A DNA stretch of 64,000 nt from Strigamia acuminata (taxonomy: Eukaryota; Arthropoda; Chilopoda; Geophilomorpha; Linotaeniidae): assembly GCA_949358305.1 (NCBI GenBank), contig OX442324.1, positions 434,001-498,000 on the forward strand, written 5' to 3'. This document shows positions 1 through 64,000 of the stretch, piece after piece. The number at the start of each line of letters is the position of its first letter. The first letter of the stretch is position 1. The position numbers and the translations under genes were made by a program. The notes below the pieces were generated by a model. That model was not told where the DNA came from, made no database searches, and was given only the letters and a program-made list of their open reading frames with translations.

Positions 1-2662
1 CCAATTTAACTTCGGTGATGAGCAGCGCAGCGTCCCAAGAAAGACTTGGAAACGTGATGTAATGACAGGGGTCTAGCTTGTAGTGATTTAAACACATTTT
101 TCTGAACTGTTCGAATATATCCGCCAACAACAGAGTGTCGGTCTTCAGATACAAATCGTGATATTCGCCCATGTTTTTAATTCCGAACGTTTTCCAAACT
201 AACTGGGCATATTGGTATTCGTCGTCGGTTATGTTCTCAAATTCTTCTTTCGGCGGAAGTTTATCTTCTTGAAATTTTGACCAACCGGTCATATATCTGT
301 AAGGGTACACTCCTTTCCTCAACAGAAGATCAATTTCCTCGCCTTTAAACTCGCTTCGAAAGACAGCGAACTGCGACTTCTTCTCTAGATTTTTTGCCAA
401 ATTGGATAAACTGCTCGCGAGAAATTGGAAACTATCCATGAATTTTAACGTTACGACCTGTTTTGGATCATCACCGGTCTTGATTTTCAACGTGAACGAT
501 TTGTATAATTCCGAGTTTTCGGCGATCATCGTCACTTTTTCTGACGCGACGGTCAAATGCGGCAATATTAGATGAAAATCATACTTTTTCCCATTATGGA
601 AAATTATAGGCACAGATTTCCGCCAATGGTAGTTGAGGTTACAATTAGCGTGTGCGGCCCCACGAAACTTTCCGGTGAAATGGTTATGATCCAAGACTTT
701 TGTCAAGCCTTTTAATTCTTCCAAGAATTCATCACCGCATAAGTAACACGTTGTTGCATTTCTATAGGCGATCCATTGAAGCGAAGTCATCGTTTTGGAA
801 TTGAATTGTTTATGTTCCAATTCAGAAAATTGCTGAACCACGGCTTTAATTTCCGCACGCAACGATTGCAAAAAATGATCGACGGCATCCGGACCTCTAT
901 ACAGCTGTAACGGTCTGGAATAAGCTTCGTTCTCAGTGCACACTACTTTAAACGAATAACCGCACGGCTCGTGAGAATTAATGATTATCGAATGTAAAGT
1001 GGGTTCGCTCTCCGCATCAGGTACTAAGAATGCCTCGAAATCGGCGTAACAAACGTACGGTAAAGGATATTTTTTTTTCTCACTTTTGAACGTACAGATA
1101 GCTCCTTCGTCGGGACATTTAGTGCTGCAGGCTTTATATTTCCCGCAGTATCGTTTATGCCTAACGAGCACTATGGCACTGGAAAACCCGTTCATACAGT
1201 TCATGCAATAATACCGCTTATGTTTATTGCCGGCGCTCAAGAGTCGCGAGAAATCCCTGATCCACATGTAATGATTTTGTTTCTTCAGTAGGTTAATAGT
1301 GATAAAGCGGTTCGTCAGAATATCTACTTTAATCGGAACAATGCGGGACTTGGGCAGCAACTCGAATACATTAATGTTCAAACTTACATTCTGTCTTTCA
1401 AACGTAAGCACTTCTTTCGGCCCCACGGGAAAAACTAGTCCTTCGAGATTGAGTTTATTCATAAACTGTTCGTAATAATCCGCTCTGCAAAGATGAACGG
1501 GGGCTGGATACAAGGCAGCTAATACAGACCATAAAAAACTTTTTTGATCCGAGTTCTGGACATTTACAACGGCCTTTTTTTTCTGCAGACATTCGTCCAG
1601 TTCCTGATACGACGATTTTTCGGGAACGGAGTGGAATATCGACGCATGTTTGTCTCTTCCCACGCAGCTCTTGAATTGGTTATCGCAGTAGTGACACGGA
1701 AAATAACCCAGCAACCGTTTTGGATCCCTCACAAGTCCGTAGCTATTCTTTCCGTAGAAGAATAGATCTACGTGATGTTTCCTGTTTCTGTGAACGGTAA
1801 CGTATCTTTCCACGCGATCGCCATTGCAATAATAAATAGTTACTTCGATATCGGGATTCTGCGACTGGAATTTTTCTAGGTTTCTGTAAGGCAGCGGAAA
1901 TTCTAAGCCTTGCAAGTTCAATTCGTGCTCATACTTCAAGTAATTAGATATGCGTTCGGCATTAATAGCTACCGGATGTAAAGATGCAAGAATGGCCCAA
2001 ACAAAAGACTTTCGCAAATCCATTTTAAAAGTCAAAACCGCTTTCTTATTGCGAATGACGGCCGATAAATCAATATTCGAACCCAATGGAAAGAAGATGG
2101 CATCTTTGCCCCATTCACCTTTCTGTTTTAAAATATCAAAATCAATTTTAAGAGCCTCTACACATACTAAACAGAAGTAGTCGTGAGTTTCTACATATTC
2201 AGCACTTTCTTCGGCCAGTTGCCTCGCAGCCAAATCCAAAATGGGATCAACATCATCCGTTAACATCACGAACGGCCCGGCCCGGTACCAAAAAAGAGCT
2301 GGCGACAATTTCACGGAATGCCGATATCTCAATTGCATCATAACACTCACTTTGCACGAATTCATGTCGGCTGCAACTTCCGCCACCAAAGCACGGATAT
2401 TTGGAGCGGCATCTTTAATCACATCTTCTATTTCACAAATCCTTTCATCGAAATTGACCATGTACTCGCGCGATTGTCCATCAAAGATACCTTTATGAAG
2501 ATAATACGGAACTGAGATAATCTTCTCAAAATCTTTATATTCGCCGCATTTCTTCAAAAGTTGATCCAAACCGACATTAAACTTGAAAGCCCTAGATAAA
2601 TCGCCCCTTTTTCTTTTTCCTTTTAAAAACTCGACACATTTTCTGAATTTGTATCTATTCAT
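1..2662 (-). CDS. Protein-primed family-B DNA polymerase, Polinton/adintovirus type (3' part outside window)
   Basis: An uninterrupted frame of about 887 codons starts at ATG 2662, the first ATG after an in-frame TAG, and runs off the left edge. Seen in order: an N-terminal region; two similar modules (about residues 217-340 and 373-490), each opening with K-S-F-hydrophobic-W and ending in a C-x2-C zinc-finger-like motif; Y-A-D-F-E near residue 540 (exonuclease motif I); a C-x2-C plus L-D-H-N-H-F-T-G-K-F-R-G-A-A-H segment near 637-670 (endonuclease VII-like HNH); F-H-N-G-K-K-Y-D-F near 690 (exonuclease II); Y-L-K-T-D-T-L-L-L-A-D near 835 (exonuclease III). The palm domain would follow outside the window. 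In the family this enzyme replicates linear element or virus genomes from a protein primer. No capsid, integrase or protease gene is seen nearby, so this may be a remnant or the end of an element extending left. Confidence 0.88.
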   Translation of the reverse strand, partial: MNRYKFRKCVEFLKGKRKRGDLSRAFKFNVGLDQLLKKCGEYKDFEKIISVPYYLHKGIFDGQSREYMVNFDERICEIEDVIKDAAPNIRALVAEVAADMNSCKVSVMMQLRYRHSVKLSPALFWYRAGPFVMLTDDVDPILDLAARQLAEESAEYVETHDYFCLVCVEALKIDFDILKQKGEWGKDAIFFPLGSNIDLSAVIRNKKAVLTFKMDLRKSFVWAILASLHPVAINAERISNYLKYEHELNLQGLEFPLPYRNLEKFQSQNPDIEVTIYYCNGDRVERYVTVHRNRKHHVDLFFYGKNSYGLVRDPKRLLGYFPCHYCDNQFKSCVGRDKHASIFHSVPEKSSYQELDECLQKKKAVVNVQNSDQKSFLWSVLAALYPAPVHLCRADYYEQFMNKLNLEGLVFPVGPKEVLTFERQNVSLNINVFELLPKSRIVPIKVDILTNRFITINLLKKQNHYMWIRDFSRLLSAGNKHKRYYCMNCMNGFSSAIVLVRHKRYCGKYKACSTKCPDEGAICTFKSEKKKYPLPYVCYADFEAFLVPDAESEPTLHSIIINSHEPCGYSFKVVCTENEAYSRPLQLYRGPDAVDHFLQSLRAEIKAVVQQFSELEHKQFNSKTMTSLQWIAYRNATTCYLCGDEFLEELKGLTKVLDHNHFTGKFRGAAHANCNLNYHWRKSVPIIFHNGKKYDFHLILPHLTVASEKVTMIAENSELYKSFTLKIKTGDDPKQVVTLKFMDSFQFLASSLSNLAKNLEKKSQFAVFRSEFKGEEIDLLLRKGVYPYRYMTGWSKFQEDKLPPKEEFENITDDEYQYAQLVWKTFGIKNMGEYHDLYLKTDTLLLADIFEQFRKMCLNHYKLDPCHYITFPSLSWDAALLITEVKL

Positions 2663-2797
2663 TCTGAGCACAGAATGAATCTAAATCATTATCCTTTTTT
2701 ATATAAAAGAAAAATAAATTAAAAAAAAAGGAAAATTGATTAAGAATGAAACATACTTTTAGGAATTTTTTTATTTATTAATTAATTAATTAATGAA
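2663..2797. other. AT-rich sequence, no gene seen
   Basis: The sequence upstream of the polymerase start is very AT-rich, with A runs and TTAA repeats. No coding frame or recognisable promoter can be supported. Confidence 0.5.
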
Positions 2798-3065
2798 TTG
2801 AATTACACATTTAGCATTTTCTATTAAATATTTACAAATAAATGAATTACTTGTAAATTAATTGAATTACACATTTAGCATTTTCTATTAAATATTTACA
2901 AATAAATGAATTACTTGTAAATTAATTGAATTACACATTTAGCATTTTCTATTAAATATTTACAAATAAATGAATTACTTGTAAATTAATTGAATTACAC
3001 ATTTAGCATTTTCTATTAAATATTTACAAATAAATGAATTACTTGTAAATGAATTGAATTACTTG
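2798..3065. repeat. 64-bp tandem repeat, about 4 copies
   Basis: A unit beginning TTGAATTACACATTTAGC recurs with exact 64-bp spacing at 2798, 2862, 2926 and 2990, and a fifth partial copy starts at 3054. The copies look identical, so the array is young or homogenised. The unit is AT-rich and non-coding. Confidence 0.95.
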
Positions 3066-3724
3066 TAGTTATTTATTTTAATTAATTAAATTAATATAAT
3101 TTATTAGTTATTTATTTATTTATAAATTAAATAAATTAATATAATTTATTTATTTATTTATTTAAAAATTGAAGGGTAAGCATCATTTTTTTATGCTCCT
3201 GAAATCCATCTGAGTCCTTTCTTTCTTTGTTTTTCATTCATCCATCTTCATACCATCGGGCCATTTCCTCCTTCATCCCTTTAAATCCCTCCTTGAGGTA
3301 GAAATCAAGAATTGCATCTTAAATGCGTATTCATAGATCTCATATTTTACTACAACATATTTTGATCAATTTTGCTCAACTTAAAGCAAATTTAAAACAT
3401 TTTTGAATTAAAGAAAAAAAAAGTTAACATATTCGCCATGAATTTACTTCACTTTAAAGCAGTTGATCGACCAATTGGTGGCCAAAACGGGTTTACAAGT
3501 GTCGATGATCGTCGATGGAAAACTCATCGTATATTTGCTGATAATGCCCGGACACGAGAAACGATTCGCTCACACGTAATTAAAAATGAAGAAAAAAATC
3601 AATTTTATTCAATTTTATATTCAAATTAAACACTTTTTTTTAAAAAAAACTGCATAAAAGTTTCACTGATTTATCCGTTGCGTTTGAAAATCCGGAGTCG
3701 GGCGACGACATCGTGGGACGGTGA
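3066..3724. other. AT-rich low-complexity DNA, no gene supported
   Basis: TTTA/ATTA-rich sequence to about 3165, then mixed sequence. A 63-codon ATG frame at 3438-3629 has no recognisable motif and is not called as a gene. Confidence 0.4.
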
Positions 3725-3975
3725 GGAGGATACTTTTCGACCCGGATTCCTTTCGACCGGGATTATTTTCGACTGGAGGCGAAATGGTCTTTTTTTCGAC
3801 TGGGATAATTTTCGACCAGTAAAATTTTCGACCGGGAAAATTTTCGACTGGGATTTTTTTCGACTCAAACAGGATAATTTTCGACCGGGATACTTTTCGA
3901 CCGGGATAATTTTCAACCGGGAAAATTTTCGACCAGGATTTTTTTCGACCGAAATTGGATTTTTCGACTTCAACT
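3725..3975. repeat. 16-bp minisatellite (TTTTCGACCGGGATAA type), left copy
   Basis: About 15 degenerate copies of a 16-bp unit with core TTTTCGACCGGGATAA. Because 16 is not a multiple of three and the unit lacks stops, long frames are open on both strands; they are artefacts. The same satellite family occurs inverted at 20495-20725, in each case next to a copy of the ICMT terminal exon. Confidence 0.9.
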
Positions 3976-4640
3976 ATGGTTGGGGGTTTATATACTCCAA
4001 ATAATGTCACGCATTATATACGTGACGATGTCAGTATACAATACGTGACGATGACACGTATTGTATACATGACAGGACTAATGTACGATATATTGTTCAA
4101 TCCAATACTATATTTTTTAATGGAAATTGCTGGAATTGTGTTTCTTGAATAAGCATTTTTTACACAAATAATCTACTTTTGGAGCCTTCTTTATAGCATT
4201 TACTCACTAAAAGTTTATTTCTAATTGCAGATTGTGTTGTGCAATCCGATCTGTTTAATCGGTTACACTATCGCATCATGGAATTTCTTTAACGAGCGGA
4301 TATACAAAGAAGAATTCATTCTTTTAAATTTTTTCGGTCAAGATTACATAAAATATCAGAAGAAAGTGCCTACTATATCGGGATTCAGGGTAGAGTACCA
4401 ATAAGCGGACAAAAATCTTTATTTTCAATTCAATTTCTTTTTTTAATAAACAAACAAACAAACAAATAAATAAAAACTGTGTAAATTAATTTCAAACTTT
4501 AATTTCATCATTGGAGTCTCAAACATGCAGAAATCAAACCTATTTTTCTACTTTTCCATCCGACAAATGAAAAAACATCGGATTCGATTAAATTCGTGTG
4601 AAAATGCTTTTATTATTTTGTAAATAATTTTACATCTGCC
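3976..4640. repeat. Left arm of a large inverted duplication (partner about 19845-20480)
   Basis: This arm holds a short non-coding piece with repeated ACGTGACGATG-type motifs, the intron end, the ICMT terminal exon and its 3' flank. It matches the reverse complement of about 19845-20480 almost throughout. The matching sequence includes the CAAACAAACAAATAAATAAA-type tail after the stop and a following AAAATGCTTTTATT block. Homology ends near 4640. Confidence 0.85.
4231..4404 (+). pseudogene. ICMT: ICMT terminal exon, left copy (12-bp in-frame deletion)
   Basis: After a splice acceptor (TTCTAATTGCAG, ending 4230) one frame runs to TAA. It matches the C-terminal end of isoprenylcysteine carboxyl methyltransferase, the ER membrane enzyme that methylates prenylated CaaX proteins: L-C-N-P-I-C-L-I-G-Y, an F-F-N-E-R-I segment, L-N-F-F-G-Q-D-Y and K-Y-Q-K-K-V-P-T. 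Compared with the second copy on the minus strand at 20042-20227 it lacks four codons just after V-P-T. No other ICMT exon is visible upstream, so it is an orphan exon rather than a working gene. Confidence 0.8.
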
Positions 4641-4752
4641 TTGTGGCAGCACTGTTTTTAGAATATTTTACAGTAGTTTTAATTTTATAATAATGAGAAA
4701 GATGTACAAAAATATTTTTTTTCTATTGACATTTAAATATTTTTTAAACCTT

Positions 4753-5382
4753 CTATCCTTTTCTACAATTTCGTGCGGTACTTGTTGGTTCCCGTTCAAA
4801 TTGGAGAAGAAAGAATGCAATGTGTTGACGAGGAAGTTCCTGAAGTTGGTGATGAAGTACAAAAATGAATTTTGAATATAAATCTGCGTATTTCGTAAGA
4901 GCATTGTCACACGAGCACAGCAAGTGGATTAAATGTTTTCATTCTTCAAATGCGTCGTACACCTGTTCTAAAATGAAACAAATAAAAGCCATTTGAAGTT
5001 CTCCGAGAATGTCTTCAGGATCTGGCAAGAAATTTGTGTTACTTTTTTAAAATCAAAATTGTCTTTTTTTTTCTTTTTACTTTTTTTCAGGAAATTTGGA
5101 AAAACGAATTTCCGTCCCGGGTTTTTGACACATTTTCGGAAGAAAATTATCTAGTTTTGGTGTCTTATTTGTTCTTGTTGACAATTCTGATGATTCACTC
5201 TCATCAGTTATTAAATGGGAAACTGACAAAATTTTTTTGTTTAATGGCTGCACCCGGTCTAAAACCGCGTCTAATAGAATAAGTTTTGTATAAAATATTT
5301 TACAAAATACGAATTTCTTTTTCCTTACTTACCAGTCATGTAATGGGTCTGGGAAATCCATTTTTTCCAGTTGTCGTATGTA
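4753..5382 (-). pseudogene. AAR2: AAR2 splicing-factor gene fragment, three exons, broken
   Basis: Three minus-strand segments match AAR2, the U5 snRNP assembly factor that holds Prp8. They are 5333-5382 (Y-D-N-W-K-K-W-I-S, donor GTAAGT), 5081-5222 (containing L-P-K-M and K-P-G-T-E-I-R-F-S) and 4753-5021 ([15 protein letters not shown], then Q-V-Y-D-A-F-E-E, later L-Y-S-K-F-I-F-V-L-H-H-Q-L). In the last exon a TGA stands where the family has Trp, just after A-F-E-E. The exon that normally lies between the last two is missing: only about 60 bp separate them. The first exon is cut by a Tc1 element at TA 5381-5382. It is a decayed copy; N-terminal exons are not seen. Confidence 0.8.
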
Positions 5383-5638
5383 CTAGTGGAAAGCATAAGT
5401 TTGGAAACATCAATAAATCCAAAAAATATTTTTTCTTTCACCTTTGTTGTGTGGAAATAAATGATTGACAAATATGACGAGTTAATACACATTGTTGCCC
5501 TTTTATTCAGCTTCAAAACAAAGTGTTTAAACTAAAAAAAAAATAAAAAATAAGAGAGATGTGATGATTTTTCTTCATCTGTTCCGAAGCAAAAATATGG
5601 AAAAAATATGGAAAAATGCAAAAGTTTAGAAACTTGAA
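5383..5638. repeat. Tc1 left terminal inverted repeat
   Basis: Nearly identical to the reverse complement of 16181-16437. It differs by a few substitutions and an indel near the inner end, by the GCAAAAGTTTAGAAACTTGA block. Confidence 0.9.
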
Positions 5639-5639
5639 G

Positions 5640-7554
5640 TGTGACGGTGACGACCACAACTCCCATTTAACAATGGTACCGGGAAGAGATCGCAATAAAT
5701 AAACAGTGAATACAATACGAGATAAATACAAGACAGTTTATTGTTGGTAAACAATAATATCAAGGCTAAATTATACATAGGACTAATGCCGACATTTGGC
5801 AAGTTAAATCAGCTATTAAACTATACAAAGAATTGGCCAACTGGCCCTAGAATAATATCACTACGGGTCTGGAATATGGGAGCGGTTTCCCCATCGCTCG
5901 ACCTGATTATAGATGTCATCTTAAGCCGGATGGCTGTGTCCTGGAGTCCGATACGGCTTCGCTGGTTTCCTTGGTTCGCTGTGTAAACTATCGCACGTCG
6001 ATAAATCGAATGATCTGAGCATTGCGGTTGACTTTGTCTGCACCGCCACAACTTTGGGAGGATATTGGTGTAAGTAAATGTATTCATTTACTTATCAATA
6101 TTCCACTTATGAATTATATTTAATTCATATCGTTGTGAATTCTTATTTAGATATTTCGGGAATAAGTTGTCGTCAACTTATCGGTTATATTGAGTTCAAT
6201 ATGAGATTAAGTCTTCTGACTTGATTTTGGTCCAACTGGTTGTCGAGTTTAAGTTTTGCTGTTATAAATAAAATGAAGATTAAGCTTCCCGTCGCAACAC
6301 ACAATTGCCATCGATTAGAATATACGCCTTGCCATGCAGAACGGTATCAAGCGTCCCCGGCGTCGCAGCACGGTCGTCCATCGAGTGGTTGACGGTACCA
6401 CGTACACAGGGGTCGATAGCTCGCGGCTCCGCACAGCAGTTTTATCTCTCGCGGTACTAATAATAGACCGACTGCTTTGGCATCGAATACCATGAGAATC
6501 AGCTTGCCAAACACTTGGTGCTACTCGTGGTTACTGTAAAACAGACTGCTTTGGCACCATCAGGTGAAGGAACCGATTCTCAACAATACCGATGCTACTC
6601 GTGGTAACGGAATACGTTCATACCGAAAAAGACAACTTGGTCCTGTCCGGAGGATACTGAATTGCACAACGGCGGGTTCTCCTTCGGCGTCGCAACCGTA
6701 GACTGTAACATTTATGCAACATAATAATCCCAGCACTTCGACTTCAATTGCCGGCGGTGGCATGATTCTGTAGAATCATGCAACGGTTCTTTGCGAATAA
6801 ATCAACAAAGAACCAAAAGGTTTTTTACGTGAACAACGAATCATATTTCTTAAGTAACAATACCAAACAGAAAATAATCAAACAGAGCTGCGGAATGGCC
6901 GATTGTTTGGGTTTATATAACCTGACTGGATTTAAGGATTAATCCAGTCATCCAATTGGAACATGGGTTCCACGAATCCCTCCAATCCCGTATCACCGGA
7001 AGTGGATACGGAGGAGCATTTATGCAAATTATGCTAATCCTTGTTACAACCGGAACTGGATACCCAGGACCGGAAATGGGTTCCACCAATCAGATTGATC
7101 GGTTGACCGATTGATCGCTAAACATTCTGTCCCGCAGAAATGGAAGTTACATTGTATTTAACAATGTCAGATACTTAATATATATTTATATTAATATTTA
7201 ACACAATTTATTCACTTGATTAAATATACGTTTATATTTAATCATGAGGTTTTCAAGTTCGTATTCGAATTTATCGCTAATTGCGATCGCGCCATCTAGT
7301 GGCAATATGGAGCATTGACAAATGCGGGTTTTAGCAGACGAATCTTCGTAATTATGCCGTGATACTTTAGTATCATGTGGAAATTAGTGTTTATTCTTAA
7401 TAAACGAACATCTTTGTATTTGAAACATCATAAATGACTTTATTCTAGACATTTATCAGTTTTACACAGAATATTGTAAAAATACCATCATATTGGCGCA
7501 ACAGCGCTTTCTTGATAGAAAAATAGGCATTTATAGCCATTGTAAACCGTCATA
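5640..7554 (-). repeat. LTR of element A (3' LTR)
   Basis: On the plus strand it begins TGTGACGGTGACGACC and ends GTAAACCGTCATA, so its ends carry TGACGGT/ACCGTCA inverted repeats. It contains only short chance frames, which are duplicated in the other LTR. Confidence 0.93.
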
Positions 7555-8149
7555 CATCCCCCTTAATAACACAACTATATAATATTTTATAGAGTTTTCG
7601 TTATTCTCCTAATTAGCATAAATGCTATTTTCGGACTTGATGTATCTTGGAGATACCGTGACTTCCAATTTCGAATTTGAGTTTACATAAACTAACTTGA
7701 ATTATCTAAGTTCTGATTTTCTGCCGAAATAATCTTTTCTAATAGCCTAAATTCAAGTCCAGAATTTATTTCCAAGTCTTCTTTTTGAAGAAACTTTCGT
7801 CATACATAAAATCATCATTTGTGTTATCACAAAATATTTATTTCATATGCCTAGTCAGATGTATCGCTATAAATATACAATAAATAGCTTTTAGATGATA
7901 AGAGTTGACAATTTAAGAATCAAAATGTCCCCCTTAATTGTCATGACCGGAGTCACTTGGTATTCTTTGTACAATTGACTAATTTTAATTTAAACTAGTT
8001 GTCTTTTAATACTGTAATATTACTTTTCGAGAATTGTTAATTTTAACTTTATATTTTGTCCCCCTTTTCTTTAGAAGAGAGGTCATGATTTTTAGAAGAG
8101 GATTTTCTGTTTACACTATAATCGGGGAATCTTTGTGTATCATATCATG
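7555..8149 (-). other. 3' untranslated part of element A
   Basis: Between the gag-like stop and the 3' LTR, several CCCCCTT blocks (purine tracts on the element strand) occur. The one next to the LTR (about 7555-7564) is the likely polypurine tract. No coding frame is seen. Confidence 0.6.
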
Positions 8150-9643
8150 TTAATCAACATGATTCTTTGCTAAATATCGAGCTCGCATATTTGCGAATTT
8201 CCGAGATCTCTCAGCCTGCTGTACTGATTTCTTTCGACGTTTTTCCTTTGGGCAGTTACATACAGTGTACTGACTTGGCAGTGTAAATGACCGTGACGAC
8301 CCAACTTTTTGTTTTAGGTCATCTCTGGAAAACCATACATGAATGGGACCCTCATTGGAAAACCATACGTGGAAAGGACCCATATTTGGAATTGTGAAAT
8401 CCCGCAACAAACGAGGGGATCTATATTTGACTCTAAGTCGTGGAACTGATGATTGGAAACCTGGGTTTTCAGTCAGTTTTTGAACATGTTGGTTTGTATT
8501 TGAAGTTTCTTCATCACCAGCTGGACTTGGTGACCGAAAACGCTTTTTTGAAGTTCTTAATTCCTCTCGTTGAGATGAATTATTCTGGATATTGCAGGGT
8601 TGCTTTCCAGACGCAAATTGTTGTATCTCCGTCAGATTGACGACTGGGACGGGTTTTAGTCGTTGGTTACGGTATTGATTTCGAAATACGAATTGTTGCG
8701 CTTCGTTTATATTTTTAAATTCAGCTGAATTTAACTGGTATTGTTTACAATACTGTTCGAATTGATACCGGATCTCCCGTGGGTTAGTCAAAAAACTTTC
8801 TTTTTTAGGTTTAAAATCATTCTCATTATCGTGTTGGTAATACTTTTTCAAGGGAAAAGTTTGCTTGACTTTTTTTCGATTTGAAATGGGCGTTAGGTAG
8901 AATTGTCTTGGCTGGGGACTCTTCTTGGTAGACAAATCATACGTCCGCAAACATGAGTTTGTGATCGGCGATCGGGCACGTTGTTGTACGTTATTTGACT
9001 GCAAATGTTTGTTTGGAGTCCGAATATCTTTCCTTTGCGTTGATATTGGTGGCCCAAAACTTTTGTTTACGGTTCCCAATTCTTTTGATAGCGGTAGGTT
9101 AATCGACAGATTAAGGCTAGCCACATATCGTTGTGCTTCAGCTGGATTAGCATATCGAACTGAAATTAGCTGATCTCGATTGTAAACGAGTTTTAATTTG
9201 TTCTGAACAACCGACTGGTTAGTTAACGAACTCTCTGGATGAGAATTATTAGGTTTATAATTCTCTTCCCCCTTATCTACCGAATTAGGTGGTTTAAACT
9301 TTTCTAACTTAGATCCCCTACTGGATGTTTGAAACATAGTATGAGAATCTTGATTCACTAAGTTTCGGCTGTATGTTTGTGGATTCCGTACTGGATCTTG
9401 ATGTGAAGATTGAGATTGGGTACGATCTCGCCAGTTCCTAGCTTTTACATAGTCTGAAGCTTCGATTATATTTTTAAACTTGGTTTTATCCAGTCCATGA
9501 CGATTACAATACAGAGTAAAATGATCGGGAATCTTTTCTGTTTGATCGCCAAGTGGTACAGAACTTAAATTTAAGTTTGTCTGCTTATTATTTCCTTTTG
9601 GATCGATCATATTCAATGGTTTTTGAGCCATAAAAAAATTCAA
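8150..9643 (-). CDS. Gag-like protein of element A with repeated FxxYC..L motif
   Basis: An intact 497-codon frame, the only long one in element A. It is rich in N, Q, S, K and R, and no CCHC knuckle or standard capsid domain is obvious. A motif of about 25 residues occurs at 42-66 (F-T-L-Y-C-N-R-H-G-L, then F-K-N-I-I-E-A) and again at 295-319 (F-E-Q-Y-C-K-Q-Y-Q-L, then F-K-N-I-N-E-A). A related motif lies near residue 90 of the gag of element C (F-C-Q-D-H-G-L-N). Residues 422-440 hold a short tandem G-P-F/I-H-V-W-F-S repeat, and the C-terminus is basic (about 466-497). I infer a structural or RNA-binding gag-related product that allows packaging by a C-type partner. The domain assignment is not certain. 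Confidence 0.65.
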   Translation of the reverse strand: MNFFMAQKPLNMIDPKGNNKQTNLNLSSVPLGDQTEKIPDHFTLYCNRHGLDKTKFKNIIEASDYVKARNWRDRTQSQSSHQDPVRNPQTYSRNLVNQDSHTMFQTSSRGSKLEKFKPPNSVDKGEENYKPNNSHPESSLTNQSVVQNKLKLVYNRDQLISVRYANPAEAQRYVASLNLSINLPLSKELGTVNKSFGPPISTQRKDIRTPNKHLQSNNVQQRARSPITNSCLRTYDLSTKKSPQPRQFYLTPISNRKKVKQTFPLKKYYQHDNENDFKPKKESFLTNPREIRYQFEQYCKQYQLNSAEFKNINEAQQFVFRNQYRNQRLKPVPVVNLTEIQQFASGKQPCNIQNNSSQREELRTSKKRFRSPSPAGDEETSNTNQHVQKLTENPGFQSSVPRLRVKYRSPRLLRDFTIPNMGPFHVWFSNEGPIHVWFSRDDLKQKVGSSRSFTLPSQYTVCNCPKEKRRKKSVQQAERSRKFANMRARYLAKNHVD

Positions 9644-12600
9644 AATCTGACGATTTTAATTCTTTAATTTATAAAGAAGACGAATATAATACACTTTTCA
9701 ACAAGAAACACTTCTAAACTTTACTTTTGACAAAATAAAATTAAACTTCGCGTTTGTTTGACACGTGTTAGCTTTTGCAGGTTACACGGCACACAAAATT
9801 CGAATCGTGACTGAAATCGGGACGGCGTGGTCAAGATGACTCTGGAACACGTCTTCTGGTCTGGTCTGGATGCGAATGATCAGTATCTGATCTGGTCCTC
9901 CTTTAATAGCAGGGGGCTGGGGATCCCTAGATCTCCCAACTTCTGATTGGCGGATGTTAGTGTCGGCCAATGGTATAAAGGACGTTACATCTATTTAGTA
10001 GTTCTCTACTAAGTCCGTTCCCTTCGAGATTCAATTTTACCGATAAAATAAAATTCCTTCGGGAAGACATTCGTAAAATATTGTATTTTTCAAATGAAAA
10101 TAAAATAAACTTACTTCAATCTTCTTGAACTTTGGGATTTTTACCAATCCAAATAATTAAATAACTTTTCTTCAAAAAATATTTTTCTTTGATTATTCCG
10201 TTTAGTGTGTAATATCATTACAACCACAGTTTTAATAAAGTTTTCTCAAACTCTCAATTTTTCTTATTCTTATTCAATTATCGTTCAAATAATCATTCCT
10301 TTGTAATTGAAATCTATTTTCGATTCCCAACATTGTGTATTCATTTCCAATAGGAAGAATAATTTGACCAAGTCTTTACTTTTTCGGGTTTAAATTCCAT
10401 TTTTCGAGTGTGAAAAAATAAATTTTCACCATCCATCTCCCCCTTTTTTAACAAATTTTTTTAACAAATAAAAATTCGTTAAAATTCTTTAAATTTGTTT
10501 TGCGAGAAAAATTATCTAATTCTCTAATCTTCCAAAAGAAAATATTCGAAATTTTACTTTAAACGATAAAGTTATTGGTACAAATGTGTACTTGTTTTTC
10601 GGGAGAAAACTATTCGACAATCCTTTAGACTTTTGGGTAAAAATTATTCATCAAATCTTTCTTTTTTGATGACAATTGCTTTGATTTTTCGAAAGAAAAT
10701 ATCTAGCTAAATTCCACTTTTCCTGAGCGGACAATTGTTTTCACAATTAGTTATTCCTTTGCGATATTTACGAAGGACGTGTCTTTGATTATTCGTTTTA
10801 ATAATTTTCGTCCCCCTTATCTCTAATAACGAGATGTTTTTGCAGAGATCTTTTATCTTTTGAATGAAAGAATATTTAAATCTCAATTGTCGTAAATACC
10901 TTCATCTGCTGCAGCATTTCCTCAATTTGAACTTTTCAAATGAAAAGGCAAATCTGGAGAACTTTCACTGTCAAACTTCTATTCCTATCGCGCCAAAATT
11001 CGTAATTCACTGGTTTGGAATTCCGTATAACACGTGACACAATAACAGTATCGATGTCACAATTAAGCAGTTTACTACTCGGTCCGCGCGAGGACATGTA
11101 AATTACTTTTTTCCGATAAAAATAATTTTTCTTTGAAAAATATTTGAAATTGATTTTTCACAACTACTTTTGAATGAAATAAAATGAAGTTATTCCAACT
11201 TTTCGTTAATTGCTCACACATAACATTCCCTTTACTGTGGGATTTGCATCGAAATTCCATTTTTAAAGAACCTTTCTTTTACTTATCGCAAATAAAACAT
11301 ATTCAATCGTTTTTCTGATTAAACTTTAACACGTAAATTACGAACGAAATATATGATGACATTCCATTAACCTTTAGGAAAATTGACTAAATTCTTAATT
11401 TTTAGAGAAAAATAATGTATCTAGAATCTTTCCTTTTCCGAATAAAATCTATGTTCAAAATAGAAGATAAATCTTGTGCAATTCTTAGTTTTTTCGAATG
11501 GAAAAATACAACTTTTCATCAGCGGTGATTTATTTGATTTTTCCGAAAGAAAAATAATTACTTTGAAACTTATTTTCTTCGTTTAAATCAGCTATCTGAT
11601 TTTAAAGCTTCAATCCAATTAAAAAATATTCGCTCCGTAAATATTTCATGTGGCAAAGTTCATAGCCACAAATGGATTTGTTATTCCGGTTTTAAGAAAT
11701 CATGTGGGAAAATGTCCGATTAGATTACTAAAAATATTCGTTGTTTTTCAAACAGCTAAATTTCATTTAGAAATTCTCAAAATTTGGGAGACCCAAATAT
11801 CGTTGGAAACTTAAAACACTGTTAAATTTCCGAAAGGAAAGATTGAATGAAATCCTTTTACTTTTCCGAGGGAAAGCGTTTATCGTGATTCGTAACTTTC
11901 AATGTAAAAAATACTATTCTACGTGGTCGGCAACTTCATTCGCCGCCATTTTATACTTTCTTAATTTCCATTGTCCCGAAGGAAAAAATGTACTTTTTGT
12001 GAAAATAGTTAATTCCTTCAAATAAAGGTAATATTCATTTCGATTTGCAAATCTTTTCTGCGAAATGGAGTGTGTTGTTTTTCTCCAACAACTAAATTAT
12101 CTTTGGTACCGATGGCAGTGGAAAAATTAGTTCGCGACACTTAAATAAATCTCTACGAACCTTCTGTAACATTTCTCCGCTGTCTTTTATCTGTTGTCCG
12201 CCATAATTTCCAAGCATTCGTTCGCACCTTGCGTTGAAGGTTTGAGTAGCTTCCCTGCTGCGTTTGATACGGAGATCGACGCGTATTGCTATGGCGCGTG
12301 GTCGCTGGCTATCGGTGTCGACGTACAGTTACAAGAAACTTAATTTCTTGTAAATATTTCCAAATAGTTGCGGTGTTTTCTTCGTTTTAACTTTTCAGGT
12401 GGAAAGATAAATTCGTAAGAAGTCCGCCTTCTAAACTTGTATGTTTTTAGCTTTTCGAAATAAAACAAACTTCGAAAAAAATATCTGTATTCTTATTTCA
12501 CTCGAAACTTTTTTTTGATTTCTTATTTAAAATACTTCGTATTCCTTAAATTGTCGAACGAAAATAGTAAAGAGAGTTCACTAAACGTTTCCATTTCGTC

Positions 12601-13135
12601 AGTTTAACTTTTCACATGAAAATATAAACTGAAAATCTATTTGTCTGTTTTAACTAAAATTTTTTTGTTAATATCGGATTCAAGATTCGCTTTTGCAATT
12701 CGATCGAATTAATTTGCAACCTATTTCAGTGATCGTGTGATAGGTCTATAACTTCCGAAATTCCTAGTTAAAGGACAGTTTTGGTGTTTCTCAAGAAAAT
12801 AAACATGGTTTGAAACTGGTCTGTTTTTTAACTAAATCTTTTAGTTAAATATTTATCTCAAAATTCACTTTTACAATTCTATCGAATTTAATTGCAACCT
12901 AATCTCGGTGGGACCTCCACGTGTGAGATTAGGTGGTAGTCTTTGAAATCCCTAAAATCTTCAAACGAAAATAATGAAGGAAAATCTACTACGTATTTCT
13001 ATTTCATCAGTTTAACTTCTTCACATGGAAATATAAACTGAGAATTTAATCTGTCTATTTTTAACTTAAATCTTTTAGTTAAATATTTATCTCCAATATT
13101 CACTGTTGCAATTCAATCGAATTTAATTGCAACCT
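9644..13135 (-). other. Long non-coding leader of element A
   Basis: About 3.5 kb between primer site and gag-like ORF without a long frame. It is AT-rich, with many short motifs of the type ACTTTTC-n-GAAAA that could form small hairpins, and a tandem duplication of about 220 bp at its 5' end. A packaging signal would be expected here, but none can be pinpointed. Confidence 0.6.
12901..12919 (-). other. Second (internal) tRNA-Gln primer-site copy
   Basis: AATCTCGGTGGGACCTCCA is identical to the working primer site at 13136-13154 and is also followed by CGTGTGA. It lies 235 bp inside the element, away from any LTR edge. Confidence 0.85.
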
Positions 13136-13154
13136 AATCTCGGTGGGACCTCCA
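13136..13154 (-). other. Primer binding site, tRNA-Gln
   Basis: The plus strand reads AATCTCGGTGGGACCTCCA, the 3' end of tRNA-Gln including CCA, so the element strand is its complement. It lies two bases from the LTR end at 13157. Confidence 0.9.
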
Positions 13155-13156
13155 CG

Positions 13157-15071
13157 TGTGACGGTGACGACCACAACTCCCATTTAACAATGGTACCGGG
13201 AAGAGATCGCAATAAATAAACAGTGAATACAATACGAGATAAATACAAGACAGTTTATTGTTGGTAAACAATAATATCAAGGCTAAATTATACATAGGAC
13301 TAATGCCGACATTTGGCAAGTTAAATCAGCTATTAAACTATACAAAGAATTGGCCAACTGGCCCTAGAATAATATCACTACGGGTCTGGAATATGGGAGC
13401 GGTTTCCCCATCGCTCGACCTGATTATAGATGTCATCTTAAGCCGGATGGCTGTGTCCTGGAGTCCGATACGGCTTCGCTGGTTTCCTTGGTTCGCTGTG
13501 TAAACTATCGCACGTCGATAAATCGAATGATCTGAGCATTGCGGTTGACTTTGTCTGCACCGCCACAACTTTGGGAGGATATTGGTGTAAGTAAATGTAT
13601 TCATTTACTTATCAATATTCCACTTATGAATTATATTTAATTCATATCGTTGTGAATTCTTATTTAGATATTTCGGGAATAAGTTGTCGTCAACTTATCG
13701 GTTATATTGAGTTCAATATGAGATTAAGTCTTCTGACTTGATTTTGGTCCAACTGGTTGTCGAGTTTAAGTTTTGCTGTTATAAATAAAATGAAGATTAA
13801 GCTTCCCGTCGCAACACACAATTGCCATCGATTAGAATATACGCCTTGCCATGCAGAACGGTATCAAGCGTCCCCGGCGTCGCAGCACGGTCGTCCATCG
13901 AGTGGTTGACGGTACCACGTACACAGGGGTCGATAGCTCGCGGCTCCGCACAGCAGTTTTATCTCTCGCGGTACTAATAATAGACCGACTGCTTTGGCAT
14001 CGAATACCATGAGAATCAGCTTGCCAAACACTTGGTGCTACTCGTGGTTACTGTAAAACAGACTGCTTTGGCACCATCAGGTGAAGGAACCGATTCTCAA
14101 CAATACCGATGCTACTCGTGGTAACGGAATACGTTCATACCGAAAAAGACAACTTGGTCCTGTCCGGAGGATACTGAATTGCACAACGGCGGGTTCTCCT
14201 TCGGCGTCGCAACCGTAGACTGTAACATTTATGCAACATAATAATCCCAGCACTTCGACTTCAATTGCCGGCGGTGGCATGATTCTGTAGAATCATGCAA
14301 CGGTTCTTTGCGAATAAATCAACAAAGAACCAAAAGGTTTTTTACGTGAACAACGAATCATATTTCTTAAGTAACAATACCAAACAGAAAATAATCAAAC
14401 AGAGCTGCGGAATGGCCGATTGTTTGGGTTTATATAACCTGACTGGATTTAAGGATTAATCCAGTCATCCAATTGGAACATGGGTTCCACGAATCCCTCC
14501 AATCCCGTATCACCGGAAGTGGATACGGAGGAGCATTTATGCAAATTATGCTAATCCTTGTTACAACCGGAACTGGATACCCAGGACCGGAAATGGGTTC
14601 CACCAATCAGATTGATCGGTTGACCGATTGATCGCTAAACATTCTGTCCCGCAGAAATGGAAGTTACATTGTATTTAACAATGTCAGATACTTAATATAT
14701 ATTTATATTAATATTTAACACAATTTATTCACTTGATTAAATATACGTTTATATTTAATCATGAGGTTTTCAAGTTCGTATTCGAATTTATCGCTAATTG
14801 CGATCGCGCCATCTAGTGGCAATATGGAGCATTGACAAATGCGGGTTTTAGCTGACGAATCTTCGTAATTATGCCGTGATACTTTAGTATCATGTGGAAA
14901 TTAGTGTTTATTCTTAATAAACGAACATCTTTGTATTTGAAACATCATAAATGACTTTATTCTAGACATTTATCAGTTTTACACAGAATATTGTAAAAAT
15001 ACCATCATATTGGCGCAACAGCGCTTTCTTGATAGAAAAATAGGCATTTATAGCCATTGTAAACCGTCATA
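13157..15071 (-). repeat. LTR of element A (5' LTR)
   Basis: Same length and almost the same sequence as 5640-7554. Its inner edge abuts the primer site and its outer edge abuts the GAAG target duplication. Confidence 0.93.
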
Positions 15072-15085
15072 GAAGTAAAAAAATT

Positions 15086-16095
15086 AAAACCACCATTATA
15101 AATGACTTTTACCTCAGTATTTGGTAAGATGGCGCTTTCTCCTGATCACTGCAACAATCCTTCTCGCCATTGATGATGTCAGTTTTTGTCATTCTCTGTG
15201 GTGATTGATTCCCACACTTGTGTTATTGCAGCTTTCATTTCTGGGTTTGTGAGCTCTTAATCGTTTATTCATCAACAGCCAAATATTTTCCATCGGATTC
15301 ATATCTGGTGAGTCACCTGACCAAGGTAAAAGTGATTTTTTTTGTTTAAAACCATTTCATTATGGTCTTGGCCATATGGAAGGGTGCTCCATCTTGCATG
15401 AAGGTTACTTGTTGGCCCAAATAAAACTCTCTTTGATGGCAATAGACTTTCCTTGAGAATCTGTTGATATTTCCCAGCATTCACTGTTCCTTCTATCAAT
15501 GTTAACTGTCCTGGGCCTGTGGAGGATATGCAAACCCAGATCATTAGGCTGAGGTGATACTTCACAGCGGTGTTCAGACATTTTGGATTATTTTCTTTGC
15601 CTTTTCATTGTCAAACATGGACTCCCTGGTCCCCAAATGACAAGTAGAACTTAGAATTATCGAAGAAAATAACCGAATTCCACATTTCCGTGGCTCATGC
15701 ATGCCACTTACGAATTTGTTTGTTGTTCATGTATGATTTGCATCCTGGAACTCCGGATCTGTAGCCCATACTTTTAAGTTTCCATAGAACAATGTCTTTT
15801 GGGACTGTTATACCTGGTTCAAGTTGCCATTTAATGTGTTATTCCTTGGCAGAGAGCTTTGGTTGATTCCTGACAAGTGTTTTGAGGATCTGAATCTTGC
15901 ATTCTGTAGATTTTAGGCATCTTCCAGAACGTTTTCTAGCCGATTTGACCTTTCCATTATCTTCTTTTACACATTTACAAGCATTTGTTGATGCAGGATG
16001 GGGACATCTTCAAAAAGTTAGCAATTTCAGTCAAGAGTTTTCTTCTTAGCTCGCATGTTCACTAAAATTTGTTTTTCATCCGGACTCAACACCAT
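15086..16095 (-). pseudogene. Tc1-type transposase, decayed
   Basis: A start codon at about 16095 opens with M-V-L-S-P-D-E-K, typical of Tc1 transposases. A frame at 15299-15565 shows the catalytic-core segment W-V-C-I-S-S-T-G-P-G-Q-L-T, then E-G-T-V-N-A-G-K-Y-Q-Q-I-L and a final L-G-Q-V-T-H-Q-I. The full length would be about 335 codons, but the frame is broken several times, so no active enzyme is made. Confidence 0.85.
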
Positions 16096-16180
16096 GTTTG
16101 ATCTTAAGTGATTTTATGTTACAATCACGTGACTAGTTATCTGATTTGACTGTGTAAATGCTTCTACGTCATGTGTAATC

Positions 16181-16437
16181 GTCAAGTTTCTAAACTTTTG
16201 CAACAAGGAACACATATTTCCATATTTTTGCTTCGGAACAGATGAAGAAAAATCATCATATCTCTCTCATTTTTTATTTTTTTTTTAGTTCAAACACTTT
16301 GTTTTGAAGCTGAATAAAAGGGCAACAATGTGTATTAACTCGTCATATTTGTCAATCATTTATTTCCACACAACAAAGGTGAAAGAAAAAATATTTTTTG
16401 GAATTATTGATGTTTCCAAACTTATGCTTTCCACTAG
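16181..16437. repeat. Tc1 right terminal inverted repeat
   Basis: Reverse complement of 5383-5638, ending CCACTAG before TA at 16438-16439. Confidence 0.9.
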
Positions 16438-16516
16438 TATAGAAAAATTCAAAAAGAATAAATTTAAAAAATTATCCCGGTACCCAACCACTCGATGACT
16501 TCAACGCTTCAACCGA

Positions 16517-16705
16517 TTCGGTTGCCAATGCTCTCCCCTCCAATTCTTGTCATGTCACTCGGTCACTCACCCCGCATCTACGCATCTGCCAATCAGTGAC
16601 CAGTGACTTTGATCCACTTTTAACCCCTTTGTTTTTCAGTGAAGAAAACACAAAACTTAGGGGGCACAGAAAGGCTTGGGTGCATTGCACAACTCAAAAA
16701 ACACA
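16517..16705. repeat. Left arm of the TIR element
   Basis: Matches the reverse complement of about 18690-18893 with few substitutions. It contains repeated GTCACT/AGTGAC words. Confidence 0.85.
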
Positions 16706-16713
16706 TCACTCAC

Positions 16714-16983
16714 CTCGAACATCTCATTCTCATCGGGCAGCACGGCTTTCGTGGCACGGTCGTAAACGGCCATTGCGTGTCGAGTCAAACCGTGTTCTTC
16801 CTCCAATTCCATGTACAGAATAAGATAAAAATCTAAATTTTGAAACAATTGTAAATGAAAAATTAAATTAATTCAAACAAAATAAACACTGCTCAAGAAG
16901 ATCTCTCCAATTTCTTACCCCGTATCGGTCCACATGCTGTAAACGTTTGGCCATTTGAACAATGCAATTCCCTTTTTGTACGC
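16714..16983 (-). pseudogene. XAB2: XAB2/SYF1 splicing-factor fragment, two exons
   Basis: The exon at 16919-16983 encodes A-Y-K-K-G-I-A-L-F-K-W-P-N-V with a GTAAG-type donor. The exon at 16714-16832 (acceptor TTTAG, donor GTGAGT) encodes L-Y-M-E-L-E-E-E-H-G-L-T-R-H-A-M-A-V-Y-D-R. Both match neighbouring HAT repeats of XAB2/SYF1, a spliceosome NTC-associated scaffold. About 30 residues expected between them are absent, and no other exon is near, so this is a captured or stranded fragment. The second exon ends directly at the inner edge of the inverted repeat. Confidence 0.8.
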
Positions 16984-16989
16984 CTTTAA

Positions 16990-17756
16990 AAAACGAGATA
17001 TTACTTCTTGAATGGAGTTAAAAATGTAGGTACTTACTTGTGACGGGAAAAAAGAGAGCTATGAATAATTAATAAGATAAGAATATAACAATATATTAAG
17101 GGATAGTAAGGGAGGCTACATTGCAACGGTTATTGCAGTAAAGGCGGGAAAAGGATCTTGGAGTGACTGTGAGTCACTCAAGAAGAAAAGGGGGTCACTG
17201 GACAAGTGACCACAAATAGCCTGAGGGCTAGTAAAGGAATAAAACAAGTGAATAAAACTAAATAAATAGGAATGAACTACTTGTATTTATCGCTGTTACA
17301 TTCCCATTCCCACGTTTTTTGTAATTGTCATATTATTGAATATAATTGTTTTAATTTGGAATGTTTGTATAGGTTTATTTCTATGTTTTTGAATAAATCG
17401 GTAAAATGACTCGATTTTATAACTCAATTTTATACAGCACCTCTGAACACATTTTGCATTTCCATTCGAATATTTTTTTTCGTTATTTTATGGCCGTTTG
17501 TAGTGAATTATAGTTTATTAAATTTGAATTTCGAGCTTGTTTTGGAGCTTTTTATTCTGCCGATAGATGGCGACGCAATGAAATAGCTAATTCTAGTTTA
17601 ATTCGAATTTTGTGTAAATGTAAAGTATTAACGTCAATTTACCTGTAAGGATGAAGTAAAAAGGTCAATTTAACCTTAAATTTAAGGAAAATAACGAACA
17701 AATTACTGTAAAAATGATCTTTAAGGCATTTTATACTGCAAATCTAATGTTTTGAC
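16990..17756. other. Non-coding sequence, no gene seen
   Basis: AT-rich DNA with several GTCACT/AGTGAC words near 17160-17215 and scattered imperfect precursors of the 31-bp repeat that follows. No frame or splice pattern could be supported. Confidence 0.4.
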
Positions 17757-18037
17757 TTCATATTTACAGTAAAATTGACGTGTTGACTTCAAATTTACAG
17801 TAAAATCGACGTTTTTAATTTATATTTACAGTAAAATCGACGTTTTTAATTTATATTTACAGTAAAATCGACGTTTTTAATTTATATTTACAGTAAAATC
17901 GACGTTTTTAATTTATATTTACAGTAAAATCGACGTTTTTAATTTATATTTACAGTAAAATCGACGTTTTTAATTTATATTTACAGTAAAATCGACGTTT
18001 TTAATTTATATTTACAGTAAAATCGACGTTTTTACTT
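17757..18037. repeat. 31-bp tandem repeat, about 9 copies
   Basis: The core TTTACAGTAAAATCGACG recurs every 31 bp, with the first and last copies diverged. Flanking sequence on both sides contains degenerate forms, suggesting local expansion from an older array. Confidence 0.95.
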
Positions 18038-18689
18038 CATATTTACGCCAAATTTGACCATTTGCTTTATATTTAAGATAAATTTGACGTTTTTCTCTTA
18101 TTTTTACCGTAAGAGAGTAGTAAAAACATCAATTGTATTTTAAAGTAAAACGTCAAATTGACATCCCTGAGATAAACATGCGCACTTGTAACACGAGATG
18201 CACGGACGAATTTTGATTTTTCATATAAAATCAATTTAAAAAAAAAAAATTTTTGTGTACTACTAATATTAGGCAGTGAAAAGATCACACATACGACTAG
18301 GTTTAGCTCAGAAGTTAATGGATCTAGCATCAAGAGCAATGGTGGAATGTTTTAATGCTAAATACGTGTCGTCAGTTTATTCGTGGGAAATACGGCATCC
18401 ATCTATCATATGAAGATTAGTTATAATAAAAAGTTGTACACAAATAAGAAAAAATAAAGACAAAATATATGATAAAAAAGCTCGAATTTTCCCTCGAATT
18501 TTCCACTCGCCTCGACCTGCGCTAGACATGCACCCACCTGCGCCCCTCGCTTTTATTTTAATTCTTTAACTAAGTTAATTTATTGCAAAACAAATCTTTT
18601 GGGTTTTTTGGGACATTGTATATGTGTACTCTTTCAGATTTTATTGATTTCAGTTAATGTCATTCCTTGTAAGAACACACAACTTGAGT
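18038..18689. other. Non-coding sequence inside the TIR element
   Basis: Decaying copies of the 31-bp repeat run to about 18120, then AT-rich DNA. No gene is supported; an 88-codon minus frame here lacks any motif. Confidence 0.4.
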
Positions 18690-18893
18690 TTGATGTGTTT
18701 TTTGAGTTGTGCAATGCACCCAAGCCTTTCTGTGCCCCCTAAGTTTTGTGTTTTCTTCACTGAAAAACAAAGGGGTTAAAAATGGGTCAAAGTCACTGGT
18801 CACTGATTGGCAGATGCATAGATGTGGGGTGAGTGACCGAGTGACGTGACAAGAATTGAAGGGGAGAGCATTGGCAACCGAATCGGTTATCAA
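18690..18893. repeat. Right arm of the TIR element
   Basis: Inverted match to 16517-16705. Its outer end, AACCGAATCGGTT, runs straight into the RASSF-like coding sequence. Confidence 0.85.
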
Positions 18894-19668
18894 CACGTTG
18901 TTGGATAAATTTCGTGTTTGTTGTCAGGGATAATGGCGGCGAGTTGATTTTTGTTGGATAAAAGTGTTGGTTTTTTATTATGTTGTTGTTGATGTTGTAG
19001 AGACTCGACGGCTTCTAGATACGGAGCATCCGTTGTTAGTTCGTGTTAATTTGGGACCTCACGAAGATGTGGCTAAAGTGTTTATCATGGATAAACGTAA
19101 AACGAATGAAATTTCAAGCGAGGTTTGTTAATGAAGTATCAATTTGGAGTGTTATAACGTTATTTTTAAGGGTCGTTGCGTCAAGCAGCAATTGAGACCC
19201 AAAAAATAATTTCCGAAGCAAAAATGATGTATTTTTCGGAGAAAATGGCGATTTGTCGGAAAATATTACTCTTTTTAAGGAAAAATGGCGATTTGTCGGA
19301 AAATATTACGCTTTTAAGAAAAAATGGCATTTTTTAAAGAAAATGATGATTTTATGGAAGAAATTGCCATTTTTATCGATGAAATTGATGGTTTCTGAGG
19401 GAAATGGCTATTTTTATTGATGAAAATCGATTTTCTGATGGAAATAATGATTTTTTCCGACAAAATTGCAATTTTTTCAGAGGTTATTTTTTTTTTTTTC
19501 GTCTAAAATGATAAATAAGCTAATTTTTATCGTTTCCAGGTGGCTCAATTTCTGAATTTATCTTTGACTGAATTAAAAGCAATAAGTTTTCGTTACCAAG
19601 AAGAAGAACAGCGAGAACTAGCTAAACTCAAGTTCAAATTCAAAATGATGAGAAAACAAATGCAATAA
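18890..19668 (+). pseudogene. RASSF-family Ras-association protein, 3' exons (fragment)
   Basis: Three stretches match the RASSF C-terminal half. Around 18893-18960 are V-I-N-T-L-L-D-K-F-R-V and, in another frame, V-V-R-D-N-G-G-E. Exon 19001-19122 (acceptor TTGTAG, donor GTTTGT) encodes L-L-D-T-E-H-P-L-L-V-R-V-N-L-G-P. Exon 19540-19668 encodes V-A-Q-F-L-N-L-S-L, then E-E-E-Q-R-E-L-A-K-L and a stop, a SARAH-type coiled coil. RASSF proteins bind Ras-like GTPases and, through SARAH, Hippo/MST kinases. The last two exons join in frame and look healthy, but about ten residues are missing with a frame change in the first stretch, next to the TIR element. AATAAA signals follow near 19798 and 19840. 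It could be the 3' end of a gene broken by the insertion. Confidence 0.75.
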
Positions 19669-19844
19669 TTGCTCTTAAGGAAATCATGAAGAAGAAAATT
19701 CATTAATTCCCTTTATTGTTCATTCGTGCCATTTTTTTATTTTATTTTATTAAATTAATTTTTTTTGTATAAAAAACAACAAAAACAAGTATTATCCAAT
19801 AAAATTCACAGCATTGTATGACTACGTTTATTAATGAGAAATAA

Positions 19845-20480
19845 AAGCATTTTCACATGAATTTAATCGAATCCGATGTTTTTTCATTTGTTGGAAGGAA
19901 AAGTAGAAAAATAGGTTTGATTTCTGCATGTTTGCGACTCCAATGATGAAATTAAAGTTTGAAATTAATTTACACAGTTTTTATTTATTTGTTTGTTTAT
20001 TAAAAAAAGAAATTGAATTGAAAATAAAGATTTTTGTCCGCTTATTGGCACTCTACCCTGAATCCCGATATAACATGTAATCCAGTAGGCACTTTCTTTT
20101 GATATTTCACGTAATCTTGACCGAAAAAATTTAAAAGAATGAATTCTTTTTCGTATATCCGCTCGTTAAAGAAATTCCATGATGCGATAGTGTAACCGAT
20201 TAAACAGATCGGATTGCACAACACAATCTGCAATTAGAAATAAACTTTTAGTGAGTAAATGCTATAAAGAAGGCTGCAAAAGTAGATTATTTGCTTGTAA
20301 AAAATGCTTATTCAAGAAACACAATTCCAGCAATTTCCATTAAAAAATGTAGTATTGGATTGAACAATATCGTACATTAGTCCTGTCATGTATACAATAC
20401 GTGTCATCGTCACGTATTGTATACTGACATCGTCACGTATATAATGCGTGACATTATTTGGGGTATATAAACCCCCAACC
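19845..20480. repeat. Right arm of the ICMT inverted duplication
   Basis: Reverse-complement counterpart of 3976-4640, including exon, intron end, 3' flank and the ACGTGACGATG-type block. Confidence 0.85.
20042..20227 (-). pseudogene. ICMT: ICMT terminal exon, right copy
   Basis: Acceptor CTAATTGCAG precedes a frame matching the ICMT C-terminus, with V-P-T-G-L-H-V-I-S-G-F-R-V before TAA, so this copy keeps the four codons lost from the left copy. The next coding sequence upstream on this strand (20795-21359) belongs to a different gene, so no other ICMT exon is linked. It is probably an orphan exon, although the exon itself is undamaged. Confidence 0.8.
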
Positions 20481-20494
20481 ATTGTTGAAGTCGA

Positions 20495-20725
20495 AAAATG
20501 TCCGATCGAAGAGAATCCCGGTCGAAGAGAATACCGGTCGAAGAGAATACCGGTCGAAGAGAATCCCGGTCGAAAGAAATCCGGTCGAAATATTTACTGG
20601 TCGAAAGAATTCCTGGTCGAAAAGTTTCTCGGTCGAGAAAAATCCAGTCGAAAAAAATCCGGTCGCGAAAAATCCAGTCGAAGAGAATCCCGGTCGAAAG
20701 GAATCCGGGTCGAAAATATTCCACC
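20495..20725. repeat. Minisatellite of GGTCGAAgAGAATCCC type, right copy
   Basis: About 14 units of 15-18 bp built on GGTCGAA(A/G), the reverse complement of the array at 3725-3975. It too keeps several frames open on both strands. Confidence 0.9.
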
Positions 20726-20794
20726 CTATCCGTGGGACCCCCGATACGATATTACTTGAAATAATTTGAATGAAATAAAGAAAAGTATTTTTTT

Positions 20795-21359
20795 TTATTT
20801 GTTTTCTATGTTTGCGTTTCGTCCCAACTCGAGTACCAAATGCATCAATTTGTCGTCGTCGGCCCAATTTATTCCACTGCCAACGACGAGTTTTTGGAAA
20901 ACGATTCGCAGGGTATTCGCTAATTTCAAGTTCTTAAAAACCACGTCGTCCAATCTGAAAGAAAGAAAATAATTATCGATCAACTAATAAAGATTATTTT
21001 ACTGTTTTGACGGGTCCGAGTCGCTAAATGCCGATTTCGGCCGCAGGGACTCCAGTTCCTCTTTGAGTTCTCCTATTTCACATACCAGTTGCATTTTCTC
21101 GTTTCTTAACTTGTAGCAATCTTGCTGGAGAAGGAACCAGAGCTCTTTTATTGCATCACATTCGGCTTTTTCGCTAGTAATTTCGCCACGATTGTATTTT
21201 GTTTGTTCACTAAATCCTGAATTTCTCTAAACCGAAGAAAATTCGTTTTTTTATATAGAAATATTTATTTAAAAACACCGACAAACTTACTTATCTGTCG
21301 TGGTTTGTAATTCTTTTGGTCTTGACAAACATGTACACGTGATTTCTCCATGGGCGAGC
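20795..21359 (-). CDS. CENPH: CENP-H-like kinetochore protein, 3' exons
   Basis: Exon 20795-20954 (acceptor TTTCTTTCAG) encodes L-R-I-V-F-Q-K-L-V-V-G-S-G-I-N-W-A-D-D-D-containing sequence ending in a stop, matching the C-terminal signature of centromere protein H, a subunit of the constitutive centromere-associated network. Exon 21003-21226 encodes a coiled coil (K-E-L-W-F-L-L-Q-Q-D-C-Y-K-L-R-N) and joins the last exon in frame across a 48-bp intron. A further exon at 21291-21359 (donor GTAAGT) is likely. In the middle exon the coiled-coil pattern switches frame at an A5 run near 21150-21160, so a small indel may have broken it. The N-terminal part was not found. Confidence 0.65.
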
Positions 21360-21604
21360 CTGAAATTACAAAATTAATTACAAAATTCAACGTTTTTATC
21401 GGAATTTGATTCATTTTTCAACCGTTTTTCGCCAAATTTGCGGTGATTCCAGACTCAATTTAGCCACTTCTAAAAAAAAAGAATAAAACAACGAATTAAA
21501 TAAAAATAAAAACCCATTTTGAGGTCAAATTGGGGCAGAGAGATTTAAAGTCCCCATTTCAGGTGGAGGCCCCAGGCTGGCCACAGGTGGTCGTTAAGCC
21601 GTTA

Positions 21605-21775
21605 AGCTGTTGTCGACAGAATGCTTGTCTGGCGTGTGTCGACAGATAGACTGTCGAGGGATTGCTTGGGCGGGACATTGTGTCGACAGAATGACTGTCG
21701 ACAGAATGCTGTGGGGAATATTTTGTCGACAGATAGCCTGTCGACAGATAGACTGTCGACAGACTGCTGCTTTAC
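21605..21775. repeat. TGTCGACAGA repeat cluster
   Basis: The palindrome-containing word TGTCGACAG(A) occurs about eight times in 170 bp with irregular spacing, often followed by TAGACTG or ATGCT. Several frames stay open, but I see no gene. It shares a TCGAC core with the two GGTCGAA minisatellites. Confidence 0.8.
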
Positions 21776-22370
21776 CGGCGCCCGTACCTTCCAAGATGCG
21801 CGGCGTGTTGTGGTGGAAGTGGCATTCAACATGCTAATTTATTTCCGTGACCCTCAACACCGTCAAACCTTGGAATTCGAGTAAATAACAATCCCGAACA
21901 TGACTTTGTGTACGCAAGTTCTCTGAAAATTGAAGGCAGGTGATCGTATTAATGGGCGCTTTGTAAAATTCCTCCGCTTCGGCGTTGAGTTGAAGGACTT
22001 GATACGAGGATCCTGGTGATTTGCGAAGACTTTGTGCGCACATCAACCTACTATTCTCATCATTATTTTGTGTTTTCATCGTTTTTCATCCCAAATTGTG
22101 TCAAATGCGCCGCCAGATCGTGGATCTCTGGTAAGTGCCCTAATAAAACATCTCCACATTTATGTGTTGAGTTTGGGCTGGCCTGCATCTAAAATCTTCG
22201 CGGTATCCACAACCAACTTTCATCATCATCTTCAAATTCTCATCATTTTCCCGTTCCGCTGTGCGATTCCATTGATGAGGCGCTCCGTAAAACATCTTTC
22301 GAGTTGGAGGACTTAATGGAACGAGCACGGGCAGCGGTGGTATGTTGATTCGAAGAACAAACAATCATTA
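21776..22370. other. Possible exons of an unrecognised gene
   Basis: On the plus strand, a stretch ending CTCTG|GTAAGT at 22129-22130 and a stretch at about 22255-22340 encoding S-I-D-E-A-L-R-K-T-S-F-E-L-E-D-L before GTATG look like exons. On the minus strand 21834-22079 is open (81 codons, S-Y-Q-V-L-Q-L-N-A-E-A-E-E-F). I do not recognise either product, and both cannot be fully coding. Confidence 0.3.
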
Positions 22371-23005
22371 TTAGTGTTATTCGTTATAATTGTTATTATT
22401 TCTGCGCAAGTTTTTCCAACGGTTGTGATAACTCTCACTAGTGATACGTGTTTAATTTGATTCTAATTTCAGTTAAAGTGCTTAGAAATCGGACATTTGG
22501 ACTTCAAGCACTATAATTTTGTTTTTATTTAAGTGCAATCATGATTTTGATAATTTTCCTAGTTATATTATTAATATTTCTGTTAATTATTTTGATATTT
22601 ATTTTTGCGCCATTATTTTTGAACATTTAATCATTCCAGAATTATTCTTCATTTAATTATGATGATTTTTCCTAGAAAATTAGGAATTTAATTTCGTTTA
22701 ATTTCAGTTAATCTTTATTTTTAGCGCAATCATTCTGGAATGATCCAAGTTAGTATTTCATGTTTTGATTTATTTAACGAATGTTTTTTCTATAATTATT
22801 TAATATTTAATCAAGATAATTGTGATATTTAACTAATTTTTCAAGTTAATCTAATTTTGTGATATTCTGAATCAACGTATTTAAATTCCGTGGCAATACA
22901 AGTTGTATTGTGCGCGCGGGTATTTGTTGTGTTCTATCTGAACAAACAGAGTAAATCTACGAACTTTGCCCACTGGTTTGCGCTAACATCACCTTGCGCG
23001 TAAAT
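22371..23005. other. AT-rich DNA, no gene seen
   Basis: TTAATT-rich sequence with no frame of note between the possible exons and the broken end of gypsy element B. The element's integrase and 3' LTR should lie here but are absent. Confidence 0.5.
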
Positions 23006-25555
23006 TCAGATCAAATCAATTAAACATCTAAGTTGATTCGTAACAACGTCAGTTTTCAAATGCTGCGGAACATATAACAGATTTACTTCCGTGTCTAGGG
23101 AATTCAAAGAATTTTTCTTCCTAAACAACACATTGTTGAGAAGGACGAACTGCTTTAGAGGACGTCTTCTCTTCTTCGGAAAAAGCTGCTCTACTTGATT
23201 CATTGCGGTGATCAATTCCAGTAGCTTCTTGTCCTTGCGCTGCTCAGCAGGAAGGTTGAGCTGTTCGAGTAAAAGTGAGGGAACTATTTCGTTTTCTTCC
23301 TCGCTTAAATCTTCTGGAATTCTGCTCAAGGCGTCGGCATCTTTGTGCGCTTTTCCGCTCTTGTGGATCACATCGAAATCAAAGTCCACTAGCTTTAGGC
23401 TCCATCTAGCTAGTCTGCCATTGGGGTTTTTGACTGATTTTAGCCATTGAAGTGCCGAATGGTCTGTGATAATCTGGAACTTCTTACCATACAAATAAGG
23501 TCGGTACTTTTCAATTCCAAACAGAATGGCCAGACACTCCCTTTCTGTGGCATTGTAATTCTGTTCTGCTTGGCTGAGAAGTCTGCTGGCTTAAGCTATC
23601 ACATGTTCTTGTTTGTTTATCTTCTGTTTCAACACTGCACCAAGCCCATATGCGCTCGCGTCGGTCGATACCATAAAGGGTTCTTCAAAATTGGGGTGAG
23701 CTAAAACTGGCACGGTTACTAGGGCGGTCCTTAATGTTCTAAAGGCCTTATCATGAGGTGGGCCCCAATCGAATTTCTCGTCCTTCTTTTTCAAATTGAC
23801 TAAGGGCTTGCATATGTCCGCAAAACCTGGAATAAACTTCCTGTAATACGAACAGAGCCCTATGAATCCTCGAAGAAGTTTGAGGTTAGTAGGAACTGGA
23901 AACTTCGCGACTGATTCCAGATTCCTAGGGTCTGGTGATATACCCTCGGAGTCCACGACATGTCCCAAATAATTAATGGTGTTTGTCCCAAATATGCACT
24001 TGCTCAACTTCACCTTTAAGTTAGATTGTCTAAGCTTGTCGAAAACGTTGTCTAGATCTTTCAAATGCTGATCGAATGTTTTAGAGAAAATGATAAGGTC
24101 GTCAATGTATGCGATACAGACTTTGCCGAGGAGGTTGCCTAATACTTTGTTCATTAGCTTTTGAAAAGCTGCTGGGCTATTGCAGAGACCTTGGCCTAGG
24201 ACATTAAATTCATAATGCCCGCTGGAAGTTGTGAATGCTGTCTTTTCTTTGTCTTCTTCATTGATCTCTACCTGGAAATATCCTTGAATAAGATCCATCA
24301 TGGAGAAGAACTGTGCACCTGCCAGCTGATCTAAAGTGTCATCTATTCTTGGCAATGGGCACACCATTTTCTTTGTTATCGCATTCAAATGTCTCCAATC
24401 GACACAAAATCTCCACTTACCATCTCTTTTCTTTATTAGCAATACAGGCGCGCTCCAGGGACTTTCTGATTCCCTTATCACTCCCATATCAAGCAATTTC
24501 TTTGTTTCTTTTGCTTCGACTTCTTTTTCCTTCATAGAACGACGATACGGTTGCAAATGTATTGGCTCATGGTCTCCAGTATCGATTTTATGCTTATACA
24601 CTTGAACTCTTCCCAAATCCTTGTCAGAAACAGCAAATCTGTCTTGATTCTTTTGAAGAAGTTGTCGCATTTGCTCTTGCTGGTCTTTATTGATTTTGTC
24701 TTTTGCTATTGAGGAGTCAAAGTCAAAACAGTGTACCTGTTTTTCGTCAAACACCCCAACATCAACCACACAGGGCCGTTTTGACCTATGAGGCGAAGAG
24801 GCGGCCGCCAGGTGGCCATGCCTTGGTAAAGTTACTTACCACGGCATGGCCACCTGGCGGCCGCCTTTTCGCCTCATAGGTAGAAACGGCCCTGCAACCA
24901 CATAATAAGCTTTTGCGATGGCTGACTTCTCCTTCAGAAAGACTGTCTTCTTGGTCGGGTTAGCCACTCGAATGATGCCTTTGCCGTTCTTGAAATCTGT
25001 TAAAGTTTTACAACCTATCACAGCAAATCTATCAGTAACATTATGCAATGGTTGCACAAACATGTCTTGTGTAATTGTTTTATTCAAATAGATGGGAACA
25101 ATGCATTCGTGCATTGGTGGGATAGTGATGTTCTTCATTACCCTCGCAACATAATTCTGATCAACAAAAGTTTTATTCATTGGAAATGACACTTCCTTTC
25201 CACTAGTTCGGCCCACAAAGATTTTTTGTTTGTCGTAGTCTAACACGCACTTCGCGAACAGCACGAATGGGTCACTTAGCAGTAATTCATAATGAAATCC
25301 TTTAACAATCAGGACCTCGATCCTGAATGTTAATTCACCAATTGTAATGTTCATCTTGGTTTTTCCCATTGGAGTCACAAGTTCTCCGCTTACCCCTTGC
25401 AATCGAATATTTGGGCTGGGCGGGTAATTCAACTGTAAAGCTTCAGCAAGCTCTTCGCTGATAATGTTGCGTTTTCCTCCACTGTCCATAACTGCCTTGA
25501 CTTCCATGTTGTTCACTATTACTGGAATTTCCAATAGAGATTCTGAAATGTTCAT
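23006..25555 (-). pseudogene. Element B protease, reverse transcriptase and RNase H
   Basis: Protease segment 24895-25555 has the active-site triad as V-M-D-S-G. After the MITE, 23591-24769 holds reverse transcriptase with a W-R-F-C-V-D-W-R-type motif, Y-I-D-D catalytic box and T-D-A-S-A-Y-G-L-G start of RNase H. A TAA at 23591-23593 interrupts RNase H; 23006-23494 then continues in the same domain (Y-G-K-K-F-Q-I-I-T-D-H-S-A-L, D-A-D-A-L-S-R). The frame ends before any HHCC or DDE integrase motif. The product cannot be functional. Confidence 0.9.
24771..24894. mobile_element. hAT-type MITE, 124 bp
   Basis: A near-perfect hairpin with ends CAGGGCCGTTT/AAACGGCCCTG and an exact 8-bp target duplication CAACCACA (24763-24770; 24895-24902). 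CAGGG ends and an 8-bp duplication are hAT hallmarks. The arms are about 50 bp and unusually GC-rich (GGCGGCCGCCAGGTGGCCATG-like, split here as GGCGGCCGCC and AGGTGGCCATG). It splits the protease from the reverse transcriptase of element B. Confidence 0.92.
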
Positions 25556-25585
25556 TTCGACTACGATTATCTTCTCTCTTCTACT

Positions 25586-27309
25586 TGTGACGATTCTACT
25601 TTTAGGGCTAATTTATTAGTCCTTGAGATAGATAATTATCGGTTTATACAAGACGTTGCTAAGATTAGCAACAACCTAACCGAGATAAGCTACGGAAGTC
25701 TTTACCAGCATGAATATGTGATTGAGCAGAAATAACTTACAGATCTGTGTGACATAACATATTTATTACTAAATATTAACAACAACAAAAATGGGTTCTT
25801 GACGCGTGTAAACGGGCGGCATCAACTGGTTGAGGATCCGGGCGAAGCCAGAGGGATACGGCTGACTTGCGGCATCGTCACAAATAACGCTACGGAGACG
25901 TGGTTGGTCCGCAGCTCGATTATCTAATAAAGCAATGAGTCCTTCGCATGAATAGGAATATTCGGCAGAATATTCCATGTTTCCAAATGAATAAAAGTAA
26001 CGTGGTTAATGAAATATAACAAATGAATTGTTATATAAATATTAATTGGGCGGGGACCGTCACGACAATTGAGAGAACGTCGCGGGAGTTGTTGAGACTC
26101 CATCCGCCAGCAAGATCTCGTGATCAGGCGCCGAGTATTTGTTTGTACGCTTTTAATCGCTATCGGTGGTACCAACCACCAGGTAAACGTTTCTATGGAC
26201 TTACCGGTATAAAAAGTTATTGCCAATACAGGATTACCAATGCCCGAGTAATTTGTTTAGCACAGTGTTGTTCAACTCCTGTTCACGGGATACTAACCCG
26301 GAGGATACAATGGGGCGGGGACCGTCACGACGGTCGAGAGAACCATCGCGGGAGGATTTGACTCCTCCATCCGCCAGCATGCCTTACGATGACGGGGTCA
26401 GTGGACCGAGCACCGGGTAAAATATTAATCAGCCACTGCTGTTGGATTACCATTATCCAGGTAGTTATTTAGCGCAATGTCTTCACGGATATTGCTCACG
26501 GGCTACCAACCCGGCGTAGTGTGCCTGTTAATAAGCCTTTGACCGGCCTTTAACATGCGAAGGGACCAGCCACGAATGTGGGAGCCCCGGGAGAACAATT
26601 TACAACAGCCATCCTGCAGTGGGCTGTGGCCAGTTAGCTGAGGGACCTACTTTCATTTAGCAAGGTCGTACTGTATACGACCATTATATTAAGCCACCGT
26701 ACAAAGTCTAACTGTCCCGTAGAACAGCAAGCTAACGTTACGGGACCATTTCATGCGAATGCATGTCTATTACCGGGTTGGTCTTCCCGAAATAGCCCTA
26801 CAACAACAATAACAAAATAGTATTAATACTAATTGTGAAGAGCTGAGGAGGCCTGATGTGTCGATAGAGAAAGTGAGATCAAACGATAACAACAATTCAA
26901 CTACAGACAATATAGACAAGCCAGGGGGATTACGGGGTGGAAAACTGATGTTTATATAGTCCTCGAGAATACTAGATTGGCGACAGCCAATCAGTACGCG
27001 AATCGGCGGATTCGTGGGTCCCTAGTCTGGACCTAATATATGACTATGTCCAGATGGGCCCAGTTGGGGGCAGGAAGGGTCCAATTGGTTCCCTGCGACA
27101 GGTAAGTAATGTGGATATTAATTCGACAGAATCAACATCATCAAGTAGTGAATACTTAATTCATATTGAATAAAATAGTTGTGTTTTATTCGTCGTGTCC
27201 AAGTAATAATTTATTACGCTTTTAGTTTTATCGAGTTTGAATTACGCGCGTTCATTAAACAGCGCCATCTATCGTGAACATTGATAAATACCGATTTGTA
27301 ATCATCACA
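25586..27309 (-). mobile_element. Solo LTR of the C family, 1724 bp
   Basis: Begins TGTGACGATTCTAC and ends TAATCATCACA on the plus strand, and is flanked by the 4-bp duplication TACT (25582-25585; 27310-27313). It matches the reverse complement of the 5' LTR of element C (53189-54942) along its length. It was left by LTR-LTR recombination after insertion near the gag-protease junction of element B. Confidence 0.93.
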
Positions 27310-27313
27310 TACT

Positions 27314-28684
27314 TTTTCTTTTCTTTTTTGGATGGTAACATCTTCTTTGTGGCCGACCCACTAGTTTTCCTCTTCATGTTGACCTTGTTGTGGGTTCTGC
27401 TTAGGATTAGGGTTAGTTTTACCACCCCCTTGTGTCCTTTTCTTCTTAAACCATCTTCTATTGTTTGAGTTCCCTCTATTTTCTTGATATTGTTGCTCCT
27501 GTGGCGCAGCTGTGTTATGTACACAACCATAACGATGCCAACATCCACATGGACGCGTTGTTGTCGGACTGCTATTTGACCGTTGTCTACCTCTGTTATA
27601 TCTACCAATAAAGTTCTGTCCGCGCTGCGATGCTGGAATATACCACTCACCTTGTATGAATAATGGAACTGCTTGTTGTGGCTCTACTAACTCACTTTCG
27701 AGCTTTTGCTGTTTTAATTTAATATTTTCAGCTAATAACTCGGCGTAGCTTACTGGGGATCCCCCTATTCCAGACAGTGTACCTGTTCATCACCTTTTCA
27801 TCTACTACTTTTTTGAACATTGAGAGCAGTAGATCCGCTGGTTCTTCCATTTTGTGACTTTCATACAATTTAAGTCTCTGTTCCATTTCTTCTAACGTCG
27901 ATGGAAATACTGTTATCATCATCTTCTGCATTGCAGGCTTCAAACCTTGATAAACATAATTTATTTTCTGAGTTTCAGTCATTTCTGGTAGAATAAACGC
28001 ACACTCGGCCAAGACTTTCTTCATGAAGGCATCTGCTGTACCCTCTTTGTGTCTCATGAAGTGGAGAGTGTTATAAACATTTTCTTGGCTTCTTCGAAAT
28101 TTTTTCTCGATTTGTGGTTTCCAATCCGTCCATTTCCATGTCGGATTCTTCTTAAATTGTTCCACAAACCATGCCAATCCATCAGTCTTCAAGGCTAATG
28201 CTAGATGTTTTACTCTCTCATCGTCTGTTCCTATTGTAGCTTCATATGCCACAAGCCATTGGTCGATGTTGCCTTTTTCTGTATCAAAAGTGACGACTGG
28301 TCGCTTCTGCACTACCAAACTCTTCAACAAGTCGGTCAATACGTCCGTTGGAGTCTGTGATGTCATCTTTGGAAAATTTGGTTTAATTGGGATTGGAACT
28401 GGTTTAGTCTTTACTGGTGTAAATGTCTTTATTATTTCTTCTAAACCTTTTTGTGGAATTAACTTTATTAACGGAGTAGCGAAATCCAATTTCTGTAGGA
28501 TTGATTGAGGTTGAGATCGGACTTCCTCTTCCTTATTTTCCCGAGTTTCAGTGTCGGATTCAGATCCAGTGTTCCTTTTCTTTCTAGCAGCGACAAATTT
28601 CAAATCCGGTTCAGGCAATTCCCAATTTTGTAAATCCTGAAGATTATCCGTATTGAACTGCGACAATTTTATTGGCTTATCCAC
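27314..28684 (-). pseudogene. Element B gag
   Basis: Frame 27728-28684 (318 codons) carries a retrotransposon capsid domain: G-N-I-D-Q-W-L-V-A-Y-E-A, then L-A-W-F-V-E-Q-F and F-M-R-H-K-E-G-T-A-D-A-F. Near 27770 the frame shifts at a GGGGGA run. The continuing frame (S-Y-A-E-L-L-A-E-N-I-K-L) runs into a basic, glycine-rich tail without a normal CCHC knuckle, ending at a TAG near 27363, with protease in another frame. The broken frame means no full Gag is made. Confidence 0.82.
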
Positions 28685-29197
28685 TCTGAAGCCTTATATT
28701 GCGCTTTTTATCACTTTCACTAGCACTGATTCACTTTTAACACTGAAATGCACTAACACGAATTCATTACCTGAAAACTTAAAGTGTTGTTAGCATATAA
28801 TACATAAATATTACACTCAAAATTACAAAGAAAATAATCCATCAATAACATTTCAAAACAATTTTTCAATTCCTATAAATTCACAAAATTTCCTGTAAAT
28901 AAATATCAAAATTAGTATTCATACACTATATATTTTATTCATACCAAATATAACAATTGTAAATCAATTTATTAATCCCTAATAAACAATTAAACCCTAT
29001 ATTTATTTCCAAAATGCAAATTAATTCACACAATATTCAAGCTGTGACTTCACTTATTTTTACCAACTCTGAGTCATTCAAGATAATTGCTATTAAATCA
29101 GCAATTTTCACTATTTATTTCTTGATTTTTAAAGAAATTTTTTAGCATTTTAAATCCAATTTTTATAATTTTTCAAATTTAAACGGGCTACAATCGA
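28685..29197 (-). other. Untranslated leader of element B
   Basis: AT-rich 0.5-kb leader between primer site and gag start, with no frame or motif of note. Confidence 0.6.
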
Positions 29198-29213
29198 GAC
29201 CGCATCTCCACCA
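29198..29213 (-). other. Primer binding site of element B
   Basis: The element strand reads TGGTGGAGATGCGGTC two bases after the LTR end, the position and TGG start expected of a primer site. I cannot name the tRNA. Confidence 0.7.
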
Positions 29214-29215
29214 GT

Positions 29216-29718
29216 TGTTACTTGGCTAAATGGGGATTGATTTAGTCCTATGTGACATGAATTTATTCAAGAAAGACACAGAGTTTTATATGTAAAATGC
29301 CTGTTGGCTTTATTAATCAAAAGTCGGACATTTACTAATGTAAATGTTCGGTCATCAGCTCTTATTACATTTGTTCATTTATTAACCTAAAATATAAATC
29401 ATTCATTCAAATCAAATAAATAACTAAATAAGGATGATACTGTTGTCAATTCAATTCAATTCAGGAAACCTAGTCCTGCCTGACCGTCAACCGGCTCGCA
29501 GTAGTAGGCGAAGGTAAAAGCTTGAGAATCAAAAGAGATCTGAACTCTCTGGCTTAATCAGCTCACTAAGTAAACTCCTATTCCCCCTATTAACTAAGTT
29601 GAACGGTCTGTGTATCTAATTAGGTGCACAGCGCCGTCTAGTGAGAATTCATTGCATTAAATGCCTAAACAGAGCGAGCAGAGCCAGCCGATACACGGTA
29701 CGGCTCTACCGCGTAACA
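29216..29718 (-). repeat. 5' LTR of element B, 503 bp
   Basis: Terminal inverted repeat TGTTAC/GTAACA. The inner edge lies two bases from the primer site and the outer edge abuts copia sequence. Confidence 0.82.
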
Positions 29719-29722
29719 ATAT

Positions 29723-32490
29723 ATGTGGATCAATTTTCTGAAACACAAGAGTGAGGTCTTGTCGCGTTTCAAAGTTTGGCAGGCAGAAGTCGAACGGGCG
29801 ACTTCTAGAAAGGTCAAAACAATCCGCACAGATAGGGGGGGGGTGAGTTCATGTCCAATGAGTGGGATAATTATGCCAAATCATGCGGAATCAAATGTGA
29901 AAGGACCAACGCTTATAGCCCCGAGATGAATTCTGTTGCGGAACGCTCCAATCGTACTATCCTAGAGGGGGTGCGAGCTATGGAATTGGAAAATGGGTTC
30001 CCACACTTTTTATGGGCAGAGTTGGCAAATACCATTGTGTATTTAAAAAATAGGTATCCGCACTCGAGTTTACAAGGTCGGACTTCTTATAACGTATTTT
30101 TCGGACGACGAATGTCAGTGCGACATTTGCGCTGCATAGGGTCGAAAGTGTATGTACACATCCCAGCGCAAACTCGGAAAAGCAAACTAGACAGTAGAGC
30201 TTGGGTGGGGGCCCTAATTGGTTATGCAATGACCACATCTGGATACAGAATATGGGACCCACACAGAAACAAAGTTATTGCATCCAAGCATGTAAAAATT
30301 GATGAGAATCAATACTGGTACGAGGGAGCACCAACAGTTTCAAAAGGATTGGGAAATCTAAAAGCTAAGAGGGGGTTTGGGACTGATGATTACATTCATC
30401 TAGTTAGTGAGTCTGAATCGGAAGAGGAGGAAATTCCTCAAAGTCCCCCTGTGTCTACAACACAACAAGCTGTTGAACCTCCCACGCAGCAGATTATTCC
30501 TGCAGCGACGACGGAGTCAGAGGATGGGCAGTCTATGTCTCAAACTGCTCCATTGTTACCCCAATTAGACCCTAATTTACCAGAGGATGTTGCTCACACT
30601 GCAGGAGATGCTACTCCAAGTGAAGGCAGTGACGATGATGCTAGGTACGAAGAGGCAGTGGCACAGTCTCCTAATGTAAGGGGTAGACATACTGGGGCGG
30701 TTGGGGGAATTGAATTACAACAAATTGACATTACAAAATGGAAAAGAGTAGAATACATTAGGAAATCCGGAGCACAAGCCGGACATGTCTTTATTCACTA
30801 CATAACACCGGGTAGAGACCAAATAAGAAGTCGTATAGACGTAGTGAAATGGTGTGAGGACGAGAGTTTCGAGTATGAGGCGGGCCTCTTCGATTTCAAG
30901 ACGAAGACGCAACCTCAATTACCTCTACCATTTGCGGGATTTTGCAATTTAGAGCCAAACACCTATGAGGAGGCCATGGCTGGTGTCAACTACCAAGAGT
31001 GGGGCAAAGCCATGAACGAGGAAATTTCCATGTTCGACGAACGGGAAGTTTACACCGAGGTGGACAGTATTCCTGAGAAAGCCACGTTGCTAGGCAACAA
31101 GTGGATTTACAAAATTAAACGTGACCATACGGGCAAAGTGACGAGGCACCGTGCTAGACTTGTTGCGCAAGGCTTCAAGCAAAAGCCTGGCATAGACTTC
31201 AAAGAAGTTTTCTCACCCGTCGTGAACTTTGTCATGATACTTGTCTTTTTCTGCACATTAGTAGTGCTCAACAATTGGACAGATACGCACATTGATATCA
31301 AAGCTGCGTATCTGTATGGAGACTTGGATGAGCCCCTATTCATGTCGATTCCAAAGGGGTATCAAACCAAGGAGAACCGGGGAAAATTTTGGAAGCTGAA
31401 TAAAGCGTTATACGGCCTCCATCAATCTGGCCGTATGTGGTTTCAGAAACTTCACAAGAAACTTCTCCTGATCGGTTTTGAACCAGTACCTGGTTTAAAT
31501 TGCGTTTATGTGTTGGATCGCAACGCTGTTCTCGTCGTGTACGTCGATGATATTGTTCTGTTTGCCATGGACAAATATGTTGAACGTCAGATTCTGGGTT
31601 GGATCAGTAACGTTTTTGAAATGGTGAATCTCGGTCCCGTACACATGTCGTTAGGGGTCGAATTTGACAGAGGGGGTGGTGAGATTAAAATACACCAGCA
31701 GACGTACATTTCAAAACTTTGTGAGTTGTTCAAGGTTGATGCCAATCATCGGATCCGTGTTCCAGGAACTGTCGGAACGATGATCCAGGGCGCAAGAGAG
31801 AATGATGTTATTGACACGGCCTTCCCATATAGATCACTGGTGGGAAGCCTACTGTTTCTGGCCGCGAGAACAAGACCGGACATCTTGTTCTCAGTTATTG
31901 TCATGTCCCAATACAATGAGGTCCATTCCACGAAGCATGTCGAAATGCTCCTCCAAATCCTAAGGTATTTGAGAAATACTCAAGATCGTTGTATCAATTT
32001 AAGTCGTTGCGATAATCCCAACTTAACAGTGTATACTGATGCGTCCTATGCGACAGACTTGGACAAAAGGAAGAGTTTTGGGGGGCATGTCATCTTCTTG
32101 GGCGGAGTGCCTGTGTCTTGGGCGTGTAACAAGCAAAAGGCTACGAGCTTGTCTATAATGGAGAGCGAATTTGTCGCAATAGTAGACGGTGTTCGTGAAA
32201 TCACGTGGCTTAAGCGATTATATGAGGTGGATGTTATTTCCAGTCTTTTCGGCAACGTTAAGCCGTGTGTCTGCGCCGACAGCACCGCTGCAATACAATA
32301 CGCGAAGAATCGCGTGGAAAATAGGTCGAATAAGCACATCGAAGTAAAGTTCCATTTTCTGCGCGATCTCTACGAAGCTGGCCTGTTTGATATTCATCAT
32401 GTCAGTGGGAAACTGAACATCGCGGATATCTTGACTAAGTGGGTTTCCCGCCTACGTCTTGACGCATTATGCGATCATATATTTGATTGA
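29723..32490 (+). pseudogene. Copia G integrase (part), MBD-like module, reverse transcriptase, RNase H
   Basis: A short first frame (to about 29840) carries an integrase segment ending R-T-D-R-G-G and is thrown out of frame by a run of nine G (29835-29843). The frame 29851-32490 (879 codons) continues with N-S-V-A-E-R-S-N-R (catalytic Glu region), an acidic linker, an MBD-like module (residues about 297-350), reverse transcriptase with Y-V-D-D-I-V-L-F, and RNase H ending H-H-V-S-G-K-L-N-I-A-D-I-L-T-K-W. From 29851 on the frame is intact, which is unusual here. Confidence 0.88.
30739..30900 (+). other. MBD-like module in copia G
   Basis: W-K-R-V-E-Y-I-R-K-S-G-A-Q-A-G-H, then Y-I-T-P-G-R-D-Q-I-R-S-R, ending L-F-D-F. 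It keeps the R-K-S-G and I-R-S-R arginines typical of MBD base contacts, but the Asp of the K-x-D-V-Y motif is replaced (H-V-F-I-H-Y). Confidence 0.7.
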
Positions 32491-32516
32491 AATGGATAGC
32501 TGTTTAGAGGGGGTTC

Positions 32517-33000
32517 TGTTGGTCCAAAGCAGCTTTGCATTTCATGTGTTTAACGTCGCGCCTTTTCTGGCTAAGCGCGACAAAGGCGAAATTCGTGTCG
32601 CATTGTTTACTGTACTGGAATTGAGAGCCAACTGCTTCGGATCGTTGTAATGCGTGCATAATATTCCCGTTGGCTCATGTTTTGCAGTGGATTTCGGATT
32701 GTCGTCTGTTATGATTTAGTTTATCGATTAATTTTCCCCAGTGCATTATCCAGTGTTAATGCTGGCTTTGATTTATCTTTACTTTGCTTTGTAAAGAATA
32801 AATCAACCTTTCCATCAGGTTGATTTGTTCTACTTTTAGATCGAGGGCAAATAGCCTCGACACCTGTAAATATTCACTTGTTCACCTGTTCTTGCCTGAA
32901 TAAAGATGGCCGACGCGTTTGTGCGGTTTTGGGCACAAAATGAGTTTTGTTTCGTCTCCAGTTCCTTTCTCGGCGTTGACAACTTCACCTTTCATCGTCA
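32517..33000 (+). repeat. Probable 3' LTR of copia G (right edge undefined)
   Basis: TGTTGG directly after the purine tract marks the left edge. No second copy exists in the window, so the right edge, near the junction with copia H, is a guess. Confidence 0.5.
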
Positions 33001-33031
33001 GTTTCACGTCTATGTGTTTGTTTGAGCGATT

Positions 33032-36000
33032 TTATATGCGATTTTTTGCATATTGAATCGCAGGCATCGAGTCGGCGTAAACACATGGAACTTCCCGGTC
33101 AAACCCATCAATCATTACTTCGGCGTCAAATATGCGCTCCAACCAAATTATCTCCTTCATGCCGTCCACAACCGCCAAGAATTTGCTTTCCATAATGGAA
33201 AGAGCAGTAATGGTCTGCTTATGGCAGTTCCATGAGACGGGGACACCTCCCAAATAGATAATGTGCCCGCCAAAACTTCGGCGGTTGTCTTGATCCAGAG
33301 CGTAAGACGCATCTGTGTAAACAGTTAATTTGTCACTTTGGCAGTTCCCAAGGTTAATGGAGAAATTGGGCGTATTGGCCAGGTAACGCAACACTTGAAG
33401 TAACATGTTTACGTGTCGTGTCGAGTGAATTTCGTTGTATTGAGACAATACAATTACAGAAAACAAGATATCGGGTCTTGTGCGACTTGCGATGAAGAGC
33501 AAACTTCCAACAAGAGACCAATATAGAAAACTCGAATTAACACGTTCTCCCGTTTGGACTTTTTGGATCATAGTGCCAGGCGTTCCAGGCACTCTAACAC
33601 GGTGAGATGGGTCAATGCCGTATTGCTTGCAGAGCTTCGAAATATAGGTGCGTTGATGAATGAGGATATTCCCCCCGTCCCTACAAAACTCAATCCCTAA
33701 TAAAAGGGTGACGGGGCCCAAATTGACAATCTCAAAAGATTGTTGAATCCATTCTAAAACGCACTCTTCTGCCAACTCATCCTTCGAAAATAATACAATA
33801 TCGTCGACGTAAAAGATGAGTATGGCGTCCGAACCCAAGCTATACACACAGTTAAGACCCAAAACCGGTTCAAAACCTATTTCAATCAGCTGGTCGTGTA
33901 GGCGCTGGTACCACATACGACCAGACTGATGATGTCCATAGAGAGATTTCCTCAACTCCCAACATTTGTGTTGCTTTTCAGGTGTTCGATATCCCTTGGG
34001 GATGTTGATGTACTGCACCTCATCGAGGTCTTCATATAGATATGCGGCCTTGATGTCAAGGTGTAAGTCACGCCAGCCCCTTAATACTACAAGAGTACAA
34101 AAGAACATCATGACCAACACAAAATTGACTACAGGGGAAAAGACCTCTGTAAAATCAATACCGAGCTTCTGCTTGAACCCTTGTGCAACAAGACGAGCGC
34201 GATATCTGCTAATCGCACCCGTATGATCCCTTTTGAGTTTATAGATCCATTTTGTCCCCAGCAAGGTTTTATCCTTGACTTTGCTTTTATCAACCTCGAC
34301 ATAAACCTCACGTTCTTTGAAAATATCGATTTCGTCCTCCATTGCCCTTTCCCAATCAGGTTTCCCAACACCTTTCACAGCCTCTTCGTAGGTGTCAGGC
34401 TCTACAGAGCAACAACCAGCAAAACCGACATTGATCTCTTCTTTGAAGTTGAACAATTCCGAGATATACTCGTATCCCTCGTCCCGACACCACCGCACAA
34501 CTTCAACACGACTTCGGATTCTGTCATGCTTAGGCGAAATGTAATAAACATCAACCTTTCCAGCTGTGGCTCCCCCTTTACGCACGGTTTGCCTTCTCTG
34601 CCACTTGGACAAGTCTAATGGCAATAGATCACTAGCTGGAGCTGTGCGATCCCCTGTGTCTTACCCTTTGCGCGGGGGATTACGACGTACAGGTACAGGT
34701 GACGTTCGAGGGGTTAATTGAGGACTTGCATCAGGATCCTTAATCTCAACCTCGTTATCGGGGTAAATATTGAAGAAATTCTCATCATCCCCTTTCGCCC
34801 CACCAATTTCATCAACATTTGCATCTCTAAGGACATCTTGCACTATATCCTCGATGACATCCTCCACGATACCAGCATTCTCAACTTGTTCAGGTGCCTT
34901 TTCGGGCGCAGGTTCCTGAATTGGAGGTGGAGGAACCACTACTTGGGGTAGGGGGTCACCATGAATGCTGTCGTCGTCCGACAAGGAGTCATTGAAAGAA
35001 TCTTCATCTGCATTATCGGCAAAATGTGAGGGGCCCGAGGGAGGAATCTTAAGGTTTTCATACCAAAAGTTCTGTTCCAATATCTTAAAATGTTTCGAAA
35101 AGAACACTTGGCTCCGTTTCGGGTCCCAAATTCGATATCCACGGGTGGAAGCTGCATAACTAATCAATGCCCCCGCCCACGCCCTTTCTTTTAATTTCCC
35201 ACCCCTTGTCTGGGAAGGAATGTGGACATATGTCAATGCCCCAATGCATTTGACATGACGCAAGGACAATTTCTTGTTGTAAAACACATTGTAAGGTGTT
35301 TTTCCTCCCAACCCCATGTGTGGGAATCGATTTTTCAAATAAACAACAGAAACTGCAAGTTCTGCCCACAAAGTTGAGGAAAAATTGTTTTCCAAGAGTA
35401 GGGCACGGATTCCAACAAGAATGGTGCGGCACTTTAACCCAATGCTATCAGTATAAGCACTCCACTGTTTCGATATGAACTCTCCACCATTGTCAGTTTT
35501 AATGGCTTTTACCTTTTTAGAAGTAAGCCGCTCAATTTCCGTCAACCACTTCTTGAAATGACCCAAAACTTCATCCTTTGTCTTCATGATGATAATCCAC
35601 ATCAGCCGGGAGAAATCATCGACCATAATGAGGTAATAAAATGCCCCACCAATGCTCTTAACCGGTGAGGGCCCCCAAACATCTAAGTGAACAATTTCCA
35701 AAATCCCTTTCGTGGATATATTAATAATGGGAGGAAAGCTTGCACGTGTGCTTTTCGCCCTCGAACAAGCATCGCAAGCCGACAATTCATTGTTGGAAAG
35801 TTTCAGCCCAAATACTTCATTGGATTTCTCCAACAATGCAATCCCTTTTGCATTAAGGTGCCCAAAACGTGAATGCCAAACATCCATCGTTTGGGGCTTG
35901 TCAGGCTTAATAAGAGCCTTATTCCCACCATTATCTTTCAAATCGTTCTGCACAATTTGTTTCAAAGTTTTTGGAGTCTTCGATTTATCCCCATTGATGG

Positions 36001-37660
36001 CAATCAAGCCGACCTGTTTGTTGTTCAAAACATTCATCTTCTGACTCGGACTCGCATTATTTGCCACGGTCGCTTGCGCATTACTCGCAGTATTCACTTG
36101 CCCCTTATTCGCAATTGCAGGTTTCCCTGTCTTACTCAAATTTTGGGTTAATGCAGTCTTAAAATCTAAATGAGTTAGTAATGAATTAACAACTTCATCA
36201 CCCTTTAAAGGTGGACTAGGTTTCACTGCCGCATTCTGTTGCGCAGGTAATGCAGCAGCGTTAACAATGTGTGCAGTATTCACTTGACAATTGACTTTAT
36301 ACATTCTATCACTCGTACGTGTCGCAGTGATAGAAGGCGCGTCAATATTGTCCTGAAAAATGGACATTTTTCCATCTTTTACAAATGTCGTGGCCCCAGC
36401 TTCATCTGCGCGACCTAATGAAATCAGATTCTTTCTGAAGTTTGGAGCGTAGAAGACATTTTTCAACTGTAATTCCCGTTTCTTTTGTCCATAAAAAGAT
36501 ATCAATGTCACAGTCCCGATGCCCTCGATTTTCGACTTTCCTTCGCCCTGCTGGACGCTGTAACCAGTTAATGGATTGAAGTCGGAGAACCAGGATTTGT
36601 TGAACGAGAAATGGTCAGTCGCTCCTGTGTCGACATACCATTGCAAATCAAAGTTTGCATGTGACACTAGCGATACAACAGGAGGCTGCTTTTGATTCGA
36701 AATCGCTGCGGAGAAGTAAGAGATAGGGACGTCATCAAAAACATTCATTTGGGTGACGGCGGCCTTTTGCCGGCCTTTTCCACGTGATTTCCCTCGTGGA
36801 TTGCCCCTAAATTGTCCTGTCGGGTTGCCTTTTCCTGCAAGCTGTTGTTTAGGCGGAGAAGGGCAGTCACGGGAAAAATGGCCTGTCCCACCGCAGGTAA
36901 AACACACACGTGGGGAACTGGGCGCGGTTCCGCCGCGTCCACGTTGACCACTGCCTCTGCCAAAGAAGGCTCCAGTGTTTTCCAACGGCGTCGGGTTGGG
37001 CACTCCAAATTCGTCCCCCTTCTCGTAAAGGCGATTGTACTCGCCTAAAAGTCTTTCTTTCACGGCAGCGGCCGTAAATTCCGGGTCGGGTTAGTGATAC
37101 ACTGTCGGTTTGACTGGCTCGAATTGGGGTGGTAATAGATTCAAGTATTGGAAAGCATGGAACTCATCCGAGACCACAATCTTCACGTCGGCGAGTTGTG
37201 TTACTTTCCGGTCGACACGGGAAGTAAAGACGATCATCTCTTCATCTTCCCGTAGACGCATATCGAGGAACTCCCGCCGGAGTCGGGCTTTGCGTGCACG
37301 CGTGGTCGGCTGATAAGCCGCTTTCAGCGCTTCCCATACACCTTTTGCGGTTGGGTGAGCCACAGCCACAACTTGTTGTGGTTCGTTGCAAGCCAGACAA
37401 ATGGTGGAGCGGGCTTTCTCCTCGCCCTTCTCGTAGTCACGAGTTTCCTTTGCCGGCGATCCAGCAAGCGGTTCCTTGATTTTACCGGTCACATGTCCCC
37501 AAACACTGTATGATTGAAGCAAGAGCTGGATCTGCATGCTCCAGGTGGGGTAATTAGAGCCGTCCAGTTTGCGTACGTCCTTATAGTCGTCATGGCGGTC
37601 CCACGACGACATTCTCGAAATAATTTGATCACAAATCGATGCACAATTCACAAAATTCAC
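33032..37660 (-). pseudogene. Copia H gag-pol polyprotein with MBD-like module
   Basis: One frame from ATG 37660 with three in-frame TAA codons: 37091-37093 (in gag), 34658-34660 (before the MBD module) and 33032-33034 (in RNase H). Order: gag (R-K-L-D-G-S-N-Y-P-T-W), knuckle C-F-T-C-G-G-T-G-H-F-S-R-D-C, protease W-Y-V-D-T-G-A-T-D-H-F, integrase (G-H-L and C-D-A-C; K-T-D-N-G-G-E-F), MBD-like module, reverse transcriptase Y-V-D-D-I-V-L-F-S, RNase H. About 18 residues holding the catalytic Glu of integrase are deleted in frame after G-L-K-C. Not functional. Confidence 0.88.
34441..34603 (-). other. MBD-like module in copia H
   Basis: W-Q-R-R-Q-T-V-R-K-G-G-A-T-A-G-K, then V-D-V-Y-Y-I-S-P, I-R-S-R-V-E-V-V-R-W-C, ending L-F-N-F. 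This follows the MBD pattern residue by residue. The equivalents of MeCP2 Arg111, Asp121 and Arg133, which contact methyl-CpG, are all present. It lies between the integrase C-terminal linker and reverse transcriptase. Confidence 0.78.
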
Positions 37661-38614
37661 AAATTTCCGGAGAAAAGCACACAGTCACATCGCACAGAGA
37701 AGCGTAAACCCCCAAAAATTGAAGGCGAGATATAACAAACTTCCCTTGGACAAATCTCATTAAGTGAGACGAAAAACTCCAACGCAGTATTTCCCAAGTT
37801 CCGACCGGGCTCCTAGGCTCGCGGGACACTTGGTGGCCAGAAATAGCCTGCGTGGAAATAGGATTCCGCTACGCGAATGCGTAAAGGGCGGAAAACAAAC
37901 TACAAGACCCCCAAACAAAACCTTAATAATATTAACAAAGAATTTCGACAACTTAAATCTAAAAGATTGCTGGCAGGATGAAATTCCGTTGTTTTGCGGG
38001 TTGGTTTGCGTCGCAAATCTCCCGCGTTGATCCCACGTCATGAAATCGATGCACGTCGACTCAACGTGCTTGTCCGCACCTTCGTAGAATGTGCTTCGTG
38101 CACAAAACCTCGGGAAAAATGCCAGCGCGTATGTTTAACCCGCTAACTGGTCTTCTAGCTGCTCAAATAGCTGATGCCTGCGTGCAAATTTATGCCCACA
38201 CAGGTCTTGGCGTTGGAAATGAATCTTACACGTCGTTTTTCGTCTGGTTTGGCGAAAAATGGCCGTCGTTAAAAATTCGTTTCGCACGAAGACTTCCGTG
38301 TTGATTTTCAACGAAAATGATCCAAAAACAACGTCGCTTTGACGTATTTTCGCGTCGAATCACAATGAGAACGTGTACCGATCCGTATACACGATTCTCG
38401 GCTGGCTTCACGGCTGTACGCGATGAAACCAGAAAGAAAATGGCGCCGCCGAGGAAAAACCTCGTTATATCGACGAAAAATGAACGAAATGTAATGTTCC
38501 TTACACCGTTTTGCTCCAAATTCGCTGGCGAATTGTCCGCACACGTTGTCACGGCTGTCCGCTTCGAAAAATTCCGATTTTCGGCGATACGTCTCGGTGA
38601 CGATCTGCGACGAA
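37661..38614 (-). other. Leader of copia H, part next to gag
   Basis: Non-coding leader that is GC-richer than its surroundings. Short frames on both strands have no motif. It continues on the far side of element D at 44489-44552. Confidence 0.6.
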
Positions 38615-38619
38615 CTTCC

Positions 38620-38935
38620 TGTTGAGATATAACATATAATTACTTTTAAGATATGTATATATTTATATCGCATTATTCAAGCGGTATTATATTCTTTGTA
38701 CGATGTTTGTATTTACTTTTGGCCATGTGAATGGCCACAGTTGTTGTCATGTATAACTTGTATGAATTGCCTACAGGTGGCACCAGGTAGTTTGAGTCAC
38801 ATGACTTAGAAATAAAAACCTCACTTCATGTTTTGCTTTGAACCTGTAAAGACTGTGTTCTTTATTTCTACACAAATGCTTTCCACTCCACTGATAAACT
38901 ACACATTCTGCACTATTTAATAGTACAAATCAACA
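38620..38935 (+). repeat. 5' LTR of copia D
   Basis: TGTTGAGATATAAC to AAATCAACA. It contains an AATAAA-like polyadenylation region (AGAAATAAAAACC) at about 38808. Confidence 0.95.
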
Positions 38936-38947
38936 AGGTTATGGGCC
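38936..38947 (+). other. Primer binding site of copia D (internal tRNA-iMet)
   Basis: AGGTTATGGGCC follows the LTR directly. It complements the anticodon region of initiator tRNA-Met (GGGCCCATAACC), the half-tRNA priming known from Drosophila copia. Confidence 0.88.
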
Positions 38948-39719
38948 AATATAACCAGGAAAGCATTAAAAATCATTTGGGATGATTTTCAACCATTTAG
39001 AGCCAATTGGAGATGTTTTGGAAAATTTCCTCCAATTTATCCAAGATGGCGGCGCCCACAACTGAAGTCAGAAGTTTGTGTTTGTGCCAGGATACTAAAG
39101 GTTTCAAAGCAGCAAAGAGTCATCAAACAACACGGAAACACTAGCGGGTTCGAGAAATTATAAACAATTTATTTAAACAATTCTTTTCCTTTGCTTGGAA
39201 GTGTGATTTCCGTATTGCGAGGCGCAATACGTTTCGTCAACGTGTCATTGATTCCGGACGGGAGAAACGACTAGACGACGTTTACACAAGCGGGATAATT
39301 TCCGTCAACCACACGCGAAGTGTGAACCGGAATTTCTGGACGAAAAAGGACGAAACGGAACTCAAAAACGCGAGACGACACAAGAGTCGAGCAGGAAAGA
39401 CAATATTGGGTTGCAACCACACGTGAAGTGTGACACTACGCGAAATTCCACTGGAAAACGTCTCGAAGACATCTTATTTTGAATATGTTTATTGAATTTG
39501 AGATATTAGAATTGTTTAACATGAACAAATCCTATACTGGTCGATATTTTTGCATTTCTAGCTTAGTGTTGTGATAAGATTGTTACTAACTTAGTTTAAG
39601 AGCGAACTAACATCACAACTTTGCACTTTGTTGTGATTATCAGTACAGAAAGTGTTTTTGCAATTGGTGGTATTTTGTGTACACAGTGCTAGTGAACAAA
39701 AAGGAACTGCCAAACTATC
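38948..39719 (+). other. Leader of copia D
   Basis: Non-coding leader of about 0.77 kb, with AAGATGGCGGCGCC near 39040. No frame of note. Confidence 0.6.
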
Positions 39720-42700
39720 ATGGATACAGAAAAACCGGAGCGGAAAATAACATTACTGAACAGGATGAACTATGATTCGTGGAAACAACAAATCAAAGTG
39801 CTTTTGATGCACCACGGCTGTTGGGCGTTTACTGACGGAACAGAAGAGGCGCTGGCACCGGGAGCATCTTGGCGTGATCGTTCGGATTATCAATTAAGAA
39901 AGGGAAGAGCATTCAGCTTGATTTATTACTCAATTGAAGAACAATACCATGAATTACTAAGCGGGATTGAGGACGCAAAAAAAGCTTGGGACACGCTCAA
40001 AACTAATTTTGAACCGGTCTCGAGAGCACGAATTATTCGCTTGTTGGACGAGTTCTTCAGTCTAAAATATGATCCGACAACGGAAACCATCGGGGTATTC
40101 GCCGCAAAGATGCGTAATGCAGCGAAAAGACTAGCAGACGTGAAACACGACTTGGACAACCTGTATCAAGCATTTCAACTAATCCGATACCTGCCACAAG
40201 AATACCAGTCCATTGTCCAAAGTATTTATCGATGGGATGATAAAGATTTCACGCTGGAGAAGGTTGAAGCAGAATTGGTCGCCGAAGAAGGCAGACTCGC
40301 ACAACAGAGACGAGATTCGGGACAAGGATCAATCATAGACGCGTTCAGCACAGGACCAAATTCTTCTGGAAACAAGGGCACTGATAATTCGTCGAAATTT
40401 CAGCAACAGGGCAACAGTAGCCAAAATAATCGCGGATGTCAAGGCGGACAGAAAGGAAGAGGCAGATCGAATTATCGAGGCGGAGCAAACACGAGGAATT
40501 TCAGAGGAAATGCGACCGGGTCAACGGGACGGGGGCCGTGTTTTCGGTGCAACCAACAAGGACATTGGGCAAAAGATTGCACAGCACAGCTCCAGCCAAC
40601 GAACAATTTAGACACCAACACTGTCGAAGATTTGGACAATGAAATGTTACAAGTGGGATTCCTCACAGAATTAAGCGAGGAAGAGTTGCTGCAGTGCGGC
40701 GCAGCCAACAATTGTTGGATTTATGACACCGGAGCAACTGGACATTTTTGTAAAGATAGGAATCAATTCTCCAGCTTTACTGAAACCACCGGAACTATAA
40801 GCCAAGCAGACAAGAAGAATTTGATCAAAATTCAAGGTGTTGGCAACGTGTGCATCATGTGCGTAGTTGGAAACGACACAATTCCAGTTACACTGAAGAA
40901 AGTTTACTACGCGCCCGACTTGAGAAGGAATTTACTGCCGGGGCCATGCATAGATGAAGCCAGATGCAAGGTCGCAGTTGGTTCGGGATTAGTAAAAGTC
41001 TATGATCCGCAATGGAAAAGGCAGTTAATGGAAGGTGTGAAGAAAGATAGACTTTATTATATCAAAACTAGTGACAAGAAACCCGAAATTGCGAAATTAC
41101 AAGAAAAAGGTGAAAACAGAATCAGTGTCGGTGAACAGGAGAAAGAACACCCAACTAGTTCAAAACATGCGTCAAGCCCAGAAGAAGCGAGATTGTGGCA
41201 CGAGCGGCTTGGACACATTCATTTTCCCAGCGTGCAGCAGATGAGCAAGAGCAACGCTGTGATTGGACTCCCAATTCTGGAAGTGCCAATAACTCAATGC
41301 GATGTCTGTGATTTGGCGAAGAAAAAGTCGGTTTCTCATAAATCTTTGCCAAGAATAAGGTCAAAACAGCCACTAGAACTATTACATATGGACGTGTGTG
41401 GGGCGTTTAACACAGCAACACTATCTGGAAATAGATATTTCCTCACCATAACGGATGATTATTTTCGCTATTCCACCGTCTATTTAATGAAGAAGAAAGA
41501 TGAAGTTTTTGACTTATTCCGCAAGCACGCGAAAAGGATCAAACGACTACTTGGCAGACAGATCCTTGCGATACGAACAGACAATGGCATGGAGTTCTGC
41601 TCCAATAAATTTGGAGAATATCTCGAAGAACAAGGGATTATCCACGAGAGAACCAATGCATACACCCCTGCCCAGAATGGAGTTTCTGAAAGACTGAACC
41701 AAACCTTAGCTAATGGAATGCGAGCACTTGTTTATGATGCGGGTTTGGAACATCGATTTTGGGGTGAGGCGATCTTAACATTCAACTACCTTAGAAACAG
41801 GATTGCGAAGTTAAAATCAGATAAGACGCCGATGGAACTTTATTACAATCGCAAACCATCACTGCGTCATCTAAGAAAATTTGGATGTTTGTGTTTTGTC
41901 AAAAAGAAGATTTGAGATGGCAAAATCGACAACAAAGGGATATACGGGATCATGCTCGGCTATTCTAGAATTACGACAGGATACAGAGTTTGGTTGCCAG
42001 AGTTTTCCAAAGTCTTGGAAACAAATGATATCAAGTTTGTCGAAAGCAGGCGCGGAGTTGAAGGCGTGCTGGGCCTACCAGACAAGTATACGGCGTATAT
42101 TGACGACTTGAATGATAATTTGGACAATGATGATCGTCAGTATTATTCGGATGAAGACGTCAGGCCACCGCTACCCCCGCCAATCCCAGCCAAAAAGAAA
42201 GAAGTTGAACAAGAGGAATTACCTCAACTGAAACTAAAGTTCCGACTGCCGGAGGAAAAACTGCGAGCTAATCCACCTAGGACTGTGCCGCAAGCGACAG
42301 CAGAAGTGCAGAATCCTGCTCGCACCATACCTCCACTAGTTTGGATGAAGACGGAGAAGTTTAGACCAACCGGGCAAAAGGACGTCGAATACACGATTGA
42401 AGGATACGAAAAACCTAAGTTACGCTCAATACCGGAGGTAAAACGTTATTGTGCAGATCATAACCTTAGTGTTCCTGAGCATCTTTTCGAAGATAAGAGA
42501 AGGAAGAAGACATCTGAATCCAATACGACAACAGATGATTTGGATTTGGATTTCAATTTGGAAGCAAATCATCTTGAAATACATATTCCAGTCCGCTATG
42601 AAGAAATAGCAAATCTGCCAGAAAAGAGCGAGTGGAATCAAGCGATGACTGATGAAATCGACACCATGCATGAGCGTGAAGTATGGGAGCTGGTTTCACC

Positions 42701-44149
42701 GCCACCCGACACCAAAGTCATAGGATGCAGATGGATCTACACCGTTAAGCAGAACGACCAAGGGGAAATTGCCAGATACAAAGCCAGACTTGTCGCGCAA
42801 GGCTTTTCGCAAGTCTACGGCGAGAGACATTTTCTCCTGTGGTGGATTTTTCAATCGTCAGATTCATGTTCACATTATTGGTTTGCATGCTTAAATGGTC
42901 ATATATCCAGGCAGTTGTTAAGTGTGCGTATCTCTACGCGAAGTTACACAAGACCATATACATGCGCCAACCGAAGGGATTTATTCATCCAGATAAACCG
43001 AATTAAGTTTGCCGACTCCTTAGAGCAATCTATGGACTGCATCAATCCGGGAGAGAATGGGGCATGGAATTGGAAGAGACTTTACTCAAACTTGGATTGC
43101 AACATGTGAATTGGTGTAATTGTGTCTACAAATACAAGAATGTTGCGTACTTGATCGTTTACATTGACGATATCGTCGTTTTTGGAAAGAAGTATGAAGA
43201 TGCGATGAACGTACTCGACATGATTAAGACTCAATTCGATTTGGTCATTTTGGGACAGACTAAGAAACTGTTAGGAGTTGAATTCTGTTCGCACAGACAA
43301 CAAATGGTGTTGCATCAGAGAGCCTATATCAACAAAGTCTTGCTGAGATTTAAAGACCATTTGGACACAGTGAAGATCAGATCGCAACCCATGACCAAAT
43401 CAACCGTTCTCACCAAGCAAGACTGTCCAAATACGATCGAGGATTTCAAACTTATGGAAGGGATTCCTTACAGAAGCTTGCTTGGATCGCTAGCATTCAT
43501 CGGACCGAGAACTAGGCCCGACATGACTTATGCGATCAATATATTAAGTCAATTCCAGTCGAATCCAGGATGGAGCCACTGGATTGTCTTACTGGACTTA
43601 CTGAGTTATCTCAGGACAACGAAAAATTTTGGACTGATGTTATTCCCAAATAATCGGATCGAAGTTGTTGCCTATAGTGATTCCGATTATGCCAACAATA
43701 GAGATGATCGAATATCCGTTGGAGGAACTCTAATAACGCTAGGAAATACACCTGTGTATTGGAGAACCTTCAAGCAACGTAACGTGACGCTATCAACTAT
43801 GGAGGCCGAATATGTAGCCCTTACGGAGACAGTAAAGGACTACATGTGGATTGTTAGGGTTCTACACGAAATTGTTCTAAACTTGGCCGACAAGTTCTAT
43901 CATCGAGTGTTGTGTGACAACATTTCAACAGTGGATTTTACGAAATCCAATATCGAGAACCGAAAAACGAAACACATAGACATTCGGTACCACTTCATAA
44001 AAGAGCTTGTAAGGAAAGACAACCTTCAAATAGTGCATGTTGGAACAAAATGCAATTACGCGAACATTTTTACAAAATCTGTTGATAAGTGTGATCTTGT
44101 TCAATTCTGTAATCGCTTCCTAGTTGATTTAAATGTCTTAAGTGCTTAA
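39720..44149 (+). pseudogene. Copia D gag-pol polyprotein, broken
   Basis: Starts M-D-T-E-K-P-E-R-K-I-T. Gag; knuckle C-F-R-C-N-Q-Q-G-H-W-A-K-D-C; protease I-Y-D-T-G-A-T-G-H-F; integrase (H-x-x-L-G-H-I-H, C-D-V-C; R-T-D-N-G-M-E-F; N-G-V-S-E-R); diverged MBD-like module; reverse transcriptase Y-I-D-D-I-V-V-F; RNase H ending H-V-G-T-K-C-N-Y-A-N-I-F-T-K. Breaks: in-frame TGA at 41913-41915, a frame-shifting deletion near 42830 in reverse transcriptase, and TAA at 43004-43006. Closely related to copia E. Confidence 0.92.
42342..42510 (+). other. Diverged MBD-like module in copia D
   Basis: W-M-K-T-E-K-F-R-P-T-G-Q-K-D-V-E-Y, then L-R-S-I-P-E-V-K-R-Y-C, then L-F-E-D-K. It has the same spacing of W, R-x-x-G, D, R-S and E-V-x-R-(Y/W)-C as the modules in G and H, but a shorter first loop. 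Confidence 0.5.
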
Positions 44150-44167
44150 TAATGCGAGGGGGCCGAT

Positions 44168-44483
44168 TGTTGAGATATAACATATAATTACTTTTAAGAT
44201 ATGTATATATTTATATCGCATTATTCAAGCGGTATTATATTCTTTGTACGATGTTTGTATTTACTTTTGGCCATGTGAATGGCCACAGTTGTTGTCATGT
44301 ATAACTTGTATGAATTGCCTACAGGTGGCACCAGGTAGTTTGAGTCACATGACTTAGAAATAAAAACCTCACTTCATGTTTTGCTTTGAACCTGTAAAGA
44401 CTGTGTTCTTTATTTCTACACAAATGCTTTCCACTCCACTGATAAACTACACATTCTGCACTATTTAATAGTACAAATCAACA
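44168..44483 (+). repeat. 3' LTR of copia D
   Basis: Reads the same as 38620-38935 throughout. Confidence 0.95.
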
Positions 44484-44552
44484 CTTCCGACGTTCGTTTT
44501 CGCCCGAAAAACCTCACGAACTCGTCAATAACCTGTTGGCCCGATTGTGAGT

Positions 44553-44564
44553 CCTCTGATACCA
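44553..44564 (-). other. Primer binding site of copia H (3' end of initiator tRNA-Met type)
   Basis: The element strand reads TGGTATCAGAGG, close to the complement of the tRNA-iMet 3' end (TGGTAGCAGAGG), placed just after the LTR end. Confidence 0.65.
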
Positions 44565-44566
44565 TT

Positions 44567-44865
44567 TGATAAGTCCGTGGAGGCCAGGAAACATCGAAAT
44601 AAAGTTGAAACCAGCTTAAAATGTGCGGGGAGCTCGCACTTTGCACCCGCCATGTTTTAATCACATGAAAAGCATAAAAACAACTGGGTTTGAGGCTAAA
44701 ATTGGTCTCAAACCGTACAAAGTATGACAATAGGACAAATCAATAGCAACAAGCATTGATTTGTTCTGTACAATATAAATAAAGACTAAAGTAATCAATA
44801 AACAATACAAAACATAACTAAACGATCGTCGCTCAACGAGCAGACGACGGGGTCGCACGTTATCA
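44567..44865 (-). repeat. Probable 5' LTR of copia H, 299 bp
   Basis: The inner edge TGATAAG lies next to the primer site and the outer edge is TTATCA, giving TGATAA/TTATCA ends. It contains AATATAAATAAAGA near 44773 (polyadenylation or TATA-like). No second copy is present to confirm the borders. Confidence 0.55.
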
Positions 44866-45031
44866 CGTTGACACAACCAAATGCGGTACAAATCCAGCGT
44901 ATAGGTTAAAAATCGAAATCAATTGGTTGACCATTCGTAACATTACATGATAACGAGTCAGTTGCATCTAACCGTAAATATGCAACAGAAAACCGAACAA
45001 TAACTAATCGCTTACCAACATAAAAGAAACC
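44866..45031. other. Unassigned sequence between copia H and F
   Basis: No motif recognised. It joins abruptly to RNase H coding sequence of F at 45032. Confidence 0.4.
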
Positions 45032-45316
45032 TACTGGCTCGACCACATTTTCACCGAATTTCCGATCCTCGACCGCATCTCGCGACTGATTATTTACTCC
45101 GACGCCCTGGCCAGTATTCAATTTACATCGAATGACGTGGAGAACGCTAAAACAAAGCATATCCGCGTCAAATACCATTGGCTCAGGGAGTGGTTCACGG
45201 CAGGATGTTTTGATCTTCGTAAGGTGTCCGGTGAACGGAACGTCGCAGACATCTTCACCAAATGGCTCAGCTCCGAACGTCTGCGATCACTGATTTCCAG
45301 TATCTTCCGACTCTGA
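45032..45316 (+). pseudogene. Copia F, RNase H 3' fragment
   Basis: An open segment without its upstream part: I-Y-S-D-A-L-A-S-I-Q-F, then A-K-T-K-H-I-R-V-K-Y-H-W-L-R-E, then R-N-V-A-D-I-F-T-K-W-L and TGA. It is the C-terminal end of a copia polyprotein closer to G than to D or E. Confidence 0.82.
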
Positions 45317-45536
45317 GCATTTACCGAGACATTATCGTGACATTCTTTATTTCTTATACCCGATTGTGAGGATCATCGAGTTTCTGAGCGAATATTCGGG
45401 CTTACGCAGTGTTTTTCAATAACAGTACCCGGCTCGATGATTCGACTTTATTATTTATCTTTTCTCGTAAATTATACTGTAATTCCAGTCATTGTATATG
45501 TTTTCCCCTGATTCTATTTCCATCGAAAGGGGGAAT
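45317..45536 (+). other. 3' untranslated part of copia F
   Basis: Non-coding; ends in a purine tract CGAAAGGGGGAAT immediately before the LTR. Confidence 0.6.
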
Positions 45537-45634
45537 TGTTGGTCTATAAGACCGCCAGATGTATATCGATGTGACTTAGAATCGCATTCCGATCTTTATT
45601 TTACTTGTGTTCATTATCTCGATGTATTAATTCC
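45537..45634 (+). repeat. Start of copia F 3' LTR, cut by copia E
   Basis: TGTTGGTCTATAAGACC follows the purine tract. The LTR is interrupted by copia E and should resume at 51465; its end could not be fixed. Confidence 0.6.
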
Positions 45635-45955
45635 TGTTGATTTGTCATCTAAACTCGAGTTAATTGTGTAGTTTAGCAGTGGTGAGAATAACATTAGTTA
45701 TGAAAGGAAAACACAAACGCCATCTTGTCGTGTCAGAAACTGAAAACAGAATGAACTTCTTTATTCACCTGTCAGGTGATCAACACTTACAAACATCGCC
45801 ACCTTTGGGCGAAACGTACAAATAATACATGGTTAAAGCTGCAGACATTCGTGCAGTTAATACTGAACATTAATAAATACGTATACACTATAAATGACTG
45901 CATAAATTGACGATACGACATAAGATAGATTATAACAATACACCGTAACTTAACA
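45635..45955 (-). repeat. 3' LTR of copia E
   Basis: TGTTGATTTGTCATC to GTAACTTAACA on the plus strand. It differs from the other LTR at a G/A near 45775 and a C/T near 45944. Confidence 0.95.
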
Positions 45956-45973
45956 TTTGGCCCCCTCGTATCA

Positions 45974-48900
45974 TCAATTACTTAGATTACTGAGATTAAC
46001 CAAAAATAGATTACAAAATTGTGTTAAATCGGTTTTATCTACCGACTTTGTGAAGATATCAGCGTAATTTGACTTTGTCTCTACATGTGTTATTTGAAGA
46101 CCATCTCTTTTTACCAGCTCTCGTATAAAATGGTATCTTACGTCGATGTGCTTCGTCTTTCTATTTTCGATATTGGACTTCGTAAAGTCGACGGTAGAGA
46201 TGTTATCGCATAGTACATGGTGATAAAATCTATTTGCTAAGTTAGGCGCGATCTCGTACAATACTCGAACAATCCACATGTAGTCTTTCACTGTCTCCGT
46301 GAGAGCTACATACTCCGCCTCCATAGTCGACAATGTCACATTGCGCTGCTTGAATGTTCTCCAAAAGATGGGCGCATTGCCCAAAGTTATAAGAGTTCCG
46401 CCAACGGAAATTCGATCATCTCGATTGTTGGCGTAGTCTGAGTCACTGTAACCAACGACTTCGACTCGGTTGTTAGGGAATAACATTAGTCCAAAGTCTT
46501 TCGTGGTTCTCAGGTAGCTGAGGAGATCCAGTAATGCAAGCCAGTGATCCCATCCTGGGTTGGATTAAAACTGACTTAAAATGTTGACTGCGTACGTGAT
46601 ATCGGGTCTTGTCCTTGATGCTATGAAGGCCAAAGAACTCAGTAAACTTCTATATGGAATTCGTTCCATGATTTTGAAGTCTTCAATTGTGGTCGGACAC
46701 TGTTGTTTTGTGAGGATAGTTGACTTTACCATTGGTTGTGATTTGATTTTTACTGATTGCAAATGATCGTCGAATCTTAACAGCACTTTGTCGATGTAAG
46801 ATCTTTGATGTAGGATCATTAGCTGTTTGTGTGAGCAAAATTCCACTCCCAACAATTTCTTTGTCCGTCCTAAGATCACGAGGTCGAACTGTGTCTTTAT
46901 CATGTTGAGGACCTCCTTGGCATCCTCATATCGCTTGCCGAAAACAACAATATCGTCGACGTATACGATTAAATACGCGATATCACCGAATTTATATACG
47001 CAGTTACACCAGTTTACGTGTTGTAGGCCAAGTTTCAGCAAAGTTTCTTCGAGTTCTATGCCCCATTCTCTTCCGGATTGATGTAACCCATAAATTGCTC
47101 GAAGTAACTTGCAAACGTAATTTTCTTTTCCATGACAAACGAATCCTTTGGGTTGACGCAGGTAAATCGTTTTATGTAGCTTTGCGTATAAGTAAGCACA
47201 TTTGACGTCAGCCTGGATGTATGACCACTTCAACATGCAAACCAGTAATGTGAACATAAAGCGCACGATTGAAAAATCCACTACAGGTGAGAATGTCTCT
47301 TCATAAGATTCCCCGTAGACCTGAGAAAAACCCTGTGCCACGAGTCTTGCCTTGTATCTTGCAATCTCTCCTTTCTCATCCTGTTTTACGGTGTAAATCC
47401 ATTTGCATCCTATTACTTTTGTGTCGGATGGCGGTGGGACCAACTCCCATACTTCACGTTGGTGCATCGTGTCAATTTCATCGCACATAGCTTGATTCCA
47501 CTCTTCCTTCTCCGGCAAATTCTCTATTTGCTCAAAACGTGCGGGTATGAAAACTTCGAGATGATTTGCTTCGAAATCGAGAGTTAACTCATCCAGATCT
47601 AAATCGAGATCATCCGTCGTAACGTTTGATTCAGTGGGCTTTTTCTTTCTTTTGTCCTCGAAAAGGTGCTCTGGAACACGTAGGTTGTGATCCACACAAT
47701 AACGTTTGACTTCGGGTATCGAACGTAACCTTGGCTTATCATATCCCTCGATTGTATACTCAATGTCTTTTTGTCCAGTTGGCCTCGTTTTTTCGGTCTT
47801 TTTCCAAATAAGTGCAGGTATTGTCGGAACCGGATTCAGAATGTCGATTCCAGGTTGTGGTAAAATACCCTGCAATTTTATTCCCGCTTCAGCTCCTGGT
47901 ATGTTAGGTTTTGGTTTAAGTTTTTCTTCCGGCAATCTGAACTTCAACTTCAGTTGAGGTAATTCTTCTTCCCTTTTCTTCTTAACTGGTTGCGGCGGAG
48001 CCAGCGGTGGTCTCACGTCCTCATCGGAATAATATTGACGATCAGCATCATTGTCTAAGTTGTCGTCCAAATTATCAATATATGTTGTATATTTTTCCGG
48101 TAGGCCCAGCACGCCTTCAACTCCGCGCCTGCTTTCGACAAATTTGACATCACTTGTCTCAATCACTTTTGAAAAGTCCGGCAACCATATTCTATAGCCT
48201 TTGGTGATTCTGGAATAGCCAAGCATAATCCCATGTAATCCCTTGTTGTCGATTTTTCCATCTCTGACCTTTTTCTGCACAAAGCACAAACTCCCAAATT
48301 TTCTTAAATGACGCAATGATGGTTTTCGACCATAATAAAGCTCCATCGGCGTCTTTTCTGAGTTGAGCTTCGCAATTCTATTTCTCAAGTAATTAAAGGT
48401 GAGGATGGCTTCGCCCCAGAATCGGTGCTCCAATTGTGCATCATAAATGAGAGCTCGCATTCCATTGACCAAAGTCTGGTTTAGTCTTTCCGATACGCCG
48501 TTCTGGGCGGGCGTGTATGCATTGGTCCTCTCATGATTGATTCCCTGCTCTTCAAGGTATTCTCCAAATTTGTTAGAGCAGAACTCCATACCGTTGTCTG
48601 TGCGAATAGCGAGAATCGACTTTCCAAGCAGTCGCTCGATCCTCTTCGCATGTTTCCGAAATATGTCGAATACTTCGTCCTTCCTTTTCATTAAATAAAC
48701 GGTGGAGTAGCGGGAATAATCATCTGCTATTGTGAGGAAATATCTATTTCCAGAAAGTGTTTCCGTGTTAAATGCTCCGCACACGTCCATATGAAGTAGT
48801 TCTCGTGGTCCTTTTGATCTAATTCCCGGTATGGACTTGTGAGAAACCGCTTTCTTCTTTGCCATGCTGCAAACATCACATTGCGTAATAGGAACATCCA

Positions 48901-50509
48901 AAAGTGGTAGTCCAATCACAGCTTCGCTCCTACTCATTCCCTGCACACTTGGGAAATGAATGTGTCCCAATCGTTCGTGCCACAATCTTACCTCTTCTGG
49001 ATTTGACTCAGTCTTGCTTGTGTGAGGCAATTGTTGTTCTTTCTGCTCGCCCTTCTGTTCGCCCACATTGGCTTTGTTCAATTCCCTTGCTTTTAGCTTC
49101 TCAAAATCAGGCTTCAGATCGCTGAGCTTGATGTAGTACAGTCTATCTTTCTTGACCCCTTCCATAAGTTGTCTTTTCCATTGTGGGTCGTAGACTTTTA
49201 CCAAACCCGCGCCAACTGCGACTCTGCATCGTGCCTCGTCAATACATGGTCCCGAGAGTAAATTCCTTCGTAGATCAGGCGCATAGTATACTTTCTTCAG
49301 TGTTATGGGGATTGTATCGTTCCCGACCAAACACATAATGCAAACATCCCCAACTCCTTGTATCTGGATTAGGGTTTTCTTGTCGGCCTGACTAATTGTT
49401 CCACTCATTTCTTTGAAATTGTGAAACTGACTTCTGTCCTTGCAGAAGTGTCCAGTTGCTCCCGTATCGTAAATCCAGCAGTTACTGGCTTCACTGCACT
49501 GCAGCATTTCCTGTTTGCCTAACTCGGTGAGAAAACCAACATCCAACATATTCGTATCCAGTTCCTCGACGGTATTCGATTTCATGTTGCTGTTTGGAGC
49601 CAGTTGTAATTGCGCCGTGCACTCTTTGGCCCAATGTCCATGTTGGTTGCAACGGAAACACGGCCCCCGTCCCGTTGATCCGGTGCTGTTTCCTCTGAAA
49701 TTCGTCTTTCTTCCGCCTCGCCAATTTGACTTTCCGCCTTTTTGTTCCGCGTAATTTGCTTTATTGCTCTGGTTACTGTTCTTTTGCTGGGATTTCGATG
49801 AATTGTCGCCATTTTTAGCACTTGTCGAATTCGGTCCTGTGCTAAACGCGTCCACAATGGGTCCTTGGCCTGTGTCTCGCCTTTGTTGCACAAGTCTGCC
49901 CTCCTCGGCGACCAATTCAATTTCAACCTTTTCCAAGGTGAAGTTAATGTCCTCCCACCTATAAATTGTTTGAACAATCGACTGGTATTCTTGCGGAAGA
50001 TATCTTATTAGTTGAAATGCCTGATACAAGTCTTCTAGCTTATATTTCACTTCCGCAAGCTTCTTCGCAGCATTCCTAATTTTTGCAGCGAAAACACCAA
50101 TTGTTTCCGTCGTCGGATCGTATTTCAAACTAAAAAATTCGTCCAGCAAACGTATTATTCTTGCCCTCGAGACTGGTTCAAAGTTCGTTTTCAGCGTATC
50201 CCATGCTTTCTTGGCGTCCTCGATTCCACTGAGCAGCTCGTGGTACTGTTCTTCTATCGAGTAGTAGATCAGACTAAATGCTCGACCTTTTCGCAATTTG
50301 TAGTCTGAGCGGTCACGCCAAGACGCTCCTGGTGCCAACGCCTCCTGAGTTCCGTCTGTAAATCCCCAGCAGCCGTGATGCATGAGGAGAACCTTGATTT
50401 GTTGTTTCCAACTGTCGTAATTCAGTCTGTTGAGCAATGTTATTTTTCTGTCCAATTTGTCCGAATCCATTCTGTTCTTTTGATTTGAACTTGTTGAAAA
50501 ATCACACAC
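45974..50509 (-). pseudogene. Copia E gag-pol polyprotein, one in-frame stop
   Basis: A 1512-codon frame with a single TAA at 46565-46567, between reverse transcriptase and RNase H. Gag; knuckle C-F-R-C-N-Q-H-G-H-W-A-K-E-C; protease I-Y-D-T-G-A-T-G-H-F; integrase with H-x3-H/C-x2-C, R-T-D-N-G-M-E-F and N-G-V-S-E-R; diverged MBD-like module (about residues 901-957); reverse transcriptase F-S-P-V-V-D-F and Y-V-D-D-I-V-V-F; RNase H with Y-S-D-S-D-Y-A. It is the best-preserved copia here. Gag, protease, integrase and reverse transcriptase could still be translated if the stop is the only fault. Confidence 0.93.
47640..47815 (-). other. Diverged MBD-like module in copia E
   Basis: I-W-K-K-T-E-K-T-R-P-T-G-Q-K-D-I-E-Y, then L-R-S-I-P-E-V-K-R-Y-C-V-D, then E-H-L-F-E-D-K. 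Nearly the same as in D, and placed between integrase and reverse transcriptase as in G and H. Confidence 0.5.
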
Positions 50510-51126
50510 TTTGAAATTCCAAAAACACTTTCCTTACTGATAATCGCAACAAAGTGCAGTGTTGCGATGTTAGTACGCTCTTATGAATAAGTTAGTACAA
50601 TACCCTATCACAACACTAAGCTAGCAATGGTATTAAATGGTAATATTCGAAAAATAGCACGAGAATTGTTCATAAATGTGATGTTTTCTCTTCGTAAATT
50701 GTCCGCTCATTTCGCGTCGTTTCAAATCCGTCTTTGTTCACGTCGTTCCTCGAAAATTTCGGTTCACACTTCTCGTGTGGTTGACTGGAACAGTCGCCGT
50801 CGTATTGCATACGATTCTCCGCCGAAATTATCGTCTCGTTGACGACACGTATTGCGCCTCGCAATATGGGAATAAATTTCCCAAAACGAAAAGAAAAAGA
50901 ACGTTTAAATAAATGTTTTATAGTTTCTCGAACCCGTTGTTGTCCTTGTGTGGCTTGATGACTGCTTGCTGTCGCCCAAACTGGAATTTCCTAGCACAAA
51001 CACCGACTGGTTGCTTCTCATATGGGCACCGCCATTTTGGATGAAATGAAAAGAAGACTTTTAGTGACCTCCAAACGGTTGCAATCCTTTCCTAATTGTT
51101 CTAGTTGTTATTCCTACGGTCTTGTA
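50510..51126 (-). other. Leader of copia E
   Basis: Non-coding leader related in parts to that of copia D (for example a GCACCGCCATTTTGGATG block). Confidence 0.6.
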
Positions 51127-51138
51127 GGCCCATAACCT
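51127..51138 (-). other. Primer binding site of copia E (internal tRNA-iMet)
   Basis: The plus strand reads GGCCCATAACCT, the anticodon-arm sequence of initiator tRNA-Met, adjoining the LTR. Same priming mode as copia D. Confidence 0.88.
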
Positions 51139-51459
51139 TGTTGATTTGTCATCTAAACTCGAGTTAATTGTGTAGTTTAGCAGTGGTGAGAATAACATTA
51201 GTTATGAAAGGAAAACACAAACGCCATCTTGTCGTGTCAGAAACTGAAAACAGAATGAACTTCTTTATTCACCTGTCAAGTGATCAACACTTACAAACAT
51301 CGCCACCTTTGGGCGAAACGTACAAATAATACATGGTTAAAGCTGCAGACATTCGTGCAGTTAATACTGAACATTAATAAATACGTATACACTATAAATG
51401 ACTGCATAAATTGACGATACGACATAAGATAGATTATAACAATACACTGTAACTTAACA
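51139..51459 (-). repeat. 5' LTR of copia E
   Basis: Pairs with 45635-45955; the outer edge abuts the ATTCC duplication. Confidence 0.95.
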
Positions 51460-51464
51460 ATTCC

Positions 51465-51903
51465 GATGTTCATTTGTTTTGGTTATTTATATTGTTTTAG
51501 TGTTTTATAACACACAGCACGATGCTGTGCTTAATCAACGCTTATATTTATTTATATCTTGTTTTATATAATGTATAACTACGACACAAGGTGTCGCTTG
51601 TATCACTTGCAATTTCCAAGATGGCGACAGCCACTACTATGTGTTCACTTCTAGATTTTCCAAGCAAATTGGATCCCATGTTAAGTATAATTAAACATTT
51701 GATTTTATAGTTTTATTCCTTGAGTTTATCATTAGTATAACGGCGTATAAGTGCTTTAGCACGGCCGTTCTTAGTCTTTTGCTTTACGTCGCACTATCGT
51801 TCGTGCGGGTCGCACGACGCCATTTGCGACGAGACGTTTATTGCTTCCACTCTTTCGGTTCACGCCGAATTTGCACCGCTCTCCTCTGCTACAAATGTGG
51901 CCC
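51465..51903 (+). other. Remainder of copia F LTR and flank
   Basis: Should begin with the rest of the F LTR. A tract with TCCAAGATGGCGACAGCC near 51620 resembles other copia LTR/leader sequence in the window. No gene is seen. Confidence 0.4.
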
Positions 51904-52850
51904 CGGCAGGTGAATGTGGCCAAAAAAAATTTGCAGAAAAAAAAATTCCTCACATTTTGCTGGGCCATTTATCAGTTACCGTATATCTTCCAATTGGCCG
52001 CGGGCCTTGAATTGCGCGTAGGTGGTCAATTAGAGGCCTGAAATGTGCCAAAAAAGGCAGGTTCAAAAAACCCATCAATGCCCAATTGGCTGATGCTGGG
52101 TTTAAATATCCTGCGGCCACCAACACCGCACGGCCCTCCAATTGCGCGTGGGGTAAAATTTCGTTTTTCAAATAGCGCACGGGGACGCTATTGGAAGATA
52201 TACGGTAGTTATTATTTTTAACTAATGTATCGTGATTTCAGCTTGCTAAAAAAAATATTCCACAATTTTGTGATCAATTAAAAAAAATCTACACACATTT
52301 TAAGTATGTCACGTAAAAATTGTGAAAAATGAGGCCTGAAAAAAAATGTCTATAAAAAAAAAGTATTGCTACCTACTTCTTGAAATTTTATGTACTCATT
52401 CTTCAAAATAATAATGTTGCTAACTTTTATAGTTTTGATACAGTGATGTTAGAAAGACAACTCAATCATTAAAGTCTATGGTAATTTTTAAAAAAATGAT
52501 ATATTTTGTCTTTTTTTAAACACAAAAATTTTAAAATTTAATTTTTGGTACATAGATTATTTTAAAAACATTTTTTGAGGCCACATTAACCTTTTAAGTA
52601 ACTGAAGGTGTTCATTTCAGCTAAATAAACGAGGTGGCCACATTCTCCCGACAGTGCTGGGTGAATGTGGCCACCATGGTTTTTTTAAAAAACAGGAAAT
52701 GTGTGACAAAAAATCAAAATGTTTAATATGGGTATTGTAGCTCTACCTAAGACCAACCTAAACACATATTTAACAGTTTTGTAGTTATTAAATTGAAAGC
52801 ACTATTAACAATTTACTAAAAAAAATCGGCCACATTCACCCTACTTTACG
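51904..52850. mobile_element. Putative non-autonomous DNA transposon with GGTGAATGTGGCC ends
   Basis: GGCAGGTGAATGTGGCC at 51905 is mirrored by GGCCACATTCACCCTAC at 52828, and a third, internal pair lies near 52632-52680. AT-rich and non-coding. No clear target duplication. Contains a smaller MITE. Confidence 0.5.
51979..52205. mobile_element. 227-bp MITE with TA target duplication
   Basis: Ends CCGTATATCTTCCAAT and ATTGGAAGATATACGG, flanked by TA on both sides (51977-51978; 52206-52207). The interior is GC-richer. Nested in the GGTGAATGTGGCC element. Confidence 0.85.
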
Positions 52851-52866
52851 GTACAAATTAATTATA

Positions 52867-53046
52867 CGCAGTGGCTATGTTCACGTCCGACGTGTACCTA
52901 TTATTTTCAAGGCGCGCTGTGATTGGTTGAGAGCTATAGATGACGGGACTGGGCTTTTCCTCAATGTATTTCAATGCATCTTTCAACCAATCACAGCTGG
53001 CCTTGAAAATAATAAGTTCATGTCGGAATTGAACGTAGCCACTATG
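52867..53046. mobile_element. 180-bp MITE with 9-bp target duplication
   Basis: Imperfect arms of about 70 bp sharing AGTGGCTA, TATTATTTTCAAGGC and GCTGTGATTGGTTGA. Direct repeat TTAATTATA on both sides (52858-52866; 53047-53055). A 9-bp duplication suggests Mutator-like mobilisation. Confidence 0.8.
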
Positions 53047-53055
53047 TTAATTATA

Positions 53056-53188
53056 GTTTGTATTTGGCTTATTGGTGAATAATTGGATTCAGTTATTCAA
53101 ACCAATAGCCATCCCAAGTTGTGGCGGTGCAGAAAAGTCAACTGCACCATTCGAATCGAAGCAGACGATGTATTATGCGACGAACCAG
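53056..53188. other. Unassigned spacer
   Basis: Short stretch between the MITE and the LTR of element C. An 80-codon frame runs from here into the LTR and is not called. Confidence 0.4.
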
Positions 53189-54942
53189 TGTGATGATTAC
53201 AAATCGATAGTTATCAATGTTCACAATAGATGGCGCTGTTTAACCAACGCGCGTAATTCAAACTCGGTTAAAACTAAAAAGCGTAATAAATTATTACTAA
53301 GGCACTGTGAATAAAATATAACTATTTTATTCAATATGAATTAAGTATTAACTACTTAATGATGTTGATTCTGCCGAATCAATATCTACATTACTTATCT
53401 GTCGAAGGGAGTCATTTGAACCCTTCCATGCCCCCAACTGGGCCCATCTGGACATAGTCATATTTTAGGTCCGGACTAGTGACCCACGAATCCGCCGATT
53501 CGTACGCTGATTGGCTGTCGCCAATCTAGTAGTTCTACAGAACTATATAAGCTCCAGTTTCTCACCCACTCACCCCCCTGGCTTGATAACTGAACTCGTA
53601 TACTGTCTGTAGTTGAATTGATGTTATCGTTTGATTTCACTTTCTCTATCGACACATCAGGCCACCTCAGCTCTCCACAGTTGGTATTCATTACTATATT
53701 GTTATTGCTGTTGTAGGGTTATTTCGGGAAGGCTAACTCCGGTAATAGACATGCGTTCGCATGAAATGGCCCCGTAACGTTAGCTTGCTGTTCTACGGGA
53801 CAGTTAGATTTCGTTCGGTGGCTTAATATAACGGTCGTATACAGTACGACCTTGCTAAATGAAAGTAGGTCCCTCAGCTAACTGGCCTCAGTCCGCTGCA
53901 GGATGGCTGTTGTAAACAGCCCTCGCAGGTTCCCGTCTTTTCTCGATTGGTCCTTCCGCATGTTAAAAGTCGGTAAAGGCCTAATGCACAAGTAACACGC
54001 CGGGTTGGTAGCCCGTGAGTAATATCTTCAAGATGTTGCGATAAATAACTACCTGGATAATGGTAATCCAACGGCAGTGGCCGATTAATATTTTACCCGG
54101 TGCTCGATCTACTGATCCCGTCATCGTAAGGCATGCTGGCGGATGGAGGAGTCAAATCCTCCCGCGATGGTTCTCTCGACCGTCGTGACGGTCCCCGCCC
54201 CATTGTACCCTCCGGGTTAGTAACCCGTGAACGATATATAAAATATATTGTGTTAAACAAATTACTCGGGCATTGGTAATCCTGTATTGGCAATACTTTT
54301 TAACCCGGTAAGTCCATAGAAATGTTTACCTGGTGGTTGGTACCACCGACAGTGAATTAAAGCGTACAAACAAATACTCGGCGCCTGATCACGAGATCTT
54401 GTCGTCGTAAGGCATGCTGGCGGATGGAGTCTCAACAACTCCCGCGACGTTCTCTCAATTGTCGTGACGGTCCCCGCCCAATTAATATTTATATAACAAT
54501 TCATTTGTTATATTCCATTAATCACTTTACTTTTATTCATTTGGAACATGGAATATTCTGCCGAATATTCCTATTTATGCGAAGGACTCTTCGCATTATT
54601 AGATACTCGAGCTGCGGACCAAATACGTCTCCGTAGCGTTATTTGTGACGATGCCGCAAGTCAGCCGTATTCCTCTGGCTTCGCCCGGATCCTCAACCAG
54701 TGTAGCCGCCCGTTTACACGCGTCAAGAACCCACAAATTATGTTGTCGTTATTTAGTAATAAATATATTATGTCACACTAATATTGTAAGTTATTTCTGC
54801 TCAGTCATAAATTCACATTGTACACAGACTTCTGCAAGCTTATCTCGGTTAGGTTGTTGCTACTCCTAGCAACGTCTTGTTTAAACCGATTATTTATCTA
54901 TCTTAAATGGCTATTAAATTAGCCTAAAGTAGAATCGTCACA
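53189..54942 (+). repeat. 5' LTR of element C, 1754 bp
   Basis: TGTGATGATTACAAATC to AGAATCGTCACA. It matches the solo LTR at 25586-27309 (opposite strand) throughout and shares the TCACA end, two-base spacer and primer site with element A. Confidence 0.88.
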
Positions 54943-54944
54943 AG

Positions 54945-54962
54945 TGGAGGTTCTACCGAGAT
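54945..54962 (+). other. Primer binding site of element C, tRNA-Gln
   Basis: TGGAGGTTCTACCGAGAT, complementary to the 3' end of tRNA-Gln with about one mismatch, two bases after the LTR. Confidence 0.85.
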
Positions 54963-56057
54963 AGGCTGCCTAAATTTAAAATAAATTTTGAAGTTTTGTG
55001 TGCCTATGATGAATTCGAGTAGTGTAATTTTGCAGTAAAATTTTTGTGTGTAAAATAAGTTTCGAACAAAATTTATATTTGTGTTTAATATATTTTATTC
55101 TGTTTTAAGCTGTTATAAAGATAATAAATGCAATTCATTTGCATTTCCGATTTTCCGCCGAAGAAATTGTATGTTTTAATAAAACTAATAATTTCCCACC
55201 GCATGGTCAGGCCTAATAATCAAACCACGAGAATTAGAAAATCTTGCCCGAACTTGTTGAAGTTGGTTCCGCCCGGGTAACGTCATTTTGTCGTCGACAA
55301 TCTGACAAAACCATGCGGTTGGGCCTAATTTTGAAAAGTTGACTTTTGACAGAATTCTTAAAGAATTCTATCAATTTAACAGTTGCTTTAATTTTAGAAA
55401 TATTTTTCACATGTATTTTGCTTGAGACTTCAAGTTAAACCTAAATTTATTTGCCTAAATAAATAAGAAAGAAAATTGACATTTTCTCAAGAATTAAAAA
55501 TTTATATTTTATTTCAAAATTGGTTTACCTTATTTTACAAGCTTGACCTACATTAAAATGTTGGTTAAAAATCATGATTTCAAGTCATTGGAATCAAATG
55601 TCACGAATAGAATACCATTCGAATTTAGCGAAGAAAAAATTCTCGCTGTTGTGTTGCCTAGCAGAAAAGCCGTCGATTCAAACGACTCGACGCATCTATT
55701 GAAATTGCGAGTTTTAAAACCTTAAAATTCCATAAAGGTGATCGTTCCTTTACTAATAAAACGGTGATATTTTTTAAAATACTTTGAAAAGTATCCATTT
55801 GTTTGGTGACTACGTCATAACACTGGAATCTGACAAGATTACGGTTCCATGAACTTGGTGATTTCCACCAATCTCGGACGAGATTGGACTCTCGCGAGAC
55901 TAGCGTTGATACTTGACCAATCAGAGAGGTGTATCGAAGTACCCATACTTCCATTCGAACTAGTGTGACCACTGCTTCGTTTGCGATCCTCCTGAACGTT
56001 TGCAACTTCATCGTTATCTCTCAGACTTAGGAAATTTTCTTAGTTTTAAGTTTAGTT
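54963..56057 (+). other. Leader of element C
   Basis: AT-rich non-coding leader. ACCGCATGGT (about 55198) and ACCATGCGGT (about 55311) form an inverted pair about 100 bp apart, each followed by an (A)GGCCTAAT word, which could fold the RNA. Confidence 0.6.
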
Positions 56058-58271
56058 ATGACTAATAACCAGCATCACATGAACACCCGCGGTAAGGAAA
56101 GAACTTATTTGACCGGTGGAATGAATCTATCCGGGTTTGTACCTGTTCCTAATGGAATTGAAGAAGTGGAAAACCACGCGGTCCATAATGGCGTTTCAAA
56201 TGAAACAGCCGGACCATCTGGAGAAAACAGGGCTCCACGTGAACCTGCTCCGCCTGGAGAAGAGGAATGCATTCCTGAAGGTTCTCATTTAGGCCGAGGC
56301 GGCCTACTATTTTGTCAGGATCACGGTTTGAACCCAAATCAATTTAGATCTTTGACCGAAGTGTTAGATTTTGTGCACGCGCCTCGTGCTACGTCGGAGC
56401 AACCCCATTCCCCAGCCAGCCAGAGATTAAACAATTTTAGTCCCACTCCTTCGACGCCTATTTCTAGGTATAGAAATAAAACTGCGCAACAACCTCCTAG
56501 ACAAACTCAACCAAATTTGACACCAGGAGATTTTAATCGTGCTTTTCAACAACGACTACGAGCGAATAATTTCGCTCGCAACCAACAAAGGGGATTTACT
56601 AATCCCGGAAATTTTGAGAATACGTTCAATAGAGCGAATATGGGTCCGCCTAATATGGCCAACCCCACTCCCAGCTTCCCAAACGGATCAACTAGTTGTC
56701 CGAATCTCGCTGGAAATTTGAATCCAAATTTAAATGCAACAAGAGGTCCGAACAATCGTTTCGATCCAAATTCTAGATTTACAAACAATTCTAGTCCAGC
56801 ACCTAACATGCAAAAGGGTCACTCAGTTCCTCCGAACTCGAATAACCCAAATAATATGAACAATTTAAATAATCCTTCTACTGGAACTCACGGAAACTCA
56901 AATAATTATTTGACTCAGGGTACACCAGGTAATTCGAACTATCGTCCGAATTTTGGTAATCAAGAAAGTTCGAACAACCGTCCGAATTTTGACAATCAGG
57001 GTAATTCGAATAACCATTCGAACTTTGGTAACCACGGTAGGTCAAATCAAGGAGAATCGAATAATTTCAATCCCAATAATGGTGGCTCAAGTCAAAATAA
57101 CTCGAGTCAATCAAACAATGGCGGATCGTCAAATGACAATTCGCGCCCCCCCAGTAGCTTTGGAATGACGGCTGATGACCTCGCGTCCATTGCCACGACC
57201 ATGCACAAGCTGATGCAGGCAGGAAAAAGTTCCGCCACTGTCCCTCAAACTAACTGTTTGAAGCCCCCAGATATTCCCGTATTCTCCGGCAAAGCAGAAG
57301 AAAGCGAACGCTTTCTCACCATTGTAAAAAATGTCGCTTTCCTGCGAAACATGTCACTCGATGACATGCTTGTTAAAGGCGTGGCCGGTTATCTAACCGA
57401 GCAGGCGCATGGTTGGTTCCATGAGAGGAGAGAAGATTTCATATCTTGGAATATATTTGAACAAGCGTTCAAAGAACGGTTTGTGGCCACTCGACAAGAG
57501 CGGACGAACCAACTAACGAAGTTGAGACAACTGAAAACAGAAAGTCTTTACGACTTTATGCACAAATATTACCAGTTATGGATATTACAAGACAACCTCG
57601 ACGCGAAAGGGGCTGGAAGTCTTTTTATCGGGAGTGTAACCCCTGCTAACGATTTACTTTTGCATACGCAAGGCCTAGCAGACTTATCTCTAACAGAGAT
57701 TTATAACGTTATAACAAAAAATAAAGGCTTATACAGTCGTACAGCTAATGGAGCAAGGGAAAATATTTCCAATCCAGTTGTTTTCCCACCTCGGAAAACT
57801 GACACTCGTCCTCAGCCGAAGACAAATGCTAAATCTTTAACTTTGGATTCACAAGAACAACTTAATATTTGTGATGAAGAGTTACCTGAGGAGTGCGAGA
57901 CCGTTTATTTAATAAATGGAGTAGTAGATCAGACCAGACGTGGTCAAATAGTCTGTTATAACTGTAAACAGCCCGGACATGTGCGTCGGGAATGTACAAA
58001 TCCAAAACCACGTACAAATTTCAACTCTGAAGAGTTGCAAAAACGAAGTACCCCGGATTCCCCGACTGTGGATCCTACTTCTAAACGTCCTAATAATAGG
58101 TGGATAACTCAAGAAGTGTTAGATGCAACACTGGATGCTAAACTTGATGCGAAACTTAATACTTTTGAAAATAAGTTACAAACTTCGCTGACTAACTCGT
58201 TGGCGGAAATGGTCAAGACTTTGATCATGCCCGAATCTGCTGATTCAAGTGCAACTAGTTCAAAAAACTAG
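56058..58271 (+). CDS. Element C Gag
   Basis: Intact 737-codon frame. The N-terminus has L-L-F-C-Q-D-H-G-L-N (about residue 88), a motif shared with element A. About residues 120-370 are extremely rich in N, with S, P, F and G, a prion-like low-complexity region. About 390-560 is a retrotransposon capsid domain (F-L-T-I-V-K-N-V-A-F, then A-H-G-W-F-H-E-R-R, then L-R-Q-L-K-T-E-S-L-Y-D-F). A CCHC knuckle C-Y-N-C-K-Q-P-G-H-V-R-R-E-C lies at 633-646. It ends at TAG right after a slippery heptamer. Structural protein that assembles particles and packages RNA; intact although pol is broken. Confidence 0.9.
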   Translation: MTNNQHHMNTRGKERTYLTGGMNLSGFVPVPNGIEEVENHAVHNGVSNETAGPSGENRAPREPAPPGEEECIPEGSHLGRGGLLFCQDHGLNPNQFRSLTEVLDFVHAPRATSEQPHSPASQRLNNFSPTPSTPISRYRNKTAQQPPRQTQPNLTPGDFNRAFQQRLRANNFARNQQRGFTNPGNFENTFNRANMGPPNMANPTPSFPNGSTSCPNLAGNLNPNLNATRGPNNRFDPNSRFTNNSSPAPNMQKGHSVPPNSNNPNNMNNLNNPSTGTHGNSNNYLTQGTPGNSNYRPNFGNQESSNNRPNFDNQGNSNNHSNFGNHGRSNQGESNNFNPNNGGSSQNNSSQSNNGGSSNDNSRPPSSFGMTADDLASIATTMHKLMQAGKSSATVPQTNCLKPPDIPVFSGKAEESERFLTIVKNVAFLRNMSLDDMLVKGVAGYLTEQAHGWFHERREDFISWNIFEQAFKERFVATRQERTNQLTKLRQLKTESLYDFMHKYYQLWILQDNLDAKGAGSLFIGSVTPANDLLLHTQGLADLSLTEIYNVITKNKGLYSRTANGARENISNPVVFPPRKTDTRPQPKTNAKSLTLDSQEQLNICDEELPEECETVYLINGVVDQTRRGQIVCYNCKQPGHVRRECTNPKPRTNFNSEELQKRSTPDSPTVDPTSKRPNNRWITQEVLDATLDAKLDAKLNTFENKLQTSLTNSLAEMVKTLIMPESADSSATSSKN

Positions 58272-61200
58272 ATCCGGGGGACGAAGGATTTTGCCATCCC
58301 CCAGAAGTGGCCAATGCCGCGTCGGAATCTTTATTTATGGATGTAGACACTGCTTGTCTGGAAATAGCCACTAGTCATAGTGGCGGAGTGGATGAAAATC
58401 TGCAAGAAATGACAGAACAATTAAAAAATCTGACATTGTTTCCACACAAGTGTTACACGAAGAAATTCTGTAGACTCCGCCGACTTAATCGAGTCATAGG
58501 CGGTAATAACTTGCACAATTTAACTTTAGGTAATAATAAAGATGATCCTCGAATGAAGATTACAATTGGTGGGCTCACCTACAACGCGCTCATGGATACA
58601 GGAGCGTCTCAATGTTACATTGGGGAACAACTCTTGTCTGAAACTCAGGCTTTGCCAGAATTTTTGCAAGAGGCCCCCAGAAATATGTTGGTTAACGCTG
58701 TAGGCGTAGCACACAAGCCTGTCGGACAAATAACTTTGTGCGTACAATGGGCTGATGAATTTACACCAATGAATTTCATCGTTTTGGCAAAACGAGTCTG
58801 TGGCTTGATACTTGGTCACAATTTCATGCGCAGACAGAAAATTAGTCCGCATCCACATTTACAAGAGTTCTCTTGTGCAGATAAACCTAATTGGTCCGCT
58901 CCTTATGAATCGGAAGAAGCCAATTTGGCCCTCGCCCCGTTAAATCGAATTACTTTCGATTATTTAGGACTGTCGTCCACTCTCAACTCAATTGAGTTAA
59001 CAGACACTCCTGTGTTGACTTGGGATGAAAAATTAGTTGAGGAGAGCGACTGCACTCCAGAACAACGACTAGCACTTCGCGAAGTGGTTAACTCGATACC
59101 GAATGTATTTTGTGATCAAGTTGGGTGCACTAACGTGACCCAGCATCGTATTAAGTTCAAAGAAGGGCATTCATTGCCCAAAATGCAGTATAGAATGTAT
59201 AACCCGGCCAAGAGAGCCATTATGACCAAGCTAGCTGCAGAATTGGAACAGGATGGACTCATTGAAAAGGCCAAAGAGCCTTTTATAAGTCATCCGGATA
59301 TCGTTGCGAAGCCTGACGGCTCGTATAGGATGTGCATTGACTACCGGTGGCTGAATGCCATCACCGAAGTCGAAGTATTACAAATGCCAAGTATTGACCT
59401 TTTATTGCATAATACTGGTCCGGCAAAGTATTTTACGTCCATTGACCTTGTCAAAGGTTACTATCAGGTCGAAATGTGTGAGGAAGATCGTCTAAAGACG
59501 GCCTTTTATACACCAAATGGTCCATATCAATTCGTACGAATGCCATTTGGCCTGTGCAATGCGCCTTGTACTTTCCAGCGTCTGATGGAAGGCATTTTAG
59601 GCTCAGCTTTGCAAGACTACGCGTTAGTTTATTTGGATGACGTAATTGTGTATTCAGATAATTGGGATGATCATCTCAAACATGTTCGAGACGTTTTAGA
59701 AAGGCTTAACCAAGCCAACATGACAATAAATAAAGCAAAATCTCGTTTTGGCCGTACAGAATTAAAATTCTTGGGTCATTGGATCAAACCCGAAGGTGTC
59801 TTCGGTGATCCCGATAAAATATCGGCGATTATGAAGTTTCCCACCCCCACGTGTGCTAAAGACATTCAGCGCTTTCACGGCATGACTAACTTCTTCAGGA
59901 AGTTTGTTCCAAATCACGGAACTATTGCCGCACTATGATGAATGATGAATGATGATGACGTATGATGAATGAGAAAACTCCATTTGAATGGGGAGATGAG
60001 CAGACAGAAGCTTTTAATAAAATTAAAGAGCTACTTTGTGGTGACAATTGTCTACACAAACCCGACATGACTCTGCCATTTGTCGTCATGACTGACGCTT
60101 CTCATGAGGGCTTAGGAGCTGTCCTTTGCCAAGATGTTGATATATTCGATGAAAAGAAACAGAAAAACATTTCTGTACCCAGACCTGTGGCTTACGCAAG
60201 AAGAGTTTTACGTAGAGCAGAGAAGCGTTATACAACGCCCGAACTTGAATGTCTCGCAGTCGTGTGGGCTATTGATCGATTTAAACCATATCTCGAATAT
60301 GGTACGTTCACTTTGGAATCAGATGCTGAAGCACTGAAATGGTTGATGCGAACGCCTGAACCATCTGGGAAATTTGGCCGATGGGCCTTAAGAATCCAAT
60401 GTGGAAATTTTAAAATTGTTTTTCGAAAAGGTGCTGCTAACCAAGATGCAGATGCACTTTCTAGAGCCCCACTAACAGAGGAAGACATTCCTCTCCGAGA
60501 TCATGTGGAACCTGTTGAAATTAAACAATACTGGCCTGAGTGGGACGGAAATCCTTCTGTTTCATTAAATCGTGCCCCAGAGAAACGAGAGTATTTGGCT
60601 AGTGTGCGTGTCCATTTTTCAGAAAATTCTAAAGAATGTTCTGAGGAAAGGGAGGGGGAGGAAGTACAAGAAACCTTGTACAGTGCGTTGACTGAAGTAC
60701 TTAAAGAAGTCCCTCCTACAAGGAGAGAAATAATAGATGCTCAGTTGTTAGATACCGAATGCAAACGCATTCGAGAATATTTATTAAATGACAAGGTTGT
60801 TGGGATACCACAATCTGAAATAAAACTATTGTTTAGACAAAAAAGAAAAAGATGGTGATCAAATGATCATCTATTTTAACCCTTTGTTCGAAGAGGAATT
60901 AAACGATTCAGGAAACGGCTTTAAAGCCGTTGTGCCCAGTTCACTCGTAAAACGAGTACTCTTCGCTTGTCATGGCCACCCCCTAAGCGGTCACGCTGGG
61001 ATGAGTAAGACGCTTGAAAAAACTCGTTTAATATATTTCTGGCCTGGTATGAGTAGAAGTGTCAGGAACTACGTCAAAAGCTGCACGCACTGTGCCCAGT
61101 ACAAGCCAATTCAACAGAAAAGGCACACAGCTCCTTACACACCGCACAACATGACCAATCCTTGGGAATGTATCAACATGGACTTGATGGGCCCAAAACC

Positions 61201-62461
61201 CGCGGGAAGGTCCCAAAACCAGTATATATTTGTCATTATTGACAATTGTACCAAGTTCGTTGAAATTAAGGCTTTGACAAAAGCCACGAGCGCTAACTGC
61301 GTTCAAGAATTAAGATCTGTTACAAACAGATGGGGACACCCCAAAAAGATTGTGAGCGATAACGGAAAACAATTTGTTTCCGATATTTACAATGAGTATT
61401 GCGAAATGTACAACATTCGCCCGGCTCATACGAGCACGTACCATGCCCAGGCGAACCCGACAGAGCGAGCCAATAGGGACATCAAGACCATGCTGGCTCT
61501 GTACACAGATGTGCACACGCAATGGCCACGTTATTTAGACGAATTTGCGTTCGCAATGCAAAATAATGTGTCATCGGCAACGGGATCAAGCCCGATGCTG
61601 CTTAACACGGGAAGGATCGTAACATTACCTTTCGACCCAAGGATTATTAAACATGCCAATCCATTTGACAAAGAAAATCCAGAAAAATATGTCAGAGTAC
61701 TATTAGATATATTACGTAGATCGCATCAAGAGATGCATCGCAGAATTCAATTGAATTTTGAACGACATAGAAAAATACACGAACAAAAGTTCGTAATTAC
61801 GGAGTTTGAAGTTGGAGATTTAGTCTGGAAACAGACTCACATTCTCTCGTGTGCAGATAAAAATATTTCTGCTGGTTTCGCTGAGAAGAGAGACGGACCG
61901 TGGGAAATTACTAAAATACTTCCAGGCGGAGCGTATAAATTACGTAAATTAGCTGATGGCTCGATTGAAAAATCAGTAAATATTAAAGCGTTGTACCCCT
62001 ATACGCCTTCATACCCGATTGAGACTTGGAAAGTAGGACAAAAGTCTGCCTCTTACTCACCTCAAGAAAATCCTAAATGGATGGACGAAAGTAACCAACT
62101 TCCGGATGCTGAAGAAATGGAATTAATTCCTGAAACTTCCTCAGAAATTCCAATGGAACTATCCGACTCAACTCCAGTGCAGATTGACAAATCTGCACCC
62201 ACAAAGTCTAAACATAGACATGAACAACGCTTAACTGCTATGGAAAGGAAAGCGGCGTTGAAAAGAGGCGAAGTTCCAAAGAAACCGCCTCGAAAACCCC
62301 GCAAACCCCAACCGATAGTTCCGCGAACTAGCACTCGTCCACGACGAGAACGAAAACCAAATCCTAAATATGCAGATGAAAATTTCGTGCGAAACATCAC
62401 TGCAGTATTTAAAAAACCATACCAACAACGAGGAAAAGCCTCAAAGTTCTGTTGGAATTGA
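58259..62461 (+). pseudogene. Element C pol: protease, reverse transcriptase, RNase H, integrase (two frame breaks)
   Basis: Frame 1 (58259-59938): protease A-L-M-D-T-G-A-S near 58595, reverse transcriptase with M-P-F-G-L-C-N-A and Y-L-D-D-V-I-V-Y. Frame 2 (59962-60858): RNase H T-D-A-S-H-E-G-L-G, D-A-D-A-L-S-R. Frame 3 (60863-62461): integrase with C-H-G-H-P-L-S-G-H and C-x2-C, D-L-M-G-P, S-D-N-G-K-Q-F, N-P-T-E-R, a GPW/Y-type C-terminal module (D-G-P-W-E-I-T-K) and a basic tail. Break 1 is an ATGATGA-type microsatellite near 59935-59970; break 2 is one extra base in an A run near 60840. An ATG at 58307 exists but frameshifting is the likely route. All domains are otherwise well kept. Confidence 0.92.
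58262..58302 (+). promoter_or_regulatory. -1 ribosomal frameshift signal at the gag-pol junction
   Basis: A AAA AAC in the gag frame (58262-58268) precedes the gag stop TAG (58269-58271). Seven bases on, GGGGGA (58276-58281) pairs with TCCCCC (58297-58302). The pol frame is -1 to gag and open from 58259, so slippage would fuse gag to pol. Confidence 0.85.
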
Positions 62462-63517
62462 TAAGTTTTATTCAAAACTTGGAGACTGTAATTATTTACA
62501 TGTCTGACAGGTGTAATTATTTATAATCTCAACACCGGGGGACAAGATATTACGATATTTATTGAAATTTATATTAAAAATATGAATTTGTTGCGATGAA
62601 TTAAATATTCGATAGAATATTTTAATTTTTTGGTCGTATTTATATGTATTTTAACCAAAATACGGAGAATTACTTAAAAAGTGATAATCTCGCCTCTTCA
62701 CGAGGGTACGAGACTTACGAGGTGTGATTAAACCTCGAACCCGACAATTAATAGGGAATAAAATTCCCAGGGTTCATTGCACACAAACACTTCGTTAAAC
62801 ACACGGATACTAGTGACTTCGTCCCTTCGACCCGTCTTCGCGTTTCTACTCAGAAATTTCAGCGCTAATTCAATTAGCAACTTCAGTAAAAGCAAGGAAA
62901 ACTAGCTTCAACAGTAAGTAGTTTTCGATTTATTCTTTGACCAAAGAATTGTAAAAATTGTTCGCAACAATTGGTAAAATATCGGCGTCCCGATAAAAAG
63001 TTAGAAGTTCACGTGTCATTATAAGCGTGAATCGGCATTAAATCACTCTGGAAGTATAACTATTCAGTCGAATAGTTTAGTTTAGATTTTGATAATAAAT
63101 TATTAAGATTTATGTACGTAGGCACTAATTATTTAAATCAAGTCGCGGTCGAGGCTTGCATAAATTATTTAGCGATGAATTTTCGATTTGAAATATTTGG
63201 TGTATTAAGTGTTAATTAAGTAATACGAAGGTTATCCTGATATTCGAGGATTGGATTGAATAATTTATAAAACTAAGGGAATTTTTCTTTCGAAAAATCA
63301 ACAAGTTGCGATTTTCAATGAAAATCTCTGTCGGCGAGTCCATTCTCGTGTCATAAACACAAGGGGAATGTGACTCATTAGTGTCACGTGTTAAGGGTTA
63401 TAAATAACTCGAGTTGTGTGTGTTTCGTTGCGAACAATACGTTTTAATTCTTTGGACTCAAGGAATGACTATTTAGAGTGGAATTATTTTAATAAAATAA
63501 TTTATTTGCTTGTGCAG
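62462..63517 (+). other. Region after pol: purine tract and non-coding DNA
   Basis: ACCGGGGGACAAG at about 62532-62544 looks like a polypurine tract, but the sequence after it does not match the element's 5' LTR. The rest is AT-rich with no frame. AACAG|TAAGTAG near 62909-62912 is not a strict donor; TTATTTGCTTGTGCAG ending 63517 is a good acceptor-like sequence just before an ATG. Confidence 0.45.
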
Positions 63518-64000
63518 ATGGGAGGTGGTAAACACCGTTCAAAACGGAGTCATCGACGTCACCGTCACGAAAGCTCTAGCTCGTCCACCTCGTCTAGTGA
63601 CGAGCAACGCCGTTCGGCAGAACGTGCCTACATGAGGGCCCAACCGGTACCGACGGCGCCCGCCTCAATGTATGCTTTGACGCCGCTACAACTCGCAACG
63701 CTAAATTGGCTGAGCGTCCATCCGGACGGACTTCCGCTCGATTTAAATTCGATGATGCAGGCCCCGTCAACATCTGCGCAGCCAACAGGTTATGAGTCGG
63801 CACAATTGGCCCCGCTGGCCCAGGTGGCATATCCGCCCGCGAACACTATCAACGTCCCGTTGGCCCCGCATTCACCAGAATTACGGCCGCCAACTGCAAG
63901 CGTGGCGCCCACCGTCGCCAACACGTCGAATGCGGCTGCACCGACTGTGGCGGGACAATCAAAACGTCTGTTGTGCGTCTTCCTGCCGGTGCTGAATCTT
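63518..64000 (+). CDS. Open frame of unknown function, runs off the window
   Basis: From ATG 63518 all 161 codons to the edge are open. The N-terminus is strongly basic with H/R/S (G-K-H-R-S-K-R-S-H-R-R-H-R-H) followed by a serine run, then a part rich in P, A, T and L. The DNA is much GC-richer than around it. It could be a gag-like or third ORF of element C, the gag of another element, or a host exon starting at a splice acceptor. I do not recognise it. Confidence 0.5.
   Translation, partial: MGGGKHRSKRSHRRHRHESSSSSTSSSDEQRRSAERAYMRAQPVPTAPASMYALTPLQLATLNWLSVHPDGLPLDLNSMMQAPSTSAQPTGYESAQLAPLAQVAYPPANTINVPLAPHSPELRPPTASVAPTVANTSNAAAPTVAGQSKRLLCVFLPVLNL

Follow-up and report, generated by a model that had tools for sequence, protein, structure and literature searches.

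Chromoviruses and other elements carry a chromatin-reading module on their integrase, which is thought to steer insertion. A Copia family with a host-derived methyl-CpG-binding domain (MBD) that binds CpG-dense methylated DNA has reportedly been found in the centipede Strigamia maritima and in a spider, and its insertions are said to be biased by the MBD. The title of the 2019 study of this family (de Mendoza, Pflueger and Lister 2019, Genome Res 29:1277) speaks of an MBD captured by a functionally active arthropod retrotransposon family. Passages in later papers that cite it mention a recent transposable element (TE) family that gains high methylation in S. maritima (PMC7343188) and copia elements of other arthropods, preferentially methylated and accumulating where CpG is dense (PMC11721087), and the study is also listed among TEs that co-opted host chromatin regulators (PMC11244446). 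A retroelement that reads DNA methylation would pick its sites by an epigenetic mark, a principle that is already published, and the 2019 study contradicts the belief in the original prediction for the locus described here, made without a search, that no copia lineage with an MBD had been described. The likeness to chromoviruses lies in a chromatin-reading module within Pol; theirs is a histone-mark reader in Ty3/gypsy elements, whereas the module considered here is a putative DNA-methylation reader in Ty1/copia elements. S. acuminata is a second Strigamia species whose assembly reaches chromosome level; it offers numerous near-identical copies as well as sister families that diverge at putative methyl-reading residues, so that the effect of domain chemistry on insertion pattern could be tested within one genome.

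The window, that is, the whole stretch of S. acuminata DNA analysed here, is 64,000 nucleotides long (C12:434001-498000). Element H lies on its minus strand, in a frame broken into three pieces by two in-frame stops. The first piece encodes copia gag (37091..37684; Retrotran_gag_2 E 5.6e-22) and ends at an in-frame stop. The second, in the same frame, holds a zinc knuckle, the Pol beta-barrel, gag-pre-integrase, the integrase core and an SH3-like domain (34661..37090), and a further in-frame stop separates it from the third (33032..34660), which contains the MBD, RVT_2 (E 7.5e-51) and an RNase H that lacks its end. This incompleteness together with the two stops marks H as a decayed copy. The order gag, protease, integrase, reverse transcriptase (RT) and RNase H, with an RVT_2 match, is that of a Ty1/copia element, and the Pfam domain order bears out the prediction that the module sits between integrase and RT of Ty1/copia polyproteins. 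No LTR pair of at least 60 nt was found for H or G within positions 28000-52500 of the window.

The MBD of H (34445..34603, minus strand) matches Pfam PF01429 with 38.5 bits (E 9.1e-10; gathering cut-off 21 bits), and a PDB sequence search with the segment returned MBD1 (1d9n) as top match with an E value of 2.1e-10, followed by chains of MBD2, MeCP2, MBD6, MBD4 and MBD3. The residues at MeCP2 positions 111, 121, 123, 133, 134 and 137 are R, D, Y, R, S and E in H, a canonical set of contact residues in which the predicted equivalents of Arg111, Asp121 and Arg133 are all present. In an AlphaFold2 model of the H frame the MBD part forms strands at residues 21-26 and 36-41 and a helix at 51-61, within a block of pLDDT 80-89 across residues 11-70, and this modelled secondary structure fits the MBD fold. 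Fold searches with the models of H and of a further element, F, in which queries of more than 540 residues barely probed the MBD, gave RT chains only and no MBD row, an outcome that does not count against the fold.

Element G (29836..32490, plus strand) is 5' truncated, beginning inside integrase, and comprises the integrase end, an SH3-like domain, the MBD, RVT_2 and RNase H. Its MBD (30739..30897, plus strand), which had been predicted as the counterpart of that in H, also passes the 21-bit cut-off in the Pfam MBD search that the original prediction had proposed for both elements (27.2 bits, E 3e-6). It keeps R111 and R133, whereas positions 121, 123 and 137 are occupied by F, H and D, respectively; thus the Asp121 equivalent is present in H and missing from G. 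Between G and H the dN/dS ratio is 0.26 (54 codons). The MBD of G lies about 140 residues past the integrase SH3-like domain and about 45 ahead of RVT_2, so either the integrase product, as the original prediction proposed, or the RT product could carry it.

Two further copia elements in the window bear more distant versions of the domain. Element E (38620..44467, plus strand) and element F (45635..51438, minus strand) each have direct repeats of at least 300 nt at both ends that are 100% identical; the pol frame of E is broken and that of F contains one in-frame stop. Their diverged, short-loop MBD-like segments (E, 42342..42497, plus strand; F, 47651..47806, minus strand) gave no MBD match to Pfam PF01429 at the gathering cut-off and were matched by a profile built from 14 copia MBDs, to which neither contributed, with i-E values of 2.4e-7 and 5.7e-7, respectively. 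The model of F has pLDDT 73-78 over the segment. E, F and three further copies of this type have E at position 123 and a shorter loop after R111, and R111, D121 and R133 are retained in E/F. In hhalign profile comparisons the E/F group matched canonical copia MBDs at 96% (E 3e-9) and cellular MBDs at only 5% (E 0.007). A second group, resembling the relative P0002 and likewise without a Pfam call, scored 94% against canonical copia MBDs and 3% against cellular ones. Given the missing Pfam call and the scant cellular match, the MBD origin of the E/F and P0002-like segments rests on retroelement intermediates. The canonical copia MBDs themselves matched a small profile of cellular MBDs at 99.3% (E 3.9e-20).

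Relatives were sought, as the original prediction had suggested, with the G frame as protein query; 373 came up, and the best 120 of them were listed. At i-E <1e-3 the copia-MBD profile found the domain in 15 of 43 proteins longer than 800 aa, and the best i-E among shuffled controls was 4. Six of the 15 (P0001, P0012, P0013, P0015, P0017 and G) are profile members and match by construction; the other nine lie outside it (P0002, P0005, P0007, P0022, P0026, P0027, P0029, P0036 and F). The remaining 28 of the 43 lack the domain at this threshold, including the plant-named P0102, P0104, P0105 and P0106 and the weak P0003, P0010 and P0011. In an RT tree of 59 rows, built by a quick method with SH-aLRT values only and rooted on one plant row (L001 and L003 occupy less than a quarter of its columns), 41 rows group in a single clade (support 100). 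The MBD is carried by 25 of these 41, 20 by copia profile match or membership and five genome loci by PF01429; four are weak (P0003, 0.0015; P0090, 0.044; P0010, 0.078; P0011, 0.53), and the other 12, fragments of 490-574 aa, have no match. None of the 18 rows outside the clade reaches 1e-3, and the spider relative P0022 (Trichonephila clavipes) falls inside it. Since all MBD-bearing rows lie within one RT clade, the tree suggests, as the simplest reading, a single MBD capture in the ancestor of that clade.

The S. acuminata genome (237,517,015 bases on 157 contigs) holds many longer copies. Among the 120 hits listed for its COX1, the nearest is that of the geophilomorph centipede Mecistocephalus marmoratus, with 86% identity. 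A PF01429 search scored 150 matches among 1,092 first-look candidates, so that the counts are lower bounds, and for 119 of the 150 the frame is 1500 aa or longer. One match is a BAZ2-like gene; among the other 149, the 34 that were inspected were all copia-like and the remainder were judged by score and frame length. Of four copies checked for LTRs, three are elements some 7 kb long with LTR pairs of 466-479 nt at 99.6-100% identity; the fourth is arranged in tandem and has a repeat of 2,087 nt at 99.9% identity. These near-identical LTRs and the identical repeat ends of E and F point to recent insertion of the MBD copia families. Some MBD copia matches occur as same-orientation pairs spaced by about 6.26 kb, which suggests head-to-tail elements with a common LTR.

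The contact residues of these relatives differ by family. R111 is R in 31 of the 32 rows of our residue table, with K in P0022, an incomplete row. D121 and R133 are both missing from P0002-P0005, P0010 and P0011, and D121 from P0007. Tyr123 is retained in the genome loci L001, L003, L004 and L006. Six sampled copies of the numerous families, which include the four checked for LTRs, all retain R111, D121 and R133 and have V (four copies), I (one) or W (one) at position 123. Over 54 codons dN/dS was 0.04 for L003/L004, 0.08 for L007/L008, 0.00 for L017/L008 and 0.09 for L013/L005, and these within-family ratios indicate purifying selection, which is strong in the V and I families; in six of 11 pairs, including E vs F, synonymous sites were saturated and gave no ratio. 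The repeated replacement of presumed methyl-reading residues across families rich in recent copies may be new. We tentatively entertain that one copia clade took a methyl-CpG reader once and re-tooled it several times, into the V/I/W, E/F and D121-less types, a possibility to which we give somewhat less than even weight. The third of these clades would have lost D121 and mostly R133. Given the strong purifying selection on the V and I types, the domain would on this account have acquired a new target, be it unmethylated CpG, DNA of any sequence or some protein.

The copia MBD belongs to the same domain family as the cellular domains of MBD1, MBD2/3 and MeCP2 and that of the host MBD2/3. Judged by eye, the host has one MBD2/3 gene (L049, on contig C5), with an intron inside its MBD, and one BAZ2-like gene; the copia MBD, in contrast to that of the host MBD2/3, is intronless within a Pol polyprotein. 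At the MeCP2 Tyr123 position the host MBD2/3 has F, and at 137 it has Q. A similar Phe occupies the Tyr123 position in mammalian MBD3, where the matching Tyr-to-Phe change lowers methyl selectivity. As for the methylation machinery, we recognised by eye four DNMT1-like loci and one DNMT2-like locus in S. acuminata, and no DNMT3 among 11 DNA methylase search matches. S. maritima has four Dnmt1 and one Dnmt3 according to a passage in PMC4244043, and the absence of DNMT3 from S. acuminata is accordingly not firm. In S. maritima a fraction of 0.758 of 719 annotated TEs falls in the highly methylated group, as given in an excerpt of PMC7343188.

H and G look like decayed members of the MBD-bearing arthropod Copia kind. 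They are arthropod Copia elements with an MBD in Pol, as the kind is defined by the title of the 2019 study and the passages citing it, and that kind is reported from S. maritima, a congener of S. acuminata. The likeness is one of description, and there are differences: S. acuminata is a new host, both H and G have decayed, the sampled copies carry another residue in place of Tyr123, and E/F are diverged.

We favour, with moderate confidence, the explanation that H and G are decayed copies of this known kind and that the domain most likely tethers the integration complex to methylated, CpG-dense chromatin. An ancestral copia element would have acquired a cellular methyl-CpG-binding domain between integrase and RT, its descendants would have retained it, and the domain would hold the integration complex at methylated chromatin dense in CpG, which would bring new copies to such sites. 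Methyl-CpG binding, travel with the integrase and steering of integration are the parts of this mechanism that we infer. It is supported by the identity and position of the MBD, the match of canonical copia MBDs to cellular ones, the canonical contact set in H, low dN/dS in within-family pairs, recent relatives in the same genome with long frames and near-identical LTRs, the single RT clade and the DNMT1-like genes of the host, and also by the mostly methylated TEs of S. maritima and canonical flanks that are CpG-richer than host gene regions.

The flank data cut both ways. CpG density was 6.74 per 100 bp in the flanks of 20 canonical copies, a small, one-sided sample taken from the 3' side of plus-strand copies of several families and placed by one family's offset, and 5.31 in the flanks of 20 E/F copies, positioned by F's offset (p 0.30 vs canonical). 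As controls we used tiles from six host gene regions and from the window's first 22 kb instead of random points; host gene regions had 4.04 CpG per 100 bp (114 tiles; p 0.006 vs canonical and 0.01 vs E/F flanks) and the first 22 kb 3.95 (44 tiles; p 0.008 vs canonical flanks). Observed/expected (o/e) CpG was 1.30 in canonical flanks, 1.04 in E/F flanks, 1.36 in genes and 1.28 in the first 22 kb, with no difference between canonical flanks and genes (p 0.30) and a lower value in E/F flanks than in genes (p 0.0005). Canonical and E/F flanks are both GC-richer and CpG-denser than genes, and nothing in the comparison of 20 canonical with 20 E/F copies sets the canonical class apart, as MBD-specific insertion targeting would. 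The steering of insertion to methylated DNA that the original prediction proposed is plausible, but this comparison of canonical with E/F flanks gave no MBD-specific signal. Against the favoured explanation stand the similarity of E/F to canonical flanks, canonical o/e values like those of genes, flanks that are GC-richer throughout, an X/Y enrichment common to a gypsy element (see below) and the loss of Tyr123 in the sampled copies of the numerous families.

The similarity in flank CpG density also favours an alternative in which, in the families with many recent copies, the MBD is a DNA or CpG tether no longer dependent on methylation that anchors the complex at CpG-dense or open DNA. We regard this as rather unlikely, though it is the strongest competitor: V, I or W replaces Tyr123 in all six sampled copies and E does so in E/F, purifying selection on the V and I families is strong, and in mammalian MBD3 the matching Tyr-to-Phe change makes the domain less selective for methylation, whereas neither the six copies nor E/F have lost R111, D121 or R133, and the 2019 title calls the arthropod family functionally active. 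Less probable still is a role for the MBD in a different step without any steering of insertion, for instance in holding particles or DNA of the element to host chromatin or in binding a protein. A site between integrase and RT fits either product, and the flank comparison gave no targeting signal specific to the canonical domain, yet the contact residues kept in H and its relatives point to DNA. Chance resemblance in an integrase-RT linker, to which the poor structure of the linker flanking the MBD in the H model (pLDDT <50 at residues 1-9 and 76-84) might lend itself, is refuted by the Pfam matches above cut-off, the PDB MBD matches, the shuffled controls and the low dN/dS, and we consider it vanishingly improbable.

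We also considered the chromosomal distribution. The window lies on the putative X chromosome (C12), with C13 as the putative Y; the available description of assembly qcStrAcum1.1 gives 9.63 Mb for X and 10.34 Mb for Y (PMC10556566). Together X and Y carry 23 of the 150 scored PF01429 matches, at densities of 1.14 and 1.16 per Mb, respectively, vs a genome average of 0.63. They also carry 21 of 40 E/F matches (best 40 of 281 candidates) and 21 of 40 matches of a gypsy element from the window (best 40 of 352 candidates), both counted by eye and including the window's own copy; these two DNA lists are biased, being limited to the best 40 and based on queries from X. As the gypsy element is equally enriched, we rejected the X/Y enrichment as a sign of MBD-specific targeting. 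On other contigs, all 12 PF01429 matches of C6 lie within its last 2.7 Mb and 20 of the 37 on C1 lie beyond 60 Mb. Within the window, long frames at 56031-62461 resemble, by eye, gypsy-type gag, reverse transcriptase and integrase, and a tandem array with a 31-bp period occupies 17672-18105.
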